64,000 bases of DNA. Origin: Prochlorococcus marinus XMU1406 (GTDB lineage: Bacteria; Cyanobacteriota; Cyanobacteriia; PCC-6307; Cyanobiaceae). This document shows, one piece after another, positions 1 through 64,000 of this stretch. Position numbers and translations under genes: made by a program. A model generated the notes under the pieces. That model ran no database searches. It was not told the origin of the DNA and saw only the letters and a list, made by a program, of their open reading frames with translations. The stretch's first letter is position 1. Each line of letters begins with the position of its first letter. Where the stretch lies: contig NZ_JAAORG010000001.1 of NCBI RefSeq assembly GCF_017696055.1, positions 124,001 to 188,000 on the forward strand, in the 5' to 3' direction.

Positions 1-575
1 AAACGTGCGCAACCAGTAATTGTTCCTCCTGTGCCTACTCCCGTAACTAATCCATCTAAATTGGAATTGGATTGGGCCCATATTTCTTGAGCCGTTGTTT
101 TTTCATGAATATCTGGATTAGCAAAGTTTTCAAATTGATTAAATTGATAGCTATTTGCAATGCTTGAAGACAACTCATTAGCTAAATCTAAAGCTCCTTT
201 CATTCCTTCTCTCCCAGGTGTTAGCTGTAATTCAGCTCCATATGCTCTCAACATTGCCCTTCTTTCAATACTCATAGTATCCGGCATAGTTAATATCAAT
301 TTATAGCCTTTTGCTGCAGCAACCATTGCTAATGCGATCCCAGTATTTCCACTTGTTGCTTCAATTAACGTTGTTTTATCCGGTGTAATCAATCCTTCTT
401 CTTCAGCTTTACATAACATTGAATAAGCGATGCGATCTTTAACGGACGCTGATGGATTGAAACTTTCTAGTTTTGCTATTATTTCAGGATAACAATTAAA
501 ATACTTTCTGATTCGATTTAATTTAACTAACGGGGTATTTCCAACTAGAGAAGTAATATCATTTGCGATTTCCAT
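1..575 (-). CDS. cysK: Cysteine synthase (O-acetylserine sulfhydrylase), 3' end missing
   Basis: Makes cysteine from O-acetylserine and sulfide with pyridoxal phosphate, in the cytoplasm. The gene runs off the left edge, so only the first 191 residues are visible. Seen: an N-terminal VGNTPLVKL motif, the PLP lysine in SVKDR (about residue 46), the substrate loop TSGNTG (about 74-79), and the start of the glycine-rich phosphate loop GVGTGGT near residue 180. The ATG at 573-575 is the only good start upstream of the conserved block. It is divergent from the UPF0367 gene. Family assignment is certain; cysK versus cysM is decided only by resemblance to the plant/cyanobacterial CysK type. Confidence 0.95.
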
Positions 576-729
576 GGAATGATTTTTTAAATTGCAAAAT
601 TAAATCTCCTTTTTCCATAATAATTGTATTTAAAGATCTTTTATATAATTTTCTCAAAAGAATTTAATTTATAATAACTTTTTTTGTAAAAATATTTATA
701 ATTATGAAAAGTTGTATTTTATAAAGATT

Positions 730-1002
730 ATGTTTTCGCTGGAACTAAGTATGAAATATTCACCTTTTCCACTTTCAATTCAGAAGAAAGAATTTGATGA
801 TGTTAAACGAATTTATGATGAAATAAAAAATTCTATGAATGAAACTTTAGAATCCACAAACTTGATTGAACTAAGGTGTGACAAAGTACAAAATAAATTA
901 ATTGCTGTCAGAGCTAAAGAAATCATTTCTGTTCAGATATATGAAAAATCATCTGTCGCAGGAGGAGCTAAAAGACCAGGATTTTCTCTCAACATAGATT
1001 GA
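730..1002 (+). CDS. UPF0367 family conserved cyanobacterial protein
   Basis: A 90-residue protein of unknown function that I recognise as the cyanobacterial UPF0367 family by its N-terminal hydrophobic strand, the central ELRCDKVQNKLIAVRAKEI region and the family-ending GGAKRPGFSLNID. No membrane segment or signal peptide. An open frame extends up to a TTG at 712, but the ATG at 730 fits the family's usual N-terminus (MFSLEL...). It ends within the first codons of the downstream ABC ATPase frame, so the two are probably co-transcribed. The function cannot be told from sequence. Confidence 0.8.
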   Translation: MFSLELSMKYSPFPLSIQKKEFDDVKRIYDEIKNSMNETLESTNLIELRCDKVQNKLIAVRAKEIISVQIYEKSSVAGGAKRPGFSLNID

Positions 1003-1010
1003 TAGAATTA

Positions 1011-1685
1011 ATGCCAGATGTTCTTGAAAATGAAATACCTCATATTTATTTCAAAGATGTCACTTTTTCATATCCTGGGAAAAAAGAAAATTTAATTCTT
1101 AAATGTAATTTCTCTATAGAAAAACCTGGATTTTGGATGGTAGTCGGTAAAAACGGGAGTGGAAAAAGTACCCTTTTAAAATTAATTAATGGAATAATTA
1201 ACCCCATCAATGGAGTCATACAATCTAATGCAAATATAGGGATGGTATTTCAAAACCCTGATCATCAAATATTGATGCCAAATTGCAGGAGCGAACTTCT
1301 CATCAATATTAACCAAAATATAAGTGATTATGAAATTAATAAAAAAATTGAATATGTTCTTGCTCAGGTGGGATTGAATGGTTTTGAAAAAAGGCCAGTT
1401 CACACCTTAAGCGGTGGTCAAAAACAACGCTTAAGTATTGCTTGCGTTCTTATTAGTAATAGTAATTTTATTCTTCTAGATGAGCCTACAGCGTTACTTG
1501 ATCAAACCAGCCAATTAAGAGTTTTAAAAACTGTTAAAGATCTTACAAGTGACCATAAGAGACCTTTATCCGCTTTATGGATTACTCATCGTTATGAAGA
1601 ATTAACTTACGCTGATTCAGTAGCAGAACTGAAAAATGGTTTTTTATCTAGCTGGCAAGAACCATCAAAATTTCAATATAATTAG
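1011..1685 (+). CDS. ABC transporter ATP-binding protein (EcfA/CbiO-like)
   Basis: Nucleotide-binding subunit of an ABC transporter, 224 residues. Seen: Walker A GKNGSGKST (about 46-54), Q-loop VFQNPDHQI (79-87), signature LSGGQ (133-137), Walker B ILLDEP (154-159) and the switch histidine in ITHR (about 190). The FQNPDHQ Q-loop and the overall order resemble energy-coupling-factor / cobalt-type ATPases (EcfA/CbiO). No permease or binding protein lies next to it, so the substrate is unknown. An in-frame TTG at 999 would overlap the UPF0367 gene by 4 nt; the ATG at 1011 was chosen as the stronger start codon, but either is possible. Confidence 0.85.
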   Translation: MPDVLENEIPHIYFKDVTFSYPGKKENLILKCNFSIEKPGFWMVVGKNGSGKSTLLKLINGIINPINGVIQSNANIGMVFQNPDHQILMPNCRSELLININQNISDYEINKKIEYVLAQVGLNGFEKRPVHTLSGGQKQRLSIACVLISNSNFILLDEPTALLDQTSQLRVLKTVKDLTSDHKRPLSALWITHRYEELTYADSVAELKNGFLSSWQEPSKFQYN

Positions 1686-1734
1686 ATATTTTACTTGTCA
1701 TAAGGCACTTTAAAGAGTTAAATTCATTTTATAT

Positions 1735-1806
<72 letters not shown>

Positions 1807-1831
1807 TTTTAAAGTCAAGAAAAGTCATGCT

Positions 1832-1857
1832 AAGTCACCTATTCGGTGACTTTTTTT
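1832..1857 (+). terminator. Rho-independent terminator after tRNA-Asn
   Basis: An 8-bp stem AAGTCACC / GGTGACTT with a TATTC-like loop is followed by a run of seven T (1851-1857, the first two shared with the stem). It sits 26 nt past the tRNA and would end its transcript. Confidence 0.85.
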
Positions 1858-1890
1858 GCCTATAACTACCTTCTCAGTGAAAAATGTCTA

Positions 1891-1969
1891 GACGAATAAT
1901 GACACTATAGTGCAATTTTATTCGTCCAGTATTCGTCTTTTTATTCGTCTTTTAGTAAAAATATTCGTC
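1891..1969. repeat. ATTCGTC short-repeat cluster, left end of mini-element
   Basis: ATTCGTC occurs at 1920-1926, 1931-1937, 1943-1949 and 1963-1969 on the plus strand and inverted (GACGAAT) at 1891-1897. Start-to-start steps of the direct copies are 11, 12 and 20, close to one or two helical turns. Two copies continue as ATTCGTCCAG. A perfect 10-bp palindrome CACTATAGTG (1903-1912) lies between the inverted and direct copies. The pattern suggests cooperative binding of a protein to one face of DNA, for example a recombinase arm domain or directionality factor. Which protein binds is unknown. Confidence 0.6.
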
Positions 1970-2012
1970 CAGATTTTTAGTCACTTTTACTGCTATTTTC
2001 ACGTTTTTATCC

Positions 2013-2195
2013 TCAGTCGCAATAAATTAAACAATTCTGATTAGTCGGATGTTTTCTACATTCCTTATCCCAAAAGTTTTGAAACTCAGGATTACATTTT
2101 TCTAGTTCTTGTGGAGTCTCATTCAAGTTTAACCCTGCATAATTAAATGCAGTTAGGTATCTTGGAAGGACATTGAATTGATTGAATAGTTTCAT
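2013..2195 (-). CDS. Small protein with CP12-like C-terminal tail
   Basis: Sixty residues, no membrane segment. Not recognised as a named family over its full length, but the C-terminus has Cys46, Pro50, Cys55, Tyr58 and Asp60. That spacing (C-x3-P-x4-C-x2-Y-x-D) equals the GAPDH-binding tail of CP12, which in Prochlorococcus reads roughly CDANPDAPECLVYDD. The N-terminal CP12 helices are missing. The start is supported by a perfect AGGAGG four bases upstream of the ATG (minus strand, 2200-2205), rare for random ORFs here. It lies inside the putative mini-element and may be its cargo. A role in sequestering a Calvin-cycle enzyme is a guess from the tail alone. Confidence 0.6.
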   Translation of the reverse strand: MKLFNQFNVLPRYLTAFNYAGLNLNETPQELEKCNPEFQNFWDKECRKHPTNQNCLIYCD

Positions 2196-2199
2196 AAGA

Positions 2200-2205
2200 C
2201 CTCCT
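2200..2205 (-). promoter_or_regulatory. Strong Shine-Dalgarno for the CP12-tail ORF
   Basis: AGGAGG followed by the four-base spacer TCTT and then the ATG. Most neighbouring core genes lack such a perfect site, so it argues the short ORF is truly translated. A second AGGAGG lies about 25 nt further upstream. Confidence 0.6.
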
Positions 2206-2356
2206 AGATCTATATCTATATTGTCCTCCTATTAACTTGAAATTCATAGAGTATTATTACCCGAGTAGAAGTGCTTTGAGGTATCATCAAGAATTTCCAT
2301 AAAAAATAAACTATCATTTATAAAATTAATTAAAAGAAAATAATCCTTGATATTTA

Positions 2357-2674
2357 ATGTTGAGACTTCTTCCTCTACCAATTTTTATTTGCATTTATCT
2401 ATTTTCTTGGTGGAGATGTAAAAAAAATATTATCGCTAGTGATAAGCAACTAAAACCATGCATTGATTGGGCATATGTAAAAAATTTACCTCTCCCACCA
2501 AAACCTTCATTTATCGAGTTTTATATTGTTTATGTTTCTTCTTTTTTTAAATTCCCCTTTGGGATAATTGTTCAACAACTACCTTTCTCAAAGAAAGTAA
2601 GATATTACGAAAGAGAAATGAAATTAATATTTGATAAATGGAATTTAGAAAAAATTAAAAAAATAAAAAACTAA
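2357..2674 (+). CDS. Hypothetical protein with N-terminal membrane segment
   Basis: An ORF of 105 residues inside the mini-element. Residues 1-18 form a hydrophobic stretch (LRLLPLPIFICIYLF), a second hydrophobic stretch lies near 52-75, and the C-terminus is Lys-rich. No family recognised. There is no clear ribosome binding site, and base composition does not distinguish it from spacer DNA, so it could be a chance ORF or a fragment. It ends 3 nt before the right-hand ATTCGTC repeats. Confidence 0.4.
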   Translation: MLRLLPLPIFICIYLFSWWRCKKNIIASDKQLKPCIDWAYVKNLPLPPKPSFIEFYIVYVSSFFKFPFGIIVQQLPFSKKVRYYEREMKLIFDKWNLEKIKKIKN

Positions 2675-2677
2675 TTT

Positions 2678-2696
2678 ATTCGTCAAAATATTCGTC
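2678..2696 (+). repeat. ATTCGTC repeats, right end of mini-element
   Basis: Two copies of ATTCGTC at 2678-2684 and 2690-2696, 12 bp apart, in the same orientation as the main left-end group. A perfect palindrome TGTCATGACA (2720-2729) lies between these and the direct repeat at 2769. Matching repeats at both ends of a bounded segment are what makes the segment look like one element. Confidence 0.6.
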
Positions 2697-2768
2697 CATT
2701 TTCTAATTTCTCTCTTATATGTCATGACAAATCGCGTAATATCAAGACTTATTTTGTTAAACTCACTA

Positions 2769-2779
2769 CCGCCCGGGGA
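2769..2779 (+). repeat. Direct repeat, copy 2: putative att core remnant
   Basis: CCGCCCGGGGA, identical to tRNA-Asn positions 1795-1805. The surrounding bases do not form a tRNA, so it is the displaced end of the attachment site. A 12-bp perfect palindrome GTCTTATAAGAC follows at 2791-2802. Confidence 0.7.
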
Positions 2780-2804
2780 ATTCAATATAAGTCTTATAAG
2801 ACAG

Positions 2805-2830
2805 AAAAAGACCCAGTAAGGGTCTTTTTT
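2805..2830 (+). terminator. Rho-independent terminator
   Basis: Stem AAAAAGACCC / GGGTCTTTTT with loop AGTAA, ending in a T run. No gene is directly upstream on the plus strand except the ORF ending at 2674. It may be the terminator that belonged to the tRNA before the mini-element inserted. Confidence 0.7.
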
Positions 2831-3078
2831 AGTGTTTTTTTATTAAAAAATTTCTATTTTTGAAAATGGTGGGGAAATGGTGGCGAAGTAATTTATAAAT
2901 GGTGGGAATATGGCAGTGAAATTTACCTCTTTCTTCGATTTTCTAGGTTTACTTGAAATAAGGGGAGTAAGGCAATAGCAACTAAAAGTTCGCATTAGGA
3001 GAGCGATTTTAAAAAATTAACTATCACTAGAAAATTCTAAGGTTAATTCATCGAATCGAAAAATACACATCAAAAATA
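2831..3078. repeat. Gene-free stretch with phased AATGGTGG repeats
   Basis: AATGGTGG occurs at 2865-2872, 2876-2883 and 2898-2905, with steps of 11 and 22 bp, so all three sit on one face of the helix. Translation in one frame gives a short Trp/Gly-rich string that soon hits stops, so I do not call it coding. The rest, to 3078, shows no gene. The repeats may be arm-type or regulator sites of a second, older element. Confidence 0.45.
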
Positions 3079-4728
3079 CTATTCATCTAATAGTTTCTTA
3101 TATTTCTTATTTTTTATAATTATTTTTATTGCAGGATTTAGCATCTTTTTGTAATTTTTCCATCCCTTTTTTGACCTTGAGTTAATTGGGGAACGCACTT
3201 CTACACTGCTAGCAGTCAGAACGGATCTTTCGCTTAAATGATGTGATAAATATGATTTGTTCCACTTCCAACCTAACCAATTGATTAGAGATTCTACTTC
3301 TTTGGTAGGGTTTTCTACCAACAAATCATAGTTTAAATCGTATATTTTACTCCTGAATTCCTTCTTATAATTATCCATTATCTCCTCTTGGTTATTGTAA
3401 ATCAATGCACAATCAATGATTGAAGATGAATAATTAATTCCAGATTTAAAATTTGCTCTAAACATGGATAAAATATTATCTAGAGGATTGCGGAAACAAT
3501 GTATGATTTTTGCATTTGGAATTTCATTTGCAATTATTCCAGCATATTTGTAATTTCCTAAATTTTTATTTGTAGTAATAATGTTTATATACCCCAACCC
3601 ATTAAGCTTTTTTAAATAAATCTCATTTAATGGCAACCCTTCAATATTTTTTTTGTAATTTTTAAATGATTCTTCAAGAATATTAACCTCTCCTAATGGA
3701 GTAACTTTAGGATTCATACTCAAGATATTCTCTATTAGAGTTGAACCACTTCTTGGCATACCCACAATAAAAATACATTCAGGGGATTTTGCTGAAGATT
3801 TTCTATTTATTTTTTTTTTGTTGCACTCTAATAATAGTTTTTTTGATTTTTTATAAAGAATCTCTCTATTTGAGGGTTGAATTTTTAGTTTCAATTCATT
3901 TGCTGAAATGAGAAATTTAGAACTTTCTTCATAGTTTTTTTCTTTGTGACATATATTTGCTCTAGCGAAATAAATATCCACTAAATCACTTCTTGATTGA
4001 TTTTTTAAAATATCTTTCGAGAATAGATATTTTTTCCAATTATTGTCATCAGAATAATTCAGGGATGAAAGAGAAAAATATGCTTTTGCATAATCCGGCT
4101 TGATTTCAATCGCTTTGAGAAAAGATATTTCTGCTTCTTTTAATTTTCCAAGATTGGTAAATACTATGCCAAGACTATATTGTGCATTATAAAAATCTGG
4201 TTTTATTTCAATCGCTTTGAGAAAAGATATTTTTGAATCTTCTAACTTCCCAAGTTTGTTTAGTATAATCCCTAGATTGTAGTGAGCAGGAGCAAAATCG
4301 TTTTTTAGATTTATCGCTTTTCTTGTTGATATTTCTGCTTCTTTTAATTTCCCAAGTTCTTTGAGAATCCCACCTAAATTTGCATGGGTTTCAAATGAAT
4401 TAGGATTTAATACGATTGTTTTACGAGCAAATATTTCTGCTTTTGAAAATTTTTGAAGTTTTAGCAAAATATTAATAATGTAAAAGTAAGCATTCAAAAA
4501 ATCTGGTTTGATTTCTATAGTTTTGAGAAAACATTTTTCTGCTTGGACTAATTGACCTCCGTTAAATAGAATTAATCCATAATTAAAGTAAAGAAAAGGG
4601 TTAATAAAACCAATTTTTATAAGAGATTGATAAATTTTTGATGCTTCTGAAATATTACCCTTCTTTTGAAAATTGATTGCTTTAATAAATATTTCTTTGT
4701 TGGTGTGCACTATTTTCTTATCAATCAT
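3079..4728 (-). CDS. TPR-repeat sulfotransferase
   Basis: A 549-residue protein. Residues about 10-275 are tandem 34-residue tetratricopeptide repeats, including near-identical FLKAIEIKPDF/Y units. From about 315 on is a sulfotransferase domain with the PAPS phosphate loop GMPRSGST (323-330) and the second phosphate-binding stretch FRNPLDNILSMFR. Such fusions, common in marine picocyanobacterial islands, would transfer sulfate from PAPS to an unknown acceptor (glycan, lipid or peptide). The TPR DNA shows recent internal duplication: 102 bp apart, 4103 and 4205 start almost the same 27 bases. It lies in the accessory region and is probably acquired. Acceptor unknown. Confidence 0.85.
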   Translation of the reverse strand: MIDKKIVHTNKEIFIKAINFQKKGNISEASKIYQSLIKIGFINPFLYFNYGLILFNGGQLVQAEKCFLKTIEIKPDFLNAYFYIINILLKLQKFSKAEIFARKTIVLNPNSFETHANLGGILKELGKLKEAEISTRKAINLKNDFAPAHYNLGIILNKLGKLEDSKISFLKAIEIKPDFYNAQYSLGIVFTNLGKLKEAEISFLKAIEIKPDYAKAYFSLSSLNYSDDNNWKKYLFSKDILKNQSRSDLVDIYFARANICHKEKNYEESSKFLISANELKLKIQPSNREILYKKSKKLLLECNKKKINRKSSAKSPECIFIVGMPRSGSTLIENILSMNPKVTPLGEVNILEESFKNYKKNIEGLPLNEIYLKKLNGLGYINIITTNKNLGNYKYAGIIANEIPNAKIIHCFRNPLDNILSMFRANFKSGINYSSSIIDCALIYNNQEEIMDNYKKEFRSKIYDLNYDLLVENPTKEVESLINWLGWKWNKSYLSHHLSERSVLTASSVEVRSPINSRSKKGWKNYKKMLNPAIKIIIKNKKYKKLLDE

Positions 4729-4773
4729 ATTTACTGCACAAAAATTGTATTTCTAATTTATCAGAAAAATTTA

Positions 4774-4947
4774 CTAATTATTCCTTTGATTCTCTATCCA
4801 TTTATCAATTTAATACTTCATAAAAACCATTCTTCTGGGTGATATTTTAACTTTTGGAGGAAATTTTCCTCTTTTGATTAGGCGATTAATTGTTGATACT
4901 GAAATTCAAAGAAGTTATGATAGTTCTTTTACTATTAATCTAGTTAT
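4774..4947 (-). pseudogene. Decayed AlpA-family (MerR-like/excisionase-type) regulator
   Basis: Reading the minus strand in one unbroken frame gives a 57-residue winged-helix protein of AlpA type with VKELS, ISVSTINRLIKRG, KFPPKVKISPRR and IDKWIENQRNN, interrupted by exactly three stop codons: TAA (4915-4917), TGA (4906-4908) and TAA (4810-4812). Each stands where the family has Gln, Gly and Glu (LSqLLgIS and KYeIDKW), one substitution away from CAA, GGA and GAA. The start is ATA, perhaps a mutated ATG. There is no frameshift. AlpA proteins control excision or expression of integrated elements, so this is a remnant of a mobile element. Found by reading; it is too broken to appear as an ORF. 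Confidence 0.75.
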
Positions 4948-5148
4948 TTTATAACAAATTACTAAATAAGGGTTATTTGTTGAAAATTAGTTTTCATAGA
5001 TATTTGTATTCTAATATCTGTTGTAGAAATATTGTTCTTGGCTGTATTTTTTCTTTTAAAATCTATAAATTCTTTAATTGATTTTTAAGTTTTATCTAGT
5101 CAAGGTAAAACTTTTTTGTATTGTATAAATTATACATATTAGGAAATT

Positions 5149-5508
5149 CTAATCAGCCCACATATCCGTTTTCTCTTGATCTGAGTTATTTCTCTTAAGT
5201 AATTCTATTCTTTGTTTCTGAGAATCTATTTCTGTTTCAAGAACTTTTTTCTCGTCAATGTATTTTGCTTGTATTTCTAGGATAACTATCTCAAATTGCT
5301 CTCCAAAAAAATCTGATATTTCACTCCAAGCTTCTATTTCTTCTTCTTTGTCGATAGTATCGTTTATCTGATGAGAAATAATTTCTAGTACATATTGTTT
5401 AAGATCTTGATGACTCATCGATTCAACTTTTTTTTGAATATATAATTCTTTAAGTTTTTCTAGTTGTTTTTTTGATAAATCAGAATAGATAATTGACTTC
5501 TTTTTCAT
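5149..5508 (-). CDS. Hypothetical coiled-coil-like protein
   Basis: A 119-residue acidic protein with no family I recognise. It is rich in Lys, Glu and Ile. Residues 10-60 contain MSHQDLKQYVLEIISHQI, similar in style to small island proteins of Prochlorococcus, and residues 75-110 look like a helix or coiled coil. No signal peptide or membrane segment and no clear Shine-Dalgarno. It sits at the far end of the accessory stretch. Probably a real gene from its length in this frame, but function unknown. Confidence 0.6.
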   Translation of the reverse strand: MKKKSIIYSDLSKKQLEKLKELYIQKKVESMSHQDLKQYVLEIISHQINDTIDKEEEIEAWSEISDFFGEQFEIVILEIQAKYIDEKKVLETEIDSQKQRIELLKRNNSDQEKTDMWAD

Positions 5509-5912
5509 AGATATTTAAATTTTTTTTAATATAGACAAAATTATTACTATAACCACTCAGAATAAATTAAAAATTTAAATTCAGTTAAATCCTCTTTGAA
5601 AACTGAGAATCACTATTTAATTTTATTTTCAGATACCTTTGCCTATGGCAATTTGAATTCGATATTTTTTCAAAAAAAATCAATATCTTTTCTAATTTTC
5701 CTTTGATTGTTAAGAAAAAGTAAATAGAATCGAAAGAAATTGTAAAATTTAAACTTTTTTAAAAATTTGCAATTTCTCTCTAATACCTTGTCATCATTAA
5801 GTTAATTCATAAATTGAATTGATAAAAATGTTTACACTAATCCAGCAATCTTAATAAATTCTTGAGAGAATCTTATTACTAAAACTTTATTTTAATTTAA
5901 TAGTCAATCAAT
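5509..5912. other. Long AT-rich intergenic region upstream of rpaA
   Basis: About 400 bp without an ORF, unusual in this compact genome. It separates the hypothetical gene at 5508 (minus) from rpaA (plus) and so must hold both promoters. I see no tRNA, terminator-like hairpin or repeat. It may be the island edge or an rpaA leader. Confidence 0.5.
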
Positions 5913-6695
5913 ATGAAAATTTCAATCCTCTTGATAGAAGATGATCGTGATATGCGTGATTTAGTGGCTAGGCATTTAGAACATTCTGGTTTCGATGTAC
6001 AAAAAGCTGAAGATGGCATTAAAGGGCAGGCGTTAGCTCTTCAATACTCACCAGATTTAATACTTTTAGATTTGATGCTGCCAAGTGTTGACGGGTTAAC
6101 TTTATGCCAGCGACTTAGAAGAGATGAAAGAACATCAAATATTCCAATTCTAATGATAACTGCTTTAGGTGGCCTTAAAGATAAAGTGACTGGATTTAAT
6201 TCTGGAGCAGATGATTACATCACTAAACCATTCGATCTAGAAGAATTACATGTTCGCATAAAAGCATTACTAAGAAGAACCAATAGAGCACAATTGAATT
6301 CTAGTAACCAGCAAGAAATATTGAATTATGGACCTTTAACTCTTGTTCCGGAAAGATTTGAAGCTATATGGTTTAAATCTCCTGTTAGATTAACGCATCT
6401 TGAATTTGAATTGCTTCACTGTCTTTTGCAGAGACATGGTCAAACTGTATCGCCAGCATTAATTCTTAAAGAAGTTTGGGGATATGAACCTGACGATGAT
6501 ATTGAGACAATAAGAGTTCATATTAGGCACTTACGCACTAAATTAGAACCTGATCCACGTAAGCCTACATATATAAAAACTGTTTATGGTGCCGGATATT
6601 GTCTTGAGTTACCTATTGGTTCTCAAGTTGAAACTGCTAGGCAAGAGTTTATTCAAGCAAGAAATCCTGATTTAATAAATTCTGTACTAGATTAA
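5913..6695 (+). CDS. rpaA: Response regulator RpaA (OmpR class)
   Basis: Two-component transcription factor that in other cyanobacteria is the output regulator of the Kai clock through SasA and also affects phycobilisome/photosystem energy coupling. Seen: receiver domain with acidic pair Glu9-Asp10-Asp11, phospho-acceptor Asp53 (LLLDLMLP) and Lys105 (TKPF); winged-helix domain about 135-240 with the RpaA-specific [26 protein letters not shown] and [15 protein letters not shown] blocks. Length 260 is normal. The near-identity of the winged helix to freshwater RpaA makes this assignment firm. Its stop overlaps the convergent holB stop. Confidence 0.93.
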
Positions 6696-7660
6696 TCCAA
6701 TATATCTTCCATTGAAATTTTTAATAAAGTAATTTCCCAAGCCAACCTTGGTTGAATGTTTTTTCTTAAAAGATATTTTAAATTTTCAAGTTTTTTAACT
6801 AAACTAATATTTTTTGTCTTTCTCCACCAAATAGTTTGAATATAATTGGCTAAGCAAATCTGTTGATATATTTCTAATGTTTCAGATATTAATTTAGATC
6901 TTTCTAGAATTTCCAAACTATTTTTCATTGGAGAATCCAATTTACTTATAATTTCATCTGAAAAATCATTCAAAATTTCAATATTTTTTAATAATTTATT
7001 TGGGGATCCATTTGCAGAATTTATTAAATCATCCAATTTTAATTTTTTGTTAATATTTAATTTAGAAGTATCTAAATAATCTTTCAAAATAGACTTTATT
7101 TGTTTACTAGAAAAGGATCGAAATCTGACAATTTGACATCTTGAGATGATCGTATCTAAGAGAAGGTTTAATTTAGATGTTAATAAAATAAAAATGCCAT
7201 TACTAGGTTCTTCTAAGGTTTTTAAAAGGCAATTTGAGGCTGCTTCATTTAAAAGGTGTGCATCAATAATTAAAACAATTTTTTTTTCTGAGTTTATTGA
7301 TTTCTGACCAAGAAAAGTTTTGATATTACGTATTTGAGCAATCTTAATAATCTCAGATCCACTTTTTATTTTTTTTTCAAGATCGGAACTACTTGAACTT
7401 TTTGTGGCTAAAAGTGAATCAGGTTCGATAATTAGTAAATCAGGATGGTTATTGTTGGTAATTTTCTCTTCAATATTCTCTGAAGGTGTTAATTGTTTGA
7501 AAATCTCTTTTATAAATCGAAAAGCAGTTTGCTTTTTCCCCACTCCTTCAGCACCATAAAATATATAACCATTAGCAAATGATTTGTTTTTAATTATGCT
7601 GTTAAGGCAGATATTGACTTCTTCATCAAATAAAAAATTATTTTTTTTAACCTCAATCAT
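6692..7660 (-). CDS. holB: DNA polymerase III delta' subunit
   Basis: Clamp-loader subunit of the replicative polymerase. Seen: P-loop-like GAEGVGKK (36-43), the LLKTLEEPS block and the SRCQ sensor-1 motif of the clamp-loader AAA+ family. The Cys4 zinc module of E. coli delta' is not visible and only a Ser-rich insert lies in that area, as is usual for short cyanobacterial versions. Length 322. It overlaps the downstream-in-sequence tmk gene's end by 4 nt (ATG within the tmk stop), the common tmk-holB operon. Confidence 0.88.
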
Positions 7661-8295
7661 TTGTTATTAGAAAAATTCTTTAGTATGGTTTGTCTAATTT
7701 GATTAGAAATAGTTTCAACATTTTGTGAGGCAGATATCACTTCCCATTGTTTTTCTTTGGCAATTAGTTTGAATCCTTCATTTACTTTTTCTAGAAATCT
7801 AATACCTTCTGATTCCATTCTATCTGGGATTTCATGTTTTCTTCGGAATATACTCTCTTCTGGAGAAATTTCTAAGAAGAAAGTTAGATCAGGAGACTTT
7901 CCTTGACACACAATAGATTCAATATTTTTAATTATTTCTAAATTTATATTTCTTCCATAACCTTGATAAGCCAGTGTGGAATCAGAAAATCTATCACTTA
8001 TTACCCAATCATTCTTATTTAAAGCAGGTGAAATAATTTTTGAAACGTGTTCCGCTCTATCAGCTGAATAAAGCAATAATTCCGCGAGCGATGAGGGTTT
8101 GTTATTTGCATTATTATCAAGAATCAGTCCTCTAAGTTTTTTTCCTAATAGGCTGCCTCCAGGCTCTCTAGTTGTGATTAATTTAGACCCTTTCTTTATT
8201 AGACCACTATTAGGTAGCCATTTAGATAGTTCATCTATTTGGGTAGTCTTACCACATCCATCAATACCCTCAATAACGATAAATTTTCCTTTCAT
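7657..8295 (-). CDS. tmk: Thymidylate kinase
   Basis: Phosphorylates dTMP to dTDP. Seen: P-loop [10 protein letters not shown] (9-18), the DR motif in [16 protein letters not shown] (about 97-112) that binds the dTMP phosphate, TREPGG (about 43-48) and a lid with [12 protein letters not shown]. Length 212 is typical. Its ATG is directly adjacent to the P-type ATPase stop and its stop overlaps the holB start, so the three genes probably form one transcript. Confidence 0.95.
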
Positions 8296-10599
8296 TTAAT
8301 CCAAAGATAAAGCATTAATTACAACTGTAATAGAGCTAATAGCCATCAATAATGCTGCAATTGAGGGAGTGAGAAGAATACCGTATTTAGGGAATAAAAA
8401 GCCCGCGGCTAAAGGTATAGCGAGTAAGTTGTAACCAAAAGCCCATGTTAGATTTTGCTTTATTTTTCTTATAGTTTTTTTTGCAAGATTTAAGGCGTAG
8501 GGTAATCCATTGAGTTGATCTCCCATCAATACTACATCTGCATTTGCCTTGGCTATTTGAGTCCCCGATCCCACTGCAATTCCTAAGTCTGAGGATGCTA
8601 AGGCTGGGACATCATTAATACCATCACCAATCATTGCTACTTTATTATTAATTTTTAAATTTTCTATAGTCTTTAGCTTCATTTCAGGAAGAAGATCCCA
8701 TTTTACTTCTGTTTCTTTACAACCAATTTTTTTTGCTAAAGCTAAAACTGTTTGTTTCCTATCTCCACTTAAAATATTAATTTTAAATTTGTTTTCTCTC
8801 AAATTTTGAACTGTTTTAATTGAATCATCTCTGAGTAAATCTCCTAGCAAAATAAAGCCTAATAACTTATCTTTGATACTTACTCCAATGATAGTGTTCG
8901 TTTTTGTTTCTTCATTTTCGATTACTTTTTTTGCATCACTATCAATAATTATTCCTTTGCTTAGTAGCCATTCAATATTTCCAATATTAATAAGTCCATC
9001 AATTGACTCAAGTTCTCCAGAAATACCTCGACCTGAATGTGTGAAAATTTTTTTTATTGGAAATAAAATTAAATTTTGCTTTTTTGCCTCTTGAATTAAA
9101 GCATCCGCAATTGGATGTCTGCTTTCCTTTTCTAAACTGGCAGCTATTCTTAATAAAAATGAATTGTCATCATTATTTTTATAATTAACAATAAAAGGCT
9201 TACCTTTTGTTAAAGTACCTGTCTTGTCAAAAATAATGTGATTAATTTTTGAAGCCATCTCTATTTTGTCCCCACCTTTAAATAAAACCCCTTTTTTTGC
9301 TGCTTTACCTGATGCGACAGTGATTACAGTTGGAGTGGCTAAACCTAATGCACAAGGACAAGCTATTACTAAAACAGCAATTGACAATTGAATTGCTAAA
9401 CTCAGGTAATTTTCAGCATTACTACCAAGCGAACTATGCAGTGTATGGCTTGAGTGAGCAATGAATTCATGTTTATGACTTAATAAATCAGGCCATATGC
9501 TTCTTGCCCCCTTCCACCAAAAGAAGAAAGTTAATGTAGAAAAAATAAGTACAAAGTAAGTAAATTTGCCTGCAATTTCATCAGCAATTCTTTGAATGCG
9601 AGGTTTTCTAGAGTTTACAGACTCAATAAGATTTACTAGTTTTGCAAGAGAAGAATCTCCTCCGACTTTTTGTACTTTAAGTCTAAGAGTTGAATTAAGA
9701 TTTAAAGACCCGCTAGATAGATTCTCGCCTTCTTTTACTTCGATAGGTTTGGATTCTCCAGTAATATGTGAAACATCAACATATGAGTTGCCTCTGGTAA
9801 CAATGCAGTCAGCAGGTATTCTGTCTCCTGCTAAAACTTGAATCTCTTGATCAGGTCTTAAAGTGTTTACTCTTATTGACTTTATTTGATTGTCTTCTGT
9901 GTAGATATTTGCCATTTCAGGTTGAAGATCTAATAATTCTCCAATGGATGAACCAGTTTGATGTCTTGCTCTTTCTTCTAAGAAACGCCCAATCAGTATG
10001 AAGCCTAAAAGCATAACTGGTTCATTAAAAAAACAAGGAAAACCAGTGGCTGGAAATATTAAGGATAGAAGACTTGTTGCATATGCGCTTATTACTCCAA
10101 GAGCGACTAAAGAATCCATATCCGGATGGTTCTTAATAAATGATTTAAATCCATTAATAATTATTCCTCTGCCAGGAAATAATAGAGCTAAAGTTGCTAA
10201 TGAAGCATGAAAAAATATATTCCCTAATATTGGAAAATTTATATATCTTCCTTCTGCTAGATGACCTAAACCTGAAAATAATAAAAGTAATAGGGCAAAA
10301 GTTAGTTTTTTCCATTGATTATTCCACTTCTTTTTTTTTTTTAATTCTGCTTTATTTATTTTTTTTGAAAAATCATTTATGTAAATCTTTGATGGGAAAC
10401 CATTTTCTTTTAGATTTTCGAGAACTGTTTCTATTTCTATATGTTTCTTGGTAATTTCAAAATATGCACTTTCAGTAAGCAAGTTAACAGAAACATTTTC
10501 AATACCCTCAGAATTATTCAATATTTTTTCAACAGTACTAACACAACCGCCGCATTTCATTCCTGTGACGTTTAATTGAATGCTCTCCATATTTTTCAC
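8296..10599 (-). CDS. Copper-type P1B ATPase
   Basis: Membrane pump for Cu+ (or a similar soft metal), 767 residues. Seen: one N-terminal metal-binding domain with GMKCGGC (13-19), TGES actuator loop (280-283), transmembrane CPC (414-416), phosphorylation DKTGT (Asp458), the SRHP motif (about 492) and the hinge [10 protein letters not shown]. About eight membrane segments. A His-rich loop (about 375-390) lies between two segments just before CPC. Cyanobacteria use two such pumps, one importing copper across the plasma membrane (CtaA) and one into the thylakoid (PacS); sequence alone does not decide. It is divergent from ycf3. Confidence 0.9.
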
Positions 10600-10710
10600 G
10601 ATAAAAGCATATTAATGCTTAACTTTATTTTAACTATAATAATAAATGTAATAGACTTTTTAAATAGTTATTTTTTAAATTACTATATTAATTTTATTAA
10701 ATTTAGAGCA

Positions 10711-11232
10711 GTGCCTAGTAATCAAAACAGAGACAATTTTATTGATAAAGCTTTTACTGTAATTGCTGAATCTATTGTAAAAATAATGCCTATCGCTGAG
10801 AAAGAAAAAAAGGCATATATTTATTATAGAGATGGCTTAGCTGCACAAAATAATGGGGATTATTCGGAAGCATTAGAGTATTACAAAGAGAGTTTACTTC
10901 TTGAAGAAAATAAAATTGATAGGGGTGAGACTCTAAAAAACATGGCAATTATATATATGAGTAACGGTGAAGAGGATTTATCTATTGAAACTTATGAAAA
11001 AGCATTACTAGAAAATCCCAAACAGCCATCATGCTTAAAAAATATCGGTTTAATTTATGAAAAAAGGGGAAGATATGCTGAGCAAAATGGTGATTTAGAT
11101 CAGAGAGATATTTGGTTTGATAAAGCTGCTGAAGTCTGGTCTAAAGCGGTGAGACTATATCCAGGTGGGTATCTAGATATTGAGAATTGGTTGAAAAACT
11201 CGGGCAGAAGCTCAATTGATATGTACCTTTGA
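10711..11232 (+). CDS. ycf3: Photosystem I assembly protein Ycf3
   Basis: TPR protein needed for photosystem I assembly, acting at the thylakoid surface. Seen: three tetratricopeptide repeats between about 35 and 150, and the family's start [14 protein letters not shown] and end [13 protein letters not shown]. Length 173 is normal. The open frame reaches back to 10576 into the ATPase start, but that segment is AT-rich and unlike Ycf3; the GTG at 10711 gives exactly the family's N-terminus (M-PSNQN). Confidence 0.93.
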
Positions 11233-11236
11233 TTTT

Positions 11237-12589
11237 TTATTTTGAAAAAGAATAATCAACTGCTTCTTTAATATTGGATATCTCTTTGATATTTATTAAA
11301 TTTTGAAAATTATTATTTAGTTCCTCCTCTAGTTTTGGGACTATGATATTCTTGATACCTAATCTTACTGCTTCTTCAATCTTTGTTCGAAGGTTATTCG
11401 ATTTTCTAACTTGACCGCTCAAACCCAATTCCCCAATAAATGAGGTACTAGCTAAAGCAGGAATATTTTTCAAGCTTGATAAAATTGATATTGCTACACC
11501 TAAGTCAGATGAGGGATCATTAATCTCAAAACCTCCACCAGTAGCAATATAACAATCAAATTCAGATAATTTTATCCCCACGTGTTTTTCAATAACAGCA
11601 AGAATTTGATGCAACCTATTTATGCTAATTCCAGTTGTAGTTCGTCTTGGATTACTGTAGAAAGTTTTATTTACCAGTGCTTGTATATCAACTGCTAATG
11701 GTCGAGTGCCTTCATTTGTAATCGTAGTTGTTACACCTGAAATATTTTCTTTATTTGTAAAAATTGAACTTGGGTTTTTTATCTCTCTTAAACCTTCTTC
11801 AAGCATTTCAAAAATTCCAATTTCAAAGGTCGATCCAAATCGATTTTTTATACTTCTTAGTAATCTATGAGATGAAATATTATCTCCTTCAAAGTTTATT
11901 ACTGTATCAACTAAATGCTCAAGAGTTTTAGGGCCAGCTAACGCACCATCCTTGGTTACATGACCAATTATTAGAAGCGCAATATTATTGTCTTTGGCTA
12001 GATTTTGCAACTCAGACGAACATGCTCTAACTTGAGAAACCGATCCTGGCGAACTTTCCATTTCATGATTGTGGATGGCTTGAATACTATCAATAATTGC
12101 GAAACTTGGATTTACACTTTTGATCTCTTCAATAATTAGGGATAAATTTGTTTCTGCAAAAATTTTTAAATCAATACTGTTTTGATTTAATCTTTCCCAT
12201 CTAATTTTTACTTGTTCTAGGGATTCTTCTGCAGTTATGTATAAAACTTTCTCATTTAGAGATATTTTTCCTGCTGATTGAAGAACTATTGTGCTTTTAC
12301 CTATACCTGGTTCTCCTCCAAGTAAGACAACAGATCCAGGTACTATTCCACCTCCAAGAACTCGATCAAATTCTCTAAAACCACTTGTAAATCTTGATAT
12401 TTTTTTTGATGAAATTTCATTAAAAGAGATAGATTTCTTATTATTTTTAATATTTTGATGTCTAGATCTCTTGCTTTTAATTTCTTCTACAATCGAATTC
12501 CATGAGTTGCAGTTAAGGCATTTCCCAAAGTATTGAGAAGTTTCAGTTCCGCAATTTTGACAAATAAAAGTCGATAATTTGCTAGACAT
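11237..12589 (-). CDS. radA: DNA repair protein RadA (Sms)
   Basis: RecA-like helicase for branch migration in recombinational repair. Seen: zinc finger Cys10, Cys13, Cys24, Cys27; Walker A GGEPGIGKST (91-100); the RadA motif KNRFG; and a C-terminal Lon-protease-like domain with ATGGGFEINDPSSDLG. Length 450 is normal. Convergent with ycf3, 4 nt between the stops. Confidence 0.96.
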   Translation of the reverse strand: MSSKLSTFICQNCGTETSQYFGKCLNCNSWNSIVEEIKSKRSRHQNIKNNKKSISFNEISSKKISRFTSGFREFDRVLGGGIVPGSVVLLGGEPGIGKSTIVLQSAGKISLNEKVLYITAEESLEQVKIRWERLNQNSIDLKIFAETNLSLIIEEIKSVNPSFAIIDSIQAIHNHEMESSPGSVSQVRACSSELQNLAKDNNIALLIIGHVTKDGALAGPKTLEHLVDTVINFEGDNISSHRLLRSIKNRFGSTFEIGIFEMLEEGLREIKNPSSIFTNKENISGVTTTITNEGTRPLAVDIQALVNKTFYSNPRRTTTGISINRLHQILAVIEKHVGIKLSEFDCYIATGGGFEINDPSSDLGVAISILSSLKNIPALASTSFIGELGLSGQVRKSNNLRTKIEEAVRLGIKNIIVPKLEEELNNNFQNLINIKEISNIKEAVDYSFSK

Positions 12590-12696
12590 TTAGTTTTTGA
12601 ATAAAGTATTAGAACTAGAATGTTTGGGATATTGCCCCTCTACAAGTTAGATTAGGATAATAATTAATTCTCTTACTGATTAGCTAATAGAAACAA

Positions 12697-13443
12697 ATGG
12701 CTCTATCTAGTCAAACTAAAGAAACAATTCTTGTCGCAGATGACGAGGCAAGTATTAGAAGAATTCTGGAGACGCGCCTCTCCATGATTGGCTACAAAGT
12801 CGTAACTGCAAGTGATGGTAAAGAAGCACTAAAGTTATTTAAAGATTATGACCCTGATTTAGTCGTGCTTGACGTTATGATGCCAAAATTAGATGGCTAT
12901 GGAGTGTGTCAAGAATTAAGGAAAGATTCTGATGTTCCAATTGTTATGTTAACTGCATTAGGAGATGTTGCAGATAGGATAACAGGTTTAGAATTAGGGG
13001 CTGATGATTACGTCGTAAAACCATTTAGCCCAAAGGAGTTAGAAGCTAGGATTAGGTGTGTTCTGAGAAGAATCGATAAAGAACAAATCCCTGGAATGCC
13101 TAATTCAGGATTGATTTTGGTTACAGATATAAAAATTGATACAAATCGAAGACAAGTTTTTAAAAGTGATGAGAGAATTAGGTTAACTGGAATGGAATTT
13201 AGTCTTTTAGAGCTTTTGGTAAGTAGGTCAGGAGAGCCATTTAGTAGAGGAGAGATTTTGAAAGAAGTTTGGGGATATACACCTGAGAGACACGTTGATA
13301 CAAGAGTAGTGGATGTTCATATATCAAGATTAAGATCAAAACTGGAGGCTGATCCCGCAAATCCTGAATTGATATTAACAGCGAGGGGCACAGGATATCT
13401 TTTTCAAAGGATTGTAGATATTGCTCCTTTTGATGGTAAATAA
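12697..13443 (+). CDS. rpaB: Response regulator RpaB (Ycf27, OmpR class)
   Basis: Essential light-stress response regulator that binds HLR1 sites and usually pairs with NblS. Seen: receiver Asp59 (VLDVMMPK), Lys108 (VKPF), winged-helix domain about 135-240 with TGMEFSLLELLVSRSGEPFS and VVDVHISRLRSKLEADP. Length 248 is typical. It ends immediately before plsX with no gap, so regulator and lipid genes may be co-transcribed. No HLR1-like site could be assigned with confidence upstream. Confidence 0.93.
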   Translation: MALSSQTKETILVADDEASIRRILETRLSMIGYKVVTASDGKEALKLFKDYDPDLVVLDVMMPKLDGYGVCQELRKDSDVPIVMLTALGDVADRITGLELGADDYVVKPFSPKELEARIRCVLRRIDKEQIPGMPNSGLILVTDIKIDTNRRQVFKSDERIRLTGMEFSLLELLVSRSGEPFSRGEILKEVWGYTPERHVDTRVVDVHISRLRSKLEADPANPELILTARGTGYLFQRIVDIAPFDGK

Positions 13444-14850
13444 ATGGGCAAAGAAAGTGTGCAAAAAATTAATAAGCCCAGAGCTATCAGAAGATTAGTT
13501 ATTTGGTACAAAAGAAACTCTGCTGTAACTTCAATAGTAGATACTGCTGCTAGTTCTGCGGTGACGGCTAGTAATGTTGCGGGTAATGTAGTTTCTGGTG
13601 CTGGTTCTGTTGTGAGCACAGCTAGTAATGTGGCGAGTAATGTTGCAGGTAATGTAGTTTCAAGCGCTGAATCTGTTGTGAATACTGCCAGCAGTGTTGT
13701 TTCAAATGCTAGTTCAATAGCTAAAAATACATTACAGCCATTAGTTTTTGACCCATTAAAAAGATTACAAAATAATGATAATATTTTAGATAGGGTAGAG
13801 GAATCTCAATCTAAAAGAATTTGGATCGCAGTTGATGGTATGGGTGGAGATTATGCTCCTGGTCCAATTCTTGAGGGTTGCCTCGAAGCAATAAGTAGAT
13901 TTCCAATAAATATAAAGTTTGTCGGTAAAATTGAAAAAGTTAAAGATGCAGCAGAAAAAACTGGTTTAGCAGAAATATTAGGAAATGAAATTGATAATAA
14001 TCGTCTTGAATTAATTGATAGTGGAGAGCCTATTGGGATGAATGAAGAAGCTACTGCAGTTAGAAAAAGGAAAAATGCAAGTATAAACGTTGCGATGGAT
14101 TTAGTGAGAAATAATAAAGCTGAAGCTGTCTACTCAGCTGGTAATTCAGGAGCCATGATGGCTTCTGCCATATTTAGAATTGGAAGATTGAAAGGAATTG
14201 ATAGACCAGCTATAGGAGCATTATTTCCAACAAGGGATCAAACTCGCCCGGTATTAGTTTTAGATGTTGGTGCAAATACTGATTGTAAGCCATCTTATCT
14301 GCATCAATTTGCTCTTCTAGGTAACATTTATGCAAAAGATGTCTTACAAGTAAAAAAACCAAGAATTGGCCTTTTAAATATTGGAGAAGAAGAATGCAAA
14401 GGTAATGATTTATCCCTAAAAACATTTGAATTATTATCTTCTGAAAAAAGTTTTCATTTTGGAGGTAATTGTGAAGGGCGAGATGTATTATCAGGTAGTT
14501 TCGACGTAGTAGTCTGTGATGGATTTACTGGAAATATATTATTGAAATTTCTTGAATCTGTGGGAGGGGTTTTATTAGATATTTTGAGATCTGAGCTGCC
14601 ACGTGGAAGGCGGGGGAAAGTTGGTTCAGCTTTTTTAAAAAGTAATCTACTCAGAATTAAGAAAAGGTTAGATCATGCCGAACATGGAGGAGCTTTATTA
14701 CTTGGGGTGAATGGAATTTGCGTTATTGGTCATGGAAGTAGCAAATCTTTATCAGTAGTTAGTGCTCTTCGCTTGGCTCACTCCGCAGTGAATCATGGTG
14801 TTATGGACAATTTAAATCAACTTCAAAAGCTTCAAGTTTTAAATTCATAA
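13444..14850 (+). CDS. plsX: Phosphate acyltransferase PlsX with long N-terminal repeat extension
   Basis: Converts acyl-ACP to acyl-phosphate in phospholipid synthesis. The catalytic core starts at about residue 124 (RIWIAVDGMGGDYAPG) and runs to the end with SAGNSGAMMASAIF and DVGANTDCKP, normal in length. Before it is a 120-residue extension absent from ordinary PlsX: a short basic start, then about 68 residues (28-95) made almost only of Ala, Val, Ser, Asn, Thr and Gly in imperfect repeats of ASNVAGNVVS and SAESVVN types, then a linker. No start codon lies between extension and core, so it is one protein. The extension looks like a long amphipathic helix, as in lipid-binding proteins. Starts right after rpaB. 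Confidence 0.93.
   Translation: MGKESVQKINKPRAIRRLVIWYKRNSAVTSIVDTAASSAVTASNVAGNVVSGAGSVVSTASNVASNVAGNVVSSAESVVNTASSVVSNASSIAKNTLQPLVFDPLKRLQNNDNILDRVEESQSKRIWIAVDGMGGDYAPGPILEGCLEAISRFPINIKFVGKIEKVKDAAEKTGLAEILGNEIDNNRLELIDSGEPIGMNEEATAVRKRKNASINVAMDLVRNNKAEAVYSAGNSGAMMASAIFRIGRLKGIDRPAIGALFPTRDQTRPVLVLDVGANTDCKPSYLHQFALLGNIYAKDVLQVKKPRIGLLNIGEEECKGNDLSLKTFELLSSEKSFHFGGNCEGRDVLSGSFDVVVCDGFTGNILLKFLESVGGVLLDILRSELPRGRRGKVGSAFLKSNLLRIKKRLDHAEHGGALLLGVNGICVIGHGSSKSLSVVSALRLAHSAVNHGVMDNLNQLQKLQVLNS
13525..13730 (+). repeat. Imperfect in-frame repeats in plsX extension
   Basis: The DNA encodes repeating units such as GCTAGTAATGTTGCGGGTAA and near copies 60-66 bp further on. The repeats keep the frame and differ at third positions, so selection acts on protein. 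Likely to vary in copy number between strains. Confidence 0.6.
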
Positions 14851-14859
14851 AACATATTG

Positions 14860-14879
14860 AGTCAAATTTATGTTTGACT
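14860..14879. other. Short inverted repeat between plsX and fabH
   Basis: AGTCAAA and TTTGACT form a 7-bp stem with a 6-base loop. No T run follows, so it is not a standard terminator. It could be an RNA processing or attenuation hairpin. Confidence 0.35.
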
Positions 14880-14903
14880 AATATAAGTAACTAAAAAACT
14901 CTT

Positions 14904-15911
14904 TTGGAAGGAATAAATTTTAATCAGATTGGAGTATCATTCAAGGGGAGCGGAAGTTATGTACCTGATCAAATTCTGACTAATCAAAAAATTAGTCAAA
15001 AGGTTGATACAAGCAATGAATGGATAAAATCTAGAACGGGCATTTCTGAGAGAAGAATCTCTAACTTAGGAGATAATGTTACTGAGATGGGCTATAAGGC
15101 GGCTCTAACTGCTATAGAAACGGCTAATTGGGATATTAAAACGATTGATTTGATTGTTTTAGCTACTTCTACTCCGCATGATTTATTTGGATCAGCGCCA
15201 TCCATTCAAGCTAAATTAGGGGCAGCTAATGCTGTGGCTTTCGATTTAACTGCGGCATGTAGTGGTTTCTTATTTGCCTTAATTACAGCCTCACAATTTT
15301 TAAAAGGGGGTAGTTTTAAAAGAGCTATTGTTATAGGAGCAGATCAACTATCAAGCTTTGTTGACTGGAATGATAGAAGAAGTTGTATTCTCTTTGGAGA
15401 TGGTGCAGGTGCATTAGCAATTGAAGCCACTAATCAATATGATAATTTAATTGGTTTTGATATGAAAACTGATGGAGAAAGGGGTTCTTTTCTTAATCTC
15501 CCATCAAAAAATAATAAGGATTCAATAATTGATAATATTGATTTCTCAAGTGGAGCTTTTTCTCCAATTCAGATGAATGGGCAGGAAGTGTATAAATTTG
15601 CAGTGAGAGAAGTTCCGATAATTCTTGAAAAGTTGTTCAAAAAAATGAATTATGCTTCCGATGAAGTTGATTGGCTTGTATTGCATCAAGCTAATCAAAG
15701 GATATTGGATTCTGTAGGAGAAAGGTTAAAAATTCCTGGAGAAAAAATTCTTAGCAATTTAGAAAAATACGGTAACACTTCAGCAGCAACAATTCCACTT
15801 GTGATGGATGAGGCTATTAGAGACAATAGAATTAAACAAAATGATATTATTGCAACAAGTGGTTTTGGTGCTGGGTTAAGTTGGGGTGCAGCCCTCATTA
15901 AATGGGGTTAA
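14904..15911 (+). CDS. fabH: 3-oxoacyl-ACP synthase III
   Basis: Starts fatty acid synthesis by condensing acetyl-CoA with malonyl-ACP. Seen: catalytic Cys119 (TAACSGF), His in LHQANQRIL (about 260) and Asn in GNTSAAT (about 290). Length 335. The start is TTG at 14904, which gives the MEGINFNQIG N-terminus I recall for Prochlorococcus FabH; no ATG is available before the conserved VSFKGSGSY. Confidence 0.95.
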   Translation: MEGINFNQIGVSFKGSGSYVPDQILTNQKISQKVDTSNEWIKSRTGISERRISNLGDNVTEMGYKAALTAIETANWDIKTIDLIVLATSTPHDLFGSAPSIQAKLGAANAVAFDLTAACSGFLFALITASQFLKGGSFKRAIVIGADQLSSFVDWNDRRSCILFGDGAGALAIEATNQYDNLIGFDMKTDGERGSFLNLPSKNNKDSIIDNIDFSSGAFSPIQMNGQEVYKFAVREVPIILEKLFKKMNYASDEVDWLVLHQANQRILDSVGERLKIPGEKILSNLEKYGNTSAATIPLVMDEAIRDNRIKQNDIIATSGFGAGLSWGAALIKWG

Positions 15912-15926
15912 AAAAAAAGGAGCATT

Positions 15927-16823
15927 ATGACAGTTGCATGGGTATTCCCTGGACAGGGTTCGCAAAAAATTGGAATGGCAAAACAAATTGAAAATTTGCC
16001 CAACACAAAAGAGAGGTTTAGTTATGCATCTGAAATATTTGAGAGGAATTTATTTGAAATTTGTGAGTTAAATACTGAATCAACAAATCCTCTTATTGAT
16101 TTAAATAACACAAGAAATACACAAATTTGTCTTTTTTTAGTTGAATCAATTTTATTAGATGCATTAAAGGAAAATGGATTTAAACCAACTTATGTTGCTG
16201 GCCATAGTCTGGGCGAAATAACTGCACTATATTGTGCGGATGTTTTTCCATTCGAAGATTGTGTTTCTCTAATCAAAGAAAGGTCTCAATTAATGGTAAA
16301 TGCTGGGAAAGGATCTATGGCAGCAGTAATTGGTTTTGATAGAAATCAACTTGATCTATTAGTACAAAAAATTGATGATATTGTAATTGCTAATGACAAT
16401 AGCTCTTCCCAAGTTGTCTTATCAGGATCTACTGAAGCATTAGATAATTTATCGAGAGAAATTACTTGTAAAAGATTCTTGAAATTAAATGTTTCAGGTG
16501 CATTTCATTCACCATTCATGAATGAACCTTCATCAAAATTTTCTGAGTATTTAAAACAGATTAAATTTAACAATCCCTCTTTCCCTGTCATAAGCAATTA
16601 TGAACCTTCTCTTTGTAGTGATCCAAACGAGCTTAAAATTAGATTAGAAAATCAAATGTGTAATGGAGTGAGGTGGCGCGAAACTATGGATTTAATGGCA
16701 AAAGATAGTGATCTACATATTGTTGAAATTGGCCCTTCTAATGTATTAAGCGGTTTAGGAAAAAGACATCTTAAAGATGTAAAAATTTCTCAAGTTTCAT
16801 CTTCAGATCAAATATCTTATTAA
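15927..16823 (+). CDS. fabD: Malonyl-CoA:ACP transacylase
   Basis: Loads malonyl onto acyl carrier protein. Seen: N-terminal FPGQGSQ, nucleophile Ser94 in GHSLGE, and the catalytic His in GAFHSPF (about 199). Length 298 is normal. A good AAGGAG lies 8 nt before the ATG. Sixteen bases after fabH, six before plsC: same operon. Confidence 0.96.
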   Translation: MTVAWVFPGQGSQKIGMAKQIENLPNTKERFSYASEIFERNLFEICELNTESTNPLIDLNNTRNTQICLFLVESILLDALKENGFKPTYVAGHSLGEITALYCADVFPFEDCVSLIKERSQLMVNAGKGSMAAVIGFDRNQLDLLVQKIDDIVIANDNSSSQVVLSGSTEALDNLSREITCKRFLKLNVSGAFHSPFMNEPSSKFSEYLKQIKFNNPSFPVISNYEPSLCSDPNELKIRLENQMCNGVRWRETMDLMAKDSDLHIVEIGPSNVLSGLGKRHLKDVKISQVSSSDQISY

Positions 16824-16828
16824 TTTGT

Positions 16829-17449
16829 ATGAAAAATGATAATATACAAAAATTAATCTATGAATTAGTTAGCACGCTTTTTGTATTTCCTATTTATAAA
16901 TTTTTATTTAAAGGTCAATTAATAGGTAGAGAAAATATCCCGAAAAAAGATTCCTTTATCATGGTCTCTAATCATGGTTCTTTATTTGACCCTCCTTTGT
17001 TAGGCCATGCCCTTGGACGTAATATATCTTTTATGGCCAAGGCAGAGCTTTTTAAAATTCCTTTTATCGGCTTTATTATCAAGGCTTGTGGAGCGTATCC
17101 TGTAAAAAGAGGTATTGCTGATAAAAATACAATTAAAACAGCATGTAAAAAATTATCAGATGATAATTGTATTGGAATTTTTATTGATGGCACTCGTCAA
17201 AAAAATGGTCGAGTGAATAAGCCCAAACAAGGTGCAGCATTATTAGCCTTTAAAAATCAAAAATTATTATTGCCTGTTGCAATAGTTAATTCACATAGAC
17301 TAATAAGATTTAAATTCTTCATTCCTTTATTTTCAAAAATAGTTATTAAAGTGGGAAAACCTGTTCAACCTCCACAAAGTTCATCAAGAGATGATCTGAA
17401 TTCTGTAACAATGCACCTTCAAGATAATATTAATAATTTGATTGGATGA
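16829..17449 (+). CDS. plsC: 1-acyl-sn-glycerol-3-phosphate acyltransferase
   Basis: Adds the second acyl chain in phospholipid synthesis, at the membrane. Seen: catalytic NHGSLFD (His49, Asp54; the family's NHxxxxD), glycerophosphate-binding block with DGTRQ in place of the usual EGTRS (about residue 113), and an N-terminal hydrophobic stretch. Length 206 is normal. Ends the rpaB-plsX-fabH-fabD-plsC run. Confidence 0.9.
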   Translation: MKNDNIQKLIYELVSTLFVFPIYKFLFKGQLIGRENIPKKDSFIMVSNHGSLFDPPLLGHALGRNISFMAKAELFKIPFIGFIIKACGAYPVKRGIADKNTIKTACKKLSDDNCIGIFIDGTRQKNGRVNKPKQGAALLAFKNQKLLLPVAIVNSHRLIRFKFFIPLFSKIVIKVGKPVQPPQSSSRDDLNSVTMHLQDNINNLIG

Positions 17450-17452
17450 AAT

Positions 17453-18106
17453 TTAGTTAATTGGAGAAATAGGGTAAAGAGGCAAAACTTTTCTCCAAGA
17501 ATTTACATTTGAATTTAATAAATTTTTATTTGATAAATCTAATAGTTCTTTTAAATCTTCTTTATCATCATAAGTAGCCTCAAAAGAAAGTTTTTTACTC
17601 TCAAGTTCTTTGACAAATTTTGGCAAAACTGTTTCTCGAATGACTAGATCCGAGGAGTTTTTTTCGTTATGACAAATTTCATATTTCCCTACAATAAAAC
17701 CCTTCCGTTTTAATTTTTTGTAAATCCAGAATGATTTTTTGTTTGTAAAGATATTATTTTTTGATGCAATTCTTTTTGCAATTATTTCAAATGAACTAAA
17801 ACCGTCTAGGGGACAATTTATTTGTTGTGAGATAGTTCTTGCTAAAACTACAATTAGTCGTGAAGCATTAAAATTTGCTGGCCCTATGCAGACAGATAAC
17901 TTATTTATTTTTTGTAAATTTTCTTTGGAAATGAATTTGTTCAGATCATTAATTAAGTTGTTGCAAAGGTCATTATCAAATTTTTTGATAAATAATTCAT
18001 CAGATTCAAGGTTATTGTTTTTTCTATACCCAAAGCCAAAAGAATTGTCTGTGCTATGAATCACTAATGCAGGGTAATTTTCTCTTTGTTTGAGTTTATT
18101 TGTCAT
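17453..18106 (-). CDS. tsaB: tRNA threonylcarbamoyladenosine synthesis protein TsaB
   Basis: Partner of the Gcp/TsaD enzyme that makes t6A37 in tRNA. Seen: ASKHA fold pieces, an N-terminal VIHSTDNSFGFGY in place of the usual IDTS, the VCIGPANFNASRLIVVLARTI block (family GPGSFTGLR..) and C-terminal LPLYPISP. It is divergent in places (GPANFNASR for GPGSFTGLR) as is common in these genomes. Length 217. Convergent with plsC, 3 nt between the stops. Confidence 0.8.
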   Translation of the reverse strand: MTNKLKQRENYPALVIHSTDNSFGFGYRKNNNLESDELFIKKFDNDLCNNLINDLNKFISKENLQKINKLSVCIGPANFNASRLIVVLARTISQQINCPLDGFSSFEIIAKRIASKNNIFTNKKSFWIYKKLKRKGFIVGKYEICHNEKNSSDLVIRETVLPKFVKELESKKLSFEATYDDKEDLKELLDLSNKNLLNSNVNSWRKVLPLYPISPIN

Positions 18107-18115
18107 CTATTACCT

Positions 18116-18367
18116 TTAAACAGGTAATTCCATACCTGGATTACACTTTGACCATTTACCAAATTCATTTTCAAAACTTTCACAAGATTGAACATCCCAA
18201 TCAGTTTTATAATCACCATTATTATCTTTAACTATATTGACATGAATGAATGGTTTTTTTGCTTTAAAATCAGGTAGATCACAAATATGATCAACACCAT
18301 GATTTTTCTCAACATCATGATATGTGATACATCTATCAACCCACTTACAGTTGATGCAAATGCACAT
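18116..18367 (-). CDS. ycf34: Ycf34 iron-sulfur protein
   Basis: Small protein (83 residues) that in Synechocystis binds an Fe-S cluster and influences photosynthetic electron transport. Seen: the N-terminal CICINCKWVDRC with cysteines at 2, 4, 7 and 13, further cysteines near 29, 62 and 76, and the ending CNPGMELPV. No membrane segment. Nine bases upstream of tsaB on the same strand. Confidence 0.88.
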   Translation of the reverse strand: MCICINCKWVDRCITYHDVEKNHGVDHICDLPDFKAKKPFIHVNIVKDNNGDYKTDWDVQSCESFENEFGKWSKCNPGMELPV

Positions 18368-18381
18368 AATTAATAAATAAA

Positions 18382-19599
18382 ATGAAAAGTAGCATTCTCA
18401 AAGATCATACACTAATAATTGATGAATTAGAAAAAAGTATAAAACTTCATAATTTGGATTTAATATTAGGTTTTTTACCTAAAGGATCATATTTGGTTGG
18501 TGGTTACATAAGAGATATTATTTTGGGAAGAGAAATTGAAAAGGTAGATTTTGATATTGTGGTACCTTTAAATGCAATTGAAATTGGTAAAAAGATTGCA
18601 GACAATATTGGATCAAAATTTATAATTTTAGATGAAAAAAGAGAAGTAGGAAGAATTTTTCTTGATCATATTGATATTGATATTGCTAATCAGGTTTCAG
18701 CTACGATAGAAGGAGATTTATGTTCTAGAGACTTTTCAATTAATTCTATTGCTTTTTTATTTGATAAGAAGTGTCTGTTTGATCCACTAAATGGTCTTAA
18801 AGATCTAGAGATTTCTTTGCTTAGAACTCATTCTGAAAACAATTTACTAAATGATCCTTTACGAATATTAAGATGCTTTCGATTCGTTTCAGAATTGAAT
18901 TTTAAAATTGATTTTAATTTAATTACTTTTATAAAAAACAATAAAGAGAAATTATATCTTGTTGCTAAAGAGAGGATTAATTATGAAATACAGAAAATAG
19001 TAAATGGAGCAAATGCTCGTGATGCGGTAATGATGTTGAAAAAAATTAATATATTTGGTTCTGATGATTTATATCAAGATTCTTTTTTTGTTGATTTAGA
19101 GAAAATTAGTTATTCGGAACTCAATCAAGAAGAAAAAGAGAAATTTTTACCATTGTTTTATATTGCCCAAATTTTGGATATTGTATCTTTAGAGAAGCTT
19201 CAATGCAGTAAAGCTGAAATTTCAAATATTAAGTTATTGAGAAAATGGCACTATTTTGTGAATAACAAAAATATCTCTCAGTTAAATGAATTAGATAGAT
19301 TTAAATTACATCAAGAATTAGAACTGTTTCTTCCATCTTTTATTTTTTATTTACCTAACAATTTGCGCTTTGATTGGATGAAAAGATGGCGTAACAAGGA
19401 AGATAAATTATTTCATCCCTCAAATTTACTTAATGGTGATGTAATTAAAAAAAATTTGAAAATAGAGGATGGGCCTATATTAGGAGAGCTTTTACAGTAT
19501 CTTTCAAAGGAGCTTGCATATGAGAGATTGAATAATTTTGATGAAGCTATTTATAAAGCAAAGCTATGGATTGAACAAAATGCGCCAAAATGTGATTAA
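18382..19599 (+). CDS. tRNA nucleotidyltransferase / poly(A) polymerase family
   Basis: Class II nucleotidyltransferase, probably the CCA-adding enzyme, since tRNA-Asn here lacks encoded CCA. Seen: LVGGYIRDIILGR and the catalytic carboxylates in VDFDIV (about 38-57), SRDFSINSIAF, and DPLRILRCFRFVSE. Length 405. The C-terminal half is less conserved. Which of CCA-adding and poly(A) activities it has cannot be read from sequence. It starts 15 nt from the divergent ycf34. Confidence 0.85.
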   Translation: MKSSILKDHTLIIDELEKSIKLHNLDLILGFLPKGSYLVGGYIRDIILGREIEKVDFDIVVPLNAIEIGKKIADNIGSKFIILDEKREVGRIFLDHIDIDIANQVSATIEGDLCSRDFSINSIAFLFDKKCLFDPLNGLKDLEISLLRTHSENNLLNDPLRILRCFRFVSELNFKIDFNLITFIKNNKEKLYLVAKERINYEIQKIVNGANARDAVMMLKKINIFGSDDLYQDSFFVDLEKISYSELNQEEKEKFLPLFYIAQILDIVSLEKLQCSKAEISNIKLLRKWHYFVNNKNISQLNELDRFKLHQELELFLPSFIFYLPNNLRFDWMKRWRNKEDKLFHPSNLLNGDVIKKNLKIEDGPILGELLQYLSKELAYERLNNFDEAIYKAKLWIEQNAPKCD

Positions 19600-19657
19600 A
19601 TACACATAGCTTAGTTTTGTTTAGGAGTTCAGACTTCAAAATTATTTTTAAAAATTT

Positions 19658-20077
19658 ATGAGTATTCGTATTTACATTGGCAACTTACCACAAGGATTTA
19701 ATCCAAAAGAATTTGATAATCTTTTAAAATCAATATCTGATTCCATAAGATTTAAAGCAGTTTTAGACAAGGAAACGAAAGAATGTAGAGGGTTTGGTTT
19801 TGCGACAACTAATAATGAAGACAATGCTAATTTATTAATTCAAAAATTAAATGGTTTTGAATTTAATGGTTCTAAATTGAGAGTAGAGCTATCAGAAAAG
19901 AAAGATTCTGCTTCAAACAAAAGAAATAGCGAAAAATTTAACAAGAATAAGAAGAGGAAAGACTTTAAAAAAATTGTTCATAGTGATGCTCCTAACTTGG
20001 AAGCTCCTGATCCAAGATGGGCTGGTGAACTATCTAAATTAAAAGATTTGTTGGCTAATCAAAAGACACCTGCTTAG
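19658..20077 (+). CDS. RRM-type RNA-binding protein
   Basis: 139 residues. One RNA recognition motif at 1-82 with RNP2 IYIGNL (4-9) and RNP1 CRGFGFAT (about 46-53), then a Lys/Asn-rich tail and a C-terminal APNLEAPDPRWAGELSKLK-type block. Cyanobacterial Rbp proteins of this type respond to cold and can target mRNA to membranes. The tail lacks the Gly-rich region of the type II Rbps. Convergent with crtB, adjacent stops. Confidence 0.88.
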   Translation: MSIRIYIGNLPQGFNPKEFDNLLKSISDSIRFKAVLDKETKECRGFGFATTNNEDNANLLIQKLNGFEFNGSKLRVELSEKKDSASNKRNSEKFNKNKKRKDFKKIVHSDAPNLEAPDPRWAGELSKLKDLLANQKTPA

Positions 20078-20986
20078 TTATTTAATTCGAGAAATTAAAA
20101 AAGATATTGGAATCTCTAGAGCTTTTACTGAATTTTTTACAAAAGCCCTATTATTAAAAACATCATAATCTAATCTTTCAATAGAATCTAATATTCCTCT
20201 ATAAAGACGTAATGACGTCCATACTGGCCACCTTGCGTCAGAAGATAGCCACTTAATACCATCTTCAGACTTTTGGAACCATTCGCGAGCTCTTGTTAAT
20301 TGAAAGTTCATCAGTGCTTTCCACTGATTGTTTATTTTTCCTTGTAAGAGTTCTTCTTCAGAATAATTAAATTTTTCAATGTCCGCTTGCGGGATATAAA
20401 TTCTTCCTCTGTGCCTATCTTCTCCCACATCCCTTAATATATTTGTTAATTGATTCGCTATTCCTAAAGCTATAGCTGCTTCAGACGGGTCAGGTACAGC
20501 ACTCCATGGGGCTGATGTATACGCGCTATCAATCCCCATTACATTCTGAGTCATTAAACCAACAGTACCTGCGACTCTATAACAATAGAGTTTTAATTCA
20601 TTAAAGTCTTTATATCTAAATTTATTAAGATCCATTCTCTGGCCATCTATCATGTCTAGATAAGGTTGAATGCTTTGTGGATATTTCTCAATGGTATCTG
20701 ATAGAACAGAGTCTAATTCAGATTTAATATTACCCTTAAATATATTTTTAGTATTTTCTTCCCATTCATCTAGATTGTCTGAAAGCTCATCTTGCGACTT
20801 AGTTGAGGCTTCTACGCTATCCATTATTTCATCTGTTCTTCTACACCAAACATAGATAGCCCAAATAGCTTTTCTCTTTTCTTGTGGTAGCAGAAGAGTT
20901 CCCAAGTAAAAGGTTTTAGCCCATTCTTGAGTTTCTTTTCGGCATATCTCATATGCTTGATCTAGTTGAGAAATTGAATTTTTCAA
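20078..20986 (-). CDS. crtB: Phytoene synthase
   Basis: Joins two geranylgeranyl diphosphates into phytoene, first committed carotenoid step. Seen: the two Asp-rich motifs that bind diphosphate via magnesium: CRRTDEIMD (Asp52, Asp56) and NILRDVGED (about 186-194), plus RIYIPQ. Length 302 is normal. Directly downstream of crtP on the same strand, 37 nt apart, so likely co-transcribed. Confidence 0.96.
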   Translation of the reverse strand: MKNSISQLDQAYEICRKETQEWAKTFYLGTLLLPQEKRKAIWAIYVWCRRTDEIMDSVEASTKSQDELSDNLDEWEENTKNIFKGNIKSELDSVLSDTIEKYPQSIQPYLDMIDGQRMDLNKFRYKDFNELKLYCYRVAGTVGLMTQNVMGIDSAYTSAPWSAVPDPSEAAIALGIANQLTNILRDVGEDRHRGRIYIPQADIEKFNYSEEELLQGKINNQWKALMNFQLTRAREWFQKSEDGIKWLSSDARWPVWTSLRLYRGILDSIERLDYDVFNNRAFVKNSVKALEIPISFLISRIK

Positions 20987-21023
20987 GAATTTTTAGCTGT
21001 ATTTAAGAATTTTGTAAATGTTC

Positions 21024-22463
<1,440 letters not shown>

Positions 22464-22511
22464 TTAAAGTTAGAACATAATAGTTTTTTTCGTTGATTAT
22501 TTCTCAAAATT

Positions 22512-22859
22512 ATGGAAAAAATGCTTTTAAAATCGACTACTAGACACGTAAGAATTTTTACTGCTGAAGTAGTTGATAAGGAATTACAATTTCATCCAAA
22601 CAAATTAACTCTTGACTTGGATCCCGATAACGAATTTATTTGGAACGAAGACTCTCTAAACAAAATAAATGAAAAATTCAATGAGTTAATTAAAGAGAGG
22701 GCAGGAAATGATTTAGATGATTATGAACTTCGAAAAATAGGTTCAGAAATCGAAGGTTTAATCAAATTTCTGCTTCAAAATGGTCAGCTTAGTTATAACC
22801 CTGATTGTAGAGTTATGAATTATTCAATGGGGTTGCCAAAGACGAATGAAGTGCTGTGA
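22512..22859 (+). CDS. ndhM: NDH-1 subunit M
   Basis: Cyanobacteria- and plant-specific subunit of the thylakoid NAD(P)H dehydrogenase-like complex. Length 115, soluble. Recognised by [28 protein letters not shown] and the C-terminal [20 protein letters not shown]. Its stop overlaps the GTG start of the DUF3172 gene. Confidence 0.95.
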
Positions 22860-23479
22860 ATAGATCATCCTCAAATAGAAGGCCAAGGAGAGGCTCAAAT
22901 AGAAGTTATTACCCTCCAAATTCAAGAGAAATGGATTCGTATGGCCAGAGAAATGGTAGATTACCTGCTTCTTCTGAACAAAAGATCAACTTCAGTACAG
23001 GAACCATTGCCGTGCTTGCTGGAGTACTGATTTTAGGAGTTGGTATTGGGAGCGCTATTACAAGTACAACAGATGGTGGACAGGGAAACATAGCTAGTCA
23101 GCAACAATTAGATATGGCTGTTCCAGACCCTGAATTTTGCAGACAATGGGGAGCTAGTGCTTTTGTAATTGACGTTGAAATGTATACAACTTTGAATCCA
23201 TCCACTAGTTTTGTAACACAACCAGCTCTTCAGCCTGGTTGTGTGATTAGAAGAGAGAATTGGACAGTTTTACAAAAACAGGGCGCAATTAGTAATGAAG
23301 ATGTAAGAGAATGTAAGCAAAGGATGAATACTTTTGCTTATATTGGATCCATAAGAGACAAGCCAATAGTTAAGTGCGTTTATCAAACTGATGTAAATGA
23401 AAATAAATTTATAATCAAAGGCGATGGACAAGCCGAAGATGGAGGAGTAGGTATTAATAAAGAAGCAATTCAGTTTTGA
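22856..23479 (+). CDS. DUF3172 membrane-anchored protein
   Basis: A conserved cyanobacterial protein of unknown function (DUF3172), 207 residues. Seen: Arg/Ser-rich cytoplasmic N-terminus (1-40), one membrane segment ([20 protein letters not shown], about 48-68), and a soluble part with [15 protein letters not shown] and VIRRENW. The start is GTG overlapping the ndhM stop, so translation is probably coupled. No function can be given. Confidence 0.85.
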
Positions 23480-23485
23480 TCAAAA

Positions 23486-24430
23486 TTATATATGCTTCAA
23501 AGGGCTTTCTAAACTAGCAAATTGTGGCAAAATGTTTTTCTTGAAGACTTCTGATGCTTTAGATGTATATCTTGAAGGATTAGTAATTAATTTAAGTTCT
23601 CTTTTGACCTCTAAGTCAGCAACGAATGCTTTGTGGATTGTTCCAGCCGATAATTCTCTTTCAATAGAAACCACAGGCAAAAAAGAAGCTCCTAAACCTG
23701 ATTGAACTGCATTCTTAATTGCTTCAAGAGAGTTAAGTTCCATCTCAATTTTTAATCTTTGAATATCAAGCCCGGAATCTTTAAGTAGTTTGTCAACAAC
23801 TTTTCTTGTTGTAGATTGAGAGTCTAATGTTACAAAATTTAATTTGTATAAGTCTTCTTTTAAAAGCCCTTCTTTGATCGAAAGTGGGTGTTTTGAGGGT
23901 AAAACTAGTGCTAATTCATCTGTGGCATATGGAATTACTTGTAGCAAATTTTCTAAATCTCCAGGTAATTGTCCGCCAATAATGGCTAAGTCAATTTGTC
24001 CATTGGCGACACTCCAACCAGTTCTTCTAGTACTATGAACTTGAAGTTGAACGGATACTTCAGGGTATTTTTGTCTAAATAGTCCTATCATTCTCGGCAT
24101 TAAATAGGTTCCTGTTGTTTGGCTTGCTCCAATGACAAGGGTTCCACCTCTCAGGCTATTTAAATCTTCAATAGCTTTGCAAGCTTCGTCGCATTGATTC
24201 AAAATTCGTTCGCAATATTCAAGCAATAGTCTCCCTGCTTCAGTCAAAAGAGCCTTCCTACCTCCTCTGTCGAAAATTGTGATTTCAAGTTGTTTTTCTA
24301 GATTTTGTATTTGTAAACTTACGGCAGGTTGGGTTACATATAAAAGGTCTGCAGCTTTTTTAAAACTTCCTTGAGCTGCTATAGCCTTTAATATTCTTAA
24401 TTGGTCAAGTGTAAATGGTAATTCTGGCAT
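23486..24430 (-). CDS. rbcR: LysR-type regulator RbcR (Ycf30-like)
   Basis: LysR-family transcription factor; Ycf30/RbcR proteins act on Rubisco and carbon-fixation genes. Seen: winged helix-turn-helix at 5-65 ([18 protein letters not shown], then [17 protein letters not shown]), then the effector domain with [16 protein letters not shown] and [20 protein letters not shown], close to known RbcR. Length 314. Its position beside ndhF/ndhD could mean it controls NDH-1, as its relatives NdhR/CcmR do. Divergent from the Z-ISO family gene. Confidence 0.88.
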
Positions 24431-24513
24431 CTATTATGCCTACAATTACTTATAATTCTAATACTTAGAAGCATTCTTGTTAAGAAAAAAAATTATTTGA
24501 ATAATTTAATTAT

Positions 24514-25242
24514 ATGGAGACTCATAAAACTTCTCTAATAATCTTACTCTTGATTTTCATTTTTGCGGTAATTCATAGTGGTGGAGCTGCTTTAAGAGTC
24601 AAAGCGGAATCTATAATGGGTCCGAGGTTATGGCGGTTATGTTTTGTTTTTTTTAGTTTGCCATCTGCAATTATCTTGATTAGTTATTTTTTAGCTCATA
24701 GATATGACGGAATCAGATTATGGAACCTACAGGGTAATAATTTCGTTTTTATGATGGTTTGGTTCTTAACTGCAATAAGTTTTTTATTTTTATATCCCGC
24801 TACTTACAATTTGCTAGAAATTCCATCGGTTCTAAAACCTAGAGTTCGAATTTATGGGACTGGGATAATGAGAATCACAAGACATCCCCAAGCATTTGGT
24901 CAGATAATTTGGTGTTTTGCTCATACTTTATGGATTGGGACATCATTCACATTAATAACTTCTATTGGCTTAATTTTGCATCATCTTTTCGCAATCTGGC
25001 ATGGGGATAAGAGATTATCAAATAGATTTGGAGAAGAATTTGAAAAGTTTAAAAAAAATACTTCAATAATCCCCTTTATGGCAATACTTGAAGGAAGGCA
25101 AGAATTTAAGATTAAAGAATTTTTTAGGATATCTCAACTTGGTATATTAATTGCAATAGTTGTACTTTGGTGGTCTCATCAGTATATAAATATTGCTGTT
25201 AAAACATTTAATTCATCATTTTTGTCTGAATTTTTCAATTGA
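24514..25242 (+). CDS. NnrU-family protein, probable 15-cis-zeta-carotene isomerase
   Basis: Integral membrane protein of 242 residues with about six hydrophobic segments. The family (NnrU / Z-ISO) isomerises 9,15,9'-tri-cis-zeta-carotene with a heme cofactor. Seen: HSGGAALR (about 22-29), RITRHPQAFGQ (about 118-128) and HHLFAIWHGDKRLSNRFG (about 155-172), with several conserved histidines fit for heme ligation. Z-ISO acts on the product of CrtP, encoded 2 kb away. Isomerase role is inferred from family and neighbourhood. Confidence 0.8.
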   Translation: METHKTSLIILLLIFIFAVIHSGGAALRVKAESIMGPRLWRLCFVFFSLPSAIILISYFLAHRYDGIRLWNLQGNNFVFMMVWFLTAISFLFLYPATYNLLEIPSVLKPRVRIYGTGIMRITRHPQAFGQIIWCFAHTLWIGTSFTLITSIGLILHHLFAIWHGDKRLSNRFGEEFEKFKKNTSIIPFMAILEGRQEFKIKEFFRISQLGILIAIVVLWWSHQYINIAVKTFNSSFLSEFFN

Positions 25243-25275
25243 CAGTTTAAAATCAAGATATAAGTTTTTTAAAAA

Positions 25276-27297
25276 ATGCCTCAAGCTTCAGAAATTGCCT
25301 GGTTGATTCCTGTTTTCCCACTTGTTGGAGCGGTGCTTTCTGGTTTAGGACTAATAAGTATCAATAAGAAAATTAATAATTCAAGAGAAATTGTTTCTTT
25401 AGGTCTGATTTCTTTCGTGGGAATTTCTGCGGTAATTAGTTATAAAGCTCTGATTGAACAAGTGAATGGTTATCAATCAGTAGAAAAATTATTTGTATGG
25501 GCCAACGCTGGGGATTTTACAATTCCAATGGGTTTCATCCTTGATCCTTTGGGGAGTGTAATGCTTGCTTTAGTCACTACAATAACCTTGCTTGTCATGA
25601 TTTACTCTCATGGTTATATGGCGCATGACAAGGGTTATGTCAGATTTTTTACATATTTAGCGTTATTTAGTAGTTCAATGATGGGATTAATAGTTAGTCC
25701 TAATTTATTAGAAATTTACGTTTTTTGGGAATTAGTTGGAATGTGTTCTTACTTATTAGTTGGTTTTTGGTACGACAGAGATGGCGCCGCACACGCTGCA
25801 CAAAAAGCATTTGTTGTTAATAGAGTGGGAGACTTTGGCTTATTACTAGGAATTCTTGGTCTATTTTGGGCAACAAATAGTTTTGACTTTAATGAAATAG
25901 CTACTGGAATTTCTGCGTCAATATCTGACAATTCAATACCAATTTGGGCTGCTTTACTACTATGTTTTTTAGTCTTTTTAGGGCCAATGGCAAAATCTGC
26001 TCAGTTTCCTCTTCATGTATGGTTGCCTGATGCGATGGAAGGCCCGACACCTATTTCTGCACTTATCCATGCTGCAACAATGGTTGCAGCAGGAATATTT
26101 CTTGTAGCAAGACTACAACCTTTGTATTCATTATTTCCCTCTATCCAGTTCATTATTGCGTTAGTTGGGACCATTACTTGTTTTTTAGGGGCCTCTATAG
26201 CTTTGACCCAAATGGATTTAAAAAAAGGTTTAGCATACAGCACAGTTTCTCAGCTTGGTTATATGATGCTCGCAATGGGTTGCGGAGCACCAGTAGCAGG
26301 AATTTTTCATTTAGTTACTCATGCTTGCTTTAAAGCAATGCTATTTTTGGGATCTGGTTCAGTAATACATGCTATGGAAGAAGTAGTTGGACATCAGCCT
26401 GTATTAGCTCAAGATATGAGATTGATGGGTGGTCTAAGAAAAAAAATGCCCTATACATCAACAACGTTTTTAATAGGTTGTATAGCAATTAGTGGAATAC
26501 CACCATTGGCAGGTTTTTGGAGTAAAGACGAGATTCTAGGAAATGCATTTATATCATTTCCAGCTTTTTGGTTTATAGGACTTCTAACAGCTGGAATGAC
26601 TGCTTTTTATATGTTTAGGCTTTATTTCTTGACATTTGAAGGAGATTTCAGAGGGGAGAATAAGGAATTGCAAAAAGAGCTTTTAATAGCTTCTAAATCG
26701 GACTTAGATGAAGAAAATGAAGAAGAGCATGAAGAACATGGCTCTATTCATGAGTCGCCCTGGTCCATGACATTTCCCTTGGTATTTTTAGCTGTGCCCT
26801 CTCTAATTATTGGCTTTATGGGACTTCCATGGGATAGTAAAATTGCAAATTTATTAGATCCTGAAGAAGCAGAGACTGCTGCAAAAGCCTTCGAATTAAA
26901 AGAATTTTTGCCTTTAGCAATAGCTTCAGTAGTTATTGCATCAGCTGGAATCTTTATTGCTTATCAGGCATATTTTGTGAAAAAAATTAATTTGTCAGTT
27001 TTATTTGCCGAAAAGTTTCCTAATATAAACCAATTTTTATCTAATAAATGGTATCTAGATGATATTAACGAAAAACTTTTTGTTAAGGGAACTAGAAAAC
27101 TTGCTAAAGAAGTTTTAGAAGTTGATTCTAAGGTTGTTGACGGAGTCGTAAATCTTACTGGACTTGTAACTTTAGGTAGTGGAGAAGGTTTAAAATATTT
27201 TGAGACCGGCAGGGCTCAATTTTATGCTCTCATTGTTTTTGGAGGAGTAATTCTTCTAGTTGCCATATTTGGGTTTCAATCTCCTCAAGTATCTTAA
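25276..27297 (+). CDS. ndhF: NDH-1 subunit NdhF
   Basis: Antiporter-like proton-pumping subunit (NuoL homolog) of NDH-1. About 14-16 membrane segments in 673 residues. Seen: the conserved YWELVGMCSYLLVGFW-like block (FWELVG), LPDAMEGPTPISALIHAATMV, and HACFKAMLFLGSGSVIH. An acidic, His-containing loop DEENEEEHEEHG lies near residue 478. Followed by ndhD 85 nt on; respiratory/cyclic type NdhF1 by its pairing with NdhD. Confidence 0.96.
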   Translation: MPQASEIAWLIPVFPLVGAVLSGLGLISINKKINNSREIVSLGLISFVGISAVISYKALIEQVNGYQSVEKLFVWANAGDFTIPMGFILDPLGSVMLALVTTITLLVMIYSHGYMAHDKGYVRFFTYLALFSSSMMGLIVSPNLLEIYVFWELVGMCSYLLVGFWYDRDGAAHAAQKAFVVNRVGDFGLLLGILGLFWATNSFDFNEIATGISASISDNSIPIWAALLLCFLVFLGPMAKSAQFPLHVWLPDAMEGPTPISALIHAATMVAAGIFLVARLQPLYSLFPSIQFIIALVGTITCFLGASIALTQMDLKKGLAYSTVSQLGYMMLAMGCGAPVAGIFHLVTHACFKAMLFLGSGSVIHAMEEVVGHQPVLAQDMRLMGGLRKKMPYTSTTFLIGCIAISGIPPLAGFWSKDEILGNAFISFPAFWFIGLLTAGMTAFYMFRLYFLTFEGDFRGENKELQKELLIASKSDLDEENEEEHEEHGSIHESPWSMTFPLVFLAVPSLIIGFMGLPWDSKIANLLDPEEAETAAKAFELKEFLPLAIASVVIASAGIFIAYQAYFVKKINLSVLFAEKFPNINQFLSNKWYLDDINEKLFVKGTRKLAKEVLEVDSKVVDGVVNLTGLVTLGSGEGLKYFETGRAQFYALIVFGGVILLVAIFGFQSPQVS

Positions 27298-27382
27298 TTA
27301 CAATTGTGTGTCTTCACTGTCCATAGGGGTGAAAAAATCCAGAAAATTTCTAGACTTTATTTAAGATAAATTTCTTATTCAA

Positions 27383-29023
27383 TTGAGTACTTATTTTTTT
27401 ACACATTTTGCGACTCAACTTTTGGGAACTTTGGGAGCTGGATTATCTAATTTTCCTTGGTTATCTGCCTCAATTTTATTCCCAATTGGTAGTGCATTTG
27501 TGATACCTTTTTTCCCTGATAAAGGGGATGGCAAAGAAGTGAGATGGTTTGCATTGTCTATTGCATTAATAACTTTTTTAATAACTGTAGGTTCATATAT
27601 AAATGGCTTTGATATTAATAATGAAAATGTTCAACTGCAAGAAAATATTAGTTGGCTTCCTGATTTAGGTCTTACTTGGTCTGTTGGTGCTGATGGTATG
27701 TCTATGCCGTTAATATTATTAACTAGTTTTATCACTGCTTTAGCAGTTCTTGCTGCATGGCCAGTAAAGTTCAAACCAAAGTTATTTTTCTTCTTAATAT
27801 TAGTTATGGATGGTGGACAAATCGCTGTTTTCGCCGTACAAGATATGCTTTTATTCTTTCTAACTTGGGAACTTGAATTGATACCCGTATATTTATTACT
27901 GGCTATATGGGGTGGCAAAAATCGACAATATGCAGCGACAAAATTCATCATTTATACAGCTGGCAGTTCTATCTTCATTCTTCTAGCAGCTTTAGCAATG
28001 GGTTTCTATGGTACAGAAATTCCCAACTTTGAGTTTTCTCACTTGGCAGCTCAAGATTTTGGTCAAAAATTCCAAATATTATGTTATGTGGGGCTATTAA
28101 TTGCATTTGGAGTGAAACTCCCAATAGTACCTCTTCACACATGGCTTCCAGATGCTCATGGAGAGGCTACAGCTCCTGTTCACATGCTTCTAGCAGGGAT
28201 TTTATTAAAGATGGGAGGATATGCTCTTTTAAGGTTTAATGCACAATTATTGCCCATTGCGCATGCTCAATTTGCCCCATTATTAATAGTTCTAGGGGTA
28301 GTTAATATAATTTATGCTGCGTTAACTTCCTTTGCTCAAAGAAATCTTAAAAGAAAAATTGCCTACAGTTCAATAAGTCATATGGGTTTCGTTCTTATTG
28401 GAATAGGGAGTTTTAGTAGCCTTGGAACAAGTGGGGCTATGTTGCAAATGGTTAGTCACGGATTAATCGGTGCAAGTTTATTTTTTCTTGTTGGTGCTAC
28501 CTATGACAGAACAAAGACTCTGAAACTCGATGAAATGAGTGGTGTAGGACAAAAAATGAGAATCATGTTTGCTCTATGGACTGCATGCTCTCTGGCTTCC
28601 CTGGCTTTACCTGGTATGAGTGGATTTGTTTCAGAATTAATGGTTTTTACAGGATTCGTTACCGATGAAGTGTATACACTTCCTTTTAGGGTAGTTATGG
28701 CCTCTTTAGCTGCTATCGGTGTAATACTTACTCCTATTTATCTACTTTCAATGTTAAGAGAAATTTTCTTTGGTAAAGAAAATCCTAAATTAATTGAAGA
28801 AAGAAAACTTATAGATGCAGAGCCAAGGGAAGTTTATATCATCGCTTGTTTACTTTTACCGATTATTGGAATAGGTTTGTATCCAAGATTAGTGACTGAA
28901 AGTTATATTGCATCTATCAATAATTTAGTTGATAGAGATTTAAATGCAGTTAAAAGTGCTGTTAAAACAAATATTTTTTCAGGAACTAAAAATAGTCAAA
29001 TCCTAAAAGCTCCAACACTATAA
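27383..29023 (+). CDS. ndhD: NDH-1 subunit NdhD
   Basis: Antiporter-like proton-pumping subunit (NuoM homolog) of NDH-1, about 14 membrane segments. Seen: [20 protein letters not shown], the [18 protein letters not shown] block and [10 protein letters not shown]. The start is TTG at 27383, giving a 546-residue protein; another TTG at 27422 would give 533 residues starting [14 protein letters not shown], which also fits the family. No ATG is available before the first membrane segment. Confidence 0.94.
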
Positions 29024-29147
29024 TTTCTTTAAATTAATTCAATATTGTTTGGCATTATATAAATTAAAAGATATCTTGTGATTAGCTTTTATCTATTTCA
29101 AAATATCTTATTTTAATCCTATTGATAAGCAACAATTAGGCCCTAGG

Positions 29148-29969
29148 TTGTTGATTAAGTTTCTTCAAGACGCCGCAGGTAAAGGTGAACTTGATCCATG
29201 GGATATTGACGTAATAAGTGTAATTGATAGCTTTTTAGAGCAATACTCAAATACTTTTAATCAATCTTCAAATAGTCATAGCTCATATCAAAAGGATTTA
29301 GCTGAAACAAGCGAAGCATTTTTTGCGGCTTCCGTACTAGTTAATTTAAAGGCTCAGGTTTTGGAATCTGATGTTTTCAAAGACAATTCTTCAGATTTTG
29401 AAGAAGAATTGTACTTATATGATCAAGATTGGATTGATAAGAAATTTGATATTCCAAAAAATCCTGAAAAATATCTAAGGAGAAGATCAATTGCACAACC
29501 AATTCTTAAACGTACAACAACATTAGGAGAACTTGTAAGTCAGTTAGAGTCCATAGCAGAAGTTATAGAAACCCAAGATCTTCTGCTCATGAAGAGAAAA
29601 ATAAATAAAAAATATTCTGATAAGGCTTTAATTTCTCAAGTAAAATCTTTAGCACATCGGGAGAAACTTCCAGAAACCACTAAAGCATTAGGGAAATTTA
29701 TTGAGGGGTGGGAAAAAGCATTACAATGGATAGATTTTGAATATTTAGTTAAGAAATGGCAAACAGTTGTAAAAAATGATTTAGATAAAGATCGTTTGGG
29801 TGTTTTTTGGGCTTTGTTATTTTTATCATCTGAAAACAAAATTGAAATTAAACAAATTAATTCCTTATATGGCCCAATTCGAATTAAAAGAATAATACCT
29901 GATGGTAGCGTAGCTCAGTTGCCTATAGAAAATCTTGAGGTAAGTAATGCCTCTTCCTCGGCTGCTTAG
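29148..29969 (+). CDS. scpA: Segregation and condensation protein ScpA
   Basis: Kleisin subunit that links SMC heads in chromosome condensation. Seen: the N-terminal LIKFLQDAAGKGELDPWDIDV motif, EAFFAASVLVNLKAQVLES, and a C-terminal winged-helix with AIARLALLFL-like (VFWALLFLSSENKIEI). Length 273 from a TTG at 29148. The homologous region seems to begin earlier (in frame, PIDKQQLGPR), with no ATG, GTG or TTG before an upstream stop, so the true start is uncertain. Confidence 0.85.
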   Translation: MLIKFLQDAAGKGELDPWDIDVISVIDSFLEQYSNTFNQSSNSHSSYQKDLAETSEAFFAASVLVNLKAQVLESDVFKDNSSDFEEELYLYDQDWIDKKFDIPKNPEKYLRRRSIAQPILKRTTTLGELVSQLESIAEVIETQDLLLMKRKINKKYSDKALISQVKSLAHREKLPETTKALGKFIEGWEKALQWIDFEYLVKKWQTVVKNDLDKDRLGVFWALLFLSSENKIEIKQINSLYGPIRIKRIIPDGSVAQLPIENLEVSNASSSAA

Positions 29970-30016
29970 AAGCTTAATAGTAATAACGTATAATTTTAGA
30001 AAATGGTTTTGAATTT

Positions 30017-31195
30017 ATGAAGGCAATGATACTTGCGGCAGGTAAAGGCACACGTGTTCAGCCTATTACTCATGTAATTCCAAAACCGATGATTCCAATT
30101 TTACAAAAACCTGTTATGGAATTTCTCTTGGAACTTTTAAGAGAACATAACTTTAAGGAAATAATGGTAAATGTTTCTCATCTTGCTGAAGAAATTGAAA
30201 ATTATTTTAGGGATGGGCAAAGATTTGGAGTAGAAATTGCATATAGTTTTGAGGGAAGAATTGAAGATGGGGAATTAATAGGTGATGCTTTAGGATCTGC
30301 AGGAGGATTAAAAAAAATTCAGGACTTTCAAAATTTCTTTGACGAAACTTTCGTTGTTTTATGTGGTGATGCTTTAGTTGATTTAGATTTAACTCAAGCT
30401 GTTAAAAAACATAAGCAGAAAGGAGCTATTGCGAGCTTAATAACAAAGAAGGTAACTAAAGATCAAGTATCAAGTTATGGTGTTGTAGTTTCAGATGAAA
30501 ATGGGCGGATAAAGGCTTTTCAGGAAAAGCCATCTGTTGATCAAGCTTTAAGTGACTCTATAAATACAGGAATTTATCTTTTCGAACCCGAAATTTTTAA
30601 TTACATACCTTCAGCTGAGAAATTTGATATTGGAGCTGATCTTTTTCCTAAACTTGTTGAAATGGATTTACCATTTTTTGCATTACCAATGGACTTTGAA
30701 TGGGTAGATATTGGAAAAGTTCCTGATTATTGGAGTGCTATTAGAAATGTATTGCAAGGTAAGGTAAGACAAGTGCAAATACCAGGTAAGGAAATTAAAC
30801 CAGGAGTTTTTACTGGTTTGAATGTAGCGGCTAACTGGGACAAAGTTAATATTACCGGGCCGGTTTATATAGGAGGCATGACTAGGATAGAGGATGGAGC
30901 AACTATTATTGGCCCTTCCATGATTGGACCTAGTTGTTGCATTTGCGAGGGGGCAACTATAGATAACTCAATTATTTTTGATTATTCAAAAATTGGTAAA
31001 GGTGTACGGCTTATGGATAAGTTAGTATTTGGTAAATATTGTGTTGGGAAAAATGGAGATCATTTTGATTTGCAAGATGCATCTTTAGATTGGTTAATAA
31101 CAGATTCAAGAAGATCTGATTTGACTGAGCCGTCGCCTCAGCAGAAAGCTATGGCAGAATTATTAGGTACTGATTTGATTAATATTCCAGACTAA
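30017..31195 (+). CDS. Sugar-phosphate nucleotidyltransferase (mannose-1-P guanylyltransferase-like)
   Basis: Joins an NTP with a sugar-1-phosphate. Seen: N-terminal nucleotide-binding MILAAGKGTRVQPIT with KPMIPI (residues 4-30), metal-binding Asp in LCGDALVDLD (about 114-123), then FEWVDIGKVPDYW and a C-terminal left-handed beta-helix of hexapeptide repeats (about 265-345). Length 392 matches GDP-mannose or glucose-1-phosphate types; the nucleotide and sugar are not decided by sequence. Product likely feeds cell-surface glycans. Confidence 0.85.
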   Translation: MKAMILAAGKGTRVQPITHVIPKPMIPILQKPVMEFLLELLREHNFKEIMVNVSHLAEEIENYFRDGQRFGVEIAYSFEGRIEDGELIGDALGSAGGLKKIQDFQNFFDETFVVLCGDALVDLDLTQAVKKHKQKGAIASLITKKVTKDQVSSYGVVVSDENGRIKAFQEKPSVDQALSDSINTGIYLFEPEIFNYIPSAEKFDIGADLFPKLVEMDLPFFALPMDFEWVDIGKVPDYWSAIRNVLQGKVRQVQIPGKEIKPGVFTGLNVAANWDKVNITGPVYIGGMTRIEDGATIIGPSMIGPSCCICEGATIDNSIIFDYSKIGKGVRLMDKLVFGKYCVGKNGDHFDLQDASLDWLITDSRRSDLTEPSPQQKAMAELLGTDLINIPD

Positions 31196-32069
31196 GATCA
31201 GCTTTTTTAATAATCTCAGGAATTAAATGCTCTGCCTTCACGGCCATTAGATGAACACCATTTGAGATATTAAAAAAATCATGAGCTTGTTCAGCTGCAA
31301 TTTTAATACCTTCCTGTAAAGGGTCTTTAGCATCTTTAAGACGATTTAAGATATTTTCAGGAATGCTTGCGCCTGGAACGTATTTGTTTATAAATAGAGC
31401 GTTTTTGTAAGACTTCAATAGGAATACACCTGCAATAACAGGAATTTCAAGAGGATTGCTAATTTTTTCACAAAATTCTATCAAATTTTTTTTCTCCATA
31501 ACCATTTGAGTTTGTATAAATCCAGCTCCAGCCTCTTTTTTCTTTCTTATTCTATTTTCTAAACTTTTTTTATTTCTGCAACTAGGATCAGCTGCGGCAC
31601 CTGCGAAAATAAATGTTTTTTTATCGGAAAGTTCGCCTAGCGTAGGATCAATTCCTTTATTGAAAGCCTGAATTTGCTTAAGCAATTTAACTGACTCAAA
31701 CTCATGTACTGCTTTAGCATTTTGTTGATCCCCGGCTTTTACTGAATCACCGGTGATGCATAAGATGTTTCTAATTCCTAAAGCATTTGCTCCCAAAATA
31801 TCTGATTGTAAAGCAATTTTATTACGATCTCTGCAAGATATTTGCATTACTGGTTCTATTCCATTTTCCAGTAATAGTTTGGACATTGCCAAACTGCACA
31901 TTCTCATTACAGCTCTGCTTCCGTCAGTAATGTTAACAGCATGTACCTTATCTTTCAAAAGTTGTGCTATCTTAAGAGATCTTATGGGGTCTCCACCTCT
32001 TGGCGGCATTAACTCTGCCGTTATTACTTTAGATTTTTTTTCTAAAGTCTGCTGAAGTTTTGATTTCAA
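31179..32069 (-). CDS. metF: Methylenetetrahydrofolate reductase
   Basis: Reduces 5,10-methylene-THF to 5-methyl-THF for methionine synthesis; flavoprotein. Seen: N-terminal TAELMPPRGGDP, HAVNITDGSR, LCITGDSVKAGDQQ, FIFAGAAADPSCR, GAGFIQTQMVME and IPVIAGVFLL, all typical. Length 296. Its end overlaps the convergent nucleotidyltransferase gene by 17 nt. Confidence 0.93.
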   Translation of the reverse strand: MKSKLQQTLEKKSKVITAELMPPRGGDPIRSLKIAQLLKDKVHAVNITDGSRAVMRMCSLAMSKLLLENGIEPVMQISCRDRNKIALQSDILGANALGIRNILCITGDSVKAGDQQNAKAVHEFESVKLLKQIQAFNKGIDPTLGELSDKKTFIFAGAAADPSCRNKKSLENRIRKKKEAGAGFIQTQMVMEKKNLIEFCEKISNPLEIPVIAGVFLLKSYKNALFINKYVPGASIPENILNRLKDAKDPLQEGIKIAAEQAHDFFNISNGVHLMAVKAEHLIPEIIKKADLSLEY

Positions 32070-32146
32070 TTGCTTTTGTTTCCTAGTTGGTTAACAAGTG
32101 TACTGAGATTGCTAAACTTAATTAATATAAAAAAGGAACTGTTTAA

Positions 32147-32425
32147 ATGCAAATGGTTGAAGAAGAAGTAAACAACATTGACATGATGGGTCTCTCAGCA
32201 AGAGAGATGGAAATCATTGATCTCGTAGCTGATGGGCTTACAAATCAAGAAATTGCGGTAAAACTAACCATTAGTAAAAGAACTGTTGATAATCATGTAA
32301 GTAATATGTTTACAAAAACTGGTTCTAAAAACAGAGTAGCACTTTTGAATTGGGCAATGGACAATGGAAAAATTTGTAGGGATGGATTTAATTGTTGTTC
32401 ACTCCCAGACTCTGATCAAGCTTAG
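32147..32425 (+). CDS. pedR: Small LuxR-type regulator, PedR-like
   Basis: 92 residues: nothing but a LuxR/FixJ helix-turn-helix (about 18-80: LSAREMEIIDLVADGLTNQEIAVKL, then SKRTVDNHVSNMFTKTG) plus a short Cys-containing end CRDGFNCC. It has no receiver domain. This matches PedR (Ssl0564) of Synechocystis, a small LuxR protein whose activity responds to photosynthetic electron transport through thioredoxin and a conserved cysteine. A good AAGGA lies 9-10 nt before the ATG. Name by resemblance; the redox role is inferred. Confidence 0.75.
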   Translation: MQMVEEEVNNIDMMGLSAREMEIIDLVADGLTNQEIAVKLTISKRTVDNHVSNMFTKTGSKNRVALLNWAMDNGKICRDGFNCCSLPDSDQA

Positions 32426-32576
32426 TATTACCCTTTACTGTTTTTTTACTATTAGCCAAATCCATCAAACAATAATTTGTAGAACCTAATTCGAAGAGTT
32501 CAGCATATGCAATACAAGCATCTTTGTCTGAATCAACAAATCTTAATATTCCTTCTTTGTCGTAAAGACCATACAT
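32388..32576 (-). CDS. Small conserved-looking hypothetical protein
   Basis: 62 residues with MYGLYDKEGILRFVD and DACIAYAELFEL, a short alpha/beta pattern that I recall as a small marine picocyanobacterial protein. No family named. It is convergent with the PedR-like gene and overlaps its 3' end by 38 nt in antisense. No membrane segment. Its strongest support is the regular order of the first 40 residues; the last 20 overlap the neighbour and look unconstrained. Confidence 0.6.
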   Translation of the reverse strand: MYGLYDKEGILRFVDSDKDACIAYAELFELGSTNYCLMDLANSKKTVKGNTKLDQSLGVNNN

Positions 32577-32642
32577 CTGAAGAAAATAAAAATTACTTTG
32601 CTTGAATATAAAGAAAATATAAATGATGAGCGACTCCTTTGA

Positions 32643-33140
32643 CTAGTTAATTTTGAAAGTTGTCAAATAGTCTTCTTTCCACTCTGAAAAAGGATTGTTA
32701 GCAAGACTGAAATTGGAGTAATGAGTCAGCCCAGTAATTTCTTTTGAAATGAAAGATGGGAAAAATAAATCTTCTTCTTCATTAGAAAGTTCAATTTCTG
32801 CAATTTCAAGTGGATAATTATTTTCTTTAAAGCAATCTATAATCCAAGATTTTTTATTAACTTCTAAAAAGTATCTTTCTTTTTTAATTATACTTGTAAG
32901 ATTTGACATTATTGTTTCAGAATCCCTTCGCGGAATGGAGTACTCAAATTCAAAGTTGGTAAAGCCTTTGATATGTTTTTTGAGTGTAATTTTAGAGTCT
33001 TTGCTTGAGACCCTTACTCTAATAATCCAACCATCTAGAGTGTTGGATAAATATCCTTGTTCAATATAAGTTTTTTTAATTATGAATTCTTTCCAACTAT
33101 CATTTTTTATAAGAAATCTTCTTTCTATTTCTAAGGCCAT
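32643..33140 (-). CDS. CYTH-domain protein (triphosphate tunnel metalloenzyme)
   Basis: Member of the CYTH family, usually inorganic or thiamine triphosphatases in bacteria. Seen: N-terminal EIERRF, where the family signature is ExExK, so the Lys is Arg here; Arg and Lys residues on alternate strands (IRVRVS, ITLKKHIKG); acidic EIAEIELSNEEED near residue 130. Length 165 is typical. Directly downstream of nadK on the same strand, with no gap. Confidence 0.82.
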   Translation of the reverse strand: MALEIERRFLIKNDSWKEFIIKKTYIEQGYLSNTLDGWIIRVRVSSKDSKITLKKHIKGFTNFEFEYSIPRRDSETIMSNLTSIIKKERYFLEVNKKSWIIDCFKENNYPLEIAEIELSNEEEDLFFPSFISKEITGLTHYSNFSLANNPFSEWKEDYLTTFKIN

Positions 33141-34052
33141 TTAATTTTTTGGATTTTTTTGAGATAAATCACCTTTCCAATCTAGTTTTTTTATGAGGGT
33201 TTTATAGTAATTAGTGCTTTTTTTAAACTTTATTATTTTGCAGGGTGATGCCCCTTTTTTGATCTCACAATAATAAGATTCCTTAATAGTCATACATTTT
33301 GAACCGTCTCTCCATAATTTAATTTCCCCTTTACTTTTTTTTACAGGTTTAATTATTACCTTACTTGTATTAGGTATAACTATTGGTCTACTTGCCAAGC
33401 TCATTGGGCATATAGGGTTAATTATCATGGCATCAATACTAGGATGCACTATTGGACCACCTGCAGCCATTGAGTAGGCTGTTGAACCTGTAGATGTAGA
33501 TATTATTAATCCATCACCTTTATATTCATTCACCTTCTCGTTGTCTATTTTAATTTGTATTTGGTTGGTAGGGGAAATGTCTTCTTCAACAGATTTAAAA
33601 TAAAAATCATTTAAGGCATCGTAGCTTTTTATTATCTTTTTCTCAGAATTTGTCACGTTAATACAAACATTACAATTTAATCTGTTACGAAAGTCAATTG
33701 TATATTCTTCGTTCTCAAGGATTTCAATAAAAGATTTGTCAAACAAAAAATCTTTTTCTTGCGTAAGGAATCCCAGATTACCACCAATATTAATGCTCAA
33801 TAAAGGAATGTCATAATCAGCTAAAGCATTTGCACATTTTAGGAAGGTTCCGTCCCCACCAAGAACTATGCCAATATTTGGTCGCAATTCTGGATTAGAA
33901 AGATATTTTTCAATTTCATCTTTTTGAAAATCACTTTCAATTCTATTTGATTTTATATTTTTAGCTTTAAGGACTTCTTCACAGAATTTAGAAGCCTCTT
34001 GAGCTATAGAACTATCTGAACGATATAAAATAAGCACTAATGAAAGTTTCAT
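33141..34052 (-). CDS. nadK: NAD kinase
   Basis: Makes NADP+ from NAD+. Seen: [13 protein letters not shown] (about 64-76), [11 protein letters not shown], the conserved NDFYFK (NE/D motif) near residue 146, and [20 protein letters not shown] (about 179-198). Length 303 is normal. Nine bases after ndhE on the same strand, so it may share the ndh transcript; NADP pool and NDH-1 are both redox functions. Confidence 0.95.
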
Positions 34053-34061
34053 GTAGTGGTT

Positions 34062-34385
34062 TTACCATTTTAATAAATTAAAACTTTCCATATCTACAGT
34101 CACCCTATTTCTATAAAGAGATAATAAGATAGCTAATCCAACTGCTGCTTCTGCGGCAGCAACTGTAATCACAAAAATTGTAAAAACTTGTCCTTGAATT
34201 AAATTATTATCAACATAGGAAGAAAACGCCATTAAGTTTATATTTACTGCGTTGAGCATTAACTCAATGCTCATAAGAACTCTTACTGCATTCCTACTGT
34301 TTAATAATCCCCAAATCCCAATACAGAATAGTGCTGAAGATACTATTAAAAATGCTTGAATAGGAATTGATTCTAAACTCATCAT
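34062..34385 (-). CDS. ndhE: NDH-1 subunit NdhE
   Basis: NuoK homolog, 107 residues with three membrane segments. Seen: GLLNSRNAVRVLMSIELMLNAVNIN (with the conserved membrane Glu) and VITVAAAEAAVGLAILLSLYR. Part of ndhA-I-G-E, all on the minus strand with short gaps. Confidence 0.96.
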   Translation of the reverse strand: MMSLESIPIQAFLIVSSALFCIGIWGLLNSRNAVRVLMSIELMLNAVNINLMAFSSYVDNNLIQGQVFTIFVITVAAAEAAVGLAILLSLYRNRVTVDMESFNLLKW

Positions 34386-34400
34386 AAGAAAGGGTAAAGG

Positions 34401-35000
34401 TTAATTTTTATTTGTAAGTAATGGTTCTGATGATTTTTCAATTAACTCTTGATCAACAGGTAATCCAGTGGAAATATCCTTGCTCATTACATCTCTTCTA
34501 GCTAAAACAATAGCTCCAATCATTGCCATTAAAAGTAAAACTGAGGCTACTTCAAATGGGAGTAAATAATCACTAAATAGATGTTCTCCAATTCTGATTG
34601 TTGATTCTTCTCCTATAGAGTTTTGAGGACTTGATAGGCTCCATACATTAGTCAAGTCAACTCTTATTAAAAGGCTTAGCAGTGTTAAACATATTGATGT
34701 TGATATGATTCTTCTGGATTTAATGTCATTTATTGGCTTTAGATCTTCTTTTTTATTGACTAGCATTATTGCAAAGATTATTAATACATTAACCGCACCT
34801 ACATAAACTAAAACTTGTGCTGCAGCAACGAAACTTGCATTTAAAAGAAGATATAATCCTGCCACACTCATGAAAACTCCTCCTAGAAGAAAGGCTGAAT
34901 AAACAATACTTTCTAGCAATACAACACCGAGTGCTCCAATAAGGATAACTAAAGATAAAATTGTAAAACAAATAATTTGAGTTGTTACTGCAATAGACAT
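34401..35000 (-). CDS. ndhG: NDH-1 subunit NdhG
   Basis: NuoJ homolog, 199 residues, five membrane segments. Seen: FLLGGVFMSVAGLYLLLNASFVAAAQVLVYVG-type block, including the family VYVGAVNVLIIFAIML. The C-terminus from 165 is soluble. Fifteen bases upstream of ndhE. Confidence 0.95.
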   Translation of the reverse strand: MSIAVTTQIICFTILSLVILIGALGVVLLESIVYSAFLLGGVFMSVAGLYLLLNASFVAAAQVLVYVGAVNVLIIFAIMLVNKKEDLKPINDIKSRRIISTSICLTLLSLLIRVDLTNVWSLSSPQNSIGEESTIRIGEHLFSDYLLPFEVASVLLLMAMIGAIVLARRDVMSKDISTGLPVDQELIEKSSEPLLTNKN

Positions 35001-35013
35001 AAATTAATGTAAG

Positions 35014-35640
35014 TTAGTTATTTGGATTAGAAACTTTATCTTTATTTTCTTTAGATTCTGATCTCATCCAATCATAGACTTCTTCAGGTAATTTACCAAC
35101 TCTATTATCTGAGGCTGGGATTTCATGAGGATCCATGACACCTTTAGGAAGATAGGCAAGTTCTCTTAGAGGTTTAACTGAAGGGTCTGTTGTGACGTTT
35201 GTAGGTAACCTACCAAGTGCAACATTATCAAAATTTAGATTGTGTCTGTCAAAAGTAGCTAACTCATATTCTTCGGTCATTGAAAGACAATTAGTTGGAC
35301 AATATTCAACACAATTCCCACAAAATATACAAACTCCAAAATCTATAGAGTAATTTCTTAGTTCCTTTTTTTTGGTTTCTTTATTCATTACCCAATCAAC
35401 TACTGGTAGATTTATGGGACATACTCTCACGCAAACTTCACAAGCAATACATTTATCGAATTCGTAATGTATCCTTCCTCTATATCTTTCGGAAGGTATT
35501 AATTTTTCATACGGATATTGGACAGTAACAGGTCTTCTTCGAAGATGATCAAAAGTTACCGATAAACCATTATATAAATATTTGCCAGCATTAAATGCTT
35601 CTTTGATATAGCTATTTATTTGTTGAAGGAAATTTTTCAT
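35014..35640 (-). CDS. ndhI: NDH-1 subunit NdhI (two 4Fe-4S)
   Basis: Peripheral-arm ferredoxin-like subunit (NuoI homolog), 208 residues. Two cluster motifs are visible: [16 protein letters not shown] (about 64-79) and [16 protein letters not shown] (about 104-119). Conserved [13 protein letters not shown] just before. C-terminal part is specific to cyanobacteria. Electrons from ferredoxin are carried here toward plastoquinone. Confidence 0.96.
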
Positions 35641-35708
35641 TTTGAAGAATTCACTTGGTAGTTTTATTTTAGTGGATTAATTTATAATTTAAGTATTTTT
35701 ACTTAAAT

Positions 35709-36827
35709 TTAACCACCAAAGAATTGCGGAAAAGCAAGTTTTAATCCCGCAGTTATCAAAAGATTAGCAAGAGAAATTGGAAGAAGAAACTTCCATCCTA
35801 GATCTAAAAGTTGATCTATTCTTACTCTAGGAGTTGTCCAACGTAATAATATCGCAATGAAAACTAAAAGATATGCTTTTAATACAGTCATAACAATTCC
35901 TATTGATGCGGTGAAAATCTGTATAAAGGGTGCATTGATGGGTAAATTTAGGAACTTAGCAATTAATTCAACTGGAATTGGAAAACCCCATCCTCCTAAA
36001 TAAAGAATTGATACTAATAAAGCTGAAAGGATTAAATTAATGTAACTCCCAAGGTAGAACAGTGCAAATTTCATTCCTGCATATTCAGTTTGGTATCCTG
36101 CAACTAACTCTTCTTCAGCTTCAGGTAAGTCAAATGGAAGTCTTTCGCATTCTGCAAGAGCACAAATCCAAAAGACTATAAAACCAACTGGTTGCCTCCA
36201 AATATTCCAACTTAGGATTCCAGCTCCACTTTGTTGATTGACAATGTCAATAGTACTAAGAGAATTTGTCATTAGTACAATAGCTAGTACAGATAAAGCT
36301 AAAGGTATTTCATAACTTATTGATTGAGCTGCTGCTCTTAGTCCTCCTAATAATGAATATTTATTATTTGATGCATATCCGCTCATAAGAAGTCCAATTG
36401 GCTGGATACTGCTTAAAGCGATCCATAGGAAAATTCCAATACCAACGTTACTTATTAAAAGATTTTGTCCAAAAGGAACAATTAGCCAGGAGAGAATTAC
36501 TGGGACAAGAACTAATATAGGCCCTGCAGTGAAGAGAATTCCATCCGCTTTAGCAGGAATAATATCCTCTTTGACAAGTAATTTAAGGCCATCTGCAATT
36601 GGTTGGAGTACGCCAAGAGCTCCTGCGTATTCGGGACCTATTCTTTGTTGAGCAGCAGCAGATATTTTTCTTTCAAGCCAAACTGTTACCAAAACGCCAA
36701 CTACTGCTGCTACTAAAACCAAAAGCATAGGTAGAGGGAGCCAAATTATATGAGCGATTTCACTAGAAAGGCCAAAACCTTTTAAGAATTCATTAAAAAT
36801 ATATTCGAGATCTAATCCGTATTCCAA
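35709..36827 (-). CDS. ndhA: NDH-1 subunit NdhA
   Basis: NuoH homolog, 372 residues, about eight membrane segments, forms the quinone channel. Seen: [32 protein letters not shown], and the loop [22 protein letters not shown] (in two conserved pieces). First of the ndhA-I-G-E run; gltA precedes it by 75 nt. Confidence 0.96.
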
Positions 36828-36902
36828 AATTTTTTTGTTATTTACTTAATACATTAACTCTTCACAAACGATATGTGTGTTTTTTATGAAAAGCTGCAAA
36901 TA

Positions 36903-38048
36903 TTATTCTCTATTTTCTAGGCTGATCCAATCTCTTGGTGCTGAACCGGTATAGATTTGCGATGGTCTAAAAATTCTATTTGCTCCCAGTTGCTCTCTCC
37001 AATGAGCTAACCAACCTGCAACTCTAGATATGGCAAAAATTGGAGTAAATAAATCGCGAGGAATACCAAGTTTTCTATAAACAAGACCAGAATAAAAGTC
37101 AACGTTAGGGAATATACCCTTTGGGCCAAGTCTTGGTATTGCCTCTACCTCTATTGATTTAGCAACTTCATACATTTCATCTGCTCCAAATCTAATAAAA
37201 AGCTCTTCTGCCAGCTTTTGAAGAATAATTGCTCTTGGATCTTTGACTTTATATTCTCTATGACCGAAGCCCATTATCTTATTTTTATTTTTTATCGCGT
37301 TATCTAAAAAAGAAGCAGCATTTTCTGGAGTTTTGATTTCTTCTAACATTGCAATCACATCTTCATTTGCTCCTCCGTGGAGGGGGCCAGCAAGAGTTCC
37401 TACTGCAGATGCGATAACAGCATATGGGTCTGTAAGAGTGCTCGCAGTCACTCTAGCGCTAAATGTACTCGCGTTTAAACTATGTTCGGCATGTAGAATT
37501 AAACACCTATCAAAAACTTTTGCAGCTATCGGATCTTGTTCTTTTTCAGTCAGCATGTAAAGAAAATTTGATGAGTAAGTTAAATCATCACGAGGTTGAA
37601 TAGGGTCTTGTCCTTTTCTAATAAGTTGAAATGCAGCGATCATAGTGGGTATTTTTGCTATCAGTCTTATCACTGCGTTGTAAATGTAATTAGGATCATC
37701 TATTGCTCTACGCGAATAGAAAAGCCCCAAAGAAGCTGCGCTAGATTGAAGAGCGTCCATAGGATGACCTGTCGCAGGGAAACATTTCATCATATCTCTG
37801 ACTCTAAAACTTAACCTTCGATGCATCTGAACTTCTTGTTCAAAGTCTCTCAGTTGAATAGCTGTAGGTAATTCACCCCAAATCAATAGGTAAGCAGTTT
37901 CTAAAAAACTGCTTTTTTTGGATAGTTCCTCAATGGAATAGCCTCTGTACAATAATTTACCTTTGTTGCCGTCAATATCACATATAGATGAATTAGTAAC
38001 TGGGACACCCTCTAATCCTGGTTTTAAAATTAGTTTGTTAGTGTCCAA
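36903..38048 (-). CDS. gltA: Citrate synthase
   Basis: Condenses acetyl-CoA and oxaloacetate. Seen: HAEHSLNASTFSARV, GGANEDVIAML (with GPLHGG, conserved His) and GFGHREYKVKDPRA with the catalytic His, and a catalytic Asp in VDFYSGLVY. Length 381 is that of the short bacterial type. In an incomplete TCA cycle it feeds 2-oxoglutarate for nitrogen assimilation. Confidence 0.96.
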   Translation of the reverse strand: MDTNKLILKPGLEGVPVTNSSICDIDGNKGKLLYRGYSIEELSKKSSFLETAYLLIWGELPTAIQLRDFEQEVQMHRRLSFRVRDMMKCFPATGHPMDALQSSAASLGLFYSRRAIDDPNYIYNAVIRLIAKIPTMIAAFQLIRKGQDPIQPRDDLTYSSNFLYMLTEKEQDPIAAKVFDRCLILHAEHSLNASTFSARVTASTLTDPYAVIASAVGTLAGPLHGGANEDVIAMLEEIKTPENAASFLDNAIKNKNKIMGFGHREYKVKDPRAIILQKLAEELFIRFGADEMYEVAKSIEVEAIPRLGPKGIFPNVDFYSGLVYRKLGIPRDLFTPIFAISRVAGWLAHWREQLGANRIFRPSQIYTGSAPRDWISLENRE

Positions 38049-38172
38049 TTGCTTAATTCAATATCAAATACTTATAGATTAAAGATAGTCAATTAATTTT
38101 TAATTAACCACAAGTTATTAACTTCACAAGAATTTCAAATGATTCTCTTTGAAGCTTATTTGAATAACTTAA

Positions 38173-39654
38173 TTAAGGTATTTTTAAACTTGTTTCGGTA
38201 TAAAGAATTGGATTTTTTTCCGGAATAGATTGACTGATGATTTCTAGATATTCTTCATTTGATATTTTTAAAATATTTCTAATGAGAAAATTAAGATCTT
38301 TCAAATCAGGTAAATATCTAATTTTATTGGAATTTTCATCTTTGATATCAACTTTTGTATAAAGAAAAGTAGATTTATCTTTAGAACTTTTTAGGTTGAA
38401 AAATTTTTTTGAGATTGTTTCTAGTTTTTTACTATCTATTAAAAAATTACTTATGAATTGCAAACCTCCTGATTCTATTGAATAGATATTTTCAAAAGTT
38501 AATTGTTTTATTACATCGTTTTTTTCTTCAAGAATATCTTTGGAATATATTGAGTAAATATCTTCATTTTGTTTCAAAGTATATTTGTTGAAATCTTTTA
38601 GTTTTTTTAAAGCAATTAAATCAAATTGATTTTCAGTATTTTTTTCAAATGTAAAAAGCCAATCTTTTTTTGAATTGAGAATTAAGATGTTTTGATTTGT
38701 ATTTTGGTTGAAATCTTCAAAAAAACTTAGTTCAAAATTATTTAAAAAAGGTTTTAGACATTTTTCAAAATTTTTAATTTCAGTAAAAATTGAAACTTTA
38801 GGATTATCTTTATTCGTATTTTCTTTATTTATAAGCTTTTCATAAGCAAGAATATCAATATTTTTTTTATTATTTAGTAAATATGATTTTAAAACTAAAT
38901 GTTTATTTTTTAAGTCAAATGTTGTAGCTACAATATCCTTATTTTTATTAGTAAAAATTTCTTTATCAAAAAATATACTTTCCCCAAATTTCTTTGAGAA
39001 TAATATATTTTTTTGATTTTTGAGTCCAAAAAGTTCTCCCTCATATTGAAATTTTTTTTCTTTAAAATAATTACTAGAGTTAATACTATTTTTGATCAAT
39101 TTTTTATCTGATGAAGCAATTATATAATTATCATCGGTTCGGTATATATAGTTAAGGAAATTTATTTTGTTTTCTCTTTTAATTGGAATTATCTCATCAA
39201 CCTGATCAACTTTATTAGGGAAATTTAATAAATCGTCTATTATTTTTTCTGGTTTAATTTTAAAAACAATCAAAATATCATCTTTAAGCTTTTTATTATT
39301 TTCAAAAGTTGAGATTATAAGTTCATTGTTATAGATATCTTCTAATTTATTGTTGCCTAGATCTATACCTAAGTAATCTAATATAGAGTCTTTTATTAAA
39401 TTAAAGTTATCTTTATTTATTGGATTTTGATCTTTTTTATTATTATTAATATTAAAACTATCTAAATTTGAAATAAATAATAATTTATTGTTTTCAGGTA
39501 TATATTTTAAGATATTTAGTTGCTCAATATTTGTACTTTGCTCCTTATTTGTACTTTGCTCCTTATTTTTATTAGCAGAAACTTTTTTAAAACCAAAAAA
39601 AAGTAATAAAGATAATAATAGTATTATTGCTACCACTCTAAGTTTCATTATCAA
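38173..39654 (-). CDS. DUF3352-like lipoprotein/anchored protein, unknown function
   Basis: 493 residues. An N-terminal membrane or signal segment (VVAIILLLSLLLFFGF, about 7-22), then a Lys/Asn/Ile-rich sequence with periodic beta strands that I recall as DUF3352 of cyanobacteria. Residues about 32-43 carry an exact tandem KEQSTN-KEQSTN, encoded by two 18-bp copies. The protein is strongly biased to AAA, AAT and ATT codons, which could mean fast evolution. No function known; likely outside the membrane. Confidence 0.7.
   Translation of the reverse strand: MIMKLRVVAIILLLSLLLFFGFKKVSANKNKEQSTNKEQSTNIEQLNILKYIPENNKLLFISNLDSFNINNNKKDQNPINKDNFNLIKDSILDYLGIDLGNNKLEDIYNNELIISTFENNKKLKDDILIVFKIKPEKIIDDLLNFPNKVDQVDEIIPIKRENKINFLNYIYRTDDNYIIASSDKKLIKNSINSSNYFKEKKFQYEGELFGLKNQKNILFSKKFGESIFFDKEIFTNKNKDIVATTFDLKNKHLVLKSYLLNNKKNIDILAYEKLINKENTNKDNPKVSIFTEIKNFEKCLKPFLNNFELSFFEDFNQNTNQNILILNSKKDWLFTFEKNTENQFDLIALKKLKDFNKYTLKQNEDIYSIYSKDILEEKNDVIKQLTFENIYSIESGGLQFISNFLIDSKKLETISKKFFNLKSSKDKSTFLYTKVDIKDENSNKIRYLPDLKDLNFLIRNILKISNEEYLEIISQSIPEKNPILYTETSLKIP
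39531..39566 (-). repeat. Two perfect 18-bp tandem repeats
   Basis: The plus strand shows TTGTACTTTGCTCCTTAT twice in a row, encoding the duplicated KEQSTN near the start of the DUF3352-like protein. A recent in-frame duplication. Confidence 0.85.
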
Positions 39655-39737
39655 TGTTTATTTTTATTTTTAACAATAAACTTCTTACTGCAACTTAATT
39701 TATTAAATTGTAAATAACACATAATTTATCCTATAAA

Positions 39738-40088
39738 TTGGAAAGTTATCCAAAATCTATAAATGCTTCTAGTCTCAATGATTGGTTTAATTCTGAGAAA
39801 GAAGATCCAGTCTTGATTGATGTAAGAGAACAGGCAGAGATCGAAATAGCTCGTTTCTCAAAAGAATTTTTACACATACCAATTAGTAAAGTCACATCTG
39901 AATACGTTGAAGAAATATTTGCTGGTTTATTAGACAGAGAAATTGTAGTTACCTGTCATGCAGGAATAAGAAGTTATAACTTTTCTCAATGGTGCTTAGA
40001 TAATAATATTGTGAGCGAGATATGGAATTTGGAGGAGGGTATTGATGGATGGAGTAGATATATTGACCCATCAATTCCAAGGTATTGA
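39738..40088 (+). CDS. Rhodanese-domain protein
   Basis: Single rhodanese domain, 116 residues. Seen: VLIDVREQAEIEIARF and the active-site loop CHAGIRS with its Cys at about 75, and the W-rich NLEEGIDGWSR end. A sulfurtransferase or phosphatase-like role; substrate unknown. Starts at TTG (39738) since no ATG comes before the conserved region. Adjacent and convergent to trpB. Confidence 0.87.
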   Translation: MESYPKSINASSLNDWFNSEKEDPVLIDVREQAEIEIARFSKEFLHIPISKVTSEYVEEIFAGLLDREIVVTCHAGIRSYNFSQWCLDNNIVSEIWNLEEGIDGWSRYIDPSIPRY

Positions 40089-41333
40089 TTAAATATCTAA
40101 TGAAGATGCAACAGTATTAACATCTTTGTCGCCTCTACCAGAGCAATTGATAACTATATGAGTATCTTTTTCAAGAGTAGGGCATAATTTATCTAACCAA
40201 GCAAAGGCATGGGAAGTTTCAAGTGCAGGTATAATTCCTTCTAATTCACTAACAAGTCTTAAAGCATCTAAAGCTTCTTGATCTGTGACTGATCCATATT
40301 CTGCTCTACCTATATCTTTTAAATGACTATGTTCAGGTCCTACTCCAGGGTAATCTAAACCTGCACTTATTGAGTGGGCTTCTTGCACTTGACCATTATC
40401 ATCTTGCAAGAGAAGACTCATTGAGCCATGTAAAATTCCAACTGACCCTTTAGTGATAGTGGCAGCATGTTTGTCAGTGTCAACTCCGTTTCCTGCAGCT
40501 TCAACTCCAATAAGACGCACAGAAGTTTCTTTTACAAAAGGATGGAAAAGCCCCATTGCATTTGATCCCCCACCTACACAAGCAAGCAAAATATCGGGAA
40601 AAGATCCAAATGATTCTAAACATTGTTTTTTAGTTTCTTCACCTATAACTGAATGAAAATCTCGCACAATTTTTGGGAAAGGATGTGGGCCTGCAACAGA
40701 TCCTAAAATGTAGTGTGTGGTTTCGACATTAGAAACCCAATCTCTAATGGCTTCACTAGTGGCATCCTTAAGTGTTGCAGTTCCAGAATTTACAACTTTA
40801 ACTTCAGCGCCTAGAAGTTTCATTCTGAAAACGTTAAGGGATTGCCTTTTTATGTCTTCAGCACCCATGTAGATAATACATTTCAAGCCAAATCTCGCAC
40901 AAACAGTAGCAGTAGCAACTCCATGCTGACCTGCTCCAGTTTCTGCAATTATTCTTTTTTTGCCCATTCTTATTGCCAATAAAGCTTGTCCAAGGGCATT
41001 ATTAATTTTGTGAGCCCCAGTATGATTTAAATCTTCTCTTTTAAGCCATATTCTAGGAGTTGCTTTTTTGGTTTTGTAATGTTCAGTAAGTCTTTTGGCT
41101 TCATAAAGTGGTGTTTCTCTTCCTACATAAGTCTTAAGTAAATGATTTAATTCTTCTACAAAAAGTTTATCTTTCCATGCATTAGATGCAGCTGTTTCAA
41201 GCTCAAAAAGAGCAGGCATTAGCGTTTCAGGAACATATTGACCACCATATTTTCCAAATCTTCCCTCTTTGGAGGGTTGATTTAAATCGTCATTTTTATA
41301 GTTTTGATCTTTGCGAGAAAATGTACTTACCAC
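40089..41333 (-). CDS. trpB: Tryptophan synthase beta chain
   Basis: Makes tryptophan from indole and serine with PLP. Seen: [19 protein letters not shown] (near 24-42), [17 protein letters not shown] with the PLP Lys (about 106), GGGSNAMG phosphate loop and [14 protein letters not shown]. Length 414 is TrpB1 type. The alpha chain gene is not in the window. Convergent with the rhodanese gene; adjacent stops. Confidence 0.97.
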
Positions 41334-41381
41334 TTTTTCTATAGAATAAGTATTAACTAACTATAGATTATATTGAAAATA

Positions 41382-41693
41382 ATGGGAAAAAAGAATTGGA
41401 TCGAATTTGATAATCAAGAAAAAAAATCTGAAGAAACAGCTAAGGTAGATACTGTTAACAAAAGATCAAAAATAAATATTTCAAAACAAAAAAAAGGTAA
41501 AAAGGGCAAGACTGTAACTTTAATTAGAGGTTTAGGCACTGAGGATGAAATCTTATTAAAAGAATTACTAAAAAAAATTAAAGTTTTTTGTGGGACTGGA
41601 GGAACATTGATTGATAGAAATATCCAGTTACAGGGTGATATGGTATCGAAATCAATTGAGTTTCTTCGTAAAGAGGGATTTCATAATTTATGA
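41382..41693 (+). CDS. SUI1/eIF1-like translation factor (YciH family)
   Basis: 103 residues. Lys-rich N-terminus, then the SUI1 fold: TVTLIRGLGTEDEILLKELLKKIK, CGTGGTLIDRNIQLQGD and VSKSIEFLRKEG. Bacterial members affect start-codon selection fidelity. The frame opens at a TTG (41373), but the ATG at 41382 is the better start. Confidence 0.9.
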   Translation: MGKKNWIEFDNQEKKSEETAKVDTVNKRSKINISKQKKGKKGKTVTLIRGLGTEDEILLKELLKKIKVFCGTGGTLIDRNIQLQGDMVSKSIEFLRKEGFHNL

Positions 41694-41735
41694 AGCAAGG
41701 GTTAGGATAGGTTTTTAATTTTGATGATGCAAAAA

Positions 41736-42359
41736 ATGAAAGAACAAGATCAAACAAAGTCAACCAATATAAAGTGGCACAACTTAACTATTGATAGAGA
41801 AAAGTTAGAGAAAATGAGAGGTCATAAAGGTATGGTTATCTGGTTTACAGGTTTATCTGGTTCTGGTAAAAGTACTTTGGCCAACGCTTTAAATGAAGTT
41901 TTACACTTAGATGGGTTTTCGACTTATGTGTTGGATGGAGATAATATTAGACACGGTTTATGTAAAGATCTTGGTTTTTCGGATGAAGATAGAGAAGAAA
42001 ATATAAGAAGAATAGGCGAAGTTGCGAATTTATTTATGAATGCTGGGATAATAACTATTACAGCATTCGTTTCGCCATTTATTAGCGATAGAGATAAGGT
42101 GAGAAAAATTATTGGATCTAAGGATTTTATTGAAGTTTATTGTTCAGCTGATATCACAGTTTGCGAAAATAGGGATACTAAAGGTCTTTATAAGAAAGCT
42201 CGTTTGGGTGAAATAAAGGAATTTACAGGGATTTCTAGTCCATATGAAGCTCCTCATAATCCCGAAATTATTGTTGATACAGGTTCGTTAGATTTAAATG
42301 ATTCCGTTGAAAAAGTTATTAACTACCTTAAAAAAGAAAACTTTCTTAACAAGGCCTAA
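41736..42359 (+). CDS. cysC: Adenylylsulfate (APS) kinase
   Basis: Phosphorylates APS to PAPS, the sulfate donor. Seen: P-loop GLSGSGKST (about 39-47), VLDGDNIRHGLCKDLGF (about 66-82), REENIRRIGEVA and FVSPF. Length about 207. Several ATG codons lie in frame at 41724, 41727 and 41736; the last gives the N-terminus MKEQDQ. PAPS from this enzyme would supply the TPR-sulfotransferase at 3079. Function clear; start uncertain by four codons. Confidence 0.93.
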   Translation: MKEQDQTKSTNIKWHNLTIDREKLEKMRGHKGMVIWFTGLSGSGKSTLANALNEVLHLDGFSTYVLDGDNIRHGLCKDLGFSDEDREENIRRIGEVANLFMNAGIITITAFVSPFISDRDKVRKIIGSKDFIEVYCSADITVCENRDTKGLYKKARLGEIKEFTGISSPYEAPHNPEIIVDTGSLDLNDSVEKVINYLKKENFLNKA

Positions 42360-42374
42360 TAGAAAAATATTAGT

Positions 42375-42911
42375 TCATTTATTTTGAAGATAATTGTCAG
42401 GTCCAATAGTTGATAACTTATTATTTTTAGTTCTTACCTGTTTATGTAGATTTTCTCTGAATTCTTTTAAATTTTTCTTTATAGATTCATCAAATAAACT
42501 GATCATCTCTATTGCCAATAATCCAGCATTTTGTCCTCCATTAATTGCAACTGTTGCAACTGGAATTCCAGCGGGCATTTGAACGATTGATAAAAGAGAG
42601 TCAATACCCTTCAGTGTCTTACTCTCTACTGGTACTCCAATTACAGGAATGCAAGTTATGGATGCCAGCATTCCTGGAAGATGAGCAGCACCCCCAGCAC
42701 CGGCAATTATTACTTTTATGTTTTCTGATTCTGCATTTTTTGCATATTCCATCATTTCAATAGGTGTTCGATGAGCAGAAAGTATACAAACTTCAGTTTT
42801 TATTCCAAATTCTCTTAAAATATCAATGGCTGGTTTCAGTGTATTTAGATCTGAATCACTACCCATTACGACAGCAATTTTATAAATATCTTTAGAATTC
42901 AATTCTGACAA
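42375..42911 (-). CDS. purE: N5-carboxyaminoimidazole ribonucleotide mutase
   Basis: Purine synthesis step from N5-CAIR to CAIR. Seen: VVMGSDSDLNTLKPA (12-26), SAHRTPIEM, AGAGGAAHLPGMLA and PAGIPVATVAINGGQNAGLLA, typical of class I PurE. Length 178. Convergent with cysC. Confidence 0.96.
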   Translation of the reverse strand: MSELNSKDIYKIAVVMGSDSDLNTLKPAIDILREFGIKTEVCILSAHRTPIEMMEYAKNAESENIKVIIAGAGGAAHLPGMLASITCIPVIGVPVESKTLKGIDSLLSIVQMPAGIPVATVAINGGQNAGLLAIEMISLFDESIKKNLKEFRENLHKQVRTKNNKLSTIGPDNYLQNK

Positions 42912-43000
42912 AATAACAAATCAATTCTTTCCTATAATGGCGTGCAATTAATTTGGCGCCAGTTAGTTAGTATGAAAAGAAGAAATTTTCATAGAATATT

Positions 43001-43702
43001 ATGACGTCAAATAAGATTATCGAAAAAAGTGAAGTAAGAGAGTATTTTAACGGTACTGGCTTTCAAAGATGGAATAAAATTTATAGCAAATCTCATGAAA
43101 TTAATACAGTTCAGAAAAATATTAGGAAAGGACATCAAAAAACTGTAGATGATGTAGTCTCATACATCAAAAATTATCCTGAACTAACAAAAAAAAGTTA
43201 TTGTGATGCAGGCTGTGGTGTAGGAAGTCTTTCCATACCTTTACTAAAACTCGGGATAAAAGAAATACAGATGAGCGATATTTCTTCTGAAATGATTAAA
43301 GAAACAAAAAAACGCATTCATGAATTAGGTTTGAATCAAGGGAAAATTAAATATGAAGTCTGTGATCTGGAAAAATTAAAAGGATTATTTGATGTTGTGG
43401 TTTGTTTGGATGTATTTATTCATTATCCTCAACCGGTCGCAGAAGAAATGGTTCAACATCTATGCGATTTAAGCAAAGAAAAACTAATCGTTAGCTTTGC
43501 GCCTTATACTCCAGTTCTTGCTGTTCTAAAAAATATTGGAAAATTATTTCCTGGGCCAAGTAAAACTACAAGAGCATATACATTAAAAGAAAAGGGTATT
43601 ATTAATGCTGCTAAAGAAAGAGGATTTAAAGTTGTTACAAATAAATTAAATCAAGCTCCTTTTTATTTTTCAAAACTAATTGAATTCGAAAAAATTAAAT
43701 AA
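43001..43702 (+). CDS. chlM: Mg-protoporphyrin IX methyltransferase
   Basis: SAM-dependent methylation in chlorophyll synthesis. Seen: REYFNGTGFQRWNKIY (start, typical of ChlM), SAM motif CDAGCGVGSLSIPL (about 67-80), VCLDVFIHYP and SFAPYTPVLAVLKNIGKLFPG-like end. Length 233 is normal. Convergent with the Rre1-like regulator gene, adjacent stops. Confidence 0.96.
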   Translation: MTSNKIIEKSEVREYFNGTGFQRWNKIYSKSHEINTVQKNIRKGHQKTVDDVVSYIKNYPELTKKSYCDAGCGVGSLSIPLLKLGIKEIQMSDISSEMIKETKKRIHELGLNQGKIKYEVCDLEKLKGLFDVVVCLDVFIHYPQPVAEEMVQHLCDLSKEKLIVSFAPYTPVLAVLKNIGKLFPGPSKTTRAYTLKEKGIINAAKERGFKVVTNKLNQAPFYFSKLIEFEKIK

Positions 43703-43703
43703 T

Positions 43704-44432
43704 TTATTTTACTAAACGATTTTCAAGTGCATAACGAACTAATTCGGTTCGGCTAGATGTACCTGTCTTGATAAAAAGTCTACTTACATATTTCTCAACA
43801 TTTCTAATAGATGTTTCAAGCTGTCTTGCAATTTCTTTGTTCATCAGTCCCTCTGCTACTAGTTGAAGCACACTTGCTTCTCTAGGAGTAAAACTAGGAA
43901 GATTTATTTTATTTTCTGGATTAGTATGGTTTTGGTCTGTGAGCATAGATTTTATTTCAGTAATTTGTTTTGCCATTTTGCTTACGTCAATATCTGCGAA
44001 TCGTGCCGCTTCTTTTAATAATCGTTCTTGTCTGTTGATTACATTTTTAACTCTTGCAGCTAATTCATCGGGATCGAAAGGTTTGGAAATATAATCATCA
44101 ACTCCTGCAAGATAACCTTCTGTTCTGTCTAGGGTCATTCCTTTTGCAGTTAGAAAAATAACTGGAGTTCCTCCTAATTTTTCATCCTCTCTAATTTTTT
44201 CTAATAAAGCATAACCGTTGGCTCGGGGCATCATAACATCGCTAATTATCAAATCGGGGAAAATTGTTTGAGCTTTTTCAAATCCATCCTCTCCATCAAC
44301 TGCAATAAATATTTCAAAGCCTTCATCTTCTAGAAATGTTTTAACAGCTGTTCTTAAACCAGGCTCATCATCAACTAATAAAATTCTTGATTTTCTTACC
44401 GGTTCATTATTTATTTGATTAATTTCATTCAT
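43704..44432 (-). CDS. NarL-class response regulator Rre1 (Ycf29-like)
   Basis: Receiver domain (about 15-130) with LLVDDEPGL, phospho-acceptor Asp in LIISDVMMP (about 66), and SKPFD; a linker; then a LuxR-type helix-turn-helix (about 178-240; FTPREASVLQLVAEGLMNKEIA). This matches the Ycf29/Rre1 regulator that in other cyanobacteria works with Hik34 or Hik2 in heat, salt and redox responses. The kinase is not nearby. Length 242. Confidence 0.82.
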   Translation of the reverse strand: MNEINQINNEPVRKSRILLVDDEPGLRTAVKTFLEDEGFEIFIAVDGEDGFEKAQTIFPDLIISDVMMPRANGYALLEKIREDEKLGGTPVIFLTAKGMTLDRTEGYLAGVDDYISKPFDPDELAARVKNVINRQERLLKEAARFADIDVSKMAKQITEIKSMLTDQNHTNPENKINLPSFTPREASVLQLVAEGLMNKEIARQLETSIRNVEKYVSRLFIKTGTSSRTELVRYALENRLVK

Positions 44433-44491
44433 TTTTTAAATTCTTTAATTTGATTTTCTAGTAATAAACAGAATTTTATATACTAAATATA

Positions 44492-45637
44492 ATGCTATCA
44501 ACTCCAATACTACTAGACTATCAATCTTCGACTCCTTGCTCTAAAGATGTTGTTGATTCTATGAAACCTTTTTGGAGTGAGATATTTTCTAACCCTGCAA
44601 GCAAGTCTAATTTGGCGGGGATTAACGCAAGCGCTATATTGGAAGCCTCAAGAGAAAAAATAGAACAAAGTTTATTTCTTAAGAATAAAAAAGTTATTTT
44701 TACAAGTGGGGCAACTGAATCTAATAACTTAGCCTTATTAGGTTTTGCTAGAAATTTCTATAAAAAAACAGGAAATTATGGACATATTATTACCTTAAAA
44801 ACGGAGCATAAAGCTGTTTTGGAGCCCCTAAACAAGCTAAAAAAAGAGGGATTTATGGTTACAGAAATTAATCCTGAGAAAGATGGCTTAATTTCAGAAG
44901 AACACTTCAAAAAAAATATAAGAGAAGATACATTTCTGGTTAGTGTCATGTTGGCAAATAACGAAATAGGAGTTATTCAGCCCATAGAGAATATTTCAAA
45001 AATATGTAAATCGAGAGGAATAACATTTCACTCTGATTTTGCACAATGTTTAGGTTATATGGCGTTAGACAATCTTTTATCAGATGTAAATATGATAACG
45101 ATGAGTTCTCACAAAATATATGGTCCTAAAGGGATAGGACTTCTTTTGATTGATGAAGAAATTAATCTTGAGCCTTTAATTGTTGGAGGAGGTCAGGAAT
45201 ATGGTCTTAGGTCTGGCACATTACCTCTTCCTTTAGTAGTTGGCTTTGCTAAAGCAATAGAGATAGCAGTTTTTAATCAAAAAAATAATACTGAGAAATT
45301 ACTTTTTTATAGAAATAACCTTTTAGAGGGGTTGTTAAAAAATAATTCTGGTTTATTAATTAATGGCTCCATAGAAAAAAGATTACCTCACAATTTAAAT
45401 TTGACTGTATTGGATTTAAACGGAGCAAAGTTTCATAAACTTTTAAAATCTAAAATAATTTGTTCTACTGGATCTGCATGTAGTAATGGTGAACCATCTC
45501 ATGTTTTAATAGCCTTAGGTAGATCTTTTAAAGAAGCAGAATCTTCAATAAGGTTAAGTATTGGATTAAGCACTAATTCAAAAGACATAAAACAAGCAAT
45601 TGATATTCTTACAAATACGATCAGATCATTACGATAG
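44492..45637 (+). CDS. Cysteine desulfurase (NifS/IscS family)
   Basis: Takes sulfur from cysteine for Fe-S clusters and thio-modification; PLP enzyme. Seen: TSGATESNNLALLGFA (about 71-86), HSDFAQ, SSHKIYGPKGIGLL with the PLP Lys (about 207), and the active Cys in STGSACSNGEPSHVL (about 330). Length 381. No scaffold gene lies next to it, so IscS versus other class I roles is not settled. Confidence 0.92.
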   Translation: MLSTPILLDYQSSTPCSKDVVDSMKPFWSEIFSNPASKSNLAGINASAILEASREKIEQSLFLKNKKVIFTSGATESNNLALLGFARNFYKKTGNYGHIITLKTEHKAVLEPLNKLKKEGFMVTEINPEKDGLISEEHFKKNIREDTFLVSVMLANNEIGVIQPIENISKICKSRGITFHSDFAQCLGYMALDNLLSDVNMITMSSHKIYGPKGIGLLLIDEEINLEPLIVGGGQEYGLRSGTLPLPLVVGFAKAIEIAVFNQKNNTEKLLFYRNNLLEGLLKNNSGLLINGSIEKRLPHNLNLTVLDLNGAKFHKLLKSKIICSTGSACSNGEPSHVLIALGRSFKEAESSIRLSIGLSTNSKDIKQAIDILTNTIRSLR

Positions 45638-45655
45638 AAATTATTGGATTTTAAT

Positions 45656-46558
45656 TTAATTTAATTGAGCAATTCTTAATTTTCCACTTCTAGCTCTTTT
45701 ATTTAGTGCGACTTCTTGTTCGGAAGGAGTTATTGGCTTTTTTGTCAGGTTTTTTAGTCTTTGATCATTCTTAAAACAACTTTTTACTAACCTATCCTCA
45801 AGGGAATGAAAACTAATAATAGAAATAATACCCCCCGGCAAAAGCCATTCAGGTACAACTTGCAAAAATTTTTCTAATACTTCAATTTCTTTATTAACAG
45901 CAATTCTTAGTGCTTGAAATGTTCTTGTTGCTGGATGTATTTTTTTATATCTTTGTTTTGGTGGGAAGCAGCCTGCAATAGAATAAGCTAACTCTTTTGT
46001 CCCAGAATATTTCCCATTTTCCTTCAAATCCAATTTTATTTTCCTAGCAATCTTTCTTGATAATCTCTCATCTCCATATTTATAGATTAAGTTAGCTAGA
46101 TCTTTTTCATTTAAATACTCAATTAATTTCTCTGCATCAACATCAAGAAAAGGATTCATGCGCATATCAAGCGGACCATCTTTTTGGAAACTAAATCCTC
46201 TTTTAGGGTCATCAATTTGGTTACTATTTACTCCAAGATCTGCAATTACAAAAGAAACTTTTTCTTTTGGTACAAAATCCGCAAAATTTGAAGCCCTTAT
46301 ATCAATCCTATTTTTAAACTCATCAAGTTTTTTTGATGCTGATTTTCTTGCGAATGGATCTTGATCAAGTCCAATTATATTTAAATCCGAATATTTTCTC
46401 AATAAATGATAAGAGTGCCCGCCTCCGCCTAAAGTTGCGTCAATTCCCTGAAGTTGATTGTTATGTATAAGTGGGTAATGCTCTAATGAGGCCATAATCT
46501 CATCTGTCATAACTGATTGATGATTGAAAAAAGATGAATCAGATAGGTCAGTTTGCAT
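45656..46558 (-). CDS. rsmH: 16S rRNA m4C1402 methyltransferase RsmH (MraW)
   Basis: Methylates C1402 of 16S rRNA. Seen: HQSVMTDEIMASL, GGGGHSYHLL (SAM motif), GLDQDPFARK, FVIADLGVNSNQIDDPKRGFSF-type block and FHSLEDRLVK. Length 300. It sits alone, not in a cell-division cluster. Divergent from ndhH. Confidence 0.96.
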   Translation of the reverse strand: MQTDLSDSSFFNHQSVMTDEIMASLEHYPLIHNNQLQGIDATLGGGGHSYHLLRKYSDLNIIGLDQDPFARKSASKKLDEFKNRIDIRASNFADFVPKEKVSFVIADLGVNSNQIDDPKRGFSFQKDGPLDMRMNPFLDVDAEKLIEYLNEKDLANLIYKYGDERLSRKIARKIKLDLKENGKYSGTKELAYSIAGCFPPKQRYKKIHPATRTFQALRIAVNKEIEVLEKFLQVVPEWLLPGGIISIISFHSLEDRLVKSCFKNDQRLKNLTKKPITPSEQEVALNKRARSGKLRIAQLN

Positions 46559-46596
46559 AACTTTCGACTAAGATTTATTTAGAAGTTAAATTTCGA

Positions 46597-47784
46597 ATGG
46601 CTCAGCTAGAGACTAGAACAGAACCAATGGTGGTCAATTTTGGCCCTCACCATCCCTCAATGCATGGGGTTTTAAGGTTAGTTGTAACTCTTGATGGTGA
46701 GAATGTCATTGATTGTGAGCCAGTAATTGGATATTTACATAGAGGAATGGAAAAGATAGCTGAAAATAGGACAAATGTAATGTATGTCCCTTATGTAAGC
46801 AGAATGGATTATGCAGCAGGAATGTTTTATGAAGCTATTGTAGTAAATGCTCCTGAAAGATTAGCTAATATTCCAGTTCCCAAAAGAGCTAGTTACATCA
46901 GAGTTCTTATGCTCGAACTTAATCGTATTGCTAATCATCTTTTATGGCTTGGTCCCTTTTTAGCAGACGTAGGAGCTCAAACTCCATTTTTCTATATTTT
47001 TAGAGAAAGAGAGATGATCTATGATCTCTGGGAAGCTGCTACTGGACAAAGGCTTATAAATAATAATTTCTTCAGGATAGGTGGTGTCGCATGTGATCTC
47101 CCATACGGATGGTTAGAAAAATGTATAGACTTTTGCGATTGGTTCGGTCCTAAGATAGATGAATATGAAAAATTAATCACAAATAATCCAATTTTTAGAA
47201 AAAGAATTGAAGGTCTAGGAACAATACAAAGAGACCAGGCAATTAATTGGTCTTTGTCTGGGCCAATGCTTAGAGCTTCTGGAGTTTCTTGGGATTTAAG
47301 GAAAGTCGATAGTTATGAATGTTATGACGATTTTGATTGGCAGATTGCTTCAGAAAAAGAAGGAGATTGTTATGCGAGATATCGAGTAAGAGTTGAAGAG
47401 ATGAGACAATCACTAAGTATCATTCGCCAAGCCTGCAAAATGATTCCAGGAGGTCCAACAGAAAATTTAGAAGCTCAAAGAATGTCGACTGAAGATAAGA
47501 AAAGTGAAATTTTTGGTATTGACTATCAATACGTAGCTAAGAAGGTTGCTCCAACTTTTAAAATTCCTAATGGAGAATTATATACAAGATTAGAGTCCGG
47601 CAAAGGAGAAATAGGTGTATTTATTCAAGGAAATAATGAAGTTACCCCATGGAGATTTAAAATCAGAGCAGCTGATTTAAATAATTTGCAAATATTGCCT
47701 CATATTCTTAAAGGTGCCAAAATCGCAGATATTATGGCAATCCTTGGTTCAATAGATGTCATTATGGGATCTGTTGATAGATAA
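46597..47784 (+). CDS. ndhH: NDH-1 subunit NdhH
   Basis: NuoD homolog, 395 residues, peripheral arm at the quinone site. Seen: [15 protein letters not shown] (14-28), [29 protein letters not shown] (here [15 protein letters not shown]) and [10 protein letters not shown]. Nine bases later menI begins on the same strand. Confidence 0.97.
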
Positions 47785-47793
47785 TTTCTTTAA

Positions 47794-48246
<453 letters not shown>

Positions 48247-48249
48247 TTA

Positions 48250-49464
48250 TTATTTTTTAAATTTATAGTTTATTTTTTCTGTAATGCTATTTTTGTTTTT
48301 AACAATCCACTTTTCAGGCTTTTCATGTTTGGGCCAACTTTGAGAAAATTTTTTTAATAAATTTAAAGAAATTTCAATATTTTTATTATTTGTAAGTTCT
48401 CTAAATTCAACAATTACTTTAATTTTATTTCCCCATAATTTGTTAGATACTTTTGAAATATTGAATTTATTAATTGGGATATTTTCTTTCATAATGAAAT
48501 CATTTAATCTAGATTCAATTACTTCAGGGAAAACGATTTCTCCTCCGGAATTAAAGGCATTATCACTTCTTCCAAAAAAGTTTAAATATAAAGAATTATT
48601 GATTTGATTAATTTCACCTAAATCACCTGTTTGCCACCACCCATTTTTATTTTTGAAATTTTCAGTTTTTAAAGAGTTTATTATTTCGATTCCAATTCTG
48701 GCTGATTTTATCTCGATTAATCCTTGTGCGTTAATTCTTATTTTTGTATCAGGTAGTATTTCTCCAACATTTTTAAAACCCATTAAGAATTCTTTTGGTT
48801 TTAAACTCGTAACCATTGCTGCTGTTTCAGTTGCGCCGTAACAAGGTGCTAATTTTATTTTTTCTTTTATACATTGTTCCGCAGTTTCGTCTGAAATTGA
48901 AGCTCCACCTATCCAAATTAGATCAAAAATTTTTAGCCAACTAATTCCATCTTTTTTAGCTAAAAGTCTTTGTAATTGGGTAGGTACTAATGACGTAATC
49001 AAGTGTTTTTTGTTTTTTTTAGCTTTAATTGTAAAAAGTAAAAGTTCTCGAGTTTTTTTTATCAAATTCGGAGAAATATTAATATGAGCACATCCCCAAG
49101 TTTGACTTCTAAAAATTGGCATTAATCCACTTATATGGTTCAGGGGTAAAGTATTTAAAATTAAGCAGTTTTGCAATTCAAATCCTTGCTCTATTAGCCA
49201 TTGACCTGATGTAGCCGCAGATAATTTAAGATTTTCTAGATGGTGAAAACATTGTCTCGGTTTTCCAGAACTCCCACTACTGTTTAAGATAATTGCTGGC
49301 CCATTTTCATTAATTGAATCTAATACATCTTTGTCTTCATAAAATTTGTTTTTTACATAAATAATTTTATTCTCTCTAATTTTTTCAATAATTTTCTCTA
49401 CAGATTGAGTTTCGTTATTTTCAACTTCGATAGTATGAATTTTATTTTTCATAGTAGATCCCAT
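48250..49464 (-). CDS. menE: o-Succinylbenzoate-CoA ligase
   Basis: AMP-forming acyl-CoA ligase of phylloquinone synthesis, 404 residues. Seen: phosphate loop ILNSSGSSGKPRQCFH (about 76-91, in the place of TSGTTGKPK), PLNHISGLMPIFRSQTWGC, APCYGATETAAMV and the DLGEI hinge. Shorter than many ligases, as is normal for MenE. It overlaps menC by 16 nt on the same strand. Another in-frame ATG is at about 49452. Confidence 0.92.
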   Translation of the reverse strand: MGSTMKNKIHTIEVENNETQSVEKIIEKIRENKIIYVKNKFYEDKDVLDSINENGPAIILNSSGSSGKPRQCFHHLENLKLSAATSGQWLIEQGFELQNCLILNTLPLNHISGLMPIFRSQTWGCAHINISPNLIKKTRELLLFTIKAKKNKKHLITSLVPTQLQRLLAKKDGISWLKIFDLIWIGGASISDETAEQCIKEKIKLAPCYGATETAAMVTSLKPKEFLMGFKNVGEILPDTKIRINAQGLIEIKSARIGIEIINSLKTENFKNKNGWWQTGDLGEINQINNSLYLNFFGRSDNAFNSGGEIVFPEVIESRLNDFIMKENIPINKFNISKVSNKLWGNKIKVIVEFRELTNNKNIEISLNLLKKFSQSWPKHEKPEKWIVKNKNSITEKINYKFKK

Positions 49465-50414
49465 ATCTTTTTTGCTTCATTTAAAAATAGAAACGAATTA
49501 GGGAATTTATTCATTGCTAAACCAGGAACTTTTGGAGTTGGTCCTTGTAATTGTAGAGACGATAAATGATAAAGCCATCTATTCCCTATACCAGTTTCAA
49601 ATGAGGTACTTATAGATATTAAAGCTTTTTTATTTTCTAATTCTCTTAAAAGCTTAACTGGATTATTTTCTTGAGAAGGTCTTCGAATTTGCCAACCTTT
49701 CCACTCATCAATCAAAGTTGGAAATTTTAAAAGTGATTCGTCTAAGGCTATAGGGATTTTTTTGTTAAGTTCTGTCATCCCATCAATATCATCAACACAG
49801 AGAGGTTGTTCTAACCAATCTAGATTTTTGTTATTCTTCAAAATATCAGCCCATCTATTAGCTATTTCTCTTCCCCAAGAACCATTAGCATCAATTCTTA
49901 ACTTAATATTATTATCTATTTGGCTTAAAATTTCTTCTAAATTTGCTTCTTCCTGATGATTATTTTTTAATGCTACTTTCCATTTTATGGTTACTGACTT
50001 TCCAATATTAGATTGTATTTTTTTAATTTTATTTAGATCTGAAATTACATTTTCAGGATTTAATAGTATGGCTGTTTTATCAATTTCATCAAAGTAACAG
50101 TTTTCTTTAAAAATTATTTTTCCATTTATCTCAGCTAATGCAGAATTTATTGCAGATTGGATGCATGGGTGAAAAATATTGATTTGCTCAGATAAATTAA
50201 ATACTTCTACATAATCAGGGATCATATCTAGTTGTTTCGCACACTTTTTTAAGTCTTCTTTATAAAGCGGTGAAACTTCTCCAAACCCAATTTTTTTATC
50301 ATTACTTGTTAATTTAATTATCCATCCCAATTTTTTAAGGTAAGTGGTTTTAGAATTTTTTAGTTTGGTGGATAACTTAAAACTATAAGATTTTTTTTGA
50401 AATATTAAGTTCAT
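49449..50414 (-). CDS. menC: o-Succinylbenzoate synthase
   Basis: Enolase-superfamily dehydratase making OSB from SHCHC. Seen: catalytic KWK (Lys-x-Lys, about residues 145-147, in VTIKWKVAL), metal ligands Asp in RIDANGSW, Glu in WLEQPL and Asp-Glu in ALDES. The second catalytic Lys of other OSBS enzymes (IKP motif, Lys235 in E. coli) aligns with an Arg in IRRPSQ. The N-terminal capping domain is present but divergent. Length 321 is normal. Overlaps menA by 4 nt. Confidence 0.88.
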   Translation of the reverse strand: MNLIFQKKSYSFKLSTKLKNSKTTYLKKLGWIIKLTSNDKKIGFGEVSPLYKEDLKKCAKQLDMIPDYVEVFNLSEQINIFHPCIQSAINSALAEINGKIIFKENCYFDEIDKTAILLNPENVISDLNKIKKIQSNIGKSVTIKWKVALKNNHQEEANLEEILSQIDNNIKLRIDANGSWGREIANRWADILKNNKNLDWLEQPLCVDDIDGMTELNKKIPIALDESLLKFPTLIDEWKGWQIRRPSQENNPVKLLRELENKKALISISTSFETGIGNRWLYHLSSLQLQGPTPKVPGLAMNKFPNSFLFLNEAKKIWDLL

Positions 50415-51328
50415 TTATTAAGCAAGTAATTAAATATTAATCCTGTGATCAAGCCAAATCCATTAAGAGTTTGAAATTTTATTGCGATGAATTTGCAATT
50501 TTTAATTGCAAAAGGTTTTTTATATGAAGATTTTAATAAATTTATAAGTCTTATTGCTGGAGGAAAACTAATCAAATAAAGGATACAAAAAACTGGAATA
50601 AATCCAGTAACTATAGTGAATAGTTGAAAAATATATATTATAAAAATTATCCATGGCACAAATTGAGAACCTTTTTTTGCCCCTAAGCGAACTAAAGGTG
50701 AATTTTTCCCATGCTTTTTATCTTCAGAAATTTGATGAAAATGAGAACAAAATAATACAAGAGTTGTTGCCATGGAAGGTCCTGAACCAAGTAATAAAGA
50801 AACTTTCCAGGGAATATCTTCGAAGTAAATATTAGATGAATTTAACGCAATTAAGACTGCAGAGTAAGCAAAAGGTCCAAATGCAAGCCAGCATAATGGT
50901 TCTCCTAAACCTTGATAGCCAAATCTAAAAGGAGGTCCTTGATATAAGTATCCTAAGAAGCAGCTAGCTGCTACTAAAATCAAAATGTTTATACTTGTTG
51001 ATACTGAAATAATTGAAATTATTGATAAACCAACAACTAAAGATGTATATGCAATAAATGAAATTATTTTTTTATTTTTTACAAGATTTACAATTGAATG
51101 GAATTTAAATTCATCTATCCCTGTTTCTGCGTCGAATAAATCATTAGTTAGATTTTCCCAAAGTAATATCAAAATTGCAGCTAAAGTAAATGCAATTAAA
51201 TTATAAATTTTTACCTTTTCATATTGATTGAGTAAATAAGCCCCTGTTATTAAAACAGGAAGTATGGCAACAGAATAAAGAGGCCATTTTATTGCTTGTT
51301 TCCATAATTTTTTTTTATCTTCGTCCAT
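50411..51328 (-). CDS. menA: 1,4-Dihydroxy-2-naphthoate phytyltransferase
   Basis: UbiA-family membrane prenyltransferase that attaches the phytyl tail in phylloquinone synthesis, 305 residues, about eight membrane segments. Seen: first Asp-rich motif NDLFDAETGIDEF (about 61-73), second region HFHQISEDKKHGKNSPLV (about 195-212), GYLYQGPPFRFGYQGLGEP typical of MenA. First gene of menA-C-E on the minus strand; divergent from menF. Confidence 0.93.
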   Translation of the reverse strand: MDEDKKKLWKQAIKWPLYSVAILPVLITGAYLLNQYEKVKIYNLIAFTLAAILILLWENLTNDLFDAETGIDEFKFHSIVNLVKNKKIISFIAYTSLVVGLSIISIISVSTSINILILVAASCFLGYLYQGPPFRFGYQGLGEPLCWLAFGPFAYSAVLIALNSSNIYFEDIPWKVSLLLGSGPSMATTLVLFCSHFHQISEDKKHGKNSPLVRLGAKKGSQFVPWIIFIIYIFQLFTIVTGFIPVFCILYLISFPPAIRLINLLKSSYKKPFAIKNCKFIAIKFQTLNGFGLITGLIFNYLLNK

Positions 51329-51429
51329 TTTTAATTAACACACAAAATAAGATAATTATTAAACGTAGTTTATAAATTGAGTTACATTTTTTACTTTATT
51401 GCATGATTTTTAGTTATTTTCAATAAGTA

Positions 51430-52842
51430 ATGAAAAATGATTTAAACTTAACAGATTTTTTAAAAGATTTATTTTCCTCTTTCGATAAGAAAGTGGAAAA
51501 TTCTGGATTAGTAAGTATTTGTGTTGAGATTCCTTGTATTGATTTATTTCATGTATATGAATTGTTTATAAATAAATATTCGTTTTCTTCATTTTGGGAG
51601 GAATCTGATGGCATTTCATATATTGCTTTCGAGAAATGTAAATATGTTACTTTGGATGGTCCAAAAAGATTTGAATTAGCAAAAGAGTTTAATTCTGAGA
51701 ATTTTAAAAATTTAATTAACTTAACTAATGAATCTCATAATTCTGCACTTTCAAAAATAATTTATTTATTTTCTTTTTCTGAAAATTTGAATAATAAGAA
51801 TTTATCTTCAGATGTCCCAAGTTTGGAAGCTATCTTACCAAAAATATTAATTATTAAAAGTGATAAGAATTGCTGGTTAAGAATAAATGGTCATGTTGAA
51901 GGTAAATCATCATTAAGAACATTAATTGAAGAAATATGGACAATTAGAAATCAAGTTATTAATTCTGGCCCAGAATTAATAAAATTACCTGGCTTAAAAA
52001 CTAGTTTTGATTTATCTATTATTGATGATTTTTTGCACTCCTTAGAAAATTCTAATACAAATTTGAAAAAAGTAGTAAACAAAGGAATTCAATTAGTAGA
52101 GAAAGGTATACTCGAAAAGATAGTTTTAGCAAATAGGATTAAAATAAAACTTAAAAATAAATTAGATTTAGTAGCAATTTTAAAAAGATTAAAAAAGAAT
52201 CAACCAAATACATGCAGATACGTTTGGAAAAGGAATAGTAAGGATATTTTGTTTGGAGCATCTCCAGAAAAATTATTTTCTTATACTAAACCTAATTTAA
52301 CTTTGGAGGCTCTTGCTGGGACTATCTCTACTAATTCAAATTTTAAGAAACTCCTAAAAAGTACTAAAGACTTAAAAGAACATAATTATGTAATACAATA
52401 TTTGATTAAATGTTTAGAAGTTTCAAAAATAACAAACTTTAAAAAAAGTGATATCAAGGTAAATTCATTTGGAGATATTTCACATTTGCAGACACTCATT
52501 TTCTCTAAAGTTGAAAATATATGTCCTTTTGAATTGCTTAAAAATTTGCATCCATCTCCTGCTGTTTGTGGATACCCAAAAAATGCAGCATTAGATTGGA
52601 TAAACACTCTTGAGTCTTTTCCTAGAGGAAATTATGCTTCTCCAATGGGTTGGGTTGATGCATCTGGAAATGCTTCATTTCTTTTAGCAATAAGAGGTGC
52701 AAGATATATTGAAGAAAATATTGAATTTACTGCAGGTTCAGGCATAGTTTCAGGTTCTGTTATAGATAAAGAAATAGATGAGATTAAATTAAAATTTGAA
52801 TCAATAGTAAAACAAATATGTTTCGCTAAAAATCCGAGATAA
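51430..52842 (+). CDS. menF: Isochorismate synthase
   Basis: Converts chorismate to isochorismate, first step toward phylloquinone. Seen: chorismate-binding domain with [10 protein letters not shown] (about 219-228), FGASPEKLF (about 276-284), [18 protein letters not shown], and [17 protein letters not shown] near the end. Length 470. N-terminal half is divergent. Its end overlaps convergent gshB by 17 nt. Confidence 0.92.
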
Positions 52843-53758
52843 TTTCTACTAATTTTTCAATAACTTCCTCTGAAACATTCTTATTGGATAAATTTTCTAT
52901 TTCTCTTAAACCTGTTGGACTGGTTACATTAATCTCGCTAAGCATTCCATTTATAACATCAATACCAACAAAAAATAAACCTTCATCTTTGAAGTGCTGA
53001 GATAACTCTGAGCAGATACTTTTTTCTTTTTCTGTAAGTAATGTAGGTTCGGCCTTCCCGCCCATTGCCAAATTACTCCTAAAATCACCTCCTTGAGGAA
53101 TTCTATTTATAGATCCAATTGCTTCACCATTTACGATAATTATTCTTTTATCACCCTCTATAACTTCAGGAATAAATTTTTGCATCATAACGGGTAATTC
53201 TTCTTGAGAAGTAATTAATTCAATGATTGATTTAATACCTGGAGATTTTTTATTTATCCTTATAACTCCTTGACCACCTTTCCCTCCAAGTGGTTTTATG
53301 ACTACTTCATTATTTATATTTGCAAAATTAATAAGATCTTTTACCTTACTCGCAACTATTGTAGGGGCCATTAAGTGGCTGTATCTCAAAGCACCTAGTT
53401 TTTCATTCCATGCTCTTAACGATGAAGGTTTGTTAATTACTTTTACTCCTTTTCTTTCGGCAACTTCTAAAAGATGGGTTGCATATAAATAAGCCTCATT
53501 TACAGGGGGATCTTTTCTCATCCAAATGCAATTAAATTCGGCTAGAGGAATGCAATTATTCTCTTTGAAAGAAATCCAAGGATTTACTTCAACTTTTACG
53601 GAAGACGCCCATACTTCATCACCTCTAGCTTCAAGGTCTTGAGGAGTACAACTCCAGATTTCAATATTTTTTTTGGATGATGCTTGCATTAAAGCAGCAG
53701 ATGAATCTTTTGAGGGATTTATATTTTTTATTGGATCTATGACGAATAGAAATTTCAT
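52826..53758 (-). CDS. gshB: Glutathione synthetase
   Basis: Joins gamma-glutamylcysteine and glycine with ATP. Seen: [19 protein letters not shown] at the start, [29 protein letters not shown] (ATP-grasp loop), [35 protein letters not shown]. Length 310 is typical. Five bases separate it from grxC upstream on the same strand. Confidence 0.97.
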
Positions 53759-53763
53759 AAGAT

Positions 53764-54018
53764 CTAGTTTAATAATGCGTCTAATTTATTTTCATTTTCT
53801 AATGTGTAGAGATCATCGCATCCTCCGATACCCGCATTATCTATAAATATTTGTGGTAATGTTCTTCTACCATCTGCTCTTTCAGTCATCAATGCTCTGG
53901 CATCTTCATCGCCATCAATTTTATATTCTGTAAAATTTATATTTTTTTTCTTGAGTAGAGATTTTGCTCGAATACAGAATGGACAATATTGCCAAGTATA
54001 AATTTCAACATTAGACAT
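53764..54018 (-). CDS. grxC: Glutaredoxin 3
   Basis: Dithiol glutaredoxin, 84 residues. Seen: active site CPFC (about 12-15), the cis-Pro motif TLPQIFID, and GGCDDL glutathione-binding end. Functionally coupled with gshB downstream. Divergent from prfB. Confidence 0.97.
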
Positions 54019-54094
54019 TTTTTTAAAATAATACTTAGTTTATACTATTAAATAAAAGTGCTTGTTAGATTATAAATAACGAATAAATTCTATT

Positions 54095-55217
54095 TTGATA
54101 GATATTACGGATTTCAAAAAAGATCTTTCGGAACTAACAGAGCGCCTGGGTAATGCTCAGGATTGTCTTTGACGTTCCAAGATTAAAAGCGAAAAGGAGA
54201 GAGTTAGAGCAAATTTCTGCTCAGCCTGAATTTTGGGAGAATCAAGAAGAAGCTAAAAAACAAATGTTAATCCTTGATGATGTTAAGGCACAACTCGCAT
54301 TGTTGGATAAATGGAAAACTTTTATTTCTGATGCTAATGCTTCTCTTGAGCTTTATTCTTTAGAACCAGAGGAGGAAATGATTTTGGAATCCAAGCAGGG
54401 CCTAAAGAAATTAAGAGAGAATCTAGATAAATGGGAATTTGAAAGATTGTTATGTGGTGAATACGATAAGGAAGGAGCAGTAGTTTCTATTAATGCAGGT
54501 GCTGGTGGAACAGATGCACAGGATTGGGTAGAGATCTTATTGAGAATGTATTCAAGATGGGCTGATAATAATCAAATGAGTTTTATCATCAATGAATTAT
54601 CTCAAGGAGAAGAAGCAGGTATTAAAAGTGTAACTTTTGAAATTGATGGAAAATATGCATACGGATATTTACAACATGAAAAAGGAACTCATAGATTAGT
54701 AAGAATTTCTCCTTTCAATGCTAATGGTAAAAGACAAACCAGCTTTGCTGGGGTAGAGGTAATGCCAAAATTAGATGAAAATATTTCACTTGATATACCT
54801 GAAAAAGATTTAGAAATTACAACAAGTAGATCCGGAGGGGCTGGAGGACAAAATGTTAATAAAGTAGAAACAGCAGTAAGAATTGTTCATTTGCCTTCAG
54901 GGATTTCAGTAAGATGTACCCAAGAAAGATCTCAATTACAAAATAAAGAAAAAGCTATGTTACTTCTTAAGTCTAAACTACTAGTGATTGCTAAAGAACA
55001 ACGAGCTGCAGAAGTCGCTGATATTAAAGGTGATATTGTGGAAGCTGCATGGGGCAATCAAATAAGAAATTATGTTTTCCATCCCTATCAAATGGTAAAA
55101 GATCTCAGGACTATGCAGGAGACTAACGACTTAGATAGTGTTTTAGATGGTGGGCTTGAACCATTTATTCATGAATTATTACGTATGAATATTTCTTCTA
55201 ATGAATCTATTGAATAA
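54095..55217 (+). CDS. prfB: Peptide chain release factor 2, with programmed +1 frameshift
   Basis: Recognises UGA and UAA stops. Frame 0 runs from TTG at 54095 for 25 codons ([19 protein letters not shown] and on, ending with CTT) to an in-frame TGA (54170-54172); a +1 shift at CTT-TGA-C lets translation continue as [14 protein letters not shown] to 55217. Seen downstream: SPF discriminator ([11 protein letters not shown]) and the catalytic GGQ loop ([14 protein letters not shown]). The open frame without shift would start at 54153, which misses the conserved N-terminal helix. Length about 374. Confidence 0.95.
54159..54173 (+). promoter_or_regulatory. prfB programmed frameshift site
   Basis: AGGATTGTCTTTGAC. 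As in E. coli, CTT-TGA-C is the slippery site; AGGA four bases before CTT is the internal Shine-Dalgarno that stimulates the +1 shift. When RF2 is scarce the ribosome pauses at TGA and shifts, so RF2 controls itself. Confidence 0.9.
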
Positions 55218-55220
55218 CTA

Positions 55221-55403
55221 ATGAAAAATAAAAACGAAAATATAGAAAAAAAAGTTGCTCCTCCAAGCTTTATAAAGCTTGCTATGCGAAATATGGTAAG
55301 GAAGGGTTCAAAAAGTATTTCTCATTTTTCAATAACCTTTCTAGTTTTAATTGGGATATTAATACTTATAGCCACAATAGGTAAGCCCAATATTCCTGTA
55401 TAA
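55221..55403 (+). CDS. DUF3285 small membrane protein
   Basis: 60 residues, conserved in cyanobacteria (DUF3285), function unknown. Seen: charged N-terminus, PPSFIKLAMRNMVRKGSKS and one membrane segment (about 37-53). Three bases after prfB and six before ybeY, so part of the prfB-ybeY-dgkA-trpG run. Confidence 0.85.
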   Translation: MKNKNENIEKKVAPPSFIKLAMRNMVRKGSKSISHFSITFLVLIGILILIATIGKPNIPV

Positions 55404-55409
55404 GAATGT

Positions 55410-55949
55410 ATGACAGAAAAAATTATTTCTGAAATAAATTTAGACTTGGTTTTTAAATGTAATCAATTTTCCCAATTTTCAAATAAGTTAAAAGATTCTA
55501 AAAATAAGCTTATTTTTGAATCTATTTTTTGGGAGAAAGTTTTTTTATCTTGGATAAAAATAATATTAAAAAAAGACGATTATAAATTGTTAAATTTAAT
55601 TTTTGAAAAAAAATCTTTTTCATTAGGCTTACAGATAATATCTAATCAAGAAATTGCTTTTATGAACCAGAAGTGGATGCAAAAAAATGGACCAACTGAT
55701 GTTCTATCTTTTCCAATCATTTCTGATCAATCTCTAAATAATTTAGATCATTTAGAGTTGGGAGATATATTTATATCATTAGAGACTGCAATTGAGCAAT
55801 CTTATGAATACAAACATTCAATCTATAGAGAAATGCTCTGGTTGGCTAGTCATGGATTTTTACATCTTTTGGGATGGGAACATAATAATGATTTTGATTT
55901 AGAAAATATGTTAAATTTTCAGGAATATTTAATTAAAAAATTAGATTAA
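55410..55949 (+). CDS. ybeY: Endoribonuclease YbeY
   Basis: Metalloprotein for 16S rRNA 3'-end maturation and ribosome quality. Seen: the zinc site [11 protein letters not shown] (His-x3-His-x5-His, about 149-159) and PTDVLSFP (about 98-105). Length 179. Six bases before dgkA on the same strand. Confidence 0.95.
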
Positions 55950-55955
55950 AAATAT

Positions 55956-56375
55956 ATGGAAAAAAAAATAAACTCTTTAAAAAATAGAATAGAATCATAC
56001 AAAACTTCTAGTAATCTATTAAAAAGTTTTAAGTATGCTTTTAGTGGAATTAGTTACGTATTAAAAACTTCAAGAAATTTTAAAATTCAATTAATTTTTG
56101 CAGTTACAAGTTTAATGATTGGTTTTTTACTGCAAATTAGTCAAAGAAATTATGTAATTTTGATTGCCACAATTATGTCTGTTTTAATATTAGAAATTTT
56201 AAACACATCTATTGAATCAATAGTTGATTTAGTAGTGAAAAAAGAATTTAGTAATTTGGCTAAAATTTCAAAAGATACTTCTGCAGGAGCAGTCTTATTA
56301 GCTTCCATTAATTCTGTTATTATTGCTGTATATATCTTTGTTCCTAAAATAAAGTTGTTATTTGAATCCATATAA
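55956..56375 (+). CDS. dgkA: Diacylglycerol kinase, prokaryotic type
   Basis: Integral membrane kinase, 139 residues, three membrane segments. Seen: SFKYAFSGISYVLKTSRNFKIQL and EILNTSIESIVDLV (catalytic Glu and Asp residues). Could also be undecaprenol kinase. Located between ybeY and trpG with very short gaps. Confidence 0.92.
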   Translation: MEKKINSLKNRIESYKTSSNLLKSFKYAFSGISYVLKTSRNFKIQLIFAVTSLMIGFLLQISQRNYVILIATIMSVLILEILNTSIESIVDLVVKKEFSNLAKISKDTSAGAVLLASINSVIIAVYIFVPKIKLLFESI

Positions 56376-56377
56376 AT

Positions 56378-56974
56378 ATGTTTCTTGTTATTGATAATTA
56401 CGATAGTTTTACATATAACCTTGTTCAATATTTAGGAGAACTTTCTGTTGAGCATGAAATAACTAGAGAATTAATAGTTAAAAGAAATGATGAAATTACT
56501 TTAGAAGAAATTATCAAACTAAATCCTAGTGGCATCCTATTATCTCCAGGTCCTGGCAATCCAGATCAATCTGGAATTTGTCTGCCAATACTAAAAAAAT
56601 TATCTAAAAATATTCCTACATTAGGAGTTTGTTTAGGGCATCAAGCTTTGGCCCAAGCTTTTGGAGGTAAGGTTGTAGTTGGGAAAGAACTTATGCATGG
56701 TAAAACATCCAAAATATTTCATAATCAAAAAGGTTTGTTTAAAGATATCGAGACTCCATTTGTGGCGACTAGATATCATAGTCTTATAGTTGATTCAAGT
56801 TCATTACCATCTTGTTTCGATATAACTGCGACTTTAGAAGACTCAACTATTATGGCTATTTCTCACAAAGAATATAAACATTTAAATGGTGTACAGTTTC
56901 ATCCTGAAAGTGTATTGACACAATTTGGTCATAAATTAATTAGTAATTTTCTAAAAATGGCTGAACAAAAGTAA
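56378..56974 (+). CDS. trpG: Anthranilate synthase component II (glutamine amidotransferase)
   Basis: Releases ammonia from glutamine for anthranilate (and perhaps aminobenzoate) synthesis. Seen: IDNYDSFTYNLVQYLGEL (4-21), LSPGPGNPDQSG (about 54-65), catalytic Cys in GVCLGHQALAQAFGG (about 85-89) and His-Glu in QFHPESVLTQ. Length 198. It may serve both trp and pab pathways, as in many bacteria. Two bases after dgkA. Confidence 0.95.
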   Translation: MFLVIDNYDSFTYNLVQYLGELSVEHEITRELIVKRNDEITLEEIIKLNPSGILLSPGPGNPDQSGICLPILKKLSKNIPTLGVCLGHQALAQAFGGKVVVGKELMHGKTSKIFHNQKGLFKDIETPFVATRYHSLIVDSSSLPSCFDITATLEDSTIMAISHKEYKHLNGVQFHPESVLTQFGHKLISNFLKMAEQK

Positions 56975-56994
56975 AATACAAAAAAATTAATATT

Positions 56995-57720
56995 ATGATT
57001 TCTAAAATTAAAAACATTTTCTTTTTTATATTATTTATCTCTCTCTTACCTACCCCATTATTGGCTAGGAATTTATTAATAAAAAGTCTGGGACATAGTA
57101 GTTTTTTAATTAATAGTACAGAAAAATCGATTCTTATAAATCCCTTTAAAGCAATAGGTTGTGCAAGCAATTTAAAGGAGCCAAAAGAAGTCAATGCCGA
57201 TTTTATTTTGGCTAGTTCTAGGCTTCCAGATGAAGGATATAACCCTAATGATCAATTAATGTTTGTTGAACCCGGAATCTATCAATTTGAGGATATTTTA
57301 TTGAATGGAATTTCCGTCCCACATGACAGAGTGGATGGAAGAAGATTTGGTATGGCAACTGTTTGGAGTTGGGAGCAGAATGATCTTAAAATTGTTCATA
57401 TGGGAGGCGCTGCTGGTGATATTGATATTAATAGTCAAATTATTTTGTCTCGCCCAGATATCTTATTTATTTCAATTGGAGGAGGAATAAAATCTTATGA
57501 TGGGCAAGAGGCTTCAAGAATAGTTAAGCTTCTAAAACCTAAGGTAGTTATTCCTGTTCACTTTGCTCGTGGCAAAAAAATTAATAAAGAATGTGATTTC
57601 TCAAATGCTGATTTATTTATCGAAAATATGAAAGATTTTAAAGTAAAATATGTTGGAAAAGATTTTAAAATAAAACCTAAAAGAATCGATCAAAATACAA
57701 TTTATATTTTTGGTAATTAA
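56995..57720 (+). CDS. Secreted metallo-beta-lactamase-fold protein (UlaG-like)
   Basis: 241 residues. N-terminal signal peptide (IFFFILFISLLPTPLLA, about 9-25). Seen: LGHSSFLINS (about 32-41), SVPHDRVDGRR, IVHMGGAAGD (about 133-142) and VVIPVHFARG. It lacks the THxHxDH motif of classic lactamases; instead the H-D residues fit the UlaG group. Substrate unknown. Its end overlaps convergent hisC-like by 4 nt. Confidence 0.78.
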   Translation: MISKIKNIFFFILFISLLPTPLLARNLLIKSLGHSSFLINSTEKSILINPFKAIGCASNLKEPKEVNADFILASSRLPDEGYNPNDQLMFVEPGIYQFEDILLNGISVPHDRVDGRRFGMATVWSWEQNDLKIVHMGGAAGDIDINSQIILSRPDILFISIGGGIKSYDGQEASRIVKLLKPKVVIPVHFARGKKINKECDFSNADLFIENMKDFKVKYVGKDFKIKPKRIDQNTIYIFGN

Positions 57721-58826
57721 TTTATTAAATCTAAAACCTTGTAATTGTCCCAGAAAAAAATCATTTGTTCTTTAGTTCCAATACTAACCCTTATTGACTT
57801 ATCAATATCTTTTTTATTTTCCATACTTCTGATAAGAATTCCTTTTTCTCTCATTTGTTGTATTAAAATTTTAGGATCTTTTTTTGGCCAAATTAAGAAA
57901 TAATTACCACCACTAAAGTGAGTTCTGATTTTTGTTGATTTAAATTTATTTAAAATCCATTCCCTTGCTTTTTTTACTTCTAAAACATAATTATCAATAT
58001 ATGATTTGTCTTTAAGTGCTGCTAATGCTGCCGTTATAGCAAAGCTATTTACATCATATGGTCCCGTAACTTTATTAATGTAATTAATTAAATTTTTATT
58101 GCCAAAAGTAAAACCTATTCTTAAACCAGCTAAACCAGCTGTTTTTGAGAGGGATTGGATTATAAGTATATTGTTATTCTTTTCAAAATCTATCGATTCA
58201 AGAAGACTATCTCCATTAAATTTTTCATATAGTTCATCAACAATTATCAATGAATCGTTTTTGATATTTGCTAAGTTAATTATCTCTTGAGCACTTAAAA
58301 CTGTTCCTGTTGGATTATTTGGATTACAAATAAATATTAACTTTGGACTATACTTTATGATTTTTTCATTAAATTCTTCGATGGGGAATAGAAAATTTTC
58401 TCCAATGTAAGAACAAGTTATTTTCTTCATTCCTCGCATTTCTGAACAAGGAGAATAGTAACCAAAAGTTGGATTCGTCGTTAGAAATATTTGATCTTTT
58501 TCTCCAAAGCAATTGAAAATTGCATTTATTGCTGCGTCTGCTCCATTGAAAATTCCTATTTCATCATTATCAAATTTTCTTGAATCAAGATATTTATCAC
58601 ATAAAAATTTTTTTAATAAATTATATTCTGGATAAATTGAAATCTCATCCAATTTTATCCCTTGTAATGCCTCGAAAACAATAGGACTTGGACCTAGAGT
58701 ATTTTCATTAAAGTCTAAGCGGAGTAAATTTCTTCTATTTTCTAAAGGTGCAGAGTAAGACTGCATATTTATTATTTCTTCTCTTGGTTTTGGGAAAAGA
58801 TTATTTAATTGATCAAAATCATTCAT
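57717..58826 (-). CDS. Aminotransferase, histidinol-phosphate type
   Basis: Class I/II PLP aminotransferase, 369 residues. Seen: LRLDFNENTLGPSP (near 32-46), IFICNPNNPTGTVLS, VDELYEKF, and QSLSKTAGLAGLRIGF with the PLP Lys (about 231). Resembles HisC but with a lengthened N-terminus, so it could be another aminotransferase of that group. Its 3' neighbour and the strand are convergent; its start overlaps argS end by one base. Confidence 0.83.
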   Translation of the reverse strand: MNDFDQLNNLFPKPREEIINMQSYSAPLENRRNLLRLDFNENTLGPSPIVFEALQGIKLDEISIYPEYNLLKKFLCDKYLDSRKFDNDEIGIFNGADAAINAIFNCFGEKDQIFLTTNPTFGYYSPCSEMRGMKKITCSYIGENFLFPIEEFNEKIIKYSPKLIFICNPNNPTGTVLSAQEIINLANIKNDSLIIVDELYEKFNGDSLLESIDFEKNNNILIIQSLSKTAGLAGLRIGFTFGNKNLINYINKVTGPYDVNSFAITAALAALKDKSYIDNYVLEVKKAREWILNKFKSTKIRTHFSGGNYFLIWPKKDPKILIQQMREKGILIRSMENKKDIDKSIRVSIGTKEQMIFFWDNYKVLDLIN

Positions 58827-60640
58827 TACATTCTTTCTAAAGTTTCAATTCCTAGAAGCTCTAAGCTTAATTTTAGTGTTTTTGCAGTTAGATCACATAA
58901 ATTAAGTCTAGAAATTTTTATATATTTTTCTTCTTTGAGTATTGGAACTTGATCATAGAATCTATTAAAAGTTTGACATAGCTCAAACAGATAATTGCAT
59001 AATCTATTTGGCATTAAGTCTTTTTCAATAGATATTATGACTTCATCGAATTTAAGTAATTTTCTTATAAGTTTCCACTCAGATTTATGTTCATAATTTA
59101 TATATTGAAAATCTTTAGAGTCATAAGCAAAATCATTTTTTCTTTTAATTCCTGCAATTCTTACAAGTGTATATAACAAATAAGGCGCCGTATTACCATT
59201 CAGGGAAAGCATTTTATCAAAACTAAATTGATAATTAGTAATCCTATTTTGGCTTAAATCTGCATATTTAACAGCTCCTAATCCAATGATTCTTGAAGTA
59301 TTTTCAATAAAATCTTCTGTCTCATAACGATTTTCATCTTCTAATCTTTTCAATAAATCTTCTTTTGCTCTTCTAACGGCTTCTTTTAATAAATCTTTTA
59401 AACGTATTGTTTTACCTTCCCTTGTCTTTAGTTTTTTGCCATCAATTCCTTGAACTAATCCAAAAGGAACATGGTCTACTTGACAATTGTCTGGGATCCA
59501 TTTTGCTTTTTTTGCAACTTGAAAAACTCCAGCAAAATGATTTGCTTGTCCATGATCAGTTACATAAATAATTCTTGAAGCATCATCCCCATTAGGAGGT
59601 TTATTGAATCTATATCTTATAGCAGCAAGATCTGTGGTGGCATAGTTAAAACCCCCATCTTTTTTTTGAATAATTAGCGGTAAAGGTTTGCCTTCTTTAT
59701 TAGTCATCCCATCTAAAAATACACATTTTGCTCCTTGATCTTCTACTAATATTTTTTTTAAATTTAAATCGTCAATAACTGATTTTAAGAAGGGATTATA
59801 AAAAGATTCACCTCTTTCTTCTATTTTTATTTTTAAATTTTTATATATTTCATCAAATTCTTTTCTAGATTGATCACATAATAATTTCCAAGCTTTAATC
59901 GATTTAATATCTCCACTTTGTAACTTTACTACTTCCTCTCTAGATCTTTTTTGGAATTCTGATTCATTATCAAATCTTTTTTTTGATTCTTTATAAAATT
60001 CAACTAAATCACTTATCTTGATTTTCCCTATCTCTTCTAAATCATTTGAATATAAATCTTTGAGCTGATTAATAAGCATTCCAAATTGCGTTCCCCAATC
60101 GCCAACATGATTTAGTCTTAATACTTGATAACCTCTTAACTCGAAAATTCTGGATATTGAATCGCCTATTATTGTTGATCTTAAATGTCCTACATGCATT
60201 TCTTTAGCAATATTAGGACTAGAAAAATCTACAATGACTTTATTTGATAAGCCACTATTTAAATCTTTTTTAATTTGAGGTATTCCAGCCCTTTGGGATT
60301 GAATATTTGATTTAATTTCATTTATGAGAACTTCATCTTTTAATTTTATATTTATAAATCCAGGTCCAGCTATTTCTAGACTCTTACATAATTTTGATAT
60401 GCTTTTATTTTTATTTAAAAGGTTAATTAAATCATTAGAAATCTCTCTTGGATTCTTTTTATATATTTTAGATAAACTTAAACAAACATTACATTGATAA
60501 TCACCAAATTCCTCTTTTGACGATTGTGTAATTAAATTTTTTCTAAGGATTTCGAACTCTCTTTCTTTATCATTTTTTTTAAGACTATCTAAAAGAGATT
60601 GTTCAAAGTTATTTGTTAATTCTTTAAAAATGATTAGCAT
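58826..60640 (-). CDS. argS: Arginyl-tRNA synthetase
   Basis: Class I synthetase, 604 residues. Seen: HIGH-type motif in [17 protein letters not shown] (about 134-150), [16 protein letters not shown], and the DALR-type anticodon-binding end with [20 protein letters not shown]. The KMSK motif is degenerate, as usual for ArgRS. The N-terminal ArgRS-specific domain is present. Confidence 0.96.
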
Positions 60641-60667
60641 TATTTATTCAATTATTTTTCTATATGA

Positions 60668-61564
60668 TTAATTAATATAACGCATACTTAAATCAATCCA
60701 ATCACTTTTGGTAATTGAAGAACTTGTTGAAATCAAATCAATACCTTTTATTAGATATTTACTAATTTCTTCAGGGTTAATTCCAGAAATTTCTATTATC
60801 AAATTTTTATTGACTTCTTTTTTTAAGCTATTAATTGATAAATCTCTTAATTCTTGAACGTTTTTTTTGATTGTTTCAGGACTAAGTTCATCTAATAAGA
60901 CACTATCTGCTCCCGCTAATACTGCTTCTTTTGCCTGTTCGATATTCTCAGCTTCAATAATGATATGAGTTGTAAAAGGCGAATTTAGGCGAATTTTTTG
61001 TACTGCATTCTTAAGATTATCTGTCCATGCAATATGATTTTCTTTTATCATAGCCGCATCGTATAATCCCATTCTATGATTCACTCCACCTCCGCATTTG
61101 AATGCATATTTTTCAAATATTCTTAAGCCAGGAGTCGTTTTTCTAGTATCTGCTAATTTTATATTTGTGCCTTCTAACTTATCTACAAGATTCTTTGTAT
61201 GTGTTGATATTCCAGATAAATGCATTGCTATATTTAAGCTGATCCTTTCACTAGCGAGTAAACTTTTTGAAGGTCCATATATTTCTAAGAGTTTTTGATC
61301 TTTAATAAATTTATCTCCATCCGAGATATTAAATTTTGGACTGATTTTTAAATCAATTTTTTTAAAAATTTCTTTTATAATATCAACCCCACAAAATATA
61401 CCCTCCTCTTTTGCAATCCAATATGCATTGCCATTCTCTTCTGTAATAGAGGAACTTGTTAGATCTCCCCTACCTATATCTTCATCGATCCAATTTTCAA
61501 TGATCTTACTTATTTTTGGAGTATTCAGATCCACTAAACTAAAAAATAATTGATAAAAATTCAA
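60668..61564 (-). CDS. nadC: Nicotinate-nucleotide pyrophosphorylase
   Basis: Converts quinolinate and PRPP to nicotinate mononucleotide for NAD synthesis. Seen: DIGRGDLTSSSI (about 29-40), ERISLNIAMHLSGIST, DTRKTTPGLR (about 139-148), GGGVNHRMGLYDAAMIKENH and IIEAEN. Length 298. Located 28 nt upstream of argS on the same strand. Confidence 0.96.
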   Translation of the reverse strand: MNFYQLFFSLVDLNTPKISKIIENWIDEDIGRGDLTSSSITEENGNAYWIAKEEGIFCGVDIIKEIFKKIDLKISPKFNISDGDKFIKDQKLLEIYGPSKSLLASERISLNIAMHLSGISTHTKNLVDKLEGTNIKLADTRKTTPGLRIFEKYAFKCGGGVNHRMGLYDAAMIKENHIAWTDNLKNAVQKIRLNSPFTTHIIIEAENIEQAKEAVLAGADSVLLDELSPETIKKNVQELRDLSINSLKKEVNKNLIIEISGINPEEISKYLIKGIDLISTSSSITKSDWIDLSMRYIN

Positions 61565-61612
61565 CTGAAGTTAGAGAATTAACTATAAATCACTATGTAA
61601 TTTAACTCAAAT

Positions 61613-62995
61613 TTATTTACCAATACAAAACTTAGAAAAAATATTATCTAGCAGCTCCTCTGTTAATTCTTGACCAGTTATTTTAGATAAGTTTTGAATA
61701 CCATCTCTAAGTTCTATTGATAATAAATCAAATGGCAATCTATTTTTAACTATTGTATCAGTATCATTTAAATTAGATAGGCAAGCAGACAAATTCGTTA
61801 GATGTCTTTCGTTTAAAAATATATTGATATTTTCTAATTGTTTTAATCCACATTTTTTTTTGATTGTGTTGATTAATAATCTTTCACCATCGTTATTCTT
61901 AATGCTCATAAGAATTGTGTTTTTCAACTCATTTGAATTAATATTTTTAGATTCAATTAAATCTTTTTTATTACCCAAAATAGTAATTAATTTTTCTTTG
62001 GGTATTTTTTTTATTATTTTTTTGTCTTCTTCATTAAATCCTTCTTCAAGACTATAAATATAAATTATAAAATCTGACTCTTTAATTTTCCCAAAACTTT
62101 TTTTAATTCCAATACTTTCAATTTGTTCATGAGTTTCTCTTATGCCAGCAGTATCAATTATTTTCATTGGAATGTCATTAATAGTTAAATTAACTTCAAT
62201 AACATCTCGTGTCGTTCCAGGAATATTAGTTACAATTGCTTTCTCTTTTTTTGCTAGCAAATTTAGCAAAGAACTTTTACCAACATTTGTTTTACCTATA
62301 AGCGCAATGGATATACCATTATGAATATATGAATTTCTTTGTGAATTTTCTATAAGTAACTCTATTTTTTCTTTCACTTTTTTAATGTTTTTTAGAAATT
62401 TGGTATAATCAAAATCTGTAAAGTTTTCTTCAAAATCAACTCTCGCTTCTATTTCGCAAAGTTGATTTATAAGGTCATTTTTAATATCATTAATTTTTTT
62501 CTTTATTTTCCCTTGAACTCCACTAAAAGCTAACTCTGCTGATCTGGTATTGCTTGCATTAATTAATTGATTAATCGATTCGGCTTGAGTAAGGTCTATT
62601 TTCCCATTAAGAAAAGCTCTTTGACTAAATTCTCCTGGGTTTGCAAGTCTAACTCTAGAATTACTAGATAATAATCTCTTTAGAACTTTATTTACTAGGA
62701 TAATTCCTCCATGGCAATGAAGTTCAACAACATCCTCTCCTGTGAAGCTATTTGGTGATTTCATCACTAATATTAAAACTTCATCTATAAATTTATTTTG
62801 TTTATTTTCCTTAATAAAACCATGAAAAACTCTATGTGATTCCCATGCATATTTAGATTTAGTTTGAACAATCTTTTTGCAAGAATTTATTGAGTCTTTC
62901 CCTGATACTCTTATTATCGCAACTCCTCCTTTTCCTATACTTATAGCTGAAGCAATTGCCGCTATCGTATCTTCTGTAGTAACTATCGAATCCAT
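61613..62995 (-). CDS. mnmE: tRNA uridine-5-carboxymethylaminomethyl GTPase MnmE
   Basis: GTPase that with MnmG modifies wobble uridine of tRNA. Seen: N-terminal [24 protein letters not shown] domain with [14 protein letters not shown] (about 231-244), [16 protein letters not shown], and NKKD, then the C-terminal FCIGK (Cys of the CxGK family end). Length 460. Divergent from the DUF2062 gene. Confidence 0.97.
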
Positions 62996-63061
62996 CTCTC
63001 GCTTTGTTATGGATAATTAAGTAAGATTATCAAGAATTTAATTTTGAAATTTTCTTTCTGA

Positions 63062-63505
63062 ATGAGATTTAAAAGAGCTATTACCTATAAGAAAATTCTA
63101 TCATTATTTAGGAATCAAAATGGAAGTCCTTTATTTAATGCTAAAGGTTTAGCTATAGGGGTATTTAGTGGCTGCTTTCCTTTTTTTGGGTTTCAGACTT
63201 TAATAGGGATATTTTTTGCAAAAATAGCTAAGGGAAATATTGTTCTAGCTGCAATTGGTACCTGGATTAGCAACCCTTTTACTTATATTCCACTTTATTA
63301 TTTTAACTATAAAGTTGGTTCGATTTTTTTAAATAATTCTTCTAATACAATTCTTGAAAAAAATTTAGTTATTGATGACTTATGGAAACAAGGTAAAATT
63401 TTTTCCCTAAAATTACTTTTAGGTTCATCTTGTGTAGGTATTTTATTAGCTTTGATTTGCGGCAGTATTGTTTTCTTTATCTACAAGATAAAAAGTAAAA
63501 GATAG
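63062..63505 (+). CDS. DUF2062 membrane protein
   Basis: 147 residues, two or three membrane segments. Seen: LAIGVFSGCFPFFGFQTLIGI and GTWISNPFTYIPLYYFNYKVG, typical of DUF2062. Function unknown. The start is the ATG at 63062; it lies between mnmE and relA/spoT-type gene. Confidence 0.85.
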   Translation: MRFKRAITYKKILSLFRNQNGSPLFNAKGLAIGVFSGCFPFFGFQTLIGIFFAKIAKGNIVLAAIGTWISNPFTYIPLYYFNYKVGSIFLNNSSNTILEKNLVIDDLWKQGKIFSLKLLLGSSCVGILLALICGSIVFFIYKIKSKR

Positions 63506-63523
63506 ATTGATCTGGTTTTGAAA

Positions 63524-64000
63524 TTAACTTTGTTCAACTCTGGCTATATCTAAAACATCTGCCATTGATTTAATTTGGTCAATTGTTTTATGAAGTTGAT
63601 TATAACTTTCTAGACCTACGCAGAGATTGATAATAGCTGGTTTGCCATAAGCAGTTTTAACATTGGCATCGCTAACATTTATACCTTTATCAGATAACCG
63701 CATAAGAATATCTTTAAGGACTCCAACTCTATCAATTACTTCTATGCGGAGCTGAATTGGGAACTTATTATCGCCAGTTTTATTATCTTGATTCCAACAA
63801 ACAGGTAATCTTCTCTCGAATGGAATTGGCATGACATTTTCACAATCTGCCCTATGTATGGTTATACCGTGGTTGCCGAGCGAGACAGTTCCGACAATAT
63901 CCTCGCCTGGAAGTGGGGTGCAGCATTTACCTATTCTGTAATCAAGACCTTCTATCCCGGAAATTGGTGATTTAGTCGTTGTATAAGTTTTATTGGTGGA
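63524..64000 (-). CDS. spoT: RelA/SpoT family (p)ppGpp synthetase/hydrolase, C-terminal end
   Basis: The gene enters from the right edge; 158 residues of its C-terminus are visible, in one frame to position 64000. Seen: the TGS-to-ACT linker region KCCTPLPGEDIVGTVSLG and GITIHRADCENVM, then the ACT domain with LRIEVIDRVGVLKDILMRLSDKGINVSDANV (in two conserved parts). An internal ATG at 63832 is not the real start. The catalytic domains are off the window, so synthetase versus hydrolase activity is not visible. Confidence 0.92.
   Translation of the reverse strand, partial: STNKTYTTTKSPISGIEGLDYRIGKCCTPLPGEDIVGTVSLGNHGITIHRADCENVMPIPFERRLPVCWNQDNKTGDNKFPIQLRIEVIDRVGVLKDILMRLSDKGINVSDANVKTAYGKPAIINLCVGLESYNQLHKTIDQIKSMADVLDIARVEQS

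Follow-up and report, generated by a model that had tools for sequence, protein, structure and literature searches.

A recombinase-free cassette with repeat-bearing ends behind tRNA-Asn of Prochlorococcus is probably mobilized in trans

Few photosynthetic organisms are as abundant as Prochlorococcus, many of whose variable genes arrive through tRNA islands. The tRNA-borne tycheposons of this genus were reportedly described by Hackl et al. in Cell in 2023. Tycheposon size is given as 4–200 kb in the part of PMC10872708 consulted here. CIMEs, as described in the consulted sections of PMC5704250, are decayed ICEs or IMEs that have lost their integration and transfer genes, retain attL and attR, and are transferred together with a neighbour once accretion has placed the two in tandem. 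For the ssrA genomic islands of Dehalococcoides, the excerpt of PMC3146451 used here counts 15 islands without an integration module. Both tRNA-borne tycheposons and tandem integrase-less islands (PMC3146451; CIMEs, PMC5704250, within these excerpts) are known already. Among the titles and abstracts that our search yielded, none dealt with motif-matched arm repeats in recombinase-less tRNA cassettes; most subscription papers fell outside it, and the absence is unproven.

The window analysed here is a 64,000-nt stretch of the genome of Prochlorococcus marinus XMU1406 (G000; 1.65 Mb, three contigs). An element of 974 bases with two small genes lies 3' of its tRNA-Asn(GTT). The element is placed like a tycheposon, 3' of a tRNA gene with a copy of the tRNA 3' end at the far boundary, and it shares with tycheposons the carriage of cargo and the host genus. 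It differs from them in having no tyrosine recombinase and in its size of 0.97 kb versus 4–200 kb (PMC10872708, part consulted). From the sequence comparisons below, we consider it probable that window positions 1795–2779 are a non-autonomous integrative cassette, moved in trans by a tycheposon-type, arm-binding tyrosine recombinase. The features are as follows:

1734..1807, plus strand: tRNA-Asn(GTT), the integration target, whose 3' end is the left core
1795..1805, plus strand: left core CCGCCCGGGGA (attL side)
1834..1857, plus strand: terminator-like hairpin GTCACC..GGTGAC with a T run, inside the left end
1891..1897, minus strand: inverted arm repeat ATTCGTC
1903..1912: palindrome CACTATAGTG, with an exact copy in 2 of the 13 aligned ATTCGTC elements
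1920..1926, plus strand: left arm repeat ATTCGTC
1931..1937, plus strand: left arm repeat ATTCGTC
1943..1949, plus strand: left arm repeat ATTCGTC
1963..1969, plus strand: left arm repeat ATTCGTC
2013..2195, minus strand: cargo ORF, 60 aa, no family
2357..2674, plus strand: cargo ORF, 105 aa, no family at cut-off, found elsewhere in many Prochlorococcus genomes too
2678..2684, plus strand: right arm repeat ATTCGTC
2690..2696, plus strand: right arm repeat ATTCGTC
2697..2768, plus strand: right end conserved across 13 aligned elements whose cargo differs
2720..2729: palindrome TGTCATGACA, with an exact copy in 8 of the 13 aligned ATTCGTC elements
2769..2779, plus strand: right core CCGCCCGGGGA (attR side), also the left core of a second element

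The initial annotation had described an 11-bp copy of the tRNA-Asn 3' end bracketing about 970 bp, ATTCGTC repeats inside both ends (five left, one of them inverted, and two right), two 10-bp palindromes and no recombinase gene in between. All of these were recovered. CCGCCCGGGGA, 11 bases of the tRNA-Asn 3' end, occurs at 1795–1805 and 2769–2779; the window holds no further copy, even if one mismatch is tolerated (two copies; expectation 0.03). ATTCGTC is present 11 times in the 64-kb window versus 2.64 expected, a count reached in 0 of 100 shuffles, and seven of the 11 are the arms of the element (1891 on the minus strand, 1920, 1931, 1943, 1963, 2678 and 2690). Perfect ATTCGTC pairs, 3–20 bases apart, were found in G000 at this element only. 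Both palindromes are present at 1903–1912 and 2720–2729; CACTATAGTG is probably incidental because it is exact in only two of the 13 elements, and it was rejected as an essential site for its lack of conservation across them. At cut-off, the two main ORFs (60 and 105 aa) matched no family in Pfam, PHROG or NCBIfam; there is no tyrosine recombinase ORF in 1808–2768 and no integration or transfer gene inside the element. Both attL and attR appear to be kept as sequence, as cores and conserved ends.

Several described systems share parts of this layout. The Dehalococcoides ssrA islands are likewise tandem islands bounded by 3'-end copies, but they use a serine recombinase and a tmRNA target, and arm sites go unmentioned in the consulted portion of PMC3146451. 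Integron cassettes and CALINs are also recombinase-less gene units in arrays with the integrase elsewhere (PMC11389934, section consulted), whereas the window cassette targets a tRNA gene and ends with direct arm repeats. MITEs resemble it as small units using the enzyme of larger relatives (PMC11389934, same section); unlike them, the window cassette is site-specific at one tRNA and has no inverted repeat joining its termini. Terminal inverted repeats are absent from 1795–2779, where none of the seven inverted pairs of at least 12 nt links both termini, and the ends are a direct core copy.

Joined window flanks were queried against 266 Prochlorococcus genomes. An empty site joining both flanks, as anticipated by the initial annotation, was found in G236, which matches through the junction: tRNA-Asn is joined directly to the sequence 3' of window position 2769 (288–1808 at 89.5% and 2769–4430 at 93.2% identity), and the flanks meet on a common 14-bp core, the overlap of the two matches. 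The reverse case is G063 (L062), in which window 1–2777 aligned unbroken at 92%, identity stops at the second core, and native downstream DNA follows. This genome has the window element without the second element, whose presence abutting at 2769 the initial annotation had not reported. Its features are:

2769..4990: second element, with ATGGTGGGGAA-type arms, TPR-sulfotransferase cargo and an AlpA pseudogene
2866..2909, plus strand: left arms ATGGTGGGGAA, ATGGTGGCGAA and ATGGTGGGAAT
3079..4728, minus strand: TPR-sulfotransferase, 549 aa, cargo of the second element
4777..4938, minus strand: AlpA-type excisionase pseudogene with three in-frame stops, near the eroded right end

The second element is evidently decayed. 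In G236 it stands directly 3' of tRNA-Asn, and in L097 its left end comes after another element. Because G236 has the second element without the first and G063 the first without the second, the two appear to come and go independently behind tRNA-Asn, with breaks on the core.

The cargo has a history apart from its surroundings. At third codon positions, both cargo ORFs were 95–100% identical to those of G001, G004, G063, G144 and G057, against 69–81% for the flanking ABC, g5149 and rpaB genes (for G144, ABC lay outside the compared stretch). The 105-aa ORF of G093 reached 96% versus 48–62% for the flanks. Identities of 86–90% were obtained for this ORF in G095, G115, G201, G226, G170, G179 and G089, always above the flanking genes found. 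Near-identical cargo beside much more diverged flanking genes indicates that the cargo is laterally transferred. In the five close genomes, the arms had 80–93% DNA identity versus 95–99.6% for the cargo; arms less alike than cargo leave room for exchange inside a resident element, and some cargo may have been exchanged there through ordinary recombination.

One could go further and assume that the cargo is swapped solely by homologous recombination between conserved flanks, the tRNA on one side and the g5149/rpaB side on the other, with cores and repeats as passive bystanders. The higher similarity of cargo than of arms agrees with this, as does the fact that the flanking genes could be recognised at almost every locus with a stretch long enough to include them. 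The breaks, however, coincide with the core copy, which lies within the stretch that a whole-locus exchange would replace. Arrays in which up to four core-bounded units stand in tandem speak against it too, among them L078 and L221 with three units each, every unit having its own matched ends. We regard this explanation as very improbable and retain the cassette moved in trans. As a separate observation, the 60-aa and 105-aa ORFs also occur away from window-type elements in many Prochlorococcus genomes. Since just one of 21 such loci (2.4–3.7 kb) checked for tRNA genes has one (L016, tRNA-Asn), these genes seem to travel through other routes too.

A perfect ATTCGTC pair was present in 17 of the 266 genomes, and 15 of the 17 have it in a tRNA-Asn array; the pairs are thus not scattered genome-wide, an outcome that the initial annotation had considered. 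The other two (G135 and G089:C8) are located within or bordering protein-coding genes, and we regarded them as chance occurrences rather than a second location. Among 400 genomes across the family, Prochlorococcus included, the pair occurred outside the genus in just two, G517 and G555, in the same sequence. This pair of another genus was dismissed; it is inside a 282-aa ORF in G517, and no tRNA lies within 1.5 kb of the locus in either genome. The right-end 103 bp gave strong matches (E below 1e-20) in 18 of the 266 genomes and weak ones in three more. tRNA-Asn was within the fetched stretch in 17 of the 18, and the contig of G264 begins near the left arm. The element, confirmed at tRNA-Asn in G144, is mostly the first unit behind the tRNA and the last of the array in G144, G201 and G089.

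Both ends could be aligned in 13 ATTCGTC elements, with long conserved stretches around several cargo sets. The cargo is the 60- and 105-aa pair, the 105-aa ORF alone, a 202-aa protein with the 105-aa ORF (L112), a 64-aa ORF with the 105-aa ORF (L181), a 207-aa protein whose sequence suggests a role in cation efflux (L105), or other ORFs (L174). L092 consists of 220 bp with ATTCGTC arms and no cargo at all, and L113 has partial ends only. The 31 PF00589 matches listed for 20 genomes all fell outside ATTCGTC element stretches, and no integrase-like ORF was seen in L319–L322. As a side observation, L322 (G089, 1748–17974) holds four core-bounded units behind tRNA-Asn, the last being the ATTCGTC unit; the third, of 7.4 kb, carries genes resembling those for a nitrite transporter, a nitrite reductase and a uroporphyrinogen methyltransferase.

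The window element might also be a dead remnant, a once autonomous element (decayed CIME) that lost its integrase and became fixed, in which case strain losses would be deletions between the 11-bp cores. The partial ends at loci such as L113, the AlpA pseudogene and eroded right end of the adjoining second element, and the failure to find a helper for the ATTCGTC arm type among the 266 genomes are what one would expect of it. A single old insertion, however, does not account for near-identical cargo beside much more diverged flanks, nor for the same ends around different or no cargo in 13 elements; both point to repeated movement. Moreover, 11 bp is short for RecA-dependent deletion. We therefore rate the remnant as unlikely and keep to the mobile cassette. 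The window cassette does resemble a CIME: it has no recombinase, both att halves are kept, and it is stacked in tandem with other elements. It differs from the CIMEs in the consulted sections of PMC5704250 in its matched arms, cargo turnover and the arm-only units found here, which suggests separate units moving in trans. As to an origin by CIME-type decay, L112 shares 896 bp with a recombinase-bearing element, but G236 and G063 indicate movement as separate units.

A survey of the surroundings covered 94 tRNA-Asn loci: that of the window, 80 taken around the ABC gene nearby, and 13 others chosen for holding relatives of the element or integrases. The 80 are the best 80 of 266 and lean to near relatives. 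Thirty of them, which lack a second core and have the downstream gene within 480 bp, were counted as empty; 29 held 36 elements, and 21 were undetermined. Dropped from the locus set were repeat genomes (L170, L175, L182, L183, L186, L188, L215 and L224) and stretches with no tRNA (L176, L178, L179, L187, L217, L219 and L223). Altogether, 51 core-to-core elements were called in the 94 loci. Their types differ in the short direct repeats near the ends, spaced at 11–12 bp, for example TGTTGGGAA, GGTGGGGAA, GGTCGTGAA, TGTTCGCTA, GTGCAGGTGA, CGTTCTGG, ACTAGTC and TTCTTGTT.

The two ends of an element tend to carry the same repeat. For the 43 elements of at least 400 bp, the best left–right end match averaged 15.4 within elements versus 9.5 between them, and 0 of 10,000 permutations reached the observed mean; eight of the 51, below 400 bp, were omitted because their end windows overlap. 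The element's own right end was the best or tied-best partner in 22 of 43 cases. The score was below 10 for nine elements. By eye, seven of these have the repeat pair at the right end only, the arms of L066 differ between its two ends, and the right end of L109 is degenerate.

Recombinase genes are rare in these elements. A tblastn search with known members found an integrase in four of the 51, an integrase fragment in one, an AlpA-type excisionase only in 15 and neither in 31, leaving 47 without a complete recombinase gene. The corresponding counts for the 36 elements of the 80-locus set were two, zero, 14 and 20; this set also includes eight units of 188–257 bp without an ORF of 60 aa. A terminator-like hairpin lies 10–85 nt 3' of the core in 46 of 51 elements (61 of 1020 in shuffled sequence) and also in all 17 empty sites tested of the 30. 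Since elements and empty sites both have the hairpin, a new left end replaces a terminator and does not add one.

Direct repeats at 11–12 bp spacing also fit iterons or operators. The repeats could then be regulator or replication sites of the cargo or of the excised circle instead of integrase arms, and we see little chance of this being so. Most elements have the same motif near both ends at a similar core distance, and other types have another motif. Repeats are present even in arm-only units that have no gene to regulate. Nor is the AlpA protein a convincing reader: the AlpA proteins of L043, L077 and L099 are 71–81% identical to that of L090, although the arm motifs differ. AlpA as the reader of the arms is thus thought unlikely, and the integrase is the more likely candidate.

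Two further observations concern the same loci. L221, from the single-contig genome G050, has three tandem units at tRNA-Asn with different arms each: an integrase unit with GGTCGGGAA arms, then units of 623 bp and 1.5 kb without an integrase. Between tRNA-Asn and the downstream gene, AGAACAGTA was found in 25 of the 30 empty sites, with two copies 77–93 bp apart in 13 (L054, for example, at relative positions 190 and 268). This motif is similar to arm repeats (AAGAACAGTAnnTAGAACA) and perhaps marks either a regulatory site or the end of a very ancient element.

The L081 integrase as a query found relatives in 22 of 266 genomes. Seven tRNA-Asn elements have an integrase gene with arms adjoining it:

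L215 (=L081): integrase-bearing, arms ACTAGTC
L224 (=L068): integrase-bearing, arms CGTTCTGG
L217 and L223: integrase-bearing, arms TGTTGGGAA
L219 and L221: integrase-bearing, arms GGTCGGGAA
L220: integrase-bearing, arms GGTGGGGAA

The window cassette and these recombinase-bearing elements have their end architecture in common at the same tRNA-Asn, a further likeness to tycheposons, and the initially proposed relation to tRNA-targeting elements is supported. From their tRNA target, genus and recombinase, rather than from published sequences, we infer that the integrase-bearing relatives are the published tycheposons. The tRNA-Asn of L223 (G035) is 14.6 kb before the core. L217 and L219 presumably target tRNA-Asn, because a core copy adjoins their arms in stretches without a tRNA. 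The integrase tree placed L217 and L223, which have the same arms, as sisters (99/99), and five integrases with ATGnTsGGGAA-type arms formed one clade (100/100); L219 and L221, both with GGTCGGGAA, were not sisters.

Right arms of 18 of the 47 elements without a complete integrase matched one of the seven at a score of at least 14, which 0 of 940 shuffled ends reached; the other 29 matched none. Seven of the 18 are ATTCGTC elements, matching ACTAGTC (L081/L215), the nearest arms among integrase-bearing elements, with exactly the threshold score of 14. L112 aligns with the ACTAGTC integrase element over 896 bp from the tRNA on at 89%. Its left arms are ATTCGTC-type (one ATTCGTA) at four of five positions and ACTAGTC at the fifth, the pattern of an ATTCGTC/ACTAGTC chimera. 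Because L112 aligns with the ACTAGTC element while its arms are swapped, an L081-like recombinase would be the likeliest helper for ATTCGTC. The initial annotation had suggested looking for ATTCGTC arrays next to recombinase genes; none was found in the 266 genomes or IMG/VR, and no recombinase gene with ATTCGTC arms turned up there. Its idea of an attachment site with arm-type sites and the enzyme supplied from elsewhere is supported, with the enzyme for the ATTCGTC arms a presumed one. The whole genome G000 has no match to the L081 recombinase; the window cassette may therefore be stranded in it.

Arm-binding domains are essential for the mobility function of mobile-element recombinases, according to the consulted part of PMC8138268. 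The recombinases found here have no sequence relative among solved structures. A related recombinase was modelled with moderate quality (pTM 0.46); the model shows strands and a helix N-terminal to the core domains, and its best PDB matches are the lambda and Tn1549 integrases (TM-scores about 0.3).

These results can be combined into a mechanism. The two ends would be halves of one attachment site, each with a core and ATTCGTC arm repeats at fixed distances inside. A tyrosine recombinase with an N-terminal arm-binding domain, provided by another tycheposon-type element, would bind arms and cores in trans, excise the cassette as a circle, and re-insert it at the 3' end of tRNA-Asn, in the cell it came from or in a different one. 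The tRNA would be restored by the left end, which would also supply a terminator, the cargo between the arms would be exchangeable, and the arm repeats would serve as an address for the helper. That an integrase binds the repeats, that movement occurs in trans and what kind of helper acts are what we infer.

A broader reading is somewhat less likely to be right than wrong in our estimate. Prochlorococcus tRNA genes would then hold integron-like arrays of recombinase-free cassettes, whose end repeats are an address naming the arm-binding recombinase that moves them; a change of arm repeats, as in L112, would be a change of helper with core and cargo kept. The gene-less, arm-only units of about 190–260 bp would be the smallest such cassettes, and many addresses would exist at tRNA-Asn alone. 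If this address reading is true, much small-gene traffic through tRNA sites is invisible to integrase-based annotation. If integrase-free cassettes with a readable end code are common, gene flow could be traced and cassettes paired with helpers from the sequence alone. The natural series of arm motifs with related integrases should also be useful for learning how arm-binding domains read DNA.

No phage link was found. Window positions 1808–2790 gave no blastn match in 50,697 phage records, the two ORFs have no PHROG family, and the right-arm ATTCGTC pair had no match in IMG/VR. A looser pattern matched 25 IMG/VR contigs, which were taken as chance because ATTCGTC occurs just once near the core in each of them. 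With the L081 recombinase as sole query, IMG/VR yielded no relative; the recombinase alignment found five distant integrases, 23–26% identical. The 20 plasmid matches listed, of 535, cover the tRNA part only. Of the term satellite, used initially for this element, the non-autonomous sense stands; a tie to phage particles was found neither in the phage records nor in IMG/VR.

Twelve integrase loci at tRNA-Ser genes were also scanned for end repeats. By eye, nine of them (L218, L222, L228 and L230–L235) share a motif between the pairs before the far core and after the tRNA. L237 has a shared motif too, in another layout, and L227 and L236 are without it. The AGGGGAT motif of the integrase-bearing L233 recurs in three integrase-free units at tRNA-Ser(GCT), two in L227 and one in L228, as pairs in two units and as single copies at each end of the third. 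These units come from two genomes and L233 from a third, and the same pattern thus recurs beyond tRNA-Asn. As a minor observation, the window genome has a tyrosine recombinase match at G000:C2:8644-9159 (L239; open frame of 198 aa), about 2 kb from tRNA-Pro, and G004 has one about 3 kb from tRNA-Pro.
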